A DNA stretch of 64,000 nt from Enchytraeus crypticus (taxonomy: Eukaryota; Annelida; Clitellata; Enchytraeida; Enchytraeidae). A program made the translations under genes and the position numbers. The stretch is from the NCBI GenBank assembly GCA_905160935.1, contig CAJHZI010000486.1, forward strand, positions 1 through 64,000, in the 5' to 3' direction. Below, piece by piece: positions 1 to 64,000 of this stretch; position 1 is the stretch's first letter; the number at the start of each line of letters is the position of its first letter. Under the pieces are notes generated by a model. The model was not told the origin of the DNA. It ran no database searches and saw nothing but the letters and a program-made list of their open reading frames with translations.

Positions 1-180
1 GACCTTTAAGTGTCAGGCTACTACAGTAGCATGATGACTGAGTCAGTAGAATGATCTTTAAGTGTCAGGCTACTACAGTAGCATGATAACTGAGTCAGTA
101 GAATGACCTTTAGGTGTCAGGCTGCTACAGTAGCATGATGACTGAGTCAGCAGAATGACCTTTAGGTGTAGTAGGTGACC
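1..180 (+). repeat. 52-bp tandem repeat at window edge
   Basis: About 3.3 units, each with GTCAGGCTACTACAGTAGCA and TGACTGAGTCAG. May continue to the left. Confidence 0.85.
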
Positions 181-908
181 TTTAGGCCGCTGATCAGTAA
201 ACACAAGGTTCACTTCCCATGCTCGCCTCGATTCTGAGATTTTTTCAGAGAGAGAATTGACAATCTTCGAGTCAGGATTTTGTCTTTTTCGTTAACCCCC
301 TCTCGTGAAATCAGTCACTGTCGACACCTAACGCTTCCATCCTGCAGTCTGGGGTAAGATAAATGTGAACGCTCTCTGTCCCCCTTGGATTCATTTCTTC
401 GGCGTGGGTTCTGAAGAAAAAATGTGAGAAAGGGCGTAAATATAATCGACTTACAAATATCATTTCTCACATGAAAGGTGTATTTTCTGGCGCGTGTAGT
501 GTTAAAGGGAATAAATCGTTTCGAGTCGTTTCTTCACATCTAAACATTACGTGCTAGAAGACATAACTACGACGCACAATAAAATAAATGTAGAAGAGCG
601 TTCATGGGAAAGCAGTTTAGATTTGTAGTGAAGCGGAACATTTCTAATGAGATAGATAATTTTCTGAAGAATTTTTGCTTTTTAATATTTTCTTTTTGAG
701 GTTTTCAGTAATGAATCCAGAGAGCAGGCCTATGTGCTTTTATTTTTTAAACAATTTACGACGGAAAGTCTTCAGAAACTATTCTGTGGTAGCGGATCCT
801 TGAGTATTGAATAGAAAAGTTTGAATAATTTGGAACTTTCGTTTTTCAGAATCTGCAGCAGAAAGAATGATTTTCATCGTGAATATCATTCCGTATTCAC
901 TCTAATTC

Positions 909-961
909 GACGTCCCTGACATCATTATTGTATGAGGAAAAGAACGTTAAACCTTTATTAA

Positions 962-1000
<39 letters not shown>
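909..1000 (+). mobile_element. Family-B retroposon 3' end with (ATT)n tail
   Basis: CGACGTCCCTGACATCAT, TGTATGAGGAAA and ACGTTAAACCTTTATT, then about 14 ATT units. The same block recurs at 1657, 10053, 12290, 15822 and 58931, which defines the family. Confidence 0.65.
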
Positions 1001-1001
<1 letters not shown>

Positions 1002-1656
1002 CATTATGCGATTGAGAAATTTGAATTCTTTAAATTACTTGAATCGTTTTAATTATTTGAAATATTAAATTATTTAAATTATTTGAATTATTTGAAGCAT
1101 TGGAATTATTAAAATTTAAAATTTGAGCAAGTGAATAAGTAATGACAGTTAAGAAGAAACCGAGTACAGAAAAAGACATATCTGAAGATGTGTTGTCACT
1201 ACCCCTTTACAGTTGATCAACAATCTCTACGCTTTTGTTTAGAATCAATGTAATAGACAATTTTTTATCCAATACCGATATTGTAACCAAAAATAGAAAA
1301 TAAGTAATTCTTTATTTTATGATTGCAACTTCTATGAAGAATGAAGTTGTGGCAGTTTCACAAGTAGGCCTACATAATACTTTAACTAGCTATTCGTAAA
1401 ATGGATGCTAATTTCACGTAATATTTATGCGATACACTGCATTTTAAAAGTTAATGCTGTCAAACAGAAATGATCAAATTAAATGAACACGCTCTTTCAA
1501 AAATGAAGATAGATCAGAAGAACAATTTTATTATGTTACTCTTATTTAAGTTGAAAGGTAATTTTTAATCATGTGTACTATTAACATGCAGAGATCAGAT
1601 AGTTTGACTCAATAGTGTCATGACGTCCTGTATTGTACGTCATGTTTTGCACTTCA

Positions 1657-1706
1657 GATTTGATGTCCTTGACATCATCCTTGTATGAGGAAATGGACTT
1701 TAAACC

Positions 1707-1742
<36 letters not shown>
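1657..1742 (+). mobile_element. Family-B retroposon 3' end with (ATT)n tail
   Basis: GATGTCCTTGACATCATCC, TTGTATGAGG, TTTAAACCTTTATT, then ATT repeats. Confidence 0.62.
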
Positions 1743-3659
1743 TGTAATGAAAATTTAATAGAACTAAGTTCAGATCTTTCTGCAGCTAAGATGACTGTTG
1801 TAAAATATTTTTGAGAGAAGAGAAACGTATCTGAGTTCTAAAAAGCAATCGTAGTCGGGAATTTTGTTTGACAAAAATATATCAGAAATTTTTAAGGTTA
1901 ACTGTATTAAAATATACCTAGATCTGTACTTAAAAATTAGCATTCAAATTTCTCTTTGATTTCATTATTTTCGTAAATTCTCAGTCTCAACATTACTTAC
2001 AGCAGTCTAAAACACTTAAAACCCACGCATTTAGGTTTTCAGTGTTAACACCCGCATCCTGCATTTATTCAGATTTGTTCGCCTAGACTTCAGTGATACG
2101 GGTGTGGATGGAATTTGTGCGAATGAGAGCTCGCTCAAGCGTGAAAACGTTAGAACCAAACTTCCGTTATATAATTGAATTACCGCCATGTACGCGTACA
2201 TACAAGCACACACGGACACAGAAATATACGCATATTCGCATAAAGACTGGTAGTCCCAAAAACGTAGTGCAGCCAAGAGAGAAAACCTTTCGATAAGAAT
2301 GATCGGTCTACAAAAAGAATCCATTTGCAAGAGTAAGTTTCTTTAATCAAGTTTTTTACTCTTTTAGACGGTGGTCAAAAATCAATAACAGCAAAATGCT
2401 AACTGCCTTACGGAAGCGTGAGTAATGGATATAGGCCTACATGGTTAATTACTAATAATTATTTATGAGGCTAATAAATAAACATTGAAGCTATTTCGAA
2501 GGGTGTTTCTCTTTTTTGTTATCATGTATATGGGTATTAATTGCGAATAGAATTGGAGAAAAAACTTTAATTTAATTGGTTTAAAATTATGGCTTATTTC
2601 CGCATTTTCTCACATTTGCCTGCTTTATATTAATATCTAGATGTAGAGTCGAACGAAGAACTGTTTTATTTTTCTATGTATCCCAATTATACATTGTATT
2701 TAATTTCAAAACGTAAAGAAGTATTTGTTTCAGTTACTGATGTTTCATGGGCAGACAGGATTATTTTCTCAGGGAATGACTTCCAGAACAGTAAATGTTA
2801 GACGAAGCTGATGAAGTCATAGGGCTCACCTCGTCACTAGCATAATTCAACAAAAATAATGGTATGTCGTATTAGCTGATTTAAAGATCCACTCGTAGCA
2901 GGTCCGAGATATATATATTCTTTTACATAGTCTACATACACAATACTAATTGACCACTACATGTATCATCTACATTATATCAATCACATAATTAAAATTA
3001 TATTCTCGTATTTCTCCAATCTCTTTATTGCTCTACCAAATGGCAGATCTGATTTCATCACAACTGTGTCATATTCGTTAGTCAGCTCTTCAATGATCTA
3101 GAATTATCTATTGGTTTATTTTCAAGCTTCTTGGATTTAGCATGGAAAATATTATTGATTTATACTGTTAAATAATTTCCCGTTTCATACGCCTGAGCTA
3201 ATATATGTCAAACCGGGTCCACACTTCACATTCGCACTGGGAGGGTTGACCCAGAAAACGAATGCATAAAACAAAGACCCCAAATAAGTTCGCAGAGAAA
3301 TTTACATTTTCAGTAAGGGAGGGGATTTAAACTGCCCTTTTTGGGGGCCTACTGCCACCTTTCGCTTGCTGCTATGCTGCTGATAGCCTAATGATTCCAG
3401 TAATAAATATACCTAGAAATATCCGAGATGACGAATGAATTTCTGCACTATCATAGAAGTCCATAAGTACAAGTCTTTTTATCTCTCTATCCCAGGTATG
3501 TAGAATGTAGCCGCCAGTAGGATCAGTAGCTGAGTGGTTTATACAGTGATGTCAGTGCAACATGTTACGAGAGACTCGAGGTTTATACAATCCTCTTCTA
3601 TCAATCTCTTATCTCAATGATGTCGCTAGCATTGACTGAAACTGTAGAACTGATTTTGT

Positions 3660-3662
<3 letters not shown>

Positions 3663-3701
<39 letters not shown>

Positions 3702-3702
3702 T
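3663..3702. repeat. (TA)n microsatellite
   Basis: About 20 TA units. Confidence 0.9.
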
Positions 3703-4597
3703 GTATATATAATATAATACGTGTTGTGGATGTCTATTGGTAGGATTGATTTCCTTATTTAGGCTTTAAATAGTTATATCAACTACTGTATGCTACTTAG
3801 CCTAGGTCTTCCTCTAGTTTCGCTAAAAACAAAGTTTTACTACCAAAACAAGTCTTTCTTAGTTTCGTAGTTTATTATCAATCCAATTATACTATAGACC
3901 AATCACGTAACTAAAACAAACAACCAAATACACAGAAATTAAAGTCAATTAAAATATCAAGCAAACACAAACATACATAATAAAATAGAGAGAGAGAGAG
4001 AGAGCGTGTGTGCCATTGGTAAAGATATCTTTGTGATGACATCAGCTAAGTCATGCAACAATACCAAATATACCTAAATTGGAATTAATCTTTACTTACA
4101 ATTCTATGACACTCAATCTAAACGTATATAACTATATATATATTCTTATAATGCATATTAACTGCAATCTTAGCAATATTTCCATTGAAACATTTATAAT
4201 TCCAATACTATGGAATTATCGCGCTGTTCTATCAATATCTCAAACGCATAAGAAATTATAAAGTCCATAAATCACTTAATCGACCATATTTCATGAACAA
4301 ATCAATATCATTACATTCTACAATGTTTTCTCTAATTAACAGAACATATTTCAGACTTACTGTAACAGTGTTTTTACTCGTGCATCTAGATATCTTTTGC
4401 AACTTTATTCAGCCATAACACTCTTTATCAACACTAAACCGGAAGAAGAAATAGAACAAGAGTTCTCTGCTGCTAAAACTTTTTTCTTGTTTTATAATTA
4501 AATAAACTTCAGATATGTGGTTACCATATCTAACAATGCGTACATATATTATGTATATTTTATATATTATGTATATATACAGTATACACACACACAC

Positions 4598-4600
4598 ACA

Positions 4601-4665
<65 letters not shown>

Positions 4666-4687
4666 TGTATGTATATATATATGCTTG

Positions 4688-4737
<50 letters not shown>

Positions 4738-4742
4738 CAAGC
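4598..4742. repeat. (TA)n tracts with clamped hairpin
   Basis: Two long TA runs; the second is enclosed by GCTTGCACTA (4683-4692) and its exact reverse complement TAGTGCAAGC (4733-4742). Confidence 0.85.
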
Positions 4743-5480
4743 CATTGCAAATTAGAGAAACTTGTATTAATTGGGTGGATAGTATCAAGTATTTGGGAAT
4801 AAAAATATTTTAAGAGCTAAATCTTTTAAATGTTGTTGGAAAGAGAGTAAATGTAAATTTTATACTTCAGTTAACACTATACTGGGGAGACTTGGAACAA
4901 AGGTGCATATTGATGTTTTATTAAAATTAATATTCGCTCAGGCGGTGCCGATCTTACTCTATGGTATTGCGGCCTCCGGTTTGTCCTTTTCGGAATTAAA
5001 AGACTTTACGTATGTATATAACAGTATTTTCTTTAAAACATTTAAATCTTATGATAAAAATGTTGTACTGAATTGTCAATGGTATTGTGGTTTCTGGCCA
5101 TTTGAAATATTACTTGATTTTCATAGGTATAACTTTTTGAGTAAATTAATTGCCGTTAATCAGTTAAATGATAAAATAGAATTAGACAATTCTGACTATT
5201 TGGATTACAAAGTTTTAAAAAATAAATATGCACTCCAGACAAAAGATTCACCAGCTGTGACTCGGTTTAGGTTTTGGTCATATTTTGAAAGTCTAGTTTT
5301 AAATACTGAATAGGTAAATTTTGGTTTAAACAATTATCTATTTAGTAAGAATTTTAGTTCTGTTTAGTTCTATTTATGATATATCTTATGTTGTATCTGT
5401 AGGTGATACTTGTTTGTTTTCTGTTTTCGTTTTTGTTTACTGCCATGACTTTGGTGAAATAAAGATTATATATATAGTAT
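4738..5480 (+). pseudogene. Non-LTR retrotransposon 3' remnant (reverse transcriptase C-terminus)
   Basis: Reads INWVDSIKYLGI near 4768-4803, then after a stop continues LLKLIFAQAVPILLYGI, SELKDFTYVYNSIFFKTF and FEILLDFHRYNFLSKL to a stop at 5313. This is the usual LINE thumb and C-terminal region (YLGI; P-LLYG; YN-F-K-F). The 3' UTR ends with AATAAA near 5458 and an AT-rich tail. It is broken by stops and preceded by a (TA)n tract. The clade (CR1/Jockey-like) is a guess. Confidence 0.65.
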
Positions 5481-6900
5481 AATATACAATATTACCACGA
5501 ATATTACCACGAATATTATCACGGCAAAAACATTAGTATCGTCAAACTGTAATTTGTTTAGCTTAGAAATATTTATTTCGGGTTATGATATGGCCTCCCG
5601 TTGCTTTATTCAGTTTAGTAGAATTTTTCGTCAAGTGTAGTGGAGTTTGGTTTGCTTTTTCAATGGAAAGTACGAATAAGAGCAAATATAAAATCTTAAT
5701 TTCGAAAACAGACAAATAGATACAAATGCTTACAAATAAAGATGCTTACAAATATTATTAATAATTATTGTAATATATATTACAAATATTATATTACAAA
5801 TATTATATTACAAATATTATATTACAAATATTATATTACAAATAGATGCTTACAAATAAAGAGTATATTTATATATTTTAACTTTATATGCCTAATGTCT
5901 TAATTAAGTTACTATTTACCACTACCAGTTCAGTATCTCTGAATTCATATGTTATATGCAAACTAATATTAAATCTGGAATACATTTTCAAAAGTCATTT
6001 TCCACCAATCGTTACTTGCCGAAGGCGCATCTATATGAAGAGCTTTACTAAATTGTTTTAAGAATCGAAGTAGCATAATAAATATCGGTCAGTTTCGAAA
6101 CTTCATTAACATTACAACGTCAGGAAGCAATTACATGCTTGTTTAAGATAATAAATTAGTAATTAATAGTTAATTAGAAAATAAATCTTTATTGAGTTTT
6201 AACTCGGGATTTTTTTAAATATATAGTCAACTCTAAGAAGACTCGGCGAGGTTAAGAGTCATCTACCTAACGTCTGAAAGTTAAGCTCTCTGCCGATTAA
6301 CCCAAGCAGTTGCCGTTCATTAATGTACGTTTGACGATGGTCTAAGCGATATTGGTAAAGAGAAGTCAACGGCGCTTCTGAGCTTAATTACGACATCCTA
6401 GGTGAAATATATCGTAGCTACCTTTAATTTAACAATACGTTTAGTTAGCCTGCACAGAGAATTATCTCTTTCTCTCATATGGTCTGCAAAATACTGGTTC
6501 ATGGTATACTTCTTACTGCATACTTTCAAGATCTTAAACAAATATAGACCGATAAATTAATCCAAACGAATAGGTTTTTTGCATTTAGCAAATCAATAAA
6601 AATGTAGCTTTCAGCTTAAAATAAAACATCGTAAATGATTTAATACTACTTTTTCAGTTACTTATGTGAATTGTTTTCCTATAAAAGTAAATCGCGGATC
6701 TATTTCTTATCTCTTACATTGTTTCTTTTGATTCCAATCTTTGGATTTGCTTTATGGATATTTGGTTTGAACCGAATTTTGGATCGTTATTTCATCTCAT
6801 CTGCTTGACTTTGTTTCAAAATGCTCCATGTTGTCATTGACTCAATAGGCATTCGAATTTCTGTGGTGTTGTTGTTGTTGGACACTTTGAATGTCTTAAT

Positions 6901-7137
6901 AACGAATGGGTAATGTCATGAAGTTTTAAATGACAGATCCTGAAGTGAGTTAAACCCTCGTGGGTTCGAATCCCAGCCGCGCTGATCTGAAAGTAATTTC
7001 TCGGATATTAGTTGGACTGGTTATACGGAAAATGGTCTAAATTGCCTAACGATTTAAAAATGTGGTATTAAAAAGTGATAGATATCAGCATAGTTGATCA
7101 TTTCACTATAATGTGTGTTTGTTTTTGAAGTCGTGAC
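6901..7137 (+). mobile_element. Family-E tRNA-headed SINE
   Basis: Head with CGTGGGTTCGAATCCCAG (perfect B box), then body GATCTGAAAGTAATTTCTCG, GACTGGTTATACGGAAAATG and GATATCAGCATAGTTGATCA. Matches the minus copy at 37838 over about 230 bases. Confidence 0.65.
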
Positions 7138-7468
7138 TATATACAATGATGTCCATATGATGACCCCTAGCATTCTTTCTCTCTACATGTTAAACTCGAG
7201 TCTCAGTGGATGACTGGCGTGTTGACCAAACACTTGACTACTTTCTCCCTATCTCCGCATATCCCAGTCTCTCTCTCTCTCCCTCTCTCTCCCTCTCTCT
7301 ATGTGTTTATCTATCCTAGCATATTCTTCTTCTCCATCTCCATCAGAAGTTATACTTATTTTTCTAGTTTTCTCGCATATCCTTCATATTATGTCTCATT
7401 GACTATGTGAGCAATTTTATCTTTCCATAAAACTGAATAACTGTGCCAGATCATAGATATATAATTTC

Positions 7469-7593
<125 letters not shown>

Positions 7594-7611
7594 TATATAT
7601 ACATATATATA

Positions 7612-7668
7612 AGCTATTCCCGACCCTGGTTAAACACTGGAATTCAAGGGATGATGATGATGATGATA
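7612..7668 (+). mobile_element. Family-C 3' fragment
   Basis: CCCGACCCTGGTTAAACACT, GGAATTCAAGGGATGATGA. Confidence 0.5.
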
Positions 7669-8202
7669 TATAAGCTATTCACATGTCTTTATATTTTTAT
7701 ATCTCTCTATTCCCGTGTCTTTAACTCTCTCTATATACACATCCTGTATCTACGTTTCAAAGTTTACCGCTCCAATGTCTTTATGTCTCTACATTTTTTC
7801 TCTCTTCCTATGCCTTGGTCTCACTGACTGTACCCCTAGATTTCTGTCATCCTGTTCTTTGTCTCGATGTCGGTATCTCTAGGTTTCTGTCTTCACACGC
7901 CTAGAACTAAGTGTTTGTGTCTGCAGGTTCTCGTATCAATCCTAACACTTGACTGAATTGAAGAGATACTATGCGCTGTAGATGGACCCAGATTCACTAA
8001 TAACATGTGCTCATGTACTGTTGTAATATACTAGGATGTAAAGACACACCGGGCCTTTTTCTAATTTAAATTATAACAACAACATGGCCTATGCCGAAAC
8101 CGTCGTAAGTTACCCATCTACTACAATGTGCACACATGTGCGCAAGCGTATAGGCCTACTCATGCAAAACTAAACAATGAAACTAATATGCAAATAAAAA
8201 GT

Positions 8203-8345
8203 AAAGCTAAAAAAGCTAATGTTAACGTCAGTTTCCTCAGTCGAAAGCGTTGTCAGTGACGGGTGAGACCAGAATTTGAGCCCCGCACATACTAATCCGC
8301 GATGGAAAATGTCTCACCGATATCGCCGATGGCTCCAGTCGTGAC
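8203..8345 (-). mobile_element. SINE-A copy
   Basis: Full-length-like minus copy from GTTAACGTCAGTTTCCTC to the GGCTCCAG head; the B box is degraded (ATTTGAGCC). Confidence 0.7.
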
Positions 8346-8701
8346 CTAGATACATAACTGCAAACTCTATGTACTAAAACATGAGTTAGATACATAACTG
8401 CTAACTATATGTAGGCCTACTAAAACATGAACTAGATACATAACTGGGAATTTGTGTCATGAACCTGTCATTTAATAGAAGAGGTAAATAATGCCAATTA
8501 ATGGGACCGTGTTTTGAAATACTTCTGAAAAATGCTTGTATGAAAATATACACCGTAACTTTATTATTTTATAAAATATTGATTTAATTTAGAAACGTAT
8601 TCAATATTAAACTAGTAGGTCTATTAGCAGCATCATTATCATCTGAGTTACTTTTATCAACACCAACACTAGAACTTGTTCGAGAATTGGAAACTTTATA
8701 T

Positions 8702-9104
8702 ATCTCTCTCATTTCTCTATGGTTTCACTTCCCTATGGCCTTACTTCTCTATGGTCTCACTTCTCTATGGTCTCACTTCTTTATGGTCTCACTTCTTTAT
8801 GGTCTCACTTCTTTATTGTCTCACTTATCTATGGTCTCTTATCTATGGCCTCACTTATCTATGGTCTCACTTCTCTATGGTTACTTCTCTGTGGTCTCAC
8901 TTCTCTATGGCCTCACTTCTCTATAATCTCACTTCTCTTTGGTCTCACTTATCAATGGTCTCACTTATCTATGGTCTCACTTATTCATGACCTCACTTCT
9001 CTATGTTCTCTCTTCTTTATGGTCTCACTTTTCTATAGTCTCACTTATCTATGTTCTCACTTATCCATGGTCTCACTTATCTAATCTCACTTATCTATGG
9101 TCGG
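8702..9104 (+). repeat. 16-bp minisatellite
   Basis: About 25 degenerate units of CTCACTTCTCTATGGT. It keeps three frames open by chance because stop codons are absent from the unit. Confidence 0.9.
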
Positions 9105-9790
9105 CAGCTTGTGGCTCGGATACACCGGACATGTAGATAGATGTGAATATTATACAAGCACTGGGACGCTTCACCGTGCAGGATTGTTGTTTAGATTTAG
9201 CAGGATCTCTAAGCCATCATTCCATGTCTGACCGTAGGGTATGGACTCTACTAGAGAACGGTAATATCCCAGCTGAATGGATTCTAAGACTTTAAATTTA
9301 GATTATGTTGACCTTTAGCCAAGTAGGTTATAAAATGGTTATGTCTGGTTATTATGGCCTGTGTAGATTTTAGTTTATAGTATGGTTATAACTACGCGTA
9401 GTTAGTACGAGCCAAATAATTTGTAGTTTATAGTATGGTTATAACTAGTTAGTACAAGTAATTTGTAGTTTATGGTTATGCATATTTTTATGAATCGTGT
9501 AGACTTAATCCCATGATTTATAATATGGTTATATCTAGCCATAATGACGTGTGTAGGATGTATATGTTATCATTGACCCCGGTATGCTATTAACCATAAT
9601 ATGACAGTGTTTTATCAAACAACAACGAATAGATTATTATTTTATTTTAAAAATATTTCTCTGGATATAATATTAGTTTTGAGCCAATGAGAATTTAACC
9701 CTAAGCTATTCTCTTATGGTCTTTGTATAAGTACTCACTCTGTCGTCATCATATGGTAGTTTGGCGTCTGTTTTTTAATAGAATCCGAAT

Positions 9791-9855
9791 GAGATGTCTC
9801 TGACATTGCCTTATAGCGAGGAACCGGACATCAAATTCTTAAAGATTGATTGATT
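9791..9855 (+). mobile_element. Diverged family-B fragment with TTGA tail
   Basis: GATGTCTCTGACATTGCC and GAGGAACCGGACATC, ending in AAAGATTGATTGATT. An example of a TTGA-type tail outside any gene. Confidence 0.45.
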
Positions 9856-10052
9856 ATCTTTTGAAGCATAACTTGTAGCACAGAAAGAGACGTTAAAAGT
9901 ATTTTTATTTTCTAGAGGTAAATGGGTGACACCTCAGTATATTCATGTTTTGAAGACAGCTATTGGAAAGCATATCTGTATATAAGCGATTAGCACTAAG
10001 AGATGATACACCCATAAATCTGATGACTTTTCAATCAGCCCTGCCGTTCTAT

Positions 10053-10118
10053 CGACGTCCCTGACGTCATCCTTGTATGAGGAAACCGACGTTAACCTTT
10101 ATTATTATTATTATTGTT
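10053..10118 (+). mobile_element. Family-B fragment
   Basis: CGACGTCCCTGACGTCATCC, GAGGAAACCGACGTTAACC, short ATT tail. Confidence 0.6.
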
Positions 10119-10576
10119 ATTTTTTTAAATTTGTATTTTTAGTATTCAACTTAATATTGTTCGTCAGTTTAGGATTTATCTACTCAATCTTCTATGACGG
10201 TCACCCACTGAACGTTAACTAATTCTAATTACCGATTCACTATGAATTCTTAGCTAATATGTTTCACTTCCGAGATTTTGAGTGGAATTACCGGGAATCG
10301 AACTTCAGTCGACTGCGAAAAGGCTTAAAAACTCCTACACATCATCGCGCCAAAATTGTCGAAAACTTTTATATCGTCATTACTTTAATTTTTTTCGAAA
10401 GACAAAGTTGGAGAGGTGTCGCCGAAATTAACGTTTGTGTCATGTCTAGAAATGACATCAGTGACGGGCTAAGCTAGGATTTTAATCCCGTACCTGATGA
10501 TGCACACATTGCGCAGTCGTAAATCTAACCGGCCTCGGTTGTCTCAGTGAAACAATTAGATGGTAATATTCATTTT

Positions 10577-10645
10577 TGGTACCATATTGCTCAATGTTGT
10601 CATGGACGTCAGTAGCACTCTAATTCTGTTAATGTTGTTGTTCTA
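10577..10645 (+). mobile_element. Family-D 3' fragment
   Basis: TGCTCAATGTTGTCATGGAC, then AGTAGCACTCTAATT. Confidence 0.5.
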
Positions 10646-11335
10646 CATGAATAGATTGTAATTAAGACATAGTTATGATAATGTAATATATCGCAGTGTA
10701 TGGCTTAGACTAGATACTAATAGCCGAGGTGGATGTTTTTAAAATGGATTTTAACTTATTTACATTTAAGAATTGCTATTTTTAATTTCCCACTAGTCCT
10801 CTCACAATATTTGCAGTCCAGGTTTTTGTTTTCTTTAGTAATTTAGTCTCAAATTTATGAATACTACTAACAAGGTGCTAGTACTTGAACATTACGAATA
10901 CAGCACACTAGAAGACCTACTGTACATATACTCAAGGATTGAAAATTACATTGCATAACGAACAAAATATGACATAAATTACAGCGTAATTAAATCGAAG
11001 AATACCACGAAATCATTAATATATAAGATTCTATTTATTAACGTATATGCATACTGTAGATTCTATACGGTATGCAGGCTAATTTGAAACAAACTACAGG
11101 TAAAAAGTACAAAGTTATCCTTCGAACTGAAAGATTAACTGTGTTTCGTTACTAGTAGTAGTCTACAATAACTATGCGTGTGTAAGGATTATCGGCGAAT
11201 GCTATATAATTGTTCTACTGAAGAAGTTTAATGCTGTAGATATATTTGGAGCGTCAACGAGTTCTTTTGGATAAATGTATGATGGAATGGTTCTACTGAT
11301 TGACTAATGGTAAGAACCACTTATAGGTAGAAATT

Positions 11336-11444
11336 ATGCAAGAAGTAGTTCAATACGGATATGACTCTACGGAATGCGTTCCTCTTATCATCACTCGAAT
11401 CAACGAGTCTGGAATAGTTTCCCAGTTCAATCTCACAATTCGAG
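11336..11444 (+). CDS. GPCR coding exon 1 (N-terminus)
   Basis: ATG at 11336 opens 36 codons plus one base and ends at GAG|GTAAGA. The single base completes GGC with the next exon, which supports the start choice. It encodes an extracellular N-terminus with two N-X-S/T sites (NES, NLT). There is no obvious signal peptide, which is usual for class A receptors. Confidence 0.7.
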
Positions 11445-14400
11445 GTAAGAATCGTCATCAACATTTATATGATTTCTGTGTACCACAATTATGAAATTTA
11501 AAAAATATTATGTCATAATAAATAGACCATTTGGGTACCAAATGATAAATGCCTAATGACTAAATTGCTAATTGTCCAAACGTAAGAACTGACCGCCTAA
11601 AAGTCGAATAATCGGATCGAATAAAGACAACGGTAGCATGATGTGTTTGTAAGAGTAGACTACTAGAAGTTTTCAGCTGTGGGTGGCAAAGTAAAGGGTC
11701 ACTCTAATTTATTAACAGATAATTAAATTATTAATCAACTTACTTTTTTTTCTTTTTTTTCTTCTTCCCTTTAATCCCAGTTTAACTAGGGTCGGGACAC
11801 AAATGGACCTTCTCCACTCCTCTTTGTCCCATACCAAATCAAAGTCTCTTCCATTCATTTTAGAAAATTTTTGTAGCAATTTCTGGATCCTACGCGCTCA
11901 CCAACCGAATGCCCTTTTTTGACGTTGGTTTGGATATTAGTGCTTTAGTCGTCTTCTACGACACGTGCAGTCACCGGTTGGTCTATTCTTCAAACAACCC
12001 GGACACAACACTGGGAAAATTGTTTAATTAACCTTAATTAACTTGTTAACTGATAATTATTATTTTTTCGTTATAATGTTTATTTAACAAAAATATTTTT
12101 GTCAAAGTATAAGCAATTTAATTAATTTGAACAAGGAGAATTTAGTATTTAACGAAGATGACTCTATTAGAAGATCCATTGTCTAATGATACGCTATGAT
12201 TATGCGGATTGATTGATTGATTAGTTAGCTGCTTGAATATTGAATTGATAAATTGAGAGATTGTATGAATGATCACCGTATCAACGTTTTTGATCACCGG
12301 ACTGGCATTCGTTTAGGATCTTACTTCTCCTCAGAACATTTCTTTTGCAGATTGGTCTGGGTGAATTGATCTGTAGTGATGTGTGCTGTGGGGACGTTCC
12401 TAACATCATTCCAGGATGAGGAAACGGACGTTAAACCTTTATTATTATTATTATTGATTGATTGATTGATTTACTGATTAACTTACTTATTGATTGGATA
12501 ACTGAACGATTGTTTTATTGATTGATTCAGGCACAGACGGTGTACCGGCTCTAGAAGAAGGCTACCAGTGGCTGAGAACTTTTAGTTCTGGATATCAAAT
12601 GGTCCATGGCTATGTGGCATCGGTCACGTGTGTGCTCGGTATCGTGTCCAATGTCATGAACATAGCGGTCCTTACTCGCAAGTCCATGGTTAGCTACTTC
12701 AAAAACTCTCATCTACGGAGTATTTTAATTCGCATCTCGACCAATGCTCAAAAACTCGCGTGTTAACCAGTATATCAGCTTATATATAATACTAAGTATT
12801 AATAAATAATGCTTGTCTAAATAATACTTATAATAATACTTATATAATCATATCTATAATACTTTTCTGACGTATAATAATAAATAATACTTATCAATCA
12901 TTGGCTGGAGCCAGTGGCAAAGTCGGTAAGATACTCGACCGTGAATCAGTTGATGCGGGTTCAAATCCTGGGCTCGCCCGTCACTGATTTCGCTTTCGAG
13001 TGAGGAAACTGACGTTAACCTTAGCTTTACCAGCTTTTTATCATACAATCTCTCAATTGATCAATTCAACATTCAAGCGTCTAACTAGTCAATCAATCAA
13101 TCCGCATAGTCATAGCCTAGCAATAGACAATTTATCTTCTAATAGAATCATCTTCATTAAATATATTAAAATACATTAAAACTCGCCTGTTAACCCCTAT
13201 ATTCCGAGTCCAGCTCTGACAACCTAAATGACAAGAGAAGCAGAATTCAAATCCCCGAGATAAACAATCACGGGAGTCTCAAGTATTAATGTTAACCTGG
13301 TGACTATCTACATATCCAGTTAAATCCATTTATTATAGTTTCACTGTTTCTCATTGGCTCAAGCGCATACAGCACGAACAATTTTACTATGACCTAATGC
13401 AACAATCTTCTACGTCAATGAAAAACAAGTGGAAAATTATGAACTTAGATCTAAGATGAGTTAAATAAAATATTAAATATGAAATATACGTTAAGATCTT
13501 GAGATAAATCGTAAACAAAATAACTAGAAAATAGTAGTAACATTTCATTTGCAGTAACAGCAGATCTGATCTTACATGTACGCAATGTTATCAACAGTGT
13601 TGGCGACATTATCCTCGGTATAAAGGCGTTTATAAGTCGCACCGAACCTGGTTAGCCTTGTTTTTCCATGATCAAAATGCAATTAGAATAAACTATTTTC
13701 TTTTATCTACTGAATTAACTATTGATATATCCAGGGTGTTCTTTCCTTACCTCCCAATCATTTAGGTCCGTGACTTGTTTCTTTCTAATTTTCTAGACAT
13801 ACAATTCTGCTTCCATTCAATTATCTCATTTACATGTATTTTAAATTACACTTAAAAGCAATTCACGCTCTTTACAGCTCCCTTCTAAATGATCTCTGAA
13901 TTCAATTCCTAGGTGGTTTTATTTGTTGCTGTTTAGCCTGCTGTTTCGAAGAAAAACATATTTACATTAAAGAACTCACTCTGGTATATGCATGTAAAAA
14001 TAACTAAAATAAAAATAAAATAAATAAATAAATTGCTATACTCGCCAAAATGCCTAAATGAACCTCTAATTAACAATTGCAAATTATAAAGGGAGCGGGA
14101 TTTAGCGCACTCAGTTTAGTTGTGGGTCAATTAAACTAAGTTAAGCTGCGTTCGACTCGGTTAGTACATGTTGAGTGACCACCATCGAAGACCGAGTGTT
14201 GACAGCTTTGAATAAAAACATCTTCAGGGGGTTGGAAGGTTATTGTTAAATCCTCGCGGAACCAATTTAATCTCCAACGAAAGGCAACGACTTCTAACAA
14301 CCTTGAAGACGAAAGCTGGAAATAACGAAAACTTCAAATAAAGCAAAACTAAGAAAAGAACCTCAGCAGCACATGACGTTTACATGTATATAATTGTAAT

Positions 14401-17400
14401 ACGATAAACAAAATATTCTAGGTCTGTATACAATTAACGATTTCTTTTCAGCACATACTCTAGAGTAAAATAGTATCTTATATCAAGAGCATCAGATATA
14501 AGCCAAATGCCAGGTTTACTGTTTGTTAAATTTCTAGAAAAACTGTTTTGCAAAATTCTCAGATTTAAATAGATCCGCGGTCTGAAGCCCAACCAATCTT
14601 ACACATCACGAAGATAAACAACAGATTTATTTACTGAAATATTATTAGAGTCTAAAAAAACTGGCTGAAACCTGTGGCGAAGTCGGTAAGATACTCGACA
14701 GCGGGTCAGTATGAGCGGGGTTCAAATCCTGGTCTCGCACGCCACTGACATCGCTTTCGAGTGAAGAAACTGACGTTAACCTTAGTTTTACCTGCTTTAA
14801 ATATTAATTTCTACAGTTTGTTTATATTTCTATTCCCCGTGTTGTGTCCGAGTTGTTTGAAGAATTGATCAACGGGTGACTGCACGTGTAATAGAAGGCG
14901 ACTAAAGCACTAACATTCATACCAATGTCAGAAAGGTCATTCGGTTGGTGAGCGTCTAGGCTCCAGAAATTGCTACAAAAATCTATACGAATGGAAAAGT
15001 CTCAAATAGGGGATTGACTGATGCTGTGATGTAGGACAGAGATGATTTGAGACAGTCTATTCGTATCCCGACCCTGGTAGAACTGGGATACAAGGAAAGA
15101 TGACGATGAAAATGATTTATCTATATTTCTATATTTAGATGTCGCCCACTAACTATTTGCTATATTAATTTCTGCTATTTATCTTCTATTTCTACTAACT
15201 ACCTGCCATATTAATTTCAACTATTTATCTATATTTCTATATTTAGATATCTCCCACTAACTACCTACTCACAGCCTTGGCTCTTACAGACTTGCTCACG
15301 ATGCTCTCCTACCTTCCATTCGCTCTCTACTTCCACTGCGTATCCCGTCCCGTGGAGGGGGTTGACCATCACCTCTACTGGATCATCTACCTCCTCATCA
15401 ACACATCCTTCATCATCACCACTCACACCATAGCCATGTGGGTCACGGTGGCACTGGCTGTCTTCAGATACATAGCCGTGTGTCACCACACCAGCGCGGC
15501 TGTCTGGTGCAATCTAGCGCGGGCCAAGGTTAGGTTAATGGTTCACTTTCCGCTAATCGTTTTGGGATATTTTTTCGCCGTGTTGTTTTAGGAATGTTTG
15601 AAGTATTGACCAACCGGTGACTGAATTCGGTTGCTGAGCGCCTAGGCTCCAGAAATTGATACAAAAATGTAAACGAATGGAAAAGTCTCAAATAGGGTAT
15701 TGACTGATGGATGATACGATGTAGGACAGAGAGGATTTGAGACAGTCTATTCGCATCGCGACCCTAGCTAAACTGGGATTCAAGGGAAGATGATAATTAT
15801 GATGATGATGGTGATGATGATGTTTAGGATCTTTTTCTTTCTCTACAGCACATCTTTTTTTAGATCGTTTGGGGTAAATCGATTTGTATAGTGACATGTG
15901 ATAAGGGGACGTCCCTGATATCATCCATGTATGAAGAAGAGGACTTTAAGCATTTATTGTTATTACTATTAATATTCATATTTAACAGCTAATATTTGTA
16001 AATAGTGAAAACTTGTGGTGTTTAATTTAGCTGTACACTTTTATATATATTTAAAACTGACACTATAGGCTATATTTTCTCCGCGTCATGTCCTGGACAA
16101 TGAGGAATAGATCAGCCGCGAACTGCACGTGTCGCAAGGTAAGAAGCGACTGAGCAAGAACTGAAAATGGCAACTGGAAATCACCTTAGAATTCACGTTA
16201 TTCATAGTCTGTAGGCAACATTAAGATGTATACAAAGCATAGACTTTTATGAAGCGATTAACTCGTTGATCACCGGACCGACATCGTTTGGGATCTTTTT
16301 CTTTCTCTTGAACAAATCTTTTTCAGATCGTTTGGAGTGAACCGATTTGTAGTGACATGTGACTGCGGTCACGCAATAGATCAATACACGGGATACGATC
16401 AGAAATAACTTCGGTATATCACATCATTTGCCTTTTACATTTGCTTTTTTATATCTTCATATCATTTATTTATTCATCTCAGCACAGATTATACAAACAA
16501 TAGGAACGTGCATGTAGTTAGATAAACATACAATAGGAAATAGGCTACCTAAAAGAAGCAGAACTCTGTGCGGTAGTACCATAATTAGCTGCCGTAGCAT
16601 AATCTACGTAATTCTGAAATACAAACATTTCTATTACACCACTATCATATGTTGATGCTCCCATGACGTTAGATGAAACTTCAATTCCAGTGTACAGTGT
16701 ACATAGCTTTACTCCTATAGCGCCACAAGTAAGATCTAACAAGTAACAAGTAAATCGACCACAGCTAGATTTAATAATCGATTAATTGTTGATTGATTGA
16801 TTAATATCTGATTGTTTAACCACGCTATTTCTATGTATTTATCACCTCGTGATATCGCAGTTGACGGTGCTTATAATCGTTATCTCTACTGTGCTCGTCT
16901 GCGCACCCACTAACTACATCATGTACAGACCAGTTAGGATTCGAACTGACGCCTATTGGTTTATCCAAAACGACTTCATCAGTAGATATCATCAGGTAGG
17001 CAGTACCAATGCTTAGTGATTCCCTAAAACATTCAATTTTGTGAATTAAATTTTTTATCAATCAGTATGTACTTGCAATAGATTCAGTTTCAAATAAAGT
17101 AAACATTTAAATGAATTTCGATTAATACAGTTCATGAATCAATTGATCACTCAATTCGTCAATAAACTAAAAAGCTAATGTTAACGTCAGATTCCTCACT
17201 CGAAAGCGATGTCAGTGACAGTCGAGCCCAGGATTTGAACCCTGGAGCCAATGGCGATGTCCCCATTCATTCAATCAATTGATCAATCAATCATTTAATC
17301 AATTAAACATTTGATCAATCAATCAATTGATTAATTAATCAACTTATCAATCATCTGATCAATATATCATTTCATCAATCATTTGATAGGTTAGTGTTTT

Positions 17401-17603
17401 GCGTACAGCTCAAGTTGTGTCACCTGTATATTGTCTATGCTCAGGCTCTAAACTTTTGGGTGTTTGGGGTTGTGCTCAAGATGGGTCCCTGTGTATTGCT
17501 CAGTGTTCTCTCGGCTCTGCTACTGCGAGTCATGAAGGTTGCCAAGCTACGCAGAAAGAGTCTTATATCTCACTGTACCAGCTTAAACAAGTCCGACTCG
17601 TAA

Positions 17604-17639
<36 letters not shown>

Positions 17640-20600
17640 AATTCTAGCTCTCTGTAGCTCTCTCTCTCTCCTTCTATTTCTCTAGCTCTTTCTCTCTCTC
17701 GCTTTCGCTTTCTCTCTCGCGCACCATCTCTATTTTCTGCCAAGTGGCAGGTTCAATATACATATTTATCTTACAGTAACCATTTAGACAAACGAATCTT
17801 TCATATCTATAGGGCCTATCTTGCAATTTATTGATCTATTGTGCTAATTTTCTACCTTCCTTGTTTTTGGTTTTCAATTGTTGTCTATCATGTTATATAT
17901 TTTGCTGTTAAAACATTTTCTATATCAATTAATTATTTCAATCTACTTAGTGCCACACATCTGTAGCGCTATCGATATAGCTGCATGTATCCGTGCTTGT
18001 CTGTCTGTCTGTCTGCTTGTCTGTCTGTTTTTCTGTCTGTCAGCTTGTCTGTCTGTCAATTTGTCTGTCTTTTTGTCTGCCTGTTCGATTGTCTGTCTGC
18101 TTGTCTGCCAGCTTGTCTCTCTGCCTGCTTGTCTGTCTATCTGCTCTACTCAGTTGCTCTTTGAGAGCGCGGATGTCTCACGACGTTGTTCGATAGCTCG
18201 CTATTTCTAATTTAGACTTTACGAGGATTTGATCCCGGGGCCACTGGCTGACCGATACACCTGCAGTCTGCAGCAGTTATCCCCTGGGCTACATTCGTGG
18301 CTTCCTTTTTCTGTAGACGACTTCTTAAGTGGCCTGAAATAATCATAAGTCTCCACATGTATAATTTTCAATGTCACAACAGCAAAGATGATAAAAAGTC
18401 AAAATGATAGTTTGACAATTTTTTTTATTTTTCTGCAAAGACAGACACCAACACCTATTTTATTAAAATTAAAAAAGCTGGTAAAGCTATGGTTAACGTT
18501 AGTTTTCTCACTCGAAAGCGATGCCAGTGACGGGTGAGCCTAGGGTTTGAACCCGCACATACTGATCCGCGGTCGAATATCAACAATTGTTGTAGATGTT
18601 TGCTGTCTTGTTGCTTCATGGCACGAAAATATGTCAACATTCACAAATAACGCTCTAATTCTGATGTTCACTTGACTTCCGTTTATGTATAGGACACTTA
18701 TCTGTTTTCAGTAATTAATTTTCACTTGTCATCATCTGCACTAGAACCTTATCCTCACCAAGGTCGGGATTTTAAAATTTTGACGCAATTTCCTGAGCCT
18801 AGACTCTCACCAACCGAACGTCTTTGTTGACGTTGGTTTGGATCTTTGAGCCTTGTCGCCTTTTACGACACGTGCATTTCACTATTGGCCTATTCTTAAG
18901 CAATTCGGACACACACTGGTAACCCGGGCACAAAACGGGCATTTGAACATCATTTGTATAAAATAAAACTCTTTATATCTTTCCGCGCTTTTCCGGGTCC
19001 AATTGCTAACTGCATTGGTCGTAAGAGGTTACCAAGCAAGAACTGAGGAATGCAATAGGAAACCATTTCAGAAACCATAATTTCCTGTATTATAGGCTGA
19101 ATGAGATGCGGATTAGAAGTCAGCCTTTTGCGAAGGGACTAACTTGTGGATCTAGGTAGTGATCCTTATAAAAGCAGCCTCTGAGATGTCTATCTTGAAC
19201 CTGCCTCTTGCAACCCTCGAGTTGTTGGAGGCAGGTAATTAGTTGAGCGAGAATATGACAAGTATTTTAACCATGTTCCACTTAATTTAATGTCTGAACA
19301 AGTAATCTCGGCAGAAGCCTTTCATCTCTTCTAGATAGATCAACGTGCGTCAAGGGAAGCCCGTGGAAGCCATAGACTTGTATTTTAATACCTGCTCAAA
19401 ACATTCAACCAACCTCTTGGGAATTTCACAACAGTGAAATCGTTCTATAGTACCAAGAGTTCAGTCTCTTGCGAGTCTCCAATTAAAATTAATTCACCCT
19501 AACGCTCGTACACCAGTTACGAAGAGCTACAGTGTATACTGGAATTACTAAAGTTGTTTGCTTCCATGAGCTTTGAAATAGTTTCGTTTAAATTTCAATC
19601 CAAGCGGGATAATGCAGATTGTATTTAGTATAAGTTAAGAATTGATTGCAAAATGATATCAGAGAGACATTATGTATTAATCTGTATAATTTGTCTGGTA
19701 AATTTGTAATGATTAACGATTGATAGTAACCATGTAAGGAGGAAATGGACCTTAAAGAAGCACCTGTGCTTCCTGACCAATTGTGTCTTTATGTGACGTT
19801 TCATTTTATGTAAGAATTTACAGCAATAGTAATCATTACTATTGATTAATTATTGAATTTCTAGTTGATTAGTTTTTTATCGATTGATTGATTTGCCCCA
19901 TATTGTGTCCGGGTTGTTTGAAGAATTCACCAACCGGTGACTGCACGTGTCGTAGAAGGCGACTAAGGCACTAAGCTGCATATCAACGTCAGAAAGGGCA
20001 TTCGGTTGGTGAGCGACTAGGCTCAAGAATTGTCTACAAAAATGTAAACGAATGGAAAAGTCTCAAATAGGGTAGAGACTGATGATATGATGTAGGACAG
20101 AGAGGATTTAAGACAGTCTATTCGTATCCCGAACCTAGTTACACTGGGATTCAAGGGAGGACGATGATGATGATGATGATAGTGATGATGATGATGATGA
20201 TGATTATGATGACGATTATAATGATGATGATGATGATGATAATCGATTGATTGATTCAGCGAGAGAGAGTGTCGTGAGCACACAAGAACAACGGCCATGT
20301 TGGTCGCTGTGGTCCTCTGCTTCGTCATCACTGAGCTGCCTCAGGGAGTGCTGGCCTTTCTGTCTGGAATTGATGCCGACATCTTCGCTAATGTAAGAAC
20401 AATCAATCAATAAATCAATTAATCAATCACTCAATACTCACTCACATACTCACTCGCTAACTCACTCACTCACTCACTCACTTACTCACTCACTCACTCA
20501 CTCACTCACTCATCCACTCACCCAATCAATCAATCAATCCATCAATCAATCATTCATTCAATAAATTAATAAATAAATAAATAAATAAATCAATTAATTA

Positions 20601-22504
20601 ATTAATCTATACACCAAATTAGCTGCCTGGCTACCAATCAAACAACCAATCAACCCAGCCAATCAATGAATCAATCATTCACTCAGTCATTCAATAAATC
20701 ATTAGAACCTCGTGTTACTCTGTTCCTGAGTATATATTGCCTAAAATAGATAACATTAACTAGTCACGATTAATTTGCTCGTATTTGCCGAGGTACGTTA
20801 CATTTCCTGAACAGATCCTTCGCTAATGGTGCCTTTTGTAACAGTTGGCTCAGCTGTTTGGTATGACACTGAAACAAATTTATGAAAGACATAAGAATTG
20901 AAGGCCAGCCTGTCACTGATGTGCGCCTAGGGATGAACCGACGTTAAACTGTATACAAACAGACCTTTATTGTAATAAATACTGATGTCATCTATTTTAT
21001 AATCTAAAACACTCTTTTACGTTAATTTAGGTTTAATTGTAGTTGATTTAAATTGATTTGGCTTTATTTGAAAAGACAATTCCTCTAAAATATATGTGCA
21101 GGTCGATCTGTCAATATATCAACTCTTGTAGTGCTGCCGTGTCCAAAAATAATCATTAGAGTAGACTGAACGGATTTTTCTCATTTAGAAAAAACAGTGA
21201 CAAAGTTTCACTTTGCTTGCGTTGACAACCATCCCCCTCCACACCTTCCTTCCTCCAATCGCTTCTCTTTGTACGAAGGATTAAACGCCAGTCAGACAGG
21301 GGCAGAGAGAGAGAGAGAGATAGATAGAGAGAGAGAGAGAGAGAGGAGAGAGTGAAGGAGCGGAAGAGGAAGACGAAAGAATGAGTTTAATAGGCTGACA
21401 AGAAGCAGGATAGAAAATGACCTTGGAACGAAAGAACAAGAGAGAGAGAGAGAGAGAGAGAGAAACAAACAGAGAGAGAGAGAGAGAGAGGGAGAAAGAT
21501 ACAAAGAGAGAGAGAGAGAGAAATATACAGAGAGAGAAGAGAGAGAGAGAGAGAGACTAAGAGTAATCATAAGAGAGACTTGCAAATGGCATTTCACTGT
21601 TCGTTGAACACTTGACGCGACAATCCTCCTAAAAACCATATATTCTGGTTTTAACCCCCTCCACATACCCCTTTCTGATATCCTCTTTCTTCCTTTCCAC
21701 AATTCTTTAACAGCCATCTGTACTAGCATTACCATCAGTTACTTCAATTTTTCTCTTCCACCTTTCTTGTATTTCTTGGTATATCTCGATTTCAATCTCT
21801 CTGCATTCTGTCTTGATTTTCGACAAAATTCTTATAATCCAACATAATTATAATCATATCCTTATTAGTAAGCACGTACCATGCATTCCTACTTGTTATA
21901 ATCTAATTAATCTAACAAAATCTGTCCAACCCTAAAATCCTGGCGAGAATGTGTTCAATTGCTGTTTTTATAGTCCGTTGGAGTAGAATCCTCTTAAGAC
22001 GTCCGTGATATTGCCTTTATGCTACGAACTGGACTTTAAATTCATATTGATTGACTGATTAATTGATTGAATGAATGATTGAATGATCGATTGATTGATT
22101 GATTAATTGATTGATTGATTGAGCAGGTTTACGTGCCCCTAGGTGACGTATGGGACATCCTAGTCCTGATCAACAGCGCCGTTAATTTTGTTCTCTACTG
22201 TTCTATGAGTAAACAATTCCGTCAAACCTTCAATCACCTCTTCTGCCCCTCCACGCCCAATACTGGCTCAACCCTATCCCATCGTGTCTCCACCACCAGG
22301 ATCCATCTGCTGCGCAGGTCCCTGATCGCCGCTTCCGGCCCAACGGGGCCAACTAGTCGTCAAGATTACGCGACAGCGGATGTAGATGTTTGTGATAAAG
22401 AAAACTGGCAAGAAAATCGTTTTCAGTCTTTTGTTCATCATAAGAATTACAAAAGCTTCGTTAGTTCAGACAGTAGGTTGACCAGCGCAGCGGCTTTTGT
22501 TTAG
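11336..22504 (+). CDS. Peptide GPCR, DMSR / sex-peptide-receptor-like (gene span)
   Basis: Class A receptor assembled from exons 11336-11444, 12531-12688, 15275-15528, 16861-16995, 17409-17599, 20260-20392 and 22127-22504; coding phase agrees at every junction except 12688/15275. The product is about 450-460 residues: an extracellular N-terminus with NES and NLT glycosylation sites, seven membrane segments and a long Ser/Thr-rich tail. Family marks are ALTDLLTML in TM2, FRYIAVCHH in place of the DRY motif, NFWVFGVVLK in TM5, VITELPQGVLAF in TM6 and NSAVNFVLYC in TM7. Known relatives (nematode DMSR, insect myosuppressin and sex-peptide/myoinhibitory-peptide receptors) bind short amidated neuropeptides at the plasma membrane, so a neuropeptide ligand is inferred. 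About ten residues between TM1 and TM2 are missing from the model. Identity as this receptor class is strong; the ligand is unknown. Confidence 0.85.
11750..12020 (-). mobile_element. Family-C retroposon in GPCR intron 1
   Basis: The minus strand reads GTGTCCGGGTTGTTTGAAGA, CCGGTGACTGCACGTG, TCGTAGAAGACGAC, GGGCATTCGGTTGGTGAGCG and AACTGGGATTAAAG. It recurs at 14835, 15575, 18731 (minus) and 19895. Confidence 0.68.
12146..12268 (+). repeat. Inverted repeat, left arm (upstream of GPCR exon 2)
   Basis: Matches the reverse complement of 13040-13166 with about 13 mismatches over about 118 aligned bases by hand. Shared blocks include CTATTAGAAGAT, ATGCGGATTGATTGATTGA and AATTGAGAGATTGTATGA. Confidence 0.8.
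12290..12455 (+). mobile_element. Family-B retroposon, long copy in GPCR intron 1
   Basis: Runs from GATCACCGGACTGG through CTCCTCAGAACATTTC, GATCTGTAGTGATGTG and GAGGAAACGGACGTTAAACC to an ATT tail that turns into (TTGA)n. That tail continues to the acceptor of GPCR exon 2. Confidence 0.68.
12531..12688 (+). CDS. GPCR coding exon 2 (TM1)
   Basis: The acceptor is TTCAG at 12526-12530 after a TTGA-rich tract; the donor is ATG|GTTAGC. The exon encodes the end of the N-terminus and TM1 (YVASVTCVLGIVSN, then NIAVLTRKSM) and ends in phase 0. It is flanked by an inverted repeat (12146-12268 and 13040-13166). Confidence 0.85.
12903..13038 (+). mobile_element. SINE-A copy (tRNA-derived SINE), well preserved
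   Basis: Best plus-strand copy. It has a perfect pol III A box TGGCAAAGTCGG, a near-perfect B box GGTTCAAATCC about 45 bases later, then the body CACTGATTTCGCTTTCGAGT and a 3' end reading GACGTTAACCTTAGCTTTAC. It lies in the GPCR intron after exon 2, directly beside the right arm of an inverted repeat. Confidence 0.8.
13040..13166 (-). repeat. Inverted repeat, right arm (downstream of GPCR exon 2)
   Basis: Begins right after the SINE-A at 12903-13038. Loop content between the arms is about 770 bases and includes the 158-nt exon. Confidence 0.8.
14663..14800 (+). mobile_element. SINE-A copy in GPCR intron
   Basis: A box TGGCGAAGTCGG (perfect to consensus), B box GGTTCAAATCC, complete 3' end GACGTTAACCTTAG. 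Same intron as the copy at 12903. Confidence 0.8.
14835..15117 (+). mobile_element. Family-C retroposon left of GPCR exon 3
   Basis: Runs from CCCCGTGTTGTGTCCG through CGGTTGGTGAGCGTCTAGGC and CGTATCCCGACCCTGG to a GATGACGATG tail. Direct-orientation partner of the copy at 15575. Confidence 0.7.
15275..15528 (+). CDS. GPCR coding exon 3 (TM2-TM3)
   Basis: The acceptor is CTCACAG; the donor is AAG|GTTAGG. It begins with the last two bases of a codon, then LALTDLLTML (TM2), extracellular loop 1, TM3 and FRYIAVCHH. The incoming phase (one base expected) does not match the phase-0 end of exon 2, so an intervening small exon is needed. Two direct family-C retroposon copies flank the exon. Confidence 0.9.
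15575..15821 (+). mobile_element. Family-C retroposon right of GPCR exon 3
   Basis: Internally deleted after CCAACCGGTGACTG; keeps TGCTGAGCGCCTAGGCTCCA, GACAGTCTATTCGCATCGCG and a GATGATGATG tail. Confidence 0.68.
15822..15972 (+). mobile_element. Family-B retroposon in GPCR intron
   Basis: GTTTAGGATC, GATTTGTATAGTGACATGTG, GACGTCCCTGATATCATCC, then a TTGTTATTA tail. Abuts a family-C copy on its left. Confidence 0.6.
16078..16200 (+). mobile_element. Family-G repeat
   Basis: TCCGCGTCATGTCCTGG, AGAAGCGACTGAGCAAGAAC, GGCAACTGGAAATCACCTTA. Similar to 18986-19090 and the minus strand of 24455-24695. Confidence 0.45.
16267..16368 (+). mobile_element. Family-B 5' part
   Basis: GATCACCGGACCGACATCG through GATTTGTAGTGACATGTGA; the 3' half is missing. 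Confidence 0.55.
16861..16995 (+). CDS. GPCR coding exon 4 (TM4, ECL2)
   Basis: Exactly 45 codons between ATCGCAG and CAG|GTAGGC, phase 0 on both sides. It encodes TM4 (LTVLIIVISTVLVCAPTNYI) and a loop containing TDAYWF. Too short to stand out as a long ORF; recognised from splice sites and continuity with the neighbours. Confidence 0.85.
17168..17258 (-). mobile_element. SINE-A copy, internally deleted
   Basis: The 3' end and B box (GGATTTGAACC) run straight into the GGAGCCAATGGCGATGTC head. The segment carrying GATCCGCGGTC is missing. Confidence 0.65.
17262..17390. repeat. (AATC)n tract before GPCR exon 5 (opposite orientation)
   Basis: AATCAATTGATCAATCAATC and similar; the only acceptor-side tract with the ATCA orientation. 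It contains AATTGATT switches that can self-pair. Confidence 0.8.
17409..17599 (+). CDS. GPCR coding exon 5 (TM5, start of ICL3)
   Basis: The acceptor is CGTACAG; the donor is GACTC|GTAAGT, an ideal 5' splice site, leaving two bases over. It encodes TM5 (NFWVFGVVLKMGPCVLLSVL) and a basic intracellular loop start (KVAKLRRKSL). A CT microsatellite begins within ten bases of the donor. Confidence 0.9.
17690..17775 (+). mobile_element. Family-F copy in GPCR intron 5
   Basis: CT tract, then TCTGCCAAGTGGCAGGTTCA. Confidence 0.45.
17997..18142. repeat. (CTGT)n microsatellite in GPCR intron 5
   Basis: Degenerate CTGT repeat with CTTGT variants. Confidence 0.85.
18215..18300 (-). repeat. tRNA-like sequence (SINE head or tRNA pseudogene)
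   Basis: The minus strand reads TGTAGCCCAGGGGATAACTG and then GGGATCAAATCCTCG, with A-box and B-box spacing of a tRNA. Not a convincing functional tRNA. Confidence 0.35.
18470..18582 (-). mobile_element. SINE-A copy, 5' truncated
   Basis: Keeps the tail, B box (GGGTTTGAACC) and GATCCGCGGTC, and stops before the A box. In the GPCR intron after exon 5. Confidence 0.65.
18731..18940 (-). mobile_element. Family-C retroposon in GPCR intron 5
   Basis: Minus copy carrying CGACCTTGGTGAGGATAAGG, GCCTAGGCTC-like sequence and CACGTGTCGTAAAAGGC. Confidence 0.6.
18986..19090 (+). mobile_element. Family-G repeat
   Basis: TCCGCGCTTTTCCGGGTCCA, GGTTACCAAGCAAGAACTGA, AATAGGAAACCATTTCAG. Confidence 0.42.
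19895..20250 (+). mobile_element. Family-C retroposon abutting GPCR exon 6 acceptor
   Basis: Full copy from CCCCATATTGTGTCCGGG to a long (GAT)n tail at about 20161-20240. Only a short TTGA run separates it from the splice site. Confidence 0.72.
20260..20392 (+). CDS. GPCR coding exon 6 (TM6)
   Basis: The acceptor is ATTGATTCAG; the first base C completes the TC of the previous exon. It encodes REHTRTTAMLVAVVLCFVIT followed by ELPQGVLAF, a typical TM6 for this receptor class. The donor is AAT|GTAAGA. A GAT-tailed retroposon ends about ten bases before the acceptor. Confidence 0.9.
20398..20600. repeat. (AATC)n and (CACT)n tract after GPCR exon 6 donor
   Basis: Starts five bases inside the intron with AATCAATCAATAAATCAATT, passes through about 80 bases of CACT, then AATCAATCAATCAATCCATC. 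Confidence 0.85.
21307..21555. repeat. (GA)n-rich region in GPCR intron 6
   Basis: Several GA/GATA tracts separated by short unique stretches. Confidence 0.85.
21998..22055 (+). mobile_element. Diverged family-B 3' end before GPCR last exon
   Basis: GACGTCCGTGATATTGCC and CTGGACTTTAAATTC, leading into the TTGA tract that ends at the 22126 acceptor. Confidence 0.45.
22047..22121. repeat. (TTGA)n tract before GPCR last exon
   Basis: ATTGATTGACTGATTAATTG onward to GATTGATTGATTGAGCAG; complementary to the tract at 20398 at the other end of the intron. Confidence 0.85.
22127..22504 (+). CDS. GPCR last coding exon (TM7 and tail)
   Basis: The acceptor is GAGCAG after a TTGA tract. It encodes TM7 with NSAVNFVLYC, then helix 8 (SKQFRQTFNHLFCP, whose Cys is a possible palmitoylation site) and a Ser/Thr-rich tail of about 90 residues. 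It stops with TAG at 22502-22504. The NPxxY motif is replaced by NFVLY. Confidence 0.9.
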   Translation, partial: VYVPLGDVWDILVLINSAVNFVLYCSMSKQFRQTFNHLFCPSTPNTGSTLSHRVSTTRIHLLRRSLIAASGPTGPTSRQDYATADVDVCDKENWQENRFQSFVHHKNYKSFVSSDSRLTSAAAFV

Positions 22505-23448
22505 ATTTATTTAATGTTTTTTAGAATGTTCAAATGTTCTCTTTTGAGTTCTCTTATGCTGAAGCGGTATTAGAAGAAGTTAATACTAAATATAGTCAAC
22601 TAGGGTAAGAAAATCAGTATCGGCACGCAATGATTCTTCTTATCGGGTCCTCATACAGCATTAATCCAGCGTCTTACACATTCTCTCGCCCGATCATTGA
22701 ACTCTCTGAGATCCTCACGCGTGACCCCATCACCTGTCAAGTTGCAGTACATCAAATGATCAATGTCCTCCTCCTCCAGGCCGCATTCACATACTGTAGA
22801 ATTATTGTAATAAACCCGATCGGCTCATTGCAACCTTTGTCCGACACACCTGTCCTAAATCTATTTAAGCATAGCCACGTTCGTCGATCCCCATCGCACT
22901 CACACGATGATAATTTCATGACATCTCCTGCAGTTTGTAATTCTAATTTAATTGGTTTCTTTGATATTGTACCACTAGAATTTTCTCTGCAATGTATTGA
23001 TGTAAATTTAACGCAAAACAACTTAGCTGGTAGTGTTTTTCAGGTAAACACCTCCAGTTTAACTGGCAGGGTATTTCCCGATAAATCTAACACATATACT
23101 GTTGAACTCGTGGTTCAGTGATAAAAATCGTCAATGGGAACGAAGCCACTCCACGAAGTTATAAGTTGAAATTTTAATACCATCATAAGAAACTTTCAAG
23201 CATTTTTATAAGTTTTTGTAAGATTTCCGATTATTTAACAAACTTTTTAAACTCTTTGGATTGTTGAATAATAAGAAATATTTCACGGAGTGTATGTAAG
23301 CCCTGGCTCTAATTAATTAATTAAGTTGCAACGCAATGGAGTTGAACTAAAATTACTATCCGGTACTTCATAACGTCTAAAGTTAGTTGAAAAATCTTTG
23401 GGGTTATTGTAGCTAAGCAATGATGAGTTTGTCAGAAAGTTGTTGTCA
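22505..23448. other. GPCR 3' flank / intergenic
   Basis: Holds the presumed GPCR 3' UTR and the spacer to the protamine-like gene. An open frame at 22630-23121 matches no domain I recognise and reads like untranslated sequence. No dispersed repeat copy was seen. Confidence 0.5.
22809..22814 (+). terminator. Possible poly(A) signal of the GPCR
   Basis: AATAAA about 305 bases after the GPCR stop codon. No GT-rich downstream element was verified. Confidence 0.35.
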
Positions 23449-23456
23449 TGACGTCA
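23449..23456 (+). promoter_or_regulatory. Perfect cAMP-response element (CRE)
   Basis: The palindrome TGACGTCA lies 93 bp upstream of the protamine-like ATG. In mammals, protamine and transition-protein genes are driven in spermatids through CREM bound to CRE sites close to the promoter, so the position is suggestive. A CRE role here is inferred. Confidence 0.5.
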
Positions 23457-23548
23457 GACTAAATTCAGTTTAACGCGAGATCTTGAAGAGTAAGGATCTC
23501 GGCTGAACACATGTACCTGCAACTTGTTTAGTAGAGAACCTTACCGAG

Positions 23549-23875
23549 ATGGCTCCTGGCAAGCGTGCCAGTACCAAGGCTCGCTCGAGCTCGGCTGCCA
23601 CTAGTCGAAGCCGCTCCAGGAGCACGACCTCTTCCGGGAGGACTACCAGGGGCCGTGGCGGCACTTCCTCCACCTCCCGTTCCCGCTCCTGCACTCCGGG
23701 AGCCAAGTCCCGCACTCGTCGCCACACGACAAACGCCGATGAGTCGAGAAGGATGAGTCATTCGAAGCCACCACGGAGGAAGCCGCCAAGCATGAAACCG
23801 AGAAAGAGGAAGCGACGTGGGAAGAAGGGACGTCGTCGCAGCGGGAAGAGGGGCAGCAAGCGCAGGCGTCGCTAG
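23549..23875 (+). CDS. Protamine-like / sperm nuclear basic protein
   Basis: Intronless 108-residue ORF, starting MAPGKR and ending in an Arg run (KRRRR). I count 29 Arg, 12 Lys and 22 Ser, with one Cys. The first half carries SRSRSRS and TSRSRS blocks and GRTTRGRGG; the second half is Lys/Arg-rich (PRKRKRRGKKGRRR). This composition fits sperm nuclear basic proteins that compact DNA in spermatid nuclei, with SR dipeptides that are usual phosphorylation targets. The gene is GC-rich against an AT-rich background. An upstream CRE and a downstream ATTAAA support a compact independent unit. An RS-domain splicing protein fragment is the alternative, but no RRM is present. The family is inferred from composition only. 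Confidence 0.75.
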   Translation: MAPGKRASTKARSSSAATSRSRSRSTTSSGRTTRGRGGTSSTSRSRSCTPGAKSRTRRHTTNADESRRMSHSKPPRRKPPSMKPRKRKRRGKKGRRRSGKRGSKRRRR

Positions 23876-24104
23876 AGGGCTCGCCTTCAGGCTCGTTAAC
23901 CGCTAAAACATCGAACAACCGGTAACGCCTTCTTCAAACTCCTCTCTTCCGATAGAGAGAATTTTTAAAATTCTTAACAACATAGAGATCTAAGGAAGAA
24001 AGTAAGACAAATAGTAAAATCAGCTAACATTGATAATTAATAATTAACTAACATTGATGTGATAGTAAACCATTCTAATAGACTAAATATAGAGTATTTT
24101 ATTC

Positions 24105-24110
24105 ATTAAA
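24105..24110 (+). terminator. Possible poly(A) signal of the protamine-like gene
   Basis: ATTAAA 230 bases after the stop codon; it is the first such hexamer seen in this 3' flank. Confidence 0.4.
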
Positions 24111-24299
24111 GTCTTTCAAATATAAACAATTAATTAATAAGTTTAGTTACGACTGAAACGTGCATATTTGGTTGAAGCAACAATACTTCTTTAATTATTC
24201 GATCGTAAAATCGTGATGCACTGCTGGAAAAGTAATAGCAAATAATCTGTGTTAAAATAAATGAACTGATGGTTAAATGTTTTTATGATATTAATCTCT

Positions 24300-24352
24300 C
24301 TATTCAGTGCGCTGCCAAATGGCAGGTTCAATGTACATATTCATACTCAAAG
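24300..24352 (+). mobile_element. Family-F copy
   Basis: CAGTGCGCTGCCAAATGGCA, GGTTCAATGTACATA. Confidence 0.5.
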
Positions 24353-24454
24353 TCTGCTTTCTCACTCCATAAAAGCACTCGTTAGATCAACAAATTAATC
24401 TTTCCACAAAGTATTCCTTACCTACTATACATGTACCTTATGTAGCCCATAGCT

Positions 24455-24695
24455 TAAAAAAGTGTGACTTCTGAGGTGATTTCCTGTTGCCTTCGTCAGT
24501 TATATGGAATAAATATTATTAATTAAGTTATTATAGTATTAATTATCATTTCATCCTGGGGAAAATATATCATTATGAGGTGGGTCCCCTCTGGCCATCC
24601 TGAGTTCCTGCCTTAGTCGCCTCTTACGTACATAGCAGATTGTGCGGTTTCCCTACTGTGCAGTGGTCCAACCGCACCCGAGCACAACACGGGGA
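24455..24695 (-). mobile_element. Family-G-like repeat
   Basis: Plus strand GAGGTGATTTCCTGTTGCC, CTTAGTCGCCTCTTACG, CACCCGAGCACAACACGGGG. Confidence 0.42.
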
Positions 24696-25334
24696 TGATA
24701 CTAGTAGGATAAATATATCAAAATCGTTGTCTTATATTCTATCGGAATGGAAAAACAAATTGTACTAAAGATGTGATTTTGCGCTATTCATTATTCGTTC
24801 TAACAATTTGATATAGGCCTAATCTGCAATATCAATCGTTAAACAATATATCGCTAAATAATTTCTTATAATTTAATTATGGCAAAAATTCCACTCCCTC
24901 GACATCCACGGATTTTGATTAGTGGTATCATTAGCTTCGGTTTTAAATTGCCGGACTGTCGTTTTTCTTAGTGTTTGAGTTGTAATGTACAAAATTAGGC
25001 AATTAATAGCGCTGTATAGTAATTGGTATTATTAGTAGGCTAAAAAATTGATACAATTTTTTGACAGGAAAAGTCTCCTTGCCCTAAGTAATATGTAGTA
25101 CGACCAATCCAAATAGCCACATGTTTATGCAACTCAATTCAATTCAATAAAAAATCACAGACATAAACAGAAAAAAATAACAGTGAGCAATCTACATGTC
25201 CGAGTTCACGTAAACGTAAACATTGAAATCAGGGCTATAGTAAGATATATAACATACATATGATTTAACATATAATCTGCATTGTAATGGTATGATCCTA
25301 TACAATTTATAGTCAATTTTTACCATCGTCTGGT

Positions 25335-25420
25335 TTGATATAGGACAGAGAGGTTTTGAGACAGTCTATTCGTATCCCGACCCTAGTTAAACTGGGATTC
25401 AAGGGAAGATGATGATGATG
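25335..25420 (+). mobile_element. Family-C 3' fragment
   Basis: GATATAGGACAGAGAGGTTT, TATTCGTATCCCGACCCTAG and a GATGATGATGAT tail. Confidence 0.6.
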
Positions 25421-25588
25421 ATTTTGTTGTTTATATTCGTCCGGTCGCGTTGTAAATGCATAGTTTTTGATTTATATTAATGTATGTCACAATAAGTGGT
25501 GCTTAAAGTGTAAAGTGGAGGGTCCAGGGTCGCTGTTTTTCTCGAGGCACCCCATTGTCTGGTAACGGTCCCCCCCAATATGCATTTG

Positions 25589-25697
25589 AATTTGCACCGT
25601 TTTTGGACCTTTTTTTTCGCCGGCTTGATTTTGTCTCAATAGTGCTCGATGTTGTCATTGATGACTAGCACTCTAATTGTTGTTATTATTATTATTA
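25589..25697 (+). mobile_element. Family-D retroposon
   Basis: TTTGCACCGTTTTTGGACC, CGGCTTGATTTTGTCTCAAT, GCTCGATGTTGTCATTGATG, then GCACTCTAATTGTTGTTATT. Near-identical blocks occur at 29536, 35213, 36015 and 61787 (minus). Confidence 0.68.
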
Positions 25698-26516
25698 CTT
25701 ATCAAAATATCTACTTAATATCTTATCAGATTATTACCTAAAATGCAGTTAAACATTTCCTTCATGAGGGTGAAAATCAGAAAATGCACTTTAAATAAGA
25801 AATGGTATTTGAACACGACCCCGTCTCATTAGAAACTTGGATAAAGTCGATGCAATCAACATTGTATTGAGTCAATTGATCCCAATAGTTTGGCATAGTG
25901 CCCGCCAAATCTCTCTCCCTATCCACGCATTACTGGTCAGTGTTGCCTTCATACGCGTTGCTAGGTCACTCGCTATATACTTCATTCATCTGTGGCTTCC
26001 TTAAGGATTCCGCAGAATTGCCTCTCACATTGTAAACTGTCGCTTCGTTATGGATTTATTGAGCAATAAATGAGATAATGACTTAGCTCACACAATGTAG
26101 AGAGCTCTTACGAGTCTGCGCATAGTCCGCAATGATAATATCCTACACGTCTGGTCACATTCAACGCTTTTATAGACGTCTCTTTCTCGGGCCACGACGC
26201 CTAGGTAGAAACAAGCGCTTATTTAAGACAATTCAAGTCTTTTCCATAAATGTTTTAGCCATTCTTTACTTGACTGGATCTAACTCTATTTAGATGGTTG
26301 AATTAATGTAATCTTAAAGAATATTTAATTATGATAGATTTTCTTCACTCAGCTTTATGGAAATCTGAAACTTTTTCGAGATTTCGAAAGTCTCATTATA
26401 AGCTTATCTGATGGTCCTAGCCTATAAGGAAGGGCCTACTGCAGAACTCCATACTCAAATTGACATCCATTATACCTATTATCTTACTTCTCAATAGCGA
26501 TTGTCTCAATAGTGCA

Positions 26517-26693
26517 ATGGTTAACGCCATAAACTTTTAAATGACAGATCCTGAGGTGAACTGGAGTCTCGTGGGTTCGATTCCCGTTTATTGGCAACTA
26601 CACGCAGTTCATCGGTTTTGATTTCGATCCATAGAGCTCGATGTTGTCATGGATAACCGTAGCACTCTAATCGTATTGTTATTGTGCTAGTGT
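26517..26693 (+). mobile_element. Composite element: family-E head joined to family-D tail
   Basis: The left part, with GACAGATCCTGAGGTGAACT and CGTGGGTTCGATTCCC (a good tRNA B box), matches the family-E head. The right part, with GAGCTCGATGTTGTCATGG and AGCACTCTAATCG, matches the family-D 3' end. Confidence 0.55.
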
Positions 26694-26905
26694 TTATTTG
26701 TTATTCACAGAATACATGCATTTTAAAGTAATTAGACAGTCAAGAAGCTCATGCAGTTCCTGAGGATACGTGACTGTTATAATGCAAGTCACTAAAAGCT
26801 CTGCCTTTTGTAGCAACAACAACATAGTCCAGGAGTTATGTGCACACCAGCCTCAGCGCATTCATCATTCAATCATGAACCAGCTGATTACCACACAATA
26901 ATACT

Positions 26906-26995
26906 CTCTCTCACTCTCTCTCTCTCAGTGCACTGCCTACTGGCAGGTCCATGGTACATACCGCTTCCACTCTTCTCTGTATTCCGTTTTTCTCT
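26906..26995 (+). mobile_element. Family-F copy (CT tract plus conserved block)
   Basis: (CT)n followed by CAGTGCACTGCCTACTGGCA and GGTCCATGGTACATA. The same block with an adjoining CT/GA tract recurs at 17690, 24300, 49700, 53725 (minus), 58790 and 62272 (minus). Confidence 0.55.
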
Positions 26996-27145
26996 TTATG
27001 TCTACATATGAGTGGACTTTAAATTCTCTAGCAATAGGCTACTCAATCCTGTTATTATAAACCGTTTCTTGGGGGATTCTGCTTTTGACGAGATGGGCCT
27101 CTCGTGCCTTCCTCAATAATGATACTGCAATCCTATTTATAACAA

Positions 27146-27256
27146 AGATGGTAAAGCTAGTATTATCGTCAGTTTCCTCACTCGAAAGCGATGTCAGTGA
27201 CGAGAGAGCCCAGGATTTTAACCACGCACCTACTGATCCGCGGTTGAATATAGACA
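27146..27256 (-). mobile_element. SINE-A copy, 5' truncated
   Basis: Tail to GATCCGCGGTTGAATAT; the B box is mutated (GGATTTTAACC). Intergenic between the protamine-like gene and GGACT. Confidence 0.65.
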
Positions 27257-27430
27257 CTCAGCTGATTATAATTATCAATCAGTTATCTATTGTCATCTTT
27301 AACAACATAGGATATTATGGAAGCCGAATATCATGTTCATAATCCTGATACAAAGTCAAGGATTAATTATCACAACATGCACATTCAATTTATTAGATTT
27401 ACACCAAATAAAATACTGACAGACAGACAC

Positions 27431-27461
<31 letters not shown>

Positions 27462-27711
27462 AAGAGAGATTATTTTGATCCTGAGTAAGATCCAACATAG
27501 CAAAAACTGAACACGTAAATGAGAACTCAGAATTAACCAGTATTAACACTTAAGCACAGCTAAGGGAACAGCTTCTCTAATAAGAAACATAAGAGACTGA
27601 CGATATTGCCGCATGAAAACGATAGCTGTCGTCAGTGATTATCCCAATATCATGATATAACATGAGATGTGTCCAATAGGGAAATAGTCTTAATATTAAT
27701 AGTCTTAATCA

Positions 27712-27765
27712 CATCATCATCGTCATCTTCCCTTAAATCTCACTTTAACTAGGGGAAGGGTCCAA
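27712..27765 (-). mobile_element. Family-C 3' fragment
   Basis: ATCATCATCGTCATCTTCCC, then TCACTTTAACTAGGG. Confidence 0.5.
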
Positions 27766-28045
27766 TAGTCTTAATCAGAAATCTAAGTAATTTTTAGCAA
27801 CTGAGCAATTTGCCGATTCACATTTCATCAAACTTATTGCTGATGACAGAGCCTCCCGCTAGCCACTGAAGTAATTTGCAAAGGCCAGGAAGCATCAGAT
27901 ATACATCTAGGGGTGAGCTAGGAATTATGAAATTTTCAACTACTACGCATACACAAGTTAGCACAAACTATTCAGCATTAAATCACATGAAACAAGAAAC
28001 ATTGAAACATGAAACGGTTATGAACACAGAAGCGAACAATAGATC

Positions 28046-28051
28046 TTTAAT
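28046..28051 (-). terminator. Possible poly(A) signal of GGACT
   Basis: ATTAAA on the minus strand, about 160 bases past the stop codon. Confidence 0.3.
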
Positions 28052-28210
28052 GTTCATGCTGTACTAGCAATAATATCGGCAAATGATTTTAACATTTTAC
28101 ACATATATAGGCAATTAGTCAAAACTTTACATATTGACTGACTAGCAAACCGGAAATATTAAATGTAGAGAATAATCATGAAACCCGTAGTCGCCCATGC
28201 AAGGCAGTTA

Positions 28211-28873
28211 TCAAGAAACTTGTTTAACGTAATTGGACACCGTAGGCCCTGACGTTGGCCTCTCAAACCTAGGAACCCAAGCTCTTCCTAAGCCAGCCTG
28301 CTCCGTGCCATTATAATCACTCATAAATTCCAGATCTAACATCGATGATTTAAAATCTCTTAATACATATGTTTCACATGTTACTAAGTCACCAACACAG
28401 AGTTTTATTCCATGTTCTACAACATTCTTTTCATTGAAATTCTTCTCACACACAGCAAGGTCATCAGTTTGCTTTCTTGCCGCGGCTATCATGTTCTCTT
28501 TACTGTAGTTATATTCTGTTAAGCTACCGTCGCATAATGCTGTCTCGTCTCTAGCAGTCACTTGTTGGCCTGTTAAAATGTTATCACTGTCGAGGTTTTC
28601 GTAACGGGTAGCAGTGTTGTCAGATGGTTTGTTACACGGAGCAGAATTGCCGCTTAGATTGTCACTAGTAGACGGAGAGAGGTCACGAGTTGAGGAGTCT
28701 ATAGTTGAAAGGTCAAAAGTTGAAGGGTCAGTGATTAACAACTGATCACGAATTGAATTGTTTAACAGTTTGACCTGCATGCTGACCCTCATGTAGACAT
28801 GTGGATGACCTTCAAGTTCATCAAGAGCTGCCAGCATCTGATCATCAACTATGTACAACTCTCCTTGCGTCAA
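28211..28873 (-). CDS. GGACT: GGACT coding exon 2 with inserted low-complexity segment
   Basis: The acceptor is TGTGCAG at 28874 and beyond; the exon starts LTQGELYIVDD and stops with TGA at 28213-28211. Residues about 105-229 of the protein form an insert with loose repeats such as STFDLST and SSTRDLSPST. The reading frame is intact through the insert, so it is probably translated as a surface loop. An unrecognised intron inside it cannot be excluded. Confidence 0.8.
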   Translation of the reverse strand: MTQGELYIVDDQMLAALDELEGHPHVYMRVSMQVKLLNNSIRDQLLITDPSTFDLSTIDSSTRDLSPSTSDNLSGNSAPCNKPSDNTATRYENLDSDNILTGQQVTARDETALCDGSLTEYNYSKENMIAAARKQTDDLAVCEKNFNEKNVVEHGIKLCVGDLVTCETYVLRDFKSSMLDLEFMSDYNGTEQAGLGRAWVPRFERPTSGPTVSNYVKQVS

Positions 28874-29318
28874 CTGCACAGGTACAAATGATAAATTGGA
28901 TCAACCACAAGAAATGACTTCTAGATAAAACAGCATATGTGAAGATAAACAACTCGAAGCAACAATAACAAGGTCATCAAAAGGCAGGAAATAATACATG
29001 AAGAAACAATTTAAAAATTATAATTATAAATGCAACTAAATTGACATCATAAATCACTCAATTTATGAAGACTACAACTATAGCCCTAATACTTTGTAAT
29101 TAATATGCAGAATATTGATAGCTTACCTTTCCCTGACCAGGCAGATCTAGTAGAAATGGTATATTATAGGGTGTGGCAACTACAAGTGGTCGAGGCTCTA
29201 CACTGATCGCTCTACCAATCAATTTGCTCCTACCCTTCCGTACATCGGTAAGCAGTCCATAATTGCCTTCTCCTGTCTTCAGCGTTCCATAGACAAATAC
29301 TTTATGGTTCATTGTCAT
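28211..29318 (-). CDS. GGACT: Gamma-glutamylaminecyclotransferase (gene span)
   Basis: Two coding exons, 29318-29127 and 28873-28211, give 284 codons plus stop. Known GGACT cleaves gamma-glutamyl-epsilon-lysine left from transglutaminase cross-links into 5-oxoproline and lysine, in the cytosol. Exon 1 has FVYGTLKTGEGNYG, the substrate-binding loop of the cyclotransferase fold, and NIPFLLDLPGQGK. Exon 2 has GELYIVDD and LDELEGHP, which contains the expected catalytic Glu, and ends with ETYVLRDFKSSMLDL. The human enzyme is about 153 residues. The excess here is a Ser/Thr/Asp/Asn-rich insert of roughly 125 residues between the EGHP region and the C-terminal strand. It lies head-to-head with NRF1. 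Confidence 0.85.
29127..29318 (-). CDS. GGACT: GGACT coding exon 1
   Basis: ATG at 29318-29316 (a second in-frame ATG is at 29312) through GGA AAG|GTAAGC, 64 codons, phase 0. Just upstream in transcript order is CTGTAG|GTTAAC, so a 5' untranslated exon further upstream is likely. Contains the YGTLK motif. Confidence 0.85.
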
Positions 29319-29535
29319 ATCCAAGTTAACCTACAGCAAAGGAATAAAATGAAAATATTAAAATTATTATAGTATTCAAATTCATAATTACAAAATTTTA
29401 GTATAACGCTACTTTTATGATTAAATTTATGTATTTATGTCTGTGGGTCTCTTATACACATTCGTATCAGGTATTTAAATTAGAATTCAGAGGAGCCCAC
29501 TCCACCAGCACAGCCCAGAACTTCTCAGTTACTAT

Positions 29536-29634
29536 GGCGACCTTCTTTATGCTCGCCGGCTTGATTTTGTCTCAATAGTGTTCGATGTTGTCATTGATGA
29601 CTGTAGCACTCTAATTATTGTTATGTTATGTTAT
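29536..29634 (+). mobile_element. Family-D retroposon in GGACT/NRF1 interval
   Basis: GCTCGCCGGCTTGATTTTGT to AGCACTCTAATTATTGTTAT. It lies on the transcribed upstream side of NRF1. Confidence 0.65.
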
Positions 29635-29706
29635 GAAGCAAATATTGCCACAAATAGATCCAGTCACATTGTGTAAGACAAATTTAGGCGAGAGAGGACA
29701 GAAGGA

Positions 29707-29710
<4 letters not shown>

Positions 29711-29771
<61 letters not shown>
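29711..29771. repeat. (GA)n microsatellite between GGACT and NRF1
   Basis: About 30 GA units. Confidence 0.9.
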
Positions 29772-29776
<5 letters not shown>

Positions 29777-30362
29777 TGACATACTAATTTGAGCAAATGT
29801 TAAAGGTTATTAAAGGGCTTGCAGCATAATATTACATAACTTCAGTTTCAAGTCTACAGTGGCAGGGACAACATAATAACAGGAGCGACCATCCAGAGAC
29901 AAAGAGTTCTGGATAGCGAGAGCTACGATTGTAAAATGATAGACATCAAATCATTACATCACAAGTTCACAACTTTACCGTTAAATGTTGAATTTGACTT
30001 TTTATTTTCAAAACTTTAATCAGACATCAGCTGATCGATTACAACAAAGATCTACAGAAAGCAGTTTCGCCGATTCCAAGAAACAATATCTGTCATCCAT
30101 TTACACATACTATAGCAAAAGGAAAAACATTAATCATACAATATCACTGCCATAGCAATAGGGTCCTTGCGTAATTCTTGTAAATATTCACTTTTAACGT
30201 CTTTTAAAGTAAAATTAAGCTTTATTAGAATAAGAAAGGCTCTGAAAATGTCGATATTTAACTTCTGTTTGTTTATGTTTTGGTGTAAATCTTATAAAGT
30301 TTGTTTATTAGCCATTTTACACGCATCTTTTAGAATTTGGGATCCCCTTCTGCTGAGACGTC

Positions 30363-30381
30363 ATGGCTTCAACAACTACAG
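30363..30381 (+). CDS. NRF1: NRF1 coding exon 1 (start)
   Basis: Only six codons plus one base: ATG reading MASTTT, then ACAG|GTAGAT. The spare G joins AA of the next exon to make Glu. The exact phase fit supports it, but the exon is short enough that another first exon is possible. Confidence 0.55.
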
Positions 30382-33119
30382 GTAGATATTCAGAGTTGAG
30401 TACTAATTTTCTGTTTAGACTCTCAGCCTATTGTCAGAAAAATTTCTTTTTTACTTAAGGTGGTTTCACTGCTTTATTCCTAATTGTAAATAATTTGTAG
30501 TTGAAAGAGGTGCATTACTCATGAATCGTGCATTTGTTATAATTTTATGTTAACTACTGATTTGTTATAATTTGCATGTTTACATTGGTAGTGATTATCC
30601 ATTTGTAACTGTTAAACATTTTCTATATATGCCCTTTTTTAAAATTAGAAACTCAAATCCTCGAATGAGTTTTTGCTTGAAATAAATGACTGCTAAATTG
30701 ACTTGCTATTCTGGTGAACAAGAATCGTTGTACTGACTTTTGTATAATTAAGTTAACGAAAAGTTTAAGATCTGGATGGTTTATATTTCTATATTGAGAA
30801 TATATGGTGTATCCCTTAGAACTTTATTGTAAAGTGCTCACTGAACAATGACAATTGACGTCAAAGTTAAATTGGAAAATGGATTATATTCCCTTTGACT
30901 ATTAATTAATTTATTTATTGGTTAGATTCCCATTGTAGGTTTTGTACAACTTCATTGTACAATAACATTGTACTATGCATGGCTTGCATATTATTTTGTT
31001 AGTGATTGATGTATTATAATTTATATGCAGAAATTGTAAGTCGCAACCAAGGAGCTTCAGGCGCTGGTGTCACAGCTAATAGCTTAGCTGCTGTCGCAGC
31101 TGCTAGCTCACAGCTGCAGTTGCAGTGCAAGAGAATGAAGCGTTTACATTCTTACGAAATCAATCCTTCAGTAAGAAAACGTCAGCAGGCTAGACTACTT
31201 AGGTAATGTTTCTTACTTATCCACTGAACTTGCCAAACAACTGTTTCCTGATATAAATTCATGTAAAAAAGCCAAGTTTAATGTCAGTTTCCTGCTCAAT
31301 AGCTTGTCAGTGACGGGAAGAGCACTAGATTTGAACCTGCACCAACTGATCCGCAGTCAAACAATTTGCCATCGAACCATCAGCTCAGCTGCCTGTACTT
31401 TCAGTATCATGTGAATATTTTGTCACTAATATCTCTGAATATGTCCCAGTCCAACTGAATTCTTTCGTAATTGATTCATGAAATATCACCAGCAGTTACT
31501 ATTGTTAGATTTTGAGCTTCCAAAATTGTAGCGAGCACCATTTGCCCTCATTTATCAGTTATTTATTTGATAAAAAATTTAGTGCAGTGCAGACAGGCAT
31601 CTAGCTCTTATTTGTCATGTGTGTTGTTGAGTAATTATATATTTATATATGTATACTTAAATTTAAAGCTTTTATGCTATGATATATAATTGTATGTACA
31701 TTTGTTGCTTATTTTACCAGTTACTGAGCACTTCACTTTTCTGACTATAATTTAATCCTTTCATGATTGCTAGCTAATAACAAGTATAAGCTAATGAAGT
31801 ATAAGATCACCTCATTAGCTAACAATCAGCTAACAAGTAGTTAAACTATCTTTTTCTACTATTCTCATCATTATTTACTTAGCTGTGCTGTACAGACCTT
31901 GGAATCTAGCAAGAATATAGCTCAAGAAACTGTGTTACTGACTAGCAATGTTATTTAGGAAGCTGCACGCCCTGATGGAAGAATACATAGCGCGTGTGGG
32001 TCAGCAAGCCGTCCTCGTGTGCTGCTCCTCCAGTAAACAGCGTCGTGAGCCGTCGAGGCTCTATCCTCAACATCAAGCTCAGAGGCATCCTTACAGAGTC
32101 TATGGGTCACAGCCTCTTGAGACTGTTGTAAGTGTATCCTCCTGTAAATTTTATTTGCAGGAGGCAAAATTATATTTTTATAAAATTATAAAATTATATT
32201 TTATTATTAGAATTTTATCATTATTACTTTATAATTAGCTTTTATTTGCTCTGTAAATTTTATTTTTATTTACAGTTTTTTGATGTTAATTTTAGTTGAA
32301 GCACTGAAAAATGTCAGTTGTTATTACTCGTTGACAGTGCCTATGGGATTTACAGGCATCTAAATGACTACGATCTCATTAAACAACAATTCATTTTTTA
32401 TAAATTTGGAATTCAGAATTGATTTTTATATTTTAATTGTTATTGATTGTGTAGTATCAAATATTAAGGTACTGGAACTTATTTTAACTCCAATCACTGT
32501 TAGCGCTAAGTTAATGTTAGTTAATACTGACTGGAAACCGATGTGCAAAAAATTTCCAAAATTTCTCCCATTCGCTGGATAATAATTCTACAAATTTTAC
32601 TTTCCGATCAGTTTCACCGGAAATTGGTCCCCAGAAGATGCTATTGCTATAATTTAAAATGATTCCAAATGACATTCACGTGAACATGTACAAGTATTTG
32701 TAATGATAACAAAGCTGGTATGAATGAACGAACGAATGAATGAATAAGTGCTGAATGAATGCGTTAAGTATTAATAACTGAATCATTTTTTGTATAATTG
32801 ATTGATTGTTTTGTTGATTGATTGATTTATTGATTGATTAATTGATTGATAGGTGCGTAACCATAGACGGAAGATAACGAGCAGCCTGGAGGCGGTGCTT
32901 AGCCAGCAGACTCCACCCACTGATGACTCATCAGGACCTGCTACATCGCCTCTATTTGATATGCCCGCCCTCTCAGTTGATGGTGTTCCCGCCTCTCTGA
33001 CTAATATGACTCAGGTATGTCTCTCTATCTCCTGCTCTCTCTCTCGCTTTGTCTGACTGTCTGTCTGTCTATCTCTCTCTCTCTATCTCCCTCTCTTTCT
33101 TACTCTCTCTCACTCTCTC

Positions 33120-33161
<42 letters not shown>

Positions 33162-36100
33162 ATTAAGAATAATAGTCCCTGTAGTATAAGACCACCAATC
33201 TATATGAGAACTAGATAGTGTATGATTAGCTACCTGACTGAGTGATTTCATCAATATTCTGAAAGGATCGATTGATTGACTGATGCAGGCTCAGTTGAGA
33301 GCGTTTATTCCAGAGATGATGAAGTACTCGACGGGGCGCAGTAAGCCGGGCTGAATTGATTGATTGATTGATTGATTGATGCAGGCACAGTTGAGAGCAT
33401 TTATCCCGGAGATGATGAAGTACTCGACAGGGCGCAGTAAGCCGGGCTGGGGTAAGCCGGATTGTAGACCAGTGTGGTGGCCACAGGATGTGCCGTGGGC
33501 CAACGTGCGCAGTGATGTCAGGGATGAGACTACAAAAACTTCTGTAATTATCCTGACTGTCCTATCAATCAATCAATCAATCAATCGTTGTTAGAGTAGT
33601 GAACATCTTATTCGTGTATGCAGGTTCTGCCTGAAGGCAGTCCACAAAGTTTGAAGTGTTCTTTGCTGTATCAATCAATTGATCAGGCAATCAATTAGTA
33701 ATTTGTTCTGCTGGCAGTCTCAGCCCTTTGCACTTTTTAACTTATTGACAGACTTTCGTGGTCTACTTGTATATTGTAGAATATTTTTGTGAAAATTCTT
33801 TATCAATATGAATAATTATATCTTGCAGAATAATTTCAAATATTAGAGTAATTATGATTGTGTGTAGAATGCATGTTGTACTGCGTGATTGTGTACTAAG
33901 ATGAGTGTAAATGCCTTGATATCTGTACAATGTTGTGGTTCTTAAGGTAAACTGGACTGTTGCCTTACGTAACATCATAATATCCTGCTACAGCTATCAT
34001 GGAAGGGAAGACCTTCTTCATCATACTAACTCCTCCCTCTGCTTAGATGGGTTAAGCCCACCTCATAAACGAACCAATCACCATGCAGAAGCAACCTCAG
34101 TGAATTGTCAATCAATTCAATCAGCTGCTCTATCGCTCCACCCTCATAACACAGCAGCTGAAGGAGCTGCAGCTATTCTAAATGCCATTCAATCAGCTGC
34201 TACTACCACTGTTGGGTCAGACCACGCCTCCTCTCTATCTGATTGGTCGCTCGTGGAGCTAGAGGGCGGGAATATTACAGCAGAAGACTCCAATCACCAA
34301 TCTGTTCAGTTCGTTCAGTTGTTAGATGGAACACAGGCCCGGCTGGTGCATACTGTTAGTTTTCTTATTTTATTAAACTCAAGGAATATCAGTGATTGAG
34401 TGAGCATAAGATATAAACTCTGACTTTCTGATCTGGAGACAAAACAACCTAATCCTTCTTGTTACCATCTTCACCAAGTCCTGGACGTGATCGATATATT
34501 GTGTAATATTTTGTCATATACGATGTAGAATTTGAACAATATTGATGATGCACTTCTCAACTGTTATTAAGTAGTAGTAGTACATATGTTTATTTAAAAG
34601 TCCTCAAACATTGACAAACAATTGTGAAAGGAAATAAATCAATAAGTCAAACTTCAAAGTGTGAATCAACATATGTAGCATCAAACAGAAAATAAAATTT
34701 GCTCACTACGGCCATCAGAGAGGGCACTGAAGTACCCTATAGAGCTGACCACCGCTTAAGTTACTTTATTTTGTTATTAAGTTTCAGTATTTTGTTATTA
34801 AGTTGCTTTATTTTGTTATTAAGTTACTTTATTTTGTTATTAAGTTGCTTTATTTTGTTATTAAGTTGCTTTATTTTGTTATTAAGCTGCTTTATTTTGT
34901 TGTTAAGTTTCAGTATTTTGTTATTAAGTTGCCGTACAGTCTGGTGAAGTACGAATCTGCTGCGGACGAGGAAATGAAAGACGAAGAGTGTGGGGGCAGG
35001 AAACCAGATTGTCGATCAGGCAAGGGCAGGAGCCAGACAGTCACAGTTTCAACTGATCATGGTCAACAACAACAACAAGAGACCGCCCCGCAACCCATTT
35101 TTGTGGCATCGGGAGATTGGGGTGGTGGACCACTTAGTAAGCATTTAAAACTGTTAGAGTGTATTTTAAGACTCACTTCAGATGATGATTTTTGCATCTA
35201 GTCTTCAGTTATTTTTGGTTTTCTGGATTTTGGAATTTGCACCGTTTTTGGACCTTCTTTTTGCTCAACGGCATGATTTTGTCTCACTAGTACTCAATGT
35301 TGTCATTGATGACTGTAGCACTCTAGTTGTTGTTATTATTATTGTTATGATTTAATAAGAAATTTGTGTTATTAAAGCTACACAATGTTCCCATAAAATT
35401 TCAATAAGACTAAATAATATTAATTAACTCTACCTTAAAATGATGGTTTATCACATTTGAAGCTCGTTTTCGTAGAAATGCCTTTAACCGTTACCATTTA
35501 ATTCATCCAGTGTGAAAGCTACAAGCACATCTCCTAATCATCTCCTAATCATCTCCTAATCATCTCCTAATCATCTCCTAATCATCTCACCTCTTTTAAT
35601 TGCTATTTTGAATGTAATGAATTTTGTCTGTCTGTGATTTCGTTAGGGGTTTATTTGTGTCCCCACCTGTATTATGCAAAAGCTCTGAATTAACTTATGT
35701 TTTAATTTAGTGTCTAACATATTTTCTCTTCTAAAAATCTAACAAATGTTTTCGTATTTTAAATGGAACATTTAAACTAATTATTTACTTATATTTTGCG
35801 CACTCTACTTTTAGCGTATTGTTTATTAATTGCTAACACTTGCTCAATGGCAGCTCATCTCTTACTATAAATTACATTTTTATAATAGTAATAAAATAAG
35901 GGATTTTATAAGAGCGCCGCTCTATGTAATAATCCACGGTAGCGCTAAGGGAGTGAATTATATCCACTATGGAACAAAACTTTCCTAAGCTCTGAAGAGC
36001 TAGACCTGACTTCTGATTTTCTGGATTTTGAAATTTGCACCATTTTTGGACCTTCTTTTTGCTCGCCGGCTTGATTTTGTCTCAATAGTGCTCGATGTTG

Positions 36101-36371
36101 TCATTGATGACAGTTGCACTCTAATTATTGTTATTATTTACTTTATGTGATTTCTGTAGATATAACTCTACCGGTGTCAGTATACGAGTCACTTATGGCT
36201 GGCCTCAGCCAATCAGGAGACAGTGTTAGCGTCCTCTCACAGGAAGGCTATCAAATCGTATCAGTTGTAGAGTCAGGAGGCGGAGTTTCGGATCACGTGA
36301 TCAATTCAGACGTTCCCATTGGTGGCAACAGAGATTCTGATGCAGGGGATATTTTAGGCAACGATACCTGA
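30363..36371 (+). CDS. NRF1: Nuclear respiratory factor 1 (gene span)
   Basis: Eight coding exons (30363-30381, 31031-31202, 31959-32127, 32853-33014, 33385-33543, 33947-34354, 34929-35136, 36160-36371) total 1509 nt, giving 502 residues against about 503 in human NRF1. Every phase closes. NRF1 is a homodimeric transcription factor that binds GCGCATGCGC-type sites and activates nuclear genes for mitochondrial and basic functions. Conserved DNA-binding stretches are NPSVRKRQQARLLRKL, ARVGQQA, AQLRAFIPEM, KPGWGK, WANVRSDVR and HGREDLL (about residues 50-252). The C-terminal half is Ser/Gln/Gly-rich and ends with LPVSVYESLMAGLSQSGD, similar to the vertebrate activation end. The N-terminus is shorter than in vertebrates. 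Identification is firm; exon edges are inferred. Confidence 0.92.
31031..31202 (+). CDS. NRF1: NRF1 coding exon 2 (start of DNA-binding domain)
   Basis: The acceptor is TATATGCAG; the donor is CTTAG|GTAATG, leaving AG over. It encodes an Ala-rich stretch, then basic KRMKRLHSYEINPSVRKRQQ, matching the nuclear-localisation and DNA-binding start of NRF1. Confidence 0.9.
31266..31397 (-). mobile_element. SINE-A copy in NRF1 intron 2, diverged
   Basis: GTCAGTTTCCTGCTC, AGATTTGAACCTGCACC and GATCCGCAGTC are recognisable; the head is poorly conserved. Confidence 0.6.
31959..32127 (+). CDS. NRF1: NRF1 coding exon 3
   Basis: The acceptor is TTATTTAG; the donor is GACTGTT|GTAAGT. It encodes KLHALMEEYIARVGQQAVLV and YRVYGSQPLETV, aligned with the vertebrate core domain. 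The middle (SSSKQRREPSR) is a little longer and more basic than in human. Confidence 0.9.
32798..32852. repeat. (TTGA)n tract before NRF1 exon 4
   Basis: ATTGATTGATTGTTTTGTTG on to TTGATTGATAG at the acceptor. Confidence 0.85.
32853..33014 (+). CDS. NRF1: NRF1 coding exon 4
   Basis: 54 codons, phase 0 at both ends. The acceptor is TTGATAG inside a TTGA tract; the donor is ACTCAG|GTATGT followed by CT/CTGT repeats. It encodes VRNHRRKITSSLEAVL and PALSVDGVPASLTNMTQ, matching vertebrate LPPLTIDGIPVSVDKMTQ. Confidence 0.9.
33030..33160. repeat. CT/CTGT tract after NRF1 exon 4 donor
   Basis: Pyrimidine-rich microsatellite starting within 10-15 bases of the 5' splice site. Confidence 0.85.
33289..33354 (+). 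pseudogene. Truncated duplicate of NRF1 exon 5
   Basis: Preceded by TGATGCAG as in the real exon, then about 63 bases matching 33385-33447 with four synonymous differences. It reads the same AQLRAFIPEMMKY peptide and breaks off at GGGCTGA, an in-frame stop exactly where a TTGA tract begins. Splicing to this acceptor would truncate NRF1 unless the internal GTAAGC was used. Confidence 0.85.
33355..33382. repeat. (TTGA)n tract between decoy and real NRF1 exon 5
   Basis: About seven TTGA units bridge the truncated copy and the real acceptor. Confidence 0.85.
33385..33543 (+). CDS. NRF1: NRF1 coding exon 5 (DNA-binding core)
   Basis: 53 codons, phase 0. It encodes AQLRAFIPEMMKYSTGRSKP, GWGKPDCRPVWWPQDVPWAN and VRSDVR, the most conserved NRF1 stretch. 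The donor TCT|GTAATT is followed within about 20 bases by (ATCA)n. A truncated copy of this exon lies just upstream at 33289-33354. Confidence 0.92.
33563..33589. repeat. (ATCA)n tract after NRF1 exon 5 donor
   Basis: TATCAATCAATCAATCAATC, 20 bases into the intron. Confidence 0.85.
33947..34354 (+). CDS. NRF1: NRF1 coding exon 6
   Basis: 136 codons, phase 0. The acceptor is TTCTTAAG; the donor is CATACT|GTTAGT. It encodes VNWTVALRNIIISCYSYHGR then EDLL, the end of the DNA-binding domain, followed by a His/Gln/Ala/Ser-rich region and QFVQLLDGTQARLVHT. Confidence 0.88.
34568..34697 (+). repeat. Family-H dispersed repeat in NRF1 intron 6
   Basis: AGTAGTAGTAGTACATATGT, AATTGTGAAAGGAAATAAAT and GTGTGAATCAACATATGTAG recur at 63434-63574 in the same orientation. 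Confidence 0.6.
34761..34928 (+). repeat. 21-bp minisatellite ending at NRF1 exon 7 acceptor
   Basis: Eight units of 21 bp, each ending ATTTTGTTATTAAG (one has GTTGTTAAG). The exon follows the last AAG. Confidence 0.9.
34929..35136 (+). CDS. NRF1: NRF1 coding exon 7
   Basis: The acceptor ATTAAG is the final unit of a 21-bp tandem repeat; the donor is CACTTA|GTAAGC. It encodes LPYSLVKYESAADEE, an acidic/Gln stretch (HGQQQQQE), then PIFVASGDWGGGPL. The frame stays open upstream through the repeat, so the exact 5' edge is uncertain; CGTACAG at 34938 is a further acceptor candidate but breaks the phase. Confidence 0.7.
35213..35350 (+). mobile_element. Family-D retroposon in NRF1 intron 7
   Basis: One of the longest copies, beginning GGTTTTCTGGATTTTGG. 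Starts about 80 bases after the exon 7 donor. Confidence 0.68.
35521..35586 (+). repeat. 11-bp tandem repeat in NRF1 intron 7
   Basis: CATCTCCTAAT repeated about five times. Confidence 0.8.
36015..36141 (+). mobile_element. Family-D retroposon abutting NRF1 last-exon acceptor
   Basis: Second copy in the same intron; its TTGTTATTATTT tail ends 18 bases before the acceptor at 36159. Confidence 0.7.
36160..36371 (+). CDS. NRF1: NRF1 last coding exon
   Basis: The acceptor is TTTCTGTAG. It encodes ITLPVSVYESLMAGLSQSGD, then VVESGGGVSDHVINSD, and stops with TGA at 36369. It corresponds to the C-terminal activation segment of vertebrate NRF1. Confidence 0.88.
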
Positions 36372-36734
36372 AGTATTTATAGGATTGGTTTGAGCAAGTG
36401 TTTTACTGTTGCGAGTGTAGGTGTCAGCCCTGCACCATATTTCAAGTGATGGTTGGGTGTGAGGAACCCTCTTGTGTGTGATGATTGGGCATTAGCTTTG
36501 CACCCTTCCCAGTGAAAAAGGACATCAGCATCACGGTTTAGCTCTTTAATGACCGACTGCAACAACTTGAAAATTGTTCACACTATTATATCAATGCGGT
36601 ATCTTTTGTTGTCTCGAATCTGTTGGCTCATGTGCTTAGGTAGTTGTTTTGTGAACTTAATGTTTAATTCAGGTAGTTAGCGTTATCGAAGTTATTACCA
36701 CATATGCACTCTATGGCAGTTTAAAGTTTTTTAG

Positions 36735-36882
36735 GGTTTTGGGTGCTCTTTATTAGGATTTTGTTGCTGTCTATTAGGTTTTGGATGCTGTGTATTAGGA
36801 TTTGGGTGCTGTTTATTAGGTTTTGGGTGCTGTTTATTAGGTTTTGGGTGCTGTTTATTAGGTTTTAGATGCTGTTTATTAA
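36735..36882 (+). repeat. 21-bp minisatellite downstream of NRF1
   Basis: About seven units near TTATTAGGTTTTGGGTGCTG, probably in the NRF1 3' UTR. Confidence 0.8.
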
Positions 36883-36969
36883 TTGAGGATTTAGTTTCTT
36901 TGAATTTAAAGATATACGTTCCTGTGGCTTAATCTAAATCATAAAGTGTCAAGTATTCAATACAGTTTC

Positions 36970-37050
36970 AGGTGCAGTCTTGTGGATAGCACTCTTGCTT
37001 TATAATCAGGACCTCAGGGGATCAAATCCCGGTTAGATCATTTCTGACAG
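36970..37050 (+). repeat. tRNA-like sequence (SINE head or tRNA pseudogene)
   Basis: GGTGCAGTCTTGTGGATAGC with a B-box-like GGGATCAAATCCC. No paired acceptor stem was confirmed. Confidence 0.35.
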
Positions 37051-37143
37051 TATCGCTTATGGCTTCCCAACTTTACGTGGTAAACTAAGAATAAAATGAT
37101 TAATGAGCTAATAACTGGTTCAGATCTGAAATGAAGATCTTGA

Positions 37144-37262
37144 ATTAATGTAAGATACTCGATCGCGGATCAGTATGTGCAGGGTTCAAATCCTGGGCTT
37201 GTCCTTCTCTGACATCTCTTTCGAGTGAGGAAACTGACGTTAACCTTTGCTTTACCAGTTTT
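37144..37262 (+). mobile_element. SINE-A copy downstream of NRF1
   Basis: Begins at TAAGATACTCGATCGCGGAT, so the A box is lost. The B box GGTTCAAATCC and complete 3' end are present. Possibly inside the NRF1 3' UTR. Confidence 0.7.
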
Positions 37263-37456
37263 AATGAACCCTGTCCAGACCTTCTGGAATGGAATTACTG
37301 ATTTGAGTTCACAAATAATAATTTTTTTATATTTATTTCACACATGTTGAAGATTTGGTAATCTTTAAGAGACTTTACTTAGTTATGAAGTCAGTAATTT
37401 AGTAGGTAATTTATTTTGTTATAAAGGAACGATAAAAACTCTGTAAATGTCTGTTC

Positions 37457-37462
37457 AATAAA
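37457..37462 (+). terminator. Possible poly(A) signal of NRF1
   Basis: AATAAA about 1.09 kb past the stop; another AATAAA lies near 37663. Neither is decisive. Confidence 0.25.
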
Positions 37463-37837
37463 TGAGAGAGAGAACTGTGTTTAGTAATTTGTATCATGGA
37501 TCAACACACAAACATAAGTAAGTAGATCAATCTAGATAAAAATAAACTGTCATCAGTAAAAGCGAAATTCACCCTATATAGCTGATCACCTATAATTGTG
37601 ATCACTTATAATTGGGCATCTAGAATTGTGACTAAAAAAACGTGAACATTTAATAGAAGTGAAATAAAGATATTATCGTAATTAGTGTGGATGTTTAAAG
37701 GTTTAGCCTGCGTTATTTCACTGTCAATTCTCTGTTATTTGTCGCACTGATCGACTGATTCTATACTGGTAGACAGAATTTTTTGTGAGGTTTATGCTTC
37801 TCTACCCAGACTTTCTGTAGACTCAGTTAAGTAAAAA

Positions 37838-38073
37838 GTAAGCACACATTTTAGTGAAATGATCAACTATGTTGATATCTATCTCTTTTTAATACCACAT
37901 GTTTAAACCGTTAGACAATTTAGACCATTTAGACTGTATAACCAGTCCAGTGAATATCCGAGATTTTACTCTCAGATCAGCACGGCTGGGATTCGAACCC
38001 ACGAGAGTTCAATTCACCACAGGATCTGTCGTTTAAAACTTCATGACGTTACCCTTCGCTATTAAGACATTCT
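37838..38073 (-). mobile_element. Family-E tRNA-headed SINE
   Basis: Inverse of the 6901 copy: GATCAACTATGTTGATATC, TTAGACCATTTAGACTGTAT, GGCTGGGATTCGAACCCACG. Confidence 0.65.
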
Positions 38074-38411
38074 ACTGTATGTGTGTGTGTCACACCTAAT
38101 CGTTTAAATAACAACGTCTTCCCGCTCCTGTGTGAGGCACTATTTCTGCCTGCACTGTGTGCTATGAAATGTTGTTTTTCGACATATCGGAGAGAAGATG
38201 TGGCATCCTACTTTGAGTATCGATTTTAAAATTTTCTTTGTTTCAGTTGAAGAACCTGTTTAAATGTAAGTTAATTTAAAAACTTCCTTTGAATTCAGTT
38301 TTGTTTCGGTTGAAGAACCCTGTTCAAATTTAATTCGATTTTAAAATTTTCTTCGAATTCAGTTTTGTTTCAGTTGAAGGTAGTAACTTGTAGGTTTCGT
38401 CCTCGAAGATG

Positions 38412-38610
38412 TCACTTAGTTATAAGTTATCGGAAGCCCCGTGTGATTACTTTGCTGTATTTTCACTTAGTTATAAGTTATCGGAAGCCCGTGGGATTAC
38501 TTTGGTGTATTTTCACTTAGTTATAAGTTATCGGAAGCCCGTGGGATTACTTTGGTGTATTTTCACTTAGTTATAAGTTATCGGAAGCCCCTGGGATTAC
38601 TTAGGTATCT
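38412..38610 (+). repeat. 50-bp tandem repeat
   Basis: Four units starting at 38412, 38463, 38513 and 38563, each with AGTTATAAGTTATCGGAAGC. The last is diverged. Confidence 0.9.
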
Positions 38611-39057
38611 CGTAATGTGCAGCTACCAAGAGATGTGTTTGTGTGTGTGTCTATGCGTGTGCATGTCTGAGTTTATGTGTGTATGTTTCTATTCTCTCTG
38701 TGTGTGTGTGCGTGCGTATGTGTGTGCGTGCGTATGTGTGTGTTTGTGTGTCTATGTGTGTTCGTGCATGTGTGTGTTTGTATACATATAATTTCGAGTG
38801 AAGCCGTCACGCTTGGATAAGACGTCAGCTTGCGGTACCTTGAGAACATATATGTACAACTTAAGGATTTACATTAGAACTTATAAATAGTTGCATAAAC
38901 AATTTACTAGTGAAATTATAAACACTGACATACTTAGAGAACATATTAGGGAGCGAGTGGGCTGGCAAAACCTCCATTCCTCCATATCCTCTTCTTTAAC
39001 AGGGTTTCTGGAAGTTTAATTCTTGCCTTTAATTGAATAGTCTAAGTATTCTATTAA

Positions 39058-39130
39058 TCGGCTCGGTATTTGTCTTCATAGTGATTGATATTGTCGTGAA
39101 AATCAGTAGCACTCTAGTCGCGTTGTTGCT
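39058..39130 (+). mobile_element. Family-D 3' fragment, diverged
   Basis: GGCTCGGTATTTGTCTTCAT and AATCAGTAGCACTCTAGTCG. Confidence 0.45.
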
Positions 39131-39726
39131 ATAAGTATCCGAATACACTAATTAAAATACTGGGGCAAGACCTCCATCATAAGGCCTCCCCTACCATCCT
39201 ATCATCTATACTACCATACGACATGCAGGGAATTTCGGACTCCTTCCAGTAAAGCGCTCATATTATTCAATGCTGCATACTAAAAAGTGTATTTTGTTAT
39301 TTTTCTACTTTGAGGCTTGGTCTCATATTTCTTCTAACTTTTTAATCTAACATTTGCATACAAATAAGTTAATAACCCCTATAGCATACACTTTGATCCT
39401 AATGCGTGTTTATATTCCAGAGCAAAGCAATTAATCGGAATAGTGTTGAACAACAATAACACAGTGAGTTAATCCAAATGCAAGCTAACAACAATAGCAG
39501 GAGTTGAGAGTGACGGCAATGCTCAGTCTACGCCCAATCCATTATAACGTGTTGGGCTACAAGCCTATCAACACCCAACTTGCGCAAATAGGCGCCGAGT
39601 GCCTAACAATGCAGCAGTCTACAGGTCTCTGCTGTGACTAGAAATAAAGCTGTGCCAATAAGTAGCTTTTATAATTATCAGGTACGTGCTACACCATCCC
39701 TGTTTTGAGACAGGGCAACTGAATTG

Positions 39727-39729
39727 TTA

Positions 39730-39781
<52 letters not shown>

Positions 39782-39800
39782 ATTACTATTATTATTATAA
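39727..39800. repeat. (TTA)n microsatellite
   Basis: About 20 TTA units followed by related AT-rich sequence. Confidence 0.9.
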
Positions 39801-40054
39801 TAAAAATATAATTATTTATATAATTATTAATATAATTATTTACAATAGTAGTAGTAATAATAATATACACAATTTCTATAGCAGTGCCACAATTGGTGAC
39901 AGGTCTTCGAGACTGCTTTACAGGTCCTTGGCAGGGGTTATTATCAATCCTTTCCATGCTTAATCATTTTTGCTATTGATTGCGCCATTCGGTAGCAAGC
40001 TCCGATGCAAGATAACCCTCCCATGGGTACAAAGGGGGTATCCATCATTTGATG

Positions 40055-40130
40055 ACTACCTGAGCTTTGAACGCAGGCCACTTATATCCGAGGCGAAAAC
40101 TCTAACCGATGCGCCTTATCTGCTCTCCCT
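40055..40130 (-). repeat. tRNA-like sequence
   Basis: Minus strand GGCGCATCGGTTAGAGTTTT, then GCGTTCAAAGC. The B box is degenerate. Confidence 0.3.
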
Positions 40131-40761
40131 GAAGTATACAGTATGTGTAAGTGTGTGTGTGTACGTGTGTATGTCTATAAGTATGTCTGTGAGTGTACGT
40201 GCTAGGCCTGTTTATGTGCGTGTGAGTGACTTAGTGCATATTCTTGGGCACGTAAGTGCGGTAAGCCTACGTAAAGTATTGTACGCTGCCAAAACTTGTC
40301 GCCTGGGCCAGTGGGCTATGTCGTCTTTGTCGAATAAAATCACTCATTCATGGCGATACACGAGCTAACAACAGACAATGATATGTACTTGTAATACCTT
40401 CAGTTGAGATGGAACCGTTGATCTACGTGTATGTATACATGTAAATATATAGATAGAAATATGTTATTTCAATACACTCAATATATACATTGACATACAC
40501 AAAACAAGGCCGTCAAAGTGGTCACAAGTAATCTATCTAGTTGACCACCCCTCAGTCATACAAATTGAGTATATAATAGTTACGAATTGAGTGTATAATA
40601 GTTACAACTTAAAATTTATGACTTCAGCATTGGAGTATTTAGATGTGATAGAATTCTATTCGTTTCTATTAAGACTAGTTTTACAGTGATAGTAATAAAA
40701 ATTAACTTTTTTAGTTCATTAATTAATGATTTTAATATAGTTTATGTAGTTAATATCAGGC

Positions 40762-41010
40762 TTATTGGCGAATGCCTATGCTCCAGAAACTGCTACAAAT
40801 TTTCTAAGACGACTGAAAAAGATGGTCTATTCGTTTCCGATAATGGTTAAACTGTTATTAAAGAGAACAAAAAGAAGAAGAAGATGATGATGATGTTGAT
40901 GACGACGACGACAATGATGATGACGATGACGATGATGATGATGATGATGATGTTGACGACGATGACTACGATGATGATAACGAAGATGACGATGACGATG
41001 ACGATGATGA
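40762..41010 (+). mobile_element. Family-C 3' part with long GAT/GAC tail
   Basis: CGAATGCCTATGCTCCAGAA, TGGTCTATTCGTTTCCG, then about 130 bases of GAT/GAC triplets. Confidence 0.55.
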
Positions 41011-41129
41011 ATGTCAAGGGTATATCCTTGTTCAGTGAAAATCCCTCATCAATACTCCACAAGCATTAATCTAGAAAGACTGACTGGGGGTACTATGACC
41101 TCTTAAATCTTAGATAGCAGCGATAAAGG

Positions 41130-41264
41130 TAAAAAAGCTAATGTTTACGTCAGTTTCCTCTCTCGAAAGCGATGTCAGTGTCGGGTGAGCCCAGGATTTG
41201 AACCCCGCACATACTGATCCGCGGTCGAGTATCTTACCGACATCGCCACTGGCTCCAGCCAGCT
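41130..41264 (-). mobile_element. SINE-A copy, full length
   Basis: Tail, GGATTTGAACC, CTGATCCGCGGTCGAGTATC and the GGCTCCAGCC head are all present. Forms an inverted pair with the copy at 41774. Confidence 0.75.
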
Positions 41265-41773
41265 ACCTGGAACAAAATATAATCAAATCGACTTAATTTC
41301 CAGAGTGAATATTGTCAGGCGAGTCTATATCATTGCTTAATTTGAATGTTTTGTGAATATCAAATAGGTTTAAAGTTTACCTCGGTAACTTAGAAGGTTT
41401 AGAATTACTTTGAGTTCTGTCGGTGCCAATTTTAAGTTTAAATCATCGTTTACGAATCTCAAGGATTAACAAAGGGATAATTATCGTCATTGGAGGATAC
41501 AAATAGTAATTATCTTCAGTAAAATCTACTGTTTCATAGTGATAATATAATCTGTGCGGATACATTAAACTCGGTATTTAACTGCGGCTAATTCGTTGAC
41601 AGCAATTTCTTATAACACTGAATTTCTTATATACGGAAAAGTTATCTTTGTTTTATATCATCTTCAAAGAAGTCAACTAAATTCTATTCCGAGAAATAAT
41701 GAAGAAATTTGAAGCGACAGAAAAAGGTGTGTGAAATTATAAGATTTGTCAAGTGTGGATTTTGATTTGTAAA

Positions 41774-41918
41774 GCTGGAGCCAGGGACGATGTCGAAAAA
41801 CGATATCCGAGCGCGGATCAGTAGGCCTGTATGTGGGTTCAAATCCTGGGCTCACCCGTTACTGATATCGCTTTCGAGAGATGAAACTGACTTAAGTTTG
41901 GCTTCACAGATTTTTGAA
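41774..41918 (+). mobile_element. SINE-A copy
   Basis: GCTGGAGCCAGGGACGATGT head, GGTTCAAATCC and CTTTCGAGAG. The 3' end is altered (AACTGACTTAAGTTTGG). Confidence 0.7.
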
Positions 41919-42089
41919 GCGACATTTTAAGCCCGTTAGATTGATATGGCTTTCTCACAATCAGATATTTAGGTCATATTTTAACAGATTTGAAATTAAA
42001 ATATGCAGTAGGATTGCACAAAAAAGAGACCTTCGGTAATAGGAAAGATAACAATTTTTTCTCTTAACAAAATTGAAACTTTTTGTCTT

Positions 42090-42250
42090 TGTTGATCTCA
42101 TCTCATTTGTCTCTGTTGATCTCATCTCATTTGTCTCTGTTGATCTCATCTCAATTGTCTCTGTTGATCTCCTCTCATTTGTCTCTGTTGATCTCATCTC
42201 ATTTGTTACTAGTTGATCTCATCTCAGTTGTCTCTGATTTTATCTCATTT
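42090..42250 (+). repeat. 24-bp minisatellite
   Basis: About six units of TTGATCTCATCTCATTTGTC plus TCTG. Confidence 0.88.
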
Positions 42251-42279
42251 AATTATCTCTTATTTCGCATGCCATATAA

Positions 42280-42409
42280 AAGTAAATGTTAACGTCAGTT
42301 TCCTCATTCAAAAGCGATGTCAGTGTCGGGCGAGCCCAGAATTTGAGCCCCGCACTTTCTAATCCGCTGTCAAATAACTTATCGACATCGCCACTGGCTA
42401 CAGCCATAT
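42280..42409 (-). mobile_element. SINE-A copy upstream of the membrane-protein gene
   Basis: Full span from GTTAACGTCAGTTTCCTC to CATCGCCACTGGCT; the B box is altered (AATTTGAGCC). Confidence 0.7.
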
Positions 42410-42820
42410 AAATCTACATGAGTAGATTTAGATTCATCTATCTGCTCGATGAACCTCTTTGATATCAGTGTTACTCTTATTATTCCTCTTTGTCTCTCAC
42501 ACACAAACGTTATTGTTCTGCTCAGTGGCAGGTCCAAGGCCTTTTTCAAATCTTAGTATGTCTTCAAACTCCAAACATATCACTCAATAGATCAACAGGA
42601 ATCTCTTCAAAAAAGATTATGACTTATCCACGTTCTGATGTAGCCTATAGCTTGAAAATAATGCCTTCTTCGCTCAAGTGCAGTTAAAGGTCGGTCTATT
42701 CTTTAGTAGACACGGAAAATTTAAAAAAAATTATAAAGAAAAAATGTGTTTAATAAAATTCTAAAAATATATATTTATTACTCTTATTGTTGCTGTTAAT
42801 AATTTTAATTCGGAATATTT

Positions 42821-43002
42821 ATGCTGTTCTCTGCTATCACAGGTGTCTCTGGGCTGTGGTGTCAATTCCTGACGGTGGCCCTGATCCATATTTTTGTGGG
42901 TGGAGCAAAAGGTCAGCTGGGGGAAGTGCCTCCCTGTGACTTAGACCGGGCTCAACTTTGCTTCAATAAAGCTATTCAGTCTCAAGAACCGAGTGGCTGC
43001 AA
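42821..43002 (+). CDS. Membrane protein exon 1 (signal peptide)
   Basis: ATG at 42821 reads MLFSAITG into a hydrophobic signal segment and PPCDLDRAQLCFNKA. CTATCACAG at 42833-42841 is a good acceptor in the same frame, so the real exon may begin at 42842 with the ATG in an upstream exon. The donor is GCAA|GTATGT, followed immediately by a (CTGT)n tract. Confidence 0.65.
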
Positions 43003-45487
43003 GTATGTCTGTCTGTCTGTCTGTCTATCTGTCTGTCTGCCTGTCTGTCTGTCTCTCTGTCCGTCTGTCTATCTGTCTGTCTGTCTCTCGGTCTGTCTGT
43101 CTCTCTGTCTGTCCACCTAGCAGTGTCTGTCTGTATGACTGTTTGCCCGACTGTTTTTATGCCCCTCAATCTGTCTGCCTGTCTGTTACACTGTTTATCT
43201 CCCCGACTGTCTATCTGTTTGTCTCTCTCTGTTTTTAATGATTGTGTCTGTATTCGTCTTTTTTATTTTCTAGTAAACAGAACAATAAACGCATACTAAA
43301 TAAACAGACACAATAAACTGATTATCTTTCTGGTTTTCTTTCTGTCTGTAATTTTTTGACTAGTGAGAATGCATGATGGTATTTCCACTCATGAAGGATA
43401 ACTAAATAATATAAAAGTAAAGCTAAAGCTGGCAAAACTAGTGTTAACGTCAGTTTCTTCGCTCGAAAGCGATGTCAGTGGCAGGCGAGCCCTGGATTTG
43501 AACCTCGCACATACTGATCCGAGGTCGCATATCTTACCGGCATTGCCACGGACTCCAGTAAGTTAAGGTTCTTTACACCTTTTGTATTCTGTGCATGATA
43601 TTTGTATAATGTTTCTGATATCTGACATTGTATTTTTGAATGAACATGGTTCTCTCTCTCCCGTTCTCTCTCTCACTAACTCTCTCTCTCTCTCTCTCTC
43701 TTCCTCTTTCTCTCATTTGTCTCTGTGGCTGTTGATGTCTTTCTGTGATGGTTTGTGTGAAATGTTCGACTAAAGTTTGAGATAAAATAAGTTAAAGACA
43801 CATGACTGTGCTTTCGTGGTAAGGGCACATGTTAGTGCTTTCGTGGCCCGTGTGTCCTTATACACTTTATCTGCATGTATTTCTGGTATACGATTTTATC
43901 GAAGTGAAATAAACGTGATTAAATGCAATTCAATTCAAGTTACTGTAGATCTAACCCGACAGATAATTATTGAATTATTAAAGAATATACTAATTATGTT
44001 AGCTTATCTTTTATTTAGTTAGAATTTTATTTACTCTTTGGTGGATCTGTCTAATGTGTTTATTTGCTGACTGAGAAACAAACTGACTAATATTTATCAT
44101 GAATGACTAGCTATTTGAATTTTAATTTTGCTGTATGTATTGTCTCCAATTTGATTACTTTTTTGATTGATTAGATAATTTAAAAGTTGACTTCTTAGAA
44201 TTAAATACTGAATGATTATTTATTTTGATTGATTGATAGTGATTGACTAACTAAATAGACTAATTGAGTTGAATGATTAAATTGACTGAGTTGGTTGAAT
44301 AATTCATTGATTAATTGATTGATTGGTCGATCGATTGATTGATAGGTTGATTGATTATTGAACGATCGATCTCTTTATCGATTGATTGATTGTTTGTTTG
44401 ACTGATCGATTTAATAATTGATTGATTGCTTATTTATTTGATTGATTGATTGATTGATCGATTGATTGATTGGACAGCTGGTACGTGATCACCCCAGCCC
44501 TGTACACCTGTGTGGATGACTCAGTGGCTGGCTGTACCTACGATCAACAGACTGAGTGGTACTCTAATGTCGAGTCCTTCAACGCTTCCATGCAGAACGA
44601 CGACTGTTATCCTGGTATGTAAAACCTGGTAAAGCTAATTTGTAACGTCAGTTTCCTCAATCGAAAGCGATGTCAGTGACGGACAAGCCCAGGGATTGAA
44701 CCCCGCACATACTGATCCGCGGTCGAATATCTTGCCGACTGGCTCCAGCAAGTGTATGTTCAATAAAGCTTTAAGATAATTAATGCAATGTCATCACCCA
44801 AGATGATATCTGTCACTTTACATACAGTATGTTAAGATCTGACTGATAAACAATAGAAACCATTGTCCATTTACTGTCCCAGGCCAAAGGGGGGGGGGGA
44901 AGACAACCATGGGGTGGCCAGACCTTCCTCTTGGGCAGGGAGCCCTGGCTGTCACTCTAGGTCCCCTATAGGCACCTCACTGATTGGGTTCTCAATACTA
45001 GATGCTCCAGGGTTAATTCAATTCTTACTTCACTACTCATATTATCAAAGCTATGACTGCCTTTCGATTGATTTAGATGTTTATTTGATTGATTTGTTGA
45101 TTTTTTAGTATTATTTTCAGTAATATACACATTTTGTTAACTTTATTCAATTGAGTAATTGATTAATTAATTGATCGATTGATTGATTGATTGATTAGAC
45201 TTTACTAACAAGCAGACTGATTTATTCTACTGCTTCGACTGATTGATTGGTTGATTGATTGGTTAATTGATTGATTGATTAATTGATTGATTGATTGACT
45301 GATTAGGCTGTACGGACCAGGCTAACAAGCAAACTGGGTTACTCTACTGCTCTGACTGATTGATTGGTTGATTGATTGATTTATTGATTGATCGATTGAT
45401 TGATTGATTGATTAGGCTGTACGGACCAAGCTAACAAGCAGACTAGGTTATTCTACTGCTTTGATTGTTTGATTGATTGATTGATTA

Positions 45488-45518
<31 letters not shown>

Positions 45519-48500
45519 AGGCTGCACGGACCAGGCTAACAAACAGACTAGGTTATTCTACTACTTTGAATGATTGATTGATTGATTAATTAATTGATTA
45601 GGCTGCACAGACCAGGCTAACAAGCAGACTGGGTTATTCTACTGCTTTGACTCGGTTAACTTTGCCGGTCTCGCTCTAACCATAAGTCAGGACACCAGCA
45701 AAGGACCATCCAGCACAGAGTGCACGTAAGATTATTTAATTAATTAACTAATTAATTAATTAGTGCTTATAAACGTAGAAGATTACTACTTACTATCGTT
45801 TACGTAAATTTTAGCGGAACATCTTTATCATATTGTTAAGAAACAGGTACTCTATAAAGCGTGACCTAATTAGAATGTCACGAACAGTTATATTACTAGA
45901 TTGTATAATAGTTATACATGTAGATAGCTACATGTAACTATAGAACTAGCACCGTAGAAAAGAGCTTGGACAATCAGTTATTTTTGTGGTCTTACGCTTA
46001 ACTAATCTTAAACATTCCCTAACAAAAATTGCATGTACATGTATTTTTTATAAGTGTTCGATTTACATACAGTAATATTATAACGAATTTGCAATCACCA
46101 CATTAAAGAACTTAGCGTACCAATGGAAGTTGTATCTTCTTGTGTTTGCGTTTTTCTGCGACCAACGAAGAAAAAGACAATGGCAACCATACTGGGATTA
46201 GCGTGATGCCCTAAAGCAGCAACTTTGAAAGTCTTTAAACGGTTCACATCTTTCCTATCGGCTGTGATTGAGAATTTGGACGTAACTCAACACTGATTGA
46301 TAGACTGTCGTCTTTGACTCTGATTGATTGATAGAATATCATACGTGATTGATTGATAGGCTCTCGTCTGTGACTGTGATTGATTGATAGAATATCATGT
46401 GATTGATTGATTGATTAATTGATTGTCTGCGTCTGTGACTCTGATTGATTGATAGAATATTATATGTGACTGATTGATTGGTTGATTGATAGATAGACTG
46501 TCGTCTGTGACTCTTTGATTGATTGATAGAATATTATATGTGACTGATTGATTGGTTGACTGTCGTCTGTGACTCTTTGATTGATTGATAGAATATTATG
46601 TGTGCCTCATTGACTGATTGACAGGCTGACTTCAAACAACTGATTAACTTTTTACTAATTGTGTGTTAGAATTGATCGATCGAATTATTAATTGTTTGAT
46701 TGAGTAATATTTATGTAAATATCGTTACATTAGTTAATTGATTGATTATTGATAGATTAATTTATTGATTGCTCAATGGATTGCTCTCACAGAACCCTAG
46801 CCTCAATGAATTCGTGCCTGACGAGCGCGACAAGCGGGTGCCCAGCCCTGAATGACGTCGCGTACGCGAGAATTAGCGATACGGCGGGGGGCAATGCGGC
46901 CTACGCGCAGTGCGGGGTCAGCCCCTACCAGCCCTCCCCTACCAGCGCCCCCCTAGAGATCCTCAACACCCTCCCCCAGCCTACCAATCCTCCCACCTCT
47001 ACCAGCTCATCTGATCGTATGTAGTATTCATTAATATTTACACTTTCCTGTAATTAATAGTAAAAATGTTATAAATAAATGTTATAATGTATTTGGATGA
47101 TATATCTATTTGTATTAATCAGCATCATCCTCCCTTGAATCTTAGTTTAACCAGGGTCGGAAGATAAGTTTGTATTAGTAATTTGTAGAAATATATTTTA
47201 CATTGCACGTAGAAAAGATTTTAGGCAATTAGAACTACTTAAATTTTCAAATAGAGCCGTTTATAGAGCAGCAATTGGCATCTGTTCGTGTTATTGCAAT
47301 GTCCTATGACCGCAATGTTGTGATGTATTGTTTGTCTGACTGCCTCCAGATTGCTTCATTGATTGAATGATTAATCGATTGAATGATTAAAGTATTTATT
47401 AATCGATTAATTGATTGGTTAAGTGGTGTTATTATTAATTAATTAATTAATTGGTTAATTACTTGACTGGCTGATTGATTGATGGTTGATTGATTGATGA
47501 ATATATTGATTGATTGCCAGACTGACAGACTGATTGCCTAACTAACTGACTGGGTGAATGATTGATGCATTGAAAGATTGATTTTTTATTTACTGTCTGC
47601 CTGACTGACTGACTATCGGCCTGACTGATTGATCGATTGATTTTAAGTGACTGACTGAGTGACTGAATTAAAAACTTGATTGATTTATTGATTGATTTGT
47701 TGATTGATTCAGGCACAGTTAAGGGCACTGATCTAGCTGTGATCATTCTAGGAGCTCTACTGATTGCAGCGACCATACTCATCATTATCGTAGCGATATG
47801 TCTCGCCATAAGGTTTGTGCTCTTCTATCTGTTAGGTTGCAGACAGCAGCTCCAAGACATATATTTTTACTCGGTTTTGCATTCACTCGCAAATGAAGGT
47901 AGAATAAGATACTATGTTGATATCGGTATATATGTAACATATTTACCATGGGCTGAGCCAGTGGCTCATTGGGAAGTTGTTTGACAGCGAATCAGTAAGG
48001 GCTAGGTTTAAATCAGTTCTCTCCCGCCACTGACAAGATAATCAGCAGAAAACTGACGTTAAACTTTTATTTAGCTGTTTAGAATCGTCAGCTTTGGCTC
48101 AGAAAATGTAGTAGCAAAGGTGTTTTCATATATCCTTCCCTAGTATCTGCTCTTGTCGACTCTTGCGAAGACACTCAGATTTCAGCTGGCCAGTTTAAAG
48201 TTTGTCTGAAACAATAAATGATCCTGAGTTAACGCTATTCCAGAATATTCAAAAGGAACATTTTGCGTACAAATATTAATTAACACTACATGACTGTATG
48301 TGAACAGAAGAAGAGCTGTAAAGAAGAGGAACATTTGGAGGGACTGGAGGCCTAACGGGCAGGAGGTGTATAGGGACGAACCCAATCAGTTCATCAGACG
48401 AGAAACGATTGACTTCAGGTCAGCTAACGAGGGAGGAAGGGTCTACAGGCCCCACTACGTCAGCGAAGAGAGAGACGAGAGAAATGTCAGGGAGGTGTAC

Positions 48501-48530
48501 GTCAACCGTGGCGCTGTCATTCAGCACTAG
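42821..48530 (+). CDS. Cys-rich single-pass membrane protein, unknown function (gene span)
   Basis: Six coding exons (42821-43002, 44478-44614, 45602-45725, 46793-47016, 47713-47812, 48308-48530) join in phase to give 329 residues. The order is: signal peptide (FLTVALIHIFVGGAKG), an ectodomain with about 14 Cys in spaced groups (CDLDRAQLC, YTCVDDSVAGC, DCYPGCTD, NSCLTSATSGC), a Pro/Ser/Thr-rich stalk (QPTNPPTSTSSSD), one membrane helix (LAVIILGALLIAATILIIIV) and a basic cytoplasmic tail of about 75 residues beginning RRAVKKR. The Cys spacing resembles small helical Cys-rich domains of secreted invertebrate proteins (DUF19-like), but I cannot name the family. A type I receptor or adhesion-type surface protein is likely. 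The function is unknown. Confidence 0.78.
43006..43225. repeat. (CTGT)n tract after membrane-protein exon 1 donor
   Basis: Begins three bases inside the intron. Confidence 0.88.
43422..43561 (-). mobile_element. SINE-A copy in membrane-protein intron 1
   Basis: Full span including GATCCGAGGTCGCATATC and GGACTCCAG. The pol III promoter is opposite to the host gene. Confidence 0.7.
44220..44470. repeat. Long (TTGA)n-rich tract before membrane-protein exon 2
   Basis: About 250 bases of TTGA and close variants (TTAA, TCGA, TTTA), all in sense orientation. Confidence 0.85.
44478..44614 (+). CDS. Membrane protein exon 2
   Basis: The acceptor TGGACAG closes about 250 bases of TTGA repeat; the donor is CCTG|GTATGT. 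It encodes WYVITPALYTCVDDSVAGCT and ends NDDCYPG, with one N-glycosylation site (NAS). Phases 2 to 1 fit both neighbours. Confidence 0.85.
44626..44753 (-). mobile_element. SINE-A copy in membrane-protein intron 2
   Basis: Begins 11 bases after the exon 2 donor. Complete except for a short deletion removing ACATCGCCA near the head. Confidence 0.72.
45197..45572 (+). pseudogene. Four truncated tandem copies of membrane-protein exon 3
   Basis: Partial copies follow an AG at 45197-45198 (degenerate), 45306, 45415 and 45520. Each keeps the TTGATTAG acceptor and roughly 40-52 bases of the exon (NKQTGLFYC or close variants). Each then falls into TTGA repeat at the exon's own TTTGA, reaching an in-frame TGA within a few codons in the three best-preserved copies. 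Confidence 0.88.
45602..45725 (+). CDS. Membrane protein exon 3
   Basis: The acceptor is TTGATTAG; the donor is TGCAC|GTAAGA. It encodes CTDQANKQTGLFYCFDSVNF then AGLALTISQDTSKG. It is the only full-length member of a set of five tandem copies of its 5' end. Confidence 0.88.
46290..46770. repeat. (TTGA)n blocks and 60-70-base degenerate repeats before membrane-protein exon 4
   Basis: Units such as GATTGATTGATAGAATATCAT alternate with TGTCGTCTGTGACTCT, four to five times; TTGATTATTGATAGATTAAT lies nearest the exon. Confidence 0.75.
46793..47016 (+). CDS. Membrane protein exon 4 (Cys-rich end and stalk)
   Basis: The acceptor is CTCTCACAG; the donor is GATC|GTATGT. It encodes TLASMNSCLTSATSGCP, then YAQCGVSPY and a Pro/Ser/Thr stalk. 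GC content is clearly above the flanking intron. Confidence 0.85.
47124..47163 (-). mobile_element. Family-C 3' fragment in membrane-protein intron 4
   Basis: CATCATCCTCCCTTGAATC, TTAGTTTAACCAGGGTCGG. Confidence 0.5.
47340..47710. repeat. (TTGA)n/(ACTG)n tract before membrane-protein exon 5
   Basis: Degenerate TTGA and CTGA repeats fill most of the 370 bases before the acceptor and end TTGATTGATTCAG. Confidence 0.75.
47713..47812 (+). CDS. Membrane protein exon 5 (transmembrane helix)
   Basis: The acceptor is TTGATTCAG; the donor is ATAAG|GTTTGT. It encodes LAVIILGALLIAATILIIIV with continuing hydrophobic AICLAIR, a single membrane span. Confidence 0.85.
47950..48082 (+). mobile_element. 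SINE-A copy in membrane-protein intron 5, diverged
   Basis: GAGCCAGTGGC head, GGTTTAAATCA in place of the B box, CCCGCCACTGACA, and a 3' end reading AACTGACGTTAAAC. Confidence 0.55.
48308..48530 (+). CDS. Membrane protein exon 6 (cytoplasmic tail)
   Basis: The acceptor is GTGAACAG; the first base completes Arg. The tail starts RRAVKKRNIW and contains Tyr sites (GQEVYRDE, GRVYRPHYVSEE, REVYVNRG). It stops with TAG at 48528. Confidence 0.82.
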
Positions 48531-49470
48531 ATATCGTCAGGGACGTAGCTGACACTCTTCTTGAGAGATTAAAACTAATCTATGGAGATTTCGCTGGTTT
48601 GGCGATTCTACCGTTGGATTAAGGTTTTCAGTTGATCACAGCTGTAAGAATAGATCTTTTCGGTAATAGCTATAAATAGAACATCCGGGACACCAAATGT
48701 AAACAGTGGACAAGAAAACGTAAACACTGCATAGAATACCATTGAATTGTACTAGTTCCTCATAAAATTTCTAATACAAGCTTTCTTGAGAAATGTTATT
48801 TACTTTACAACGTACTATACGGATATTAATTAAAGAACAACTTAACACTTATAGTTTAACTCTGACACCCATTATATCGATATGCATGCATTATAACGAA
48901 GTTATAATGTAGACCCATTACATTTCATGTAAATATATGTATCAGATGTCAACATAAACAAACCAGTGTTAACATGCAACGAAATATATTTTAAATTACC
49001 GAACTGATCTATTGACGGTGGTCATGTGAGAACAGACTTCATATCATTAGAGAAAGTTAAGTCTATATCGTATAATATTCATATAATTACCAAAACTCTT
49101 TAAAGTGAAAAATTTACAATTACAAAAAAAGATTAAAATAATGCTTTAACCGGCTGTAATTAAAATTATTATCCTGAAGCTTGAGGTCTCCAATTAAGCT
49201 ACAGATTAATGTTTCTTGCAATCATTTCAGTAATTCACTACTAAATTCTTTTATCAATCCTCTAAAGAATCCGTCTTCAAGCGAGATGAGGCCACAAGAT
49301 TAGTACTAGCCTAAAAGTAAAAATTGATACAACAAGTATAAGTAAAGATCTCGCATAGACCTTGCATGTATATACCTCCTCGGCTCATATGCGTACGTAG
49401 TCAATCATTATCTTACGACGTAATTACTTAGTTTACGACGTTATAGCTTATTTCGGTCAACTGTGGGTAA

Positions 49471-49476
49471 AATAAA
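49471..49476 (+). terminator. Possible poly(A) signal of the membrane-protein gene
   Basis: AATAAA 940 bases past the stop; it is the first clear hexamer I saw. Confidence 0.3.
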
Positions 49477-49699
49477 GAAACTTAAACTACATAAAGTGTT
49501 TCTTTGATTCCGTATATGTATGTAACTGATTGTGTTTCTTGAAATTTGATAAGTAGATTGAAATCAAGCAAGAGTCTCACAAGACGACCACAACTGAAAA
49601 TAGTTTATTGTTCATGACCATTGGCCGCAAGACATACGAATGTGAGAAATAATAATAATTAATATTAAGTGTATGCTTTGACCAAGCAATTTATGCACT

Positions 49700-49755
49700 T
49701 CTCTCTTAGTACGTTGCCTATTAGCATGTCCATGGCATATAACTCTTTTACATAT
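49700..49755 (+). mobile_element. Family-F copy
   Basis: CTTAGTACGTTGCCTATTAG, CATGTCCATGGCATA; directly joined to a SINE-A. Confidence 0.42.
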
Positions 49756-49884
49756 AAAGCTGGTTAAAAAAGCTGATTTTAAAGTCAATTTCCTCACCCG
49801 AAAGCGATGTCAGTGACGGACGAGCCCAGGATTTCAACCCCGCACGGTCAAATATCTTACCGACATCGCCATTGGCTGTAGTCA
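49756..49884 (-). mobile_element. SINE-A copy
   Basis: Lacks the ATACTGATCCGCG segment; the rest, from tail to CATCGCCATTGGCT, is present. Followed by the LINE fragment. Confidence 0.68.
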
Positions 49885-49949
49885 ATGGCGATGTCGGATA
49901 TTTCTATAGTCTGCCTTTCTCGTCATATCAACATATGAAGTAATTATCA

Positions 49950-50262
49950 CATAATGCAGCATCCCAAGTCTCAGTCTTCCTCTACCTTTTACTTTCACTC
50001 TTCGTTCAATTACTTCTTCTAATAAACCATGCGGTCTCGGTATATGACCCGTTCAGTTCTACTTTCTATTCCACACGATTTTCCTTTTCAATTGTCCATT
50101 GGTGCCAACCTTGTTTGACACTTCCTCGTTTCTTAATTTGTCAGTCATTTGATTTTCTCCATTGTTCTCCATAGCCACACATGTATTTCGAATGCTTCCC
50201 AGTTTCTTAACATCCTCTATCGTAACGTCCATGTTTCACAACCTTACAGGAGGAGTATATAA
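49950..50262 (-). pseudogene. Decayed LINE 3' ORF fragment
   Basis: In minus orientation it gives interrupted similarity to the end of many non-LTR ORFs: a strand reading KLGSIRNTC, NGENQMTDKLRNEEV, then a shifted frame with NGSYTETAW. Several frameshifts and stops are present. Identification rests on pattern memory only. Confidence 0.45.
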
Positions 50263-50463
50263 TACTTACATAAATTAAAGTCAAGGTGCTCATTGAATTC
50301 AAGATCGATTTTAAAGCGTCAACTGTTCGTCGTCATAGAACGATTTGGTTAGCGTTTAGAGCAATGTCAGCCTGACCAAAAAGCTCTGCATGGAGGCGTG
50401 CATTATTTCTAATGAATGAATGTTATGCGTATGCAAAACGATTTACCGTCGTATATAAGTAAG

Positions 50464-50594
50464 TCATTAAGGTTAACGTCAGTTTCCTCTCTCGAAAGAG
50501 ATGTCAGTGACGGACGAGCCCAGGATTTGAACCCCGCACATACTGATCCGCGGTCGAGTGTCTTACCGACATCGCCACTGGCTCCAGCCAGTAT
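50464..50594 (-). mobile_element. SINE-A copy, full length
   Basis: Near-consensus throughout, from GGTTAACGTCAGTTTCCTC to GCCACTGGCTCCAGCCAG. About 30 bases precede a family-D copy in the same orientation. Confidence 0.78.
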
Positions 50595-50625
50595 AGAGAG
50601 ACAGTCGATTGAGGAATAAATAACA

Positions 50626-50745
50626 ACATGACAACAATAAGAAAACTACTGTCATCATTGACGACTTCGAGCACTATAGAGACAAATCCAGGCAGGTGAG
50701 CAAAAAGAAGTTCCAAAAACGGTGCAAATTCCAAAATCTAGAAGA
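50626..50745 (-). mobile_element. Family-D retroposon
   Basis: The minus strand carries GATTTTGGAATTTGCACCG, CTCACCTGCCTGGATTTGTC and GAAGTCGTCAATGATGACAG. Confidence 0.6.
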
Positions 50746-50871
50746 TCAGTCATAAGATATAAATATTAAAAGATGTATCCTATATGACGACATTACCAAG
50801 TTCTGAGTTACATTTAAATACCAGCTTGTTGTGTGTGTGATGTTGTGTGTGTGTATGTACGTATTTTTGTG

Positions 50872-50988
50872 AAAAAAGCTGATAAAAAAGTTGATTTTAA
50901 CGTCAATTTCCTCACTCGAAAGCGATATCAGTGACGGCCTGTCCAGGACTTGAACACCGCACGTACTGATCCGCGGCAGAATCTGTGT
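50872..50988 (-). mobile_element. SINE-A copy, truncated
   Basis: Tail through CTGATCCGCGG, then lost. Two GCTGAT/GTTGAT tail variants sit at its start. Confidence 0.62.
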
Positions 50989-51277
50989 GTAAATGCATGT
51001 ATTTTGCGTGTGTTTGTATTAAGTGCTTTAGAAAGCATACAGTAATACCTACGAGGCCCTAACGCAACAACATTATTATAAATTCACACCACGCTTCTTT
51101 GTTTCAAAATAATTTATATTAATCATTCCCATTGCGACGAGCACTTATAACTATTTATTCAAATCGAGTGGAATAAAATGATGTAAGGGGAGGGAAGGGA
51201 GGGATGTCATCCTGCATGCATACCATTATACTGAATAATAAATGATTTGTTGTTCATCGTGTACTCGTGATATATAT

Positions 51278-51416
51278 TTAAAAAAGCTATTGTTAACGTC
51301 AGTTTCCTCACTCGAAAGCGATGTCAGTGACGGGCGAGCCCAGGATTTGAACCCCGCATATACTGATCCGCGGTCGAATATCTTACCGATATCGCCATTG
51401 GCTCCAGCCACTCTAA
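51278..51416 (-). mobile_element. SINE-A copy, full length
   Basis: Near-consensus, ending CATTGGCTCCAGCCAC. One of four copies within 1.7 kb. Confidence 0.78.
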
Positions 51417-53724
51417 GAATTTATAGTTAGTGAATTTTAAACAAGATATTAAATCTGCTTGTTTACAGTTCATGCAAATTTCTAAGTCAAAGATACTTTA
51501 TTTAATAAAAACCTCATTTCTCTACTTTGAGATTAGTGAGTTGGCCTATTTCAAATCAAGTCGAATGAGGACTGCTTAAACATACACTAAACACTTCATT
51601 ACATCTTACCAATAATCACCATCACCAAATAAATATCGCTTAAACTCTTTAAGAAGTAATCCTATACCATCAATATCAATAGCTTATACTCACCTCGTGC
51701 ATTTAAATTACTGGTGAGAGAAAACTTGTAGGACTGTATATACTTTACGCATTTATTGTGTATGTTGGCTTATGATTGTGGGCTGTCAACTAGATAGAAT
51801 TTATTTATCCTCTTTGATGACTCGTTTGTATGTGCAATTTTATATTTCATGCTTTGGTGATGTCATTAAACATAGTGACTACTACTATTAGTTCAGGTTT
51901 GCAGAGGTGGAACTAGGAGGTCACCCCCTTCTATCATTCACAGGCCGTATCTTTTATTATCTTTTGCATTTAATAGCACGTCTCACCTATGAGTAGTTTA
52001 TACCTTACATAACCTGTAATCATTCTACAAGGCTATTTTTAATGACTTTCTAAGTTATAGTTTAACACCTGATTCCAAACTTACAACAGACTCGCTACAT
52101 AAGAGCTGCTGTTGATATAAAAACGATTAGTTTAATCTAGTACGTATAGTTATTAACGATTTATTTAACTCTTTTATTTTATTATCATTAGCGGCTAGAG
52201 AGGTTATGCAATAAAATAATTAGAATTGAAATCTGGCTGAGTCGGTGACCAATAGGTTAAGTGTTAGATTGATGACCAGTATGTCAATGGATCTAGAGAG
52301 CAGCTATTTAAATGGGCTGATCATCAAGTTAATTGTTGCTATTGGTTAGTCGGTAATTTAATCTTCATCTGTAACAAGAGACCCACATCTCTCAACTAGC
52401 CCAATAGATCATCATCCATATGTACAACAAGTCTTTAAAGGGGGGGGGGGGCAGGGAGGTGCGTTCACTAGCTCTCATTTTGTCAAAGATGTGTTCCCCT
52501 CGCAGGGGCTTACATTAGATTCTAGGAGACCTCTAAATATACTACAGGGGCCCTAAAAATTCTGACCGTTTCCCTATCTCTCAGTTCCCACTTAATAACC
52601 CCTATCTATAAATACTTGATACTTCTATCTTAATATATCATTGTAATAACTAAATAATGCTATCCTAATAGAGAACTGTATTGTGTTTGTAATTATTGAT
52701 ATACACGTAGGATTATAATAATAAACCTATTCGATAGCTACTCTGTCTAAATTTGTTGATATTCTCTCCCGATAAGCTGAGACTAAATATAACTAAAATG
52801 ACAAATTGAGAGAGTCGAGACTGCAGCACCTGTTGTGCTCGTGACTTCTAGATATATAATTATATATTAATTTTTTTATAATAATTGATAGTTACATTTT
52901 CATAGCAGTTGATTGATTAGTAAATCGCTGATTGATTGTGTTTTGTTGACGCGATGGGTAAATTTTTCGAACAATTAATTTCATTAATTACTCTGTCTCT
53001 TTCTATCTTCTCTATCCCTCTCCCCCTCTCTATCTCTCTCTCTTTCTCTGTCTCTCTCTCTCGCACTCTTTATCATCCCAATATTTGCTCAGTTAATTGT
53101 ATCATAAATATTCATAAAAAGAAAATAAAGCGTAGGACATTTCACAATTGTACATCCATTGCATAAAACTGTTTCAGATTTAAAAACTTAATTTAAAAAG
53201 TAGCTATGTGCCTGCTGCCTATAATAATCTTCAATTGATTTTACTGTTGAATTGAAATTAGAGTCGATACATCTTTGCATATCGATTATCTATACCGGTA
53301 TAATGAAATTACCTACCTAAATCAACAAAACATCTTCGATTTCATTTGATAATTTAGAAAGTGTATGAAGAACTTCAAAAATAATTTCCTCAAATATATT
53401 ATGATATCAATTTATCTCAAAAATTTAAGCTATCCAATTTTTTGCCTCTTGCTTAAGTCGCTTCCTGGTTAAAAAAGATCTTTTTGCTAATGTTACTACT
53501 TTGTGAGACTCTTGGACCTCGCTATGTCGGATTAAAAACCCCCCACAATAAAATCTCTGATTAAGCCGGCATTTTTTATAAGAATGCAGAATAGTAGGTG
53601 AAATGAAAGGAAATAGAAGCAGAGGAAAAACCCATTAGGAAGGTTAGATGATTTTAAAAGATTCACTCATATGTGGACATGAAGAGGAAAACGGAAGATA
53701 CAGAAGAGTGGAGGCGTTATATAG

Positions 53725-53790
53725 CATGGACCTGCCAGTAGGCAATGCACTAATTGAAACAGAGAGAGAGAGAGAGATACATGTAAATAA
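53725..53790 (-). mobile_element. Family-F copy
   Basis: Plus strand GCATGGACCTGCCAGTAGGC, AATGCACTAATTG, then GA tract. Confidence 0.5.
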
Positions 53791-54440
53791 AGAGTGAGAG
53801 AGACTTAGCAGAAACGTTGTAGTAAAACGTCACAACAAAGTCAATTTTTCTGTATAACAGCATCCCAAAAAAATTCCTGAAGGAAAAGCGTTCCAGGCTG
53901 GTTTGCTTTTGTTATTAAAGTTACTCGAATGGTCTGACACTTACTGAAGGTGATACTAATATCTAGATAAGACATACAAATATATACATCACATAGATAA
54001 GATGATGCATTTAGATACCAACTGTAGAGAGCGGCTATCAATGATCTCGCAGATTTCGCACCACAGTTCTATTGAATTTGTTGAAAGGTTTGGTACAACA
54101 GTTCAACATCGAGATAAAAACTGTAGCGAACTCTTAGTAATAAGCCTGACTGCCGACTGTCTGAAGCCTGTAGTTCTTAACAGCGGCTACTTATGGTAAA
54201 GTTAATCACTGCTCTAGTATACTAGGCCACTGCATTACAATGTTGCAATATTAGGCGTATTTGCGTGTTCGTTTTAATAGACGTATAAAAAACCATAGTT
54301 GTTAACTTTTAATCTTAGATAAGTTCGTAAAGATTGAAAATAGTTGAGTTTCTTCTTTCGAGTAGCATGAACCCAACCACTTGAGGGTCTTCCAATAATT
54401 TTAATGATATTGCCCCCGACTAGGCTGTAAAATAGTGCAT

Positions 54441-54553
54441 CTACTCTATTATTATAGAGTACTCTATTATTATAGAGTACTCTATTATTATAGAGTACTC
54501 TATTATTATAGAGTACTCTAAAATAAGAGAGTACTCTATTATTATAGAGTAGT
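54441..54553. repeat. 18-bp self-complementary tandem repeat
   Basis: Units of TACTCTATTATTATAGAG. CTCTAT pairs with ATAGAG across TATT, and AGAGTACTCT is a palindrome. Confidence 0.9.
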
Positions 54554-56086
54554 AGTTTACCCCCGCTGGAGGGTTCAACCCTCCCTCTTTCACAATTCGC
54601 TCTGATTTACACACCCTGGTGTTATATGGTGCAAATATTATAGATTGCAGTAATGTTGTGCCGCATTAGTTATACTAGTGTTGTTGTTGTTCTATGTTTA
54701 TGGTGTTAACAAAAAGTCTGTTTACGTCAATTTCTTTAGTGACGTGTTAACGAGACTTCCGGTTGCGACTTCTTCTTGTTGTTGATGACGTGGTGACGTG
54801 TTGTGTGCAAGAGAAGCACGTGTTTTTAAGAGTTAGAAATAGTTTGATACGTCGTTTAGGGGATGATGAAGTGTCAGAGCCTTCTGTGATCTCTGAGATA
54901 TCCAATGGAGAATTGGAAGTGGAATACTTTTGATCGTTATTTAGTGAAGGATTGTAGAGTGCTTGATGGTTGAAATATTAATATTTCTGCGAACAGTGGT
55001 TTATAAAGTTTTAGTGCAGGTTACATAGTAATTAGTAATAAGCTGTTGAGAGCAGCGTAGTTCCTTATTAAGGTCTACTTGAAAGCTTTACCTTTTTATT
55101 TCCTTAATCCTTAAATTAATATTGATTTGCTCTAGTCTCTAATTATAATTTCTCAGCGGCCTACACATGTTAAATGTAGAGTACTAGTTAGCATTGGCTG
55201 AGTAGAGACCAGGGTAACTAAATATTGTATTTGGACCTTATATTATTATCGTATTATTGTATGTGCCATTTCTGTGTTCGTTATATTATTAAATTAATTA
55301 GAAAATATGAATTAAAGGATTCAGTCTATGTATTTTATTAATGGTTAAATTAAATACAGAGTCACATTAACATTAAAAACAAGTACAAGTATTATAATAA
55401 TCGTTTCAAAATATTAGATTATTATACTGGCCGGCGTGAGAATGGTTCCTATATAAATCGAAAGCGCTCAGAATGAGGCAATTAATTTAATTGAAGCTAA
55501 TTAGTTAACGTTAATTAAAGCTCATATTCAGTTTATCTGACCGGAAAGTAAAGAAAATTATAAGCAGAAGTTAGAAATACAATTATACTGTTTCTCTGTT
55601 AATTACATTTTATTTTTAAAAAGGAAAATCTTCGCGGTAGAGTAGTTTGTTTGATAAATCTAAGGTATGCTCACTAGAGCTACAGAATTTTGTATGTAGT
55701 TCTACAGTTAGACTTCAGTGTAAAGATAAGGTTAACGTCTGTTTCCTCATCACAAGGGGACTGTCAGAGATGGTCAGGGCGGGATTAGAACCAAAGCTTA
55801 TCGGGCTATCAACTCGTCATTTCAATTGGTACTTAAAATTTGCCACACTTTATCTCATCTAGCAACACTTTTTCTCAATCGGTACTTTGTTAATTTTAGA
55901 TTTGTTTACAATATTTTAGCTACATATACTACTAAAATAAATTATTCGGCTAAACTCATTATTGGTGATTTCTAATGTAACATCGGGAAATATAAGTTTT
56001 TGCGAGGAATTACGAAATATTCAAAAATTTAAAATGATTTATTAAACTGGAAAATGCAATAAAACTATTTTTATTTATGGAATTAC

Positions 56087-64000
<7,914 letters not shown>

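Follow-up and report, generated by a model that had tools for sequence, protein, structure and literature searches.

The window analysed here is a 64,000-nucleotide stretch of the Enchytraeus crypticus genome (assembly GCA_905160935.1, contig CAJHZI010000486.1, positions 1 to 64,000 of the forward strand), and the genome searched comprised 524 Mb in 802 contigs. All genes recognised in the window by homology, i.e., a rhodopsin-like GPCR, NRF1 and a thyroglobulin type-1 exon, lie on the + strand, as does a set of exons at 44–47 kb that is recognised by reading frame and phase. The focal intron (20393–22126, 1734 nt) lies between exons that are parts of the rhodopsin-like GPCR, as indicated by exon phase and by Pfam 7tm_1/Srw matches; it starts with GTAAGAACAATC and ends with TTGATTGAGCAG. 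A first-pass annotation of this DNA had described the intron as opening with GTAAGAAC(AATC)n and finishing with (TTGA)nGAGCAG, which is the arrangement that we find, and it had placed its splice coordinates correctly, with 12 acceptors on the G of AG and 4 donors on the G of GT. It had further called the two tracts exact reverse complements; they are complementary, but near-exactly so, with interior mismatches.

On the donor side, GTAAGA and an (AATC)n tract occupy 20393–20435 (+ strand, as for all tracts given below), and 20403–20435 is predicted to pair with 22090–22122 on the acceptor side, with about 32 expected pairs. The duplex energy is −38.6 for the two tracts alone and −50.3 for the 100-nt intron ends, the latter being the strongest among 47 introns. 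A second ATCA stretch follows (TCAC)n at 20523–20552 and is predicted to pair little with the acceptor tract. The acceptor tract itself, (TTGA)n with the GAGCAG acceptor (22046–22126), is the tail of a SINE-like relic: the SINE-like 3′ end and the first part of its (ATTG)n tail lie at 21998–22060, where 54 of 62 aligned bases match a consensus typed from other copies. Copies of this SINE-like 3′ end are dispersed in the genome; it finishes with GGAACCGGACGTTAAATTCTT, and (ATTG)n often comes next.

Comparable tracts recur across the window. In the GPCR, a TTGA tract with the acceptor of an upstream exon lies at 12453–12530 and, like the focal one, is preceded by the SINE-like 3′ end, here with gaps; a further TTGA tract (16789–16860) precedes the acceptor of a GPCR exon by about 60 nt, and another, with its acceptor, precedes the exon before the focal intron (20245–20259). 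The sole exception in the window is an antisense (TCAA) tract at 17267–17353, upstream of acceptor 17408. NRF1 carries a TTGA tract and acceptor at 32797–32852 and, at 33266–33384, a tandem duplication of tract, AG and exon start, in which the exon-like start of the upstream copy lies at 33289 and a second tract (33355–33380) is followed by the acceptor consistent with the homologous reading. An NRF1 exon donor, GTAATT, placed by phase and homology, is followed by an ATCA tract at 33564–33586 (33544–33586 in all), and no TTGA tract lies at the acceptor paired with this donor (exon from 33947). Further downstream, TTGA tracts with acceptors occupy 44263–44477 (long and interrupted), 46737–46792, 47676–47712 (exon backed by an open frame only) and 63600–63624 (the thyroglobulin type-1 exon), and 45150–45601 holds an array of tract, AG and exon start with copies from 45307, 45416 and 45521 ahead of the true exon at 45602. 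Donor GTAAAC with an ATCA tract lies at 56487–56548, and a possible donor with an ATCA tract reaching the window end lies at 63913–64000; the latter is plausible, but is left out of all counts because its exact place lacks independent support.

Our site list for the window holds 14 acceptors, each supported by homology, phase or an open frame, and 8 donors, and it includes donor 43003 and acceptor 33947. A sense TTGA tract lies within 100 nt of 11 of these 14 acceptors, the antisense orientation is found at 17409, and neither orientation is found within 100 nt of acceptors 15247 and 33947. Since only 9 of 525 background 100-nt pieces of the window carry such a tract (Fisher p = 2e-15), the acceptor tracts are not a chance arrangement. 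TTGA runs of at least 10 nt number 58 sense and 12 antisense in the window. On the donor side, ATCA follows 3 of the 8 listed donors (20393, 33544 and 56487) and TTGA none. The earlier count of sense tracts at 11 of 20 acceptors is thus borne out for the 11, whereas the total of 20 is not reproduced, and of the four donors said to precede ATCA the first three stand, but not the exact place of 63913. The same annotation had found the reverse orientation at no donor and at one acceptor (17408), and our 8 donors and 14 acceptors give the same result. Downstream of TTGA acceptors, three exons from different genes (12531, 33385 and 47713) open with GCACAG, a common start that is probably due to chance.

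To this window list we added sites from a crude codon-based exon chain model that is blind to the tracts, giving 96 acceptors and 81 donors from three sources, i.e., the window (picked for the feature), loci picked for tracts, and kinase exons taken blind to tracts. Loci L001–L006, L007, L008, L010, L011, L013, L014, L023 and L024, the duplicates L039–L042 and predicted exons scoring below 3 were left out of this set, and donors L059–L078 lie outside the 81. Sense runs of at least 10 nt were found within 100 intronic nt of 24 acceptors and antisense runs at 2, compared with 52 sense and 12 antisense among 1675 background 100-nt pieces, a background whose pieces lie more than 300 nt from any listed site and which still contains unlisted exons (Fisher p = 9e-14). 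With 8-nt runs, the counts at the 96 acceptors are 26 sense and 4 antisense. By source, sense tracts were found at 11 of 14 window acceptors, 10 of 51 acceptors in tract-picked loci and 3 of 31 kinase acceptors; the kinase set alone does not differ significantly from its own background (10 of 247, p = 0.17). As the kinase exons were taken blind to tracts, the unbiased rate is nearer 10%, an imprecise figure, and the window stands out as a hot spot. Tract coverage at the 24 TTGA acceptors rises from position −40, with its peak zone at −30 to −10 and its maximum at −20 to −10 (16.9 of the 24), and 17 of 26 tracts stop 2–7 nt ahead of the exon. Sense tracts upstream of acceptors are therefore observed in the coverage peak, in the full set and among the kinase exons. 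In this sample ATTG is the only tetranucleotide enriched at acceptors, which rules out a general microsatellite effect there.

The orientation bias extends to the whole genome. The 20-mer (TTGA)5 has 10828 + 12365 genome matches, compared with 197 + 187 for the reversed word. A TTGA tract followed by N0–10 and YAGG occurs 5589 times (3253 + 2336) and the reversed tract in the same setting 1478 times (858 + 620), both counts taking in overlapping matches, so that the sense orientation of TTGA ahead of acceptor-like sequence characterises the genome as a whole. When distinct places were counted by hand among the matches listed up to C101:291035, 65 were sense and 18 reversed (binomial p = 2e-7). 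A TTCA control in the same YAGG pattern gives 46 versus 39, and the TTGA bias is therefore unit-specific against this control. The strand-specific enrichment at acceptors, for which a genome-wide count had been proposed beforehand, is thus upheld.

At several TTGA acceptors the tract is itself part of a larger repeated unit, comprising the tract, AG and the first tens of exon bases. Such exon-edge repeats are visible at L007, L009, L011, L016, L019 and L025 and, in the window, at 33266–33449 and 45150–45650. Upstream copies of the first 30 nt of the exon accompany 6 of 24 TTGA acceptors but 3 of 70 others (p = 0.008), and a reversed-query control found none at 94. On visual inspection, TGA(T)- or CTG-like exon words mark the junctions in both window arrays and at L009, L011 and L016, and no clear word of this kind is seen at the junctions of L007, L019 and L025. 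Read onward, the upstream NRF1 copy meets a stop at 33352, before the real exon, and all three upstream copies in the 45-kb gene likewise run into a stop before theirs; stops interrupt all three frames of a TTGA tract and no frame of TCAA. The arrays can be old, since the kinase relatives L049 and L050, which are 88% identical over 651 aligned bases, both hold decayed exon-edge copies. A mirror array was observed at the kinase donor L064, where exon end, GTGTGG and ATCA tract are repeated in tandem; in both arrangements, the acceptor arrays and this donor array, the exon lies 3′ of the TTGA strand.

We read the TTGA tract as a splice-compatible 3′ splice-site element, one that most likely supplies branch-site candidates, and give this reading about an even chance. 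The tract would arise from a locally growing tetranucleotide repeat and, in some cases, from the (ATTG)n tails of SINE-like elements. In a sizeable minority of introns, sense (TTGA)n lies where the branch point and the polypyrimidine tract would belong. The sequence UUGAU fits the branch-site consensus YUNAY. One orientation may thus have been kept because it is compatible with splicing, as every unit offers a UUGAU, U makes up 50% of the tract and there is no internal AG; whether by tolerance or by selection, such retention would leave the sense strand at the acceptor. The tract may then recombine with TGA(T)-like words of the adjacent exon, a duplication through microhomology that would yield tandem copies of tract, AG and exon start. 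The stops inside the tract would make the upstream copies useless, so that only the last copy gives the full reading frame.

The species' own splice sites bear on the branch-point part of this reading in several ways. At 66 tract-less acceptors the branch zone shows no enrichment of YTNAY words, so these acceptors provide no internal evidence for UUGAU as the branch site of this species. Within acceptor tracts, substitutions fall on the U and A of YUNAY in 15 of 47 cases and elsewhere in 34 of 82, with no clear avoidance. An altered U2 snRNA was considered as well and rejected, as the genome holds 32 exact copies of the canonical branch-binding stretch (23 bases that include GTAGTA); these copies and the coverage peak at −30 to −10 speak for the branch-point reading. 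U2 snRNA-like tandem arrays lie on contigs C83, C318 and C639, with a spacing of mostly about 691 bases. Three multi-exon series resemble the U2AF large subunit (U2AF65-like; C450:2009128–2020693, C397:157605–163220 and C353:25135–32127), each of their exon matches being below the family cut-off, and they are possibly paralogues.

A serious rival to the branch-point reading is that the TTGA tracts are passengers, i.e., microsatellites seeded by SINE tails and slippage that are tolerated at exon edges and play no part in splicing, an explanation that we regard as a distinct possibility, if not a probable one. The SINE-like 3′ ends ahead of the focal and 12530 tracts speak for it, the exon-edge arrays look like tandem duplication without selection, and constraint inside the tracts shows no clear sign. 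However, mere tolerance does not obviously explain an orientation ratio of 24 to 2 or a peak at −30 to −10, and a recognisable SINE-like 3′ end was scored upstream of only 2 of the 24 acceptor clusters, suggesting that SINE-like tails are one source of the tracts but not the main one still visible. Among the other clusters scored, this 3′ end precedes 2 of 6 donor-antisense clusters, 1 of 14 unlisted clusters with AG and an ORF, and 14 of the 86 remaining.

The donor tracts raise a different explanation, first suggested for the focal intron, namely that paired ATCA and TTGA tracts bridge the intron and draw donor and acceptor together, as has been reported of zebrafish AC/GT repeats; we consider it improbable. 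It is supported by the predicted end-to-end fold of the focal intron and by the two window introns with both tracts, which form the strongest end-to-end duplexes of all 47 (−50.3 and −49.6). Among the 81 donors, antisense runs of at least 10 nt occur at 7 and sense runs at none (p = 1e-5 relative to background, and 0.0035 when the window is left out), and with 8-nt runs the counts are 8 and 3; by source, the antisense-tract donors are 3 of 8 in the window, 2 of 47 in tract-picked loci and 2 of 26 among kinase exons. Local A/T skew was rejected as the cause of this orientation, as tract-less donors are T-rich rather than A-rich. In the window, moreover, the ends of TTGA-acceptor introns pair better with their own partners than with random donors (7 introns, p = 0.003).

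Outside the window, by contrast, TTGA-acceptor introns show no advantage of their own donors over random ones (9 introns, p = 0.66). Over all 47 introns there is no overall difference in duplex energy between own ends and random donors (p = 0.21), and the 16 TTGA-acceptor introns give p = 0.056. Both ends are listed for 51 introns. Three of these carry a tract at each end, 14 at the acceptor only, 1 at the donor only and 33 at neither, so that 14 of 17 introns with a TTGA acceptor lack a complementary donor tract (13 of 16 for 10-nt runs). Conversely, an ATCA donor is found in 4 introns, and in 3 of them the acceptor has TTGA (p = 0.10); one of these 3, 56487–63624, may hide missed exons. Two of the six donor-side clusters are SINE-like tails by score, and by eye the donor tract of L012 resembles such a tail too.

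Genome-wide, GGTAAG donors show no ATCA excess, with 112 antisense and 163 sense tracts within 30 nt; the sense count is inflated by a repeat and by arrays, and the test is of limited reach because GTRAG occurs in only 27% of the 73 listed donors without ATCA. A count at AGGTA donors (718 antisense versus 336 sense; 57 versus 23 distinct places by hand among the matches listed up to C173:260552) would favour donor tracts at face value. We rejected it as donor evidence, which is a judgement, because no listed antisense row reads AGGTAAG and because many rows are acceptors on the other strand, with exons holding TACCT. Two AGGTA + ATCA arrays, at C113:342069–342509 and C171:1647312–1647752, have identical spacing and words and probably belong to a duplicated or haplotype-duplicated region.

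Taken as a general rule, bridging is thus rejected by the many TTGA-acceptor introns without a donor tract, by the pairing test outside the window and by the GGTAAG count; the focal intron, and possibly 56487–63624, do fit the proposal. A complementary repeat at the donor end is the exception, not the rule. Individual introns, the focal one among them, may have ends that pair, most introns would need no such pairing, and it is not the general purpose of the acceptor tract.

Introner-type elements, i.e., introns with tetranucleotide inverted repeats as their ends, would account for the inverted repeats just inside both splice sites of the focal intron, but are very unlikely and are rejected for the window, where self-comparison revealed no shared whole intron, only dispersed repeats, the longest about 280 nt, and tandem arrays, and the 5′ partner is absent from most TTGA-acceptor introns.

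Several known systems resemble the TTGA tracts in part. The (AC)m–(GU)n introns of zebrafish, described by Lin et al. (2016), are reported to be bridged by complementary end repeats and to need less U2AF2 for splicing (PMC9198270, PMC9024468). The focal intron is similar to the introns described there in that its end repeats are complementary and predicted to join the splice sites; the repeat here, however, is a tetranucleotide, and the 3′ tract is common whereas its 5′ partner is rare, with complementary repeats at both ends in 3 of 17 TTGA-acceptor introns overall, the focal one included. Human CFTR intron 6 carries a polymorphic GATT(5–7) repeat at c.744-33; in the published report, CFTR minigenes showed minor exon 7 skipping with both alleles, the repeat being judged an unlikely cause of variable phenotype (PMC4449874). 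Both systems place a sense (GATT)n of variable length upstream of an acceptor, with the same unit and orientation, but CFTR has one short tract in one gene, whereas here long tracts lie at many acceptors and tandem copies of exon starts occur. SINE-like repeats with simple-repeat 3′ tails are matched by the dispersed 3′ end with (ATTG)n and by the focal tract, which is such a tail, but not by the 22 of 24 acceptor clusters without this 3′ end. A known example of intron gain by tandem genomic duplication (PMC4974935) is alike in being a tandem duplication, which in the present genome carries a splice site and exon sequence; it differs in that the unit here is tract, AG and exon start, it recurs at TTGA acceptors, and no new intron is shown. 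Among the matches listed in the open-licence literature, CFTR apart, there was no report of TTGA, TGAT or ATCA repeats at intron ends genome-wide.

In its widest form, which we offer as a speculation that may well prove too broad, the splice-site reading would make one tetranucleotide a standard genome-wide 3′ splice-site module, i.e., an expandable array of putative branch points that replaces the pyrimidine tract, is spread partly by SINE tails and multiplies as cassettes of tract, acceptor and exon start, with the spliceosome picking the last copy, probably by exon definition, and stops in all frames discarding mistakes. If this were true, an expanding microsatellite could supply splice signals across a genome. 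The arrays would be a natural system of tandem, near-identical 3′ splice sites of which only the last gives the full reading frame, in which branch-point redundancy and exon definition become directly testable. The case is also a warning: complementary repeats can come to lie at the two ends of an intron with no bridging involved.

We note several other repeats in the window. Just upstream of acceptor 15247, which has no TTGA tract, a 46-base unit resembling the start of the next exon is doubled at 15148–15239. A dispersed repeat of about 282 nt lies in two GPCR introns shortly before acceptors (14835–15116 and 19896–20177, 85% alike), and more copies of it lie elsewhere in the window. A second dispersed repeat has many copies on both strands, including 12902–13037, 14661–14804, 41124–41262, 50468–50595 and 51279–51410, and contains what we take, by eye, to be a tRNA-like box. 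Finally, a 16-base unit forms a 25-copy array at 8707–9102.
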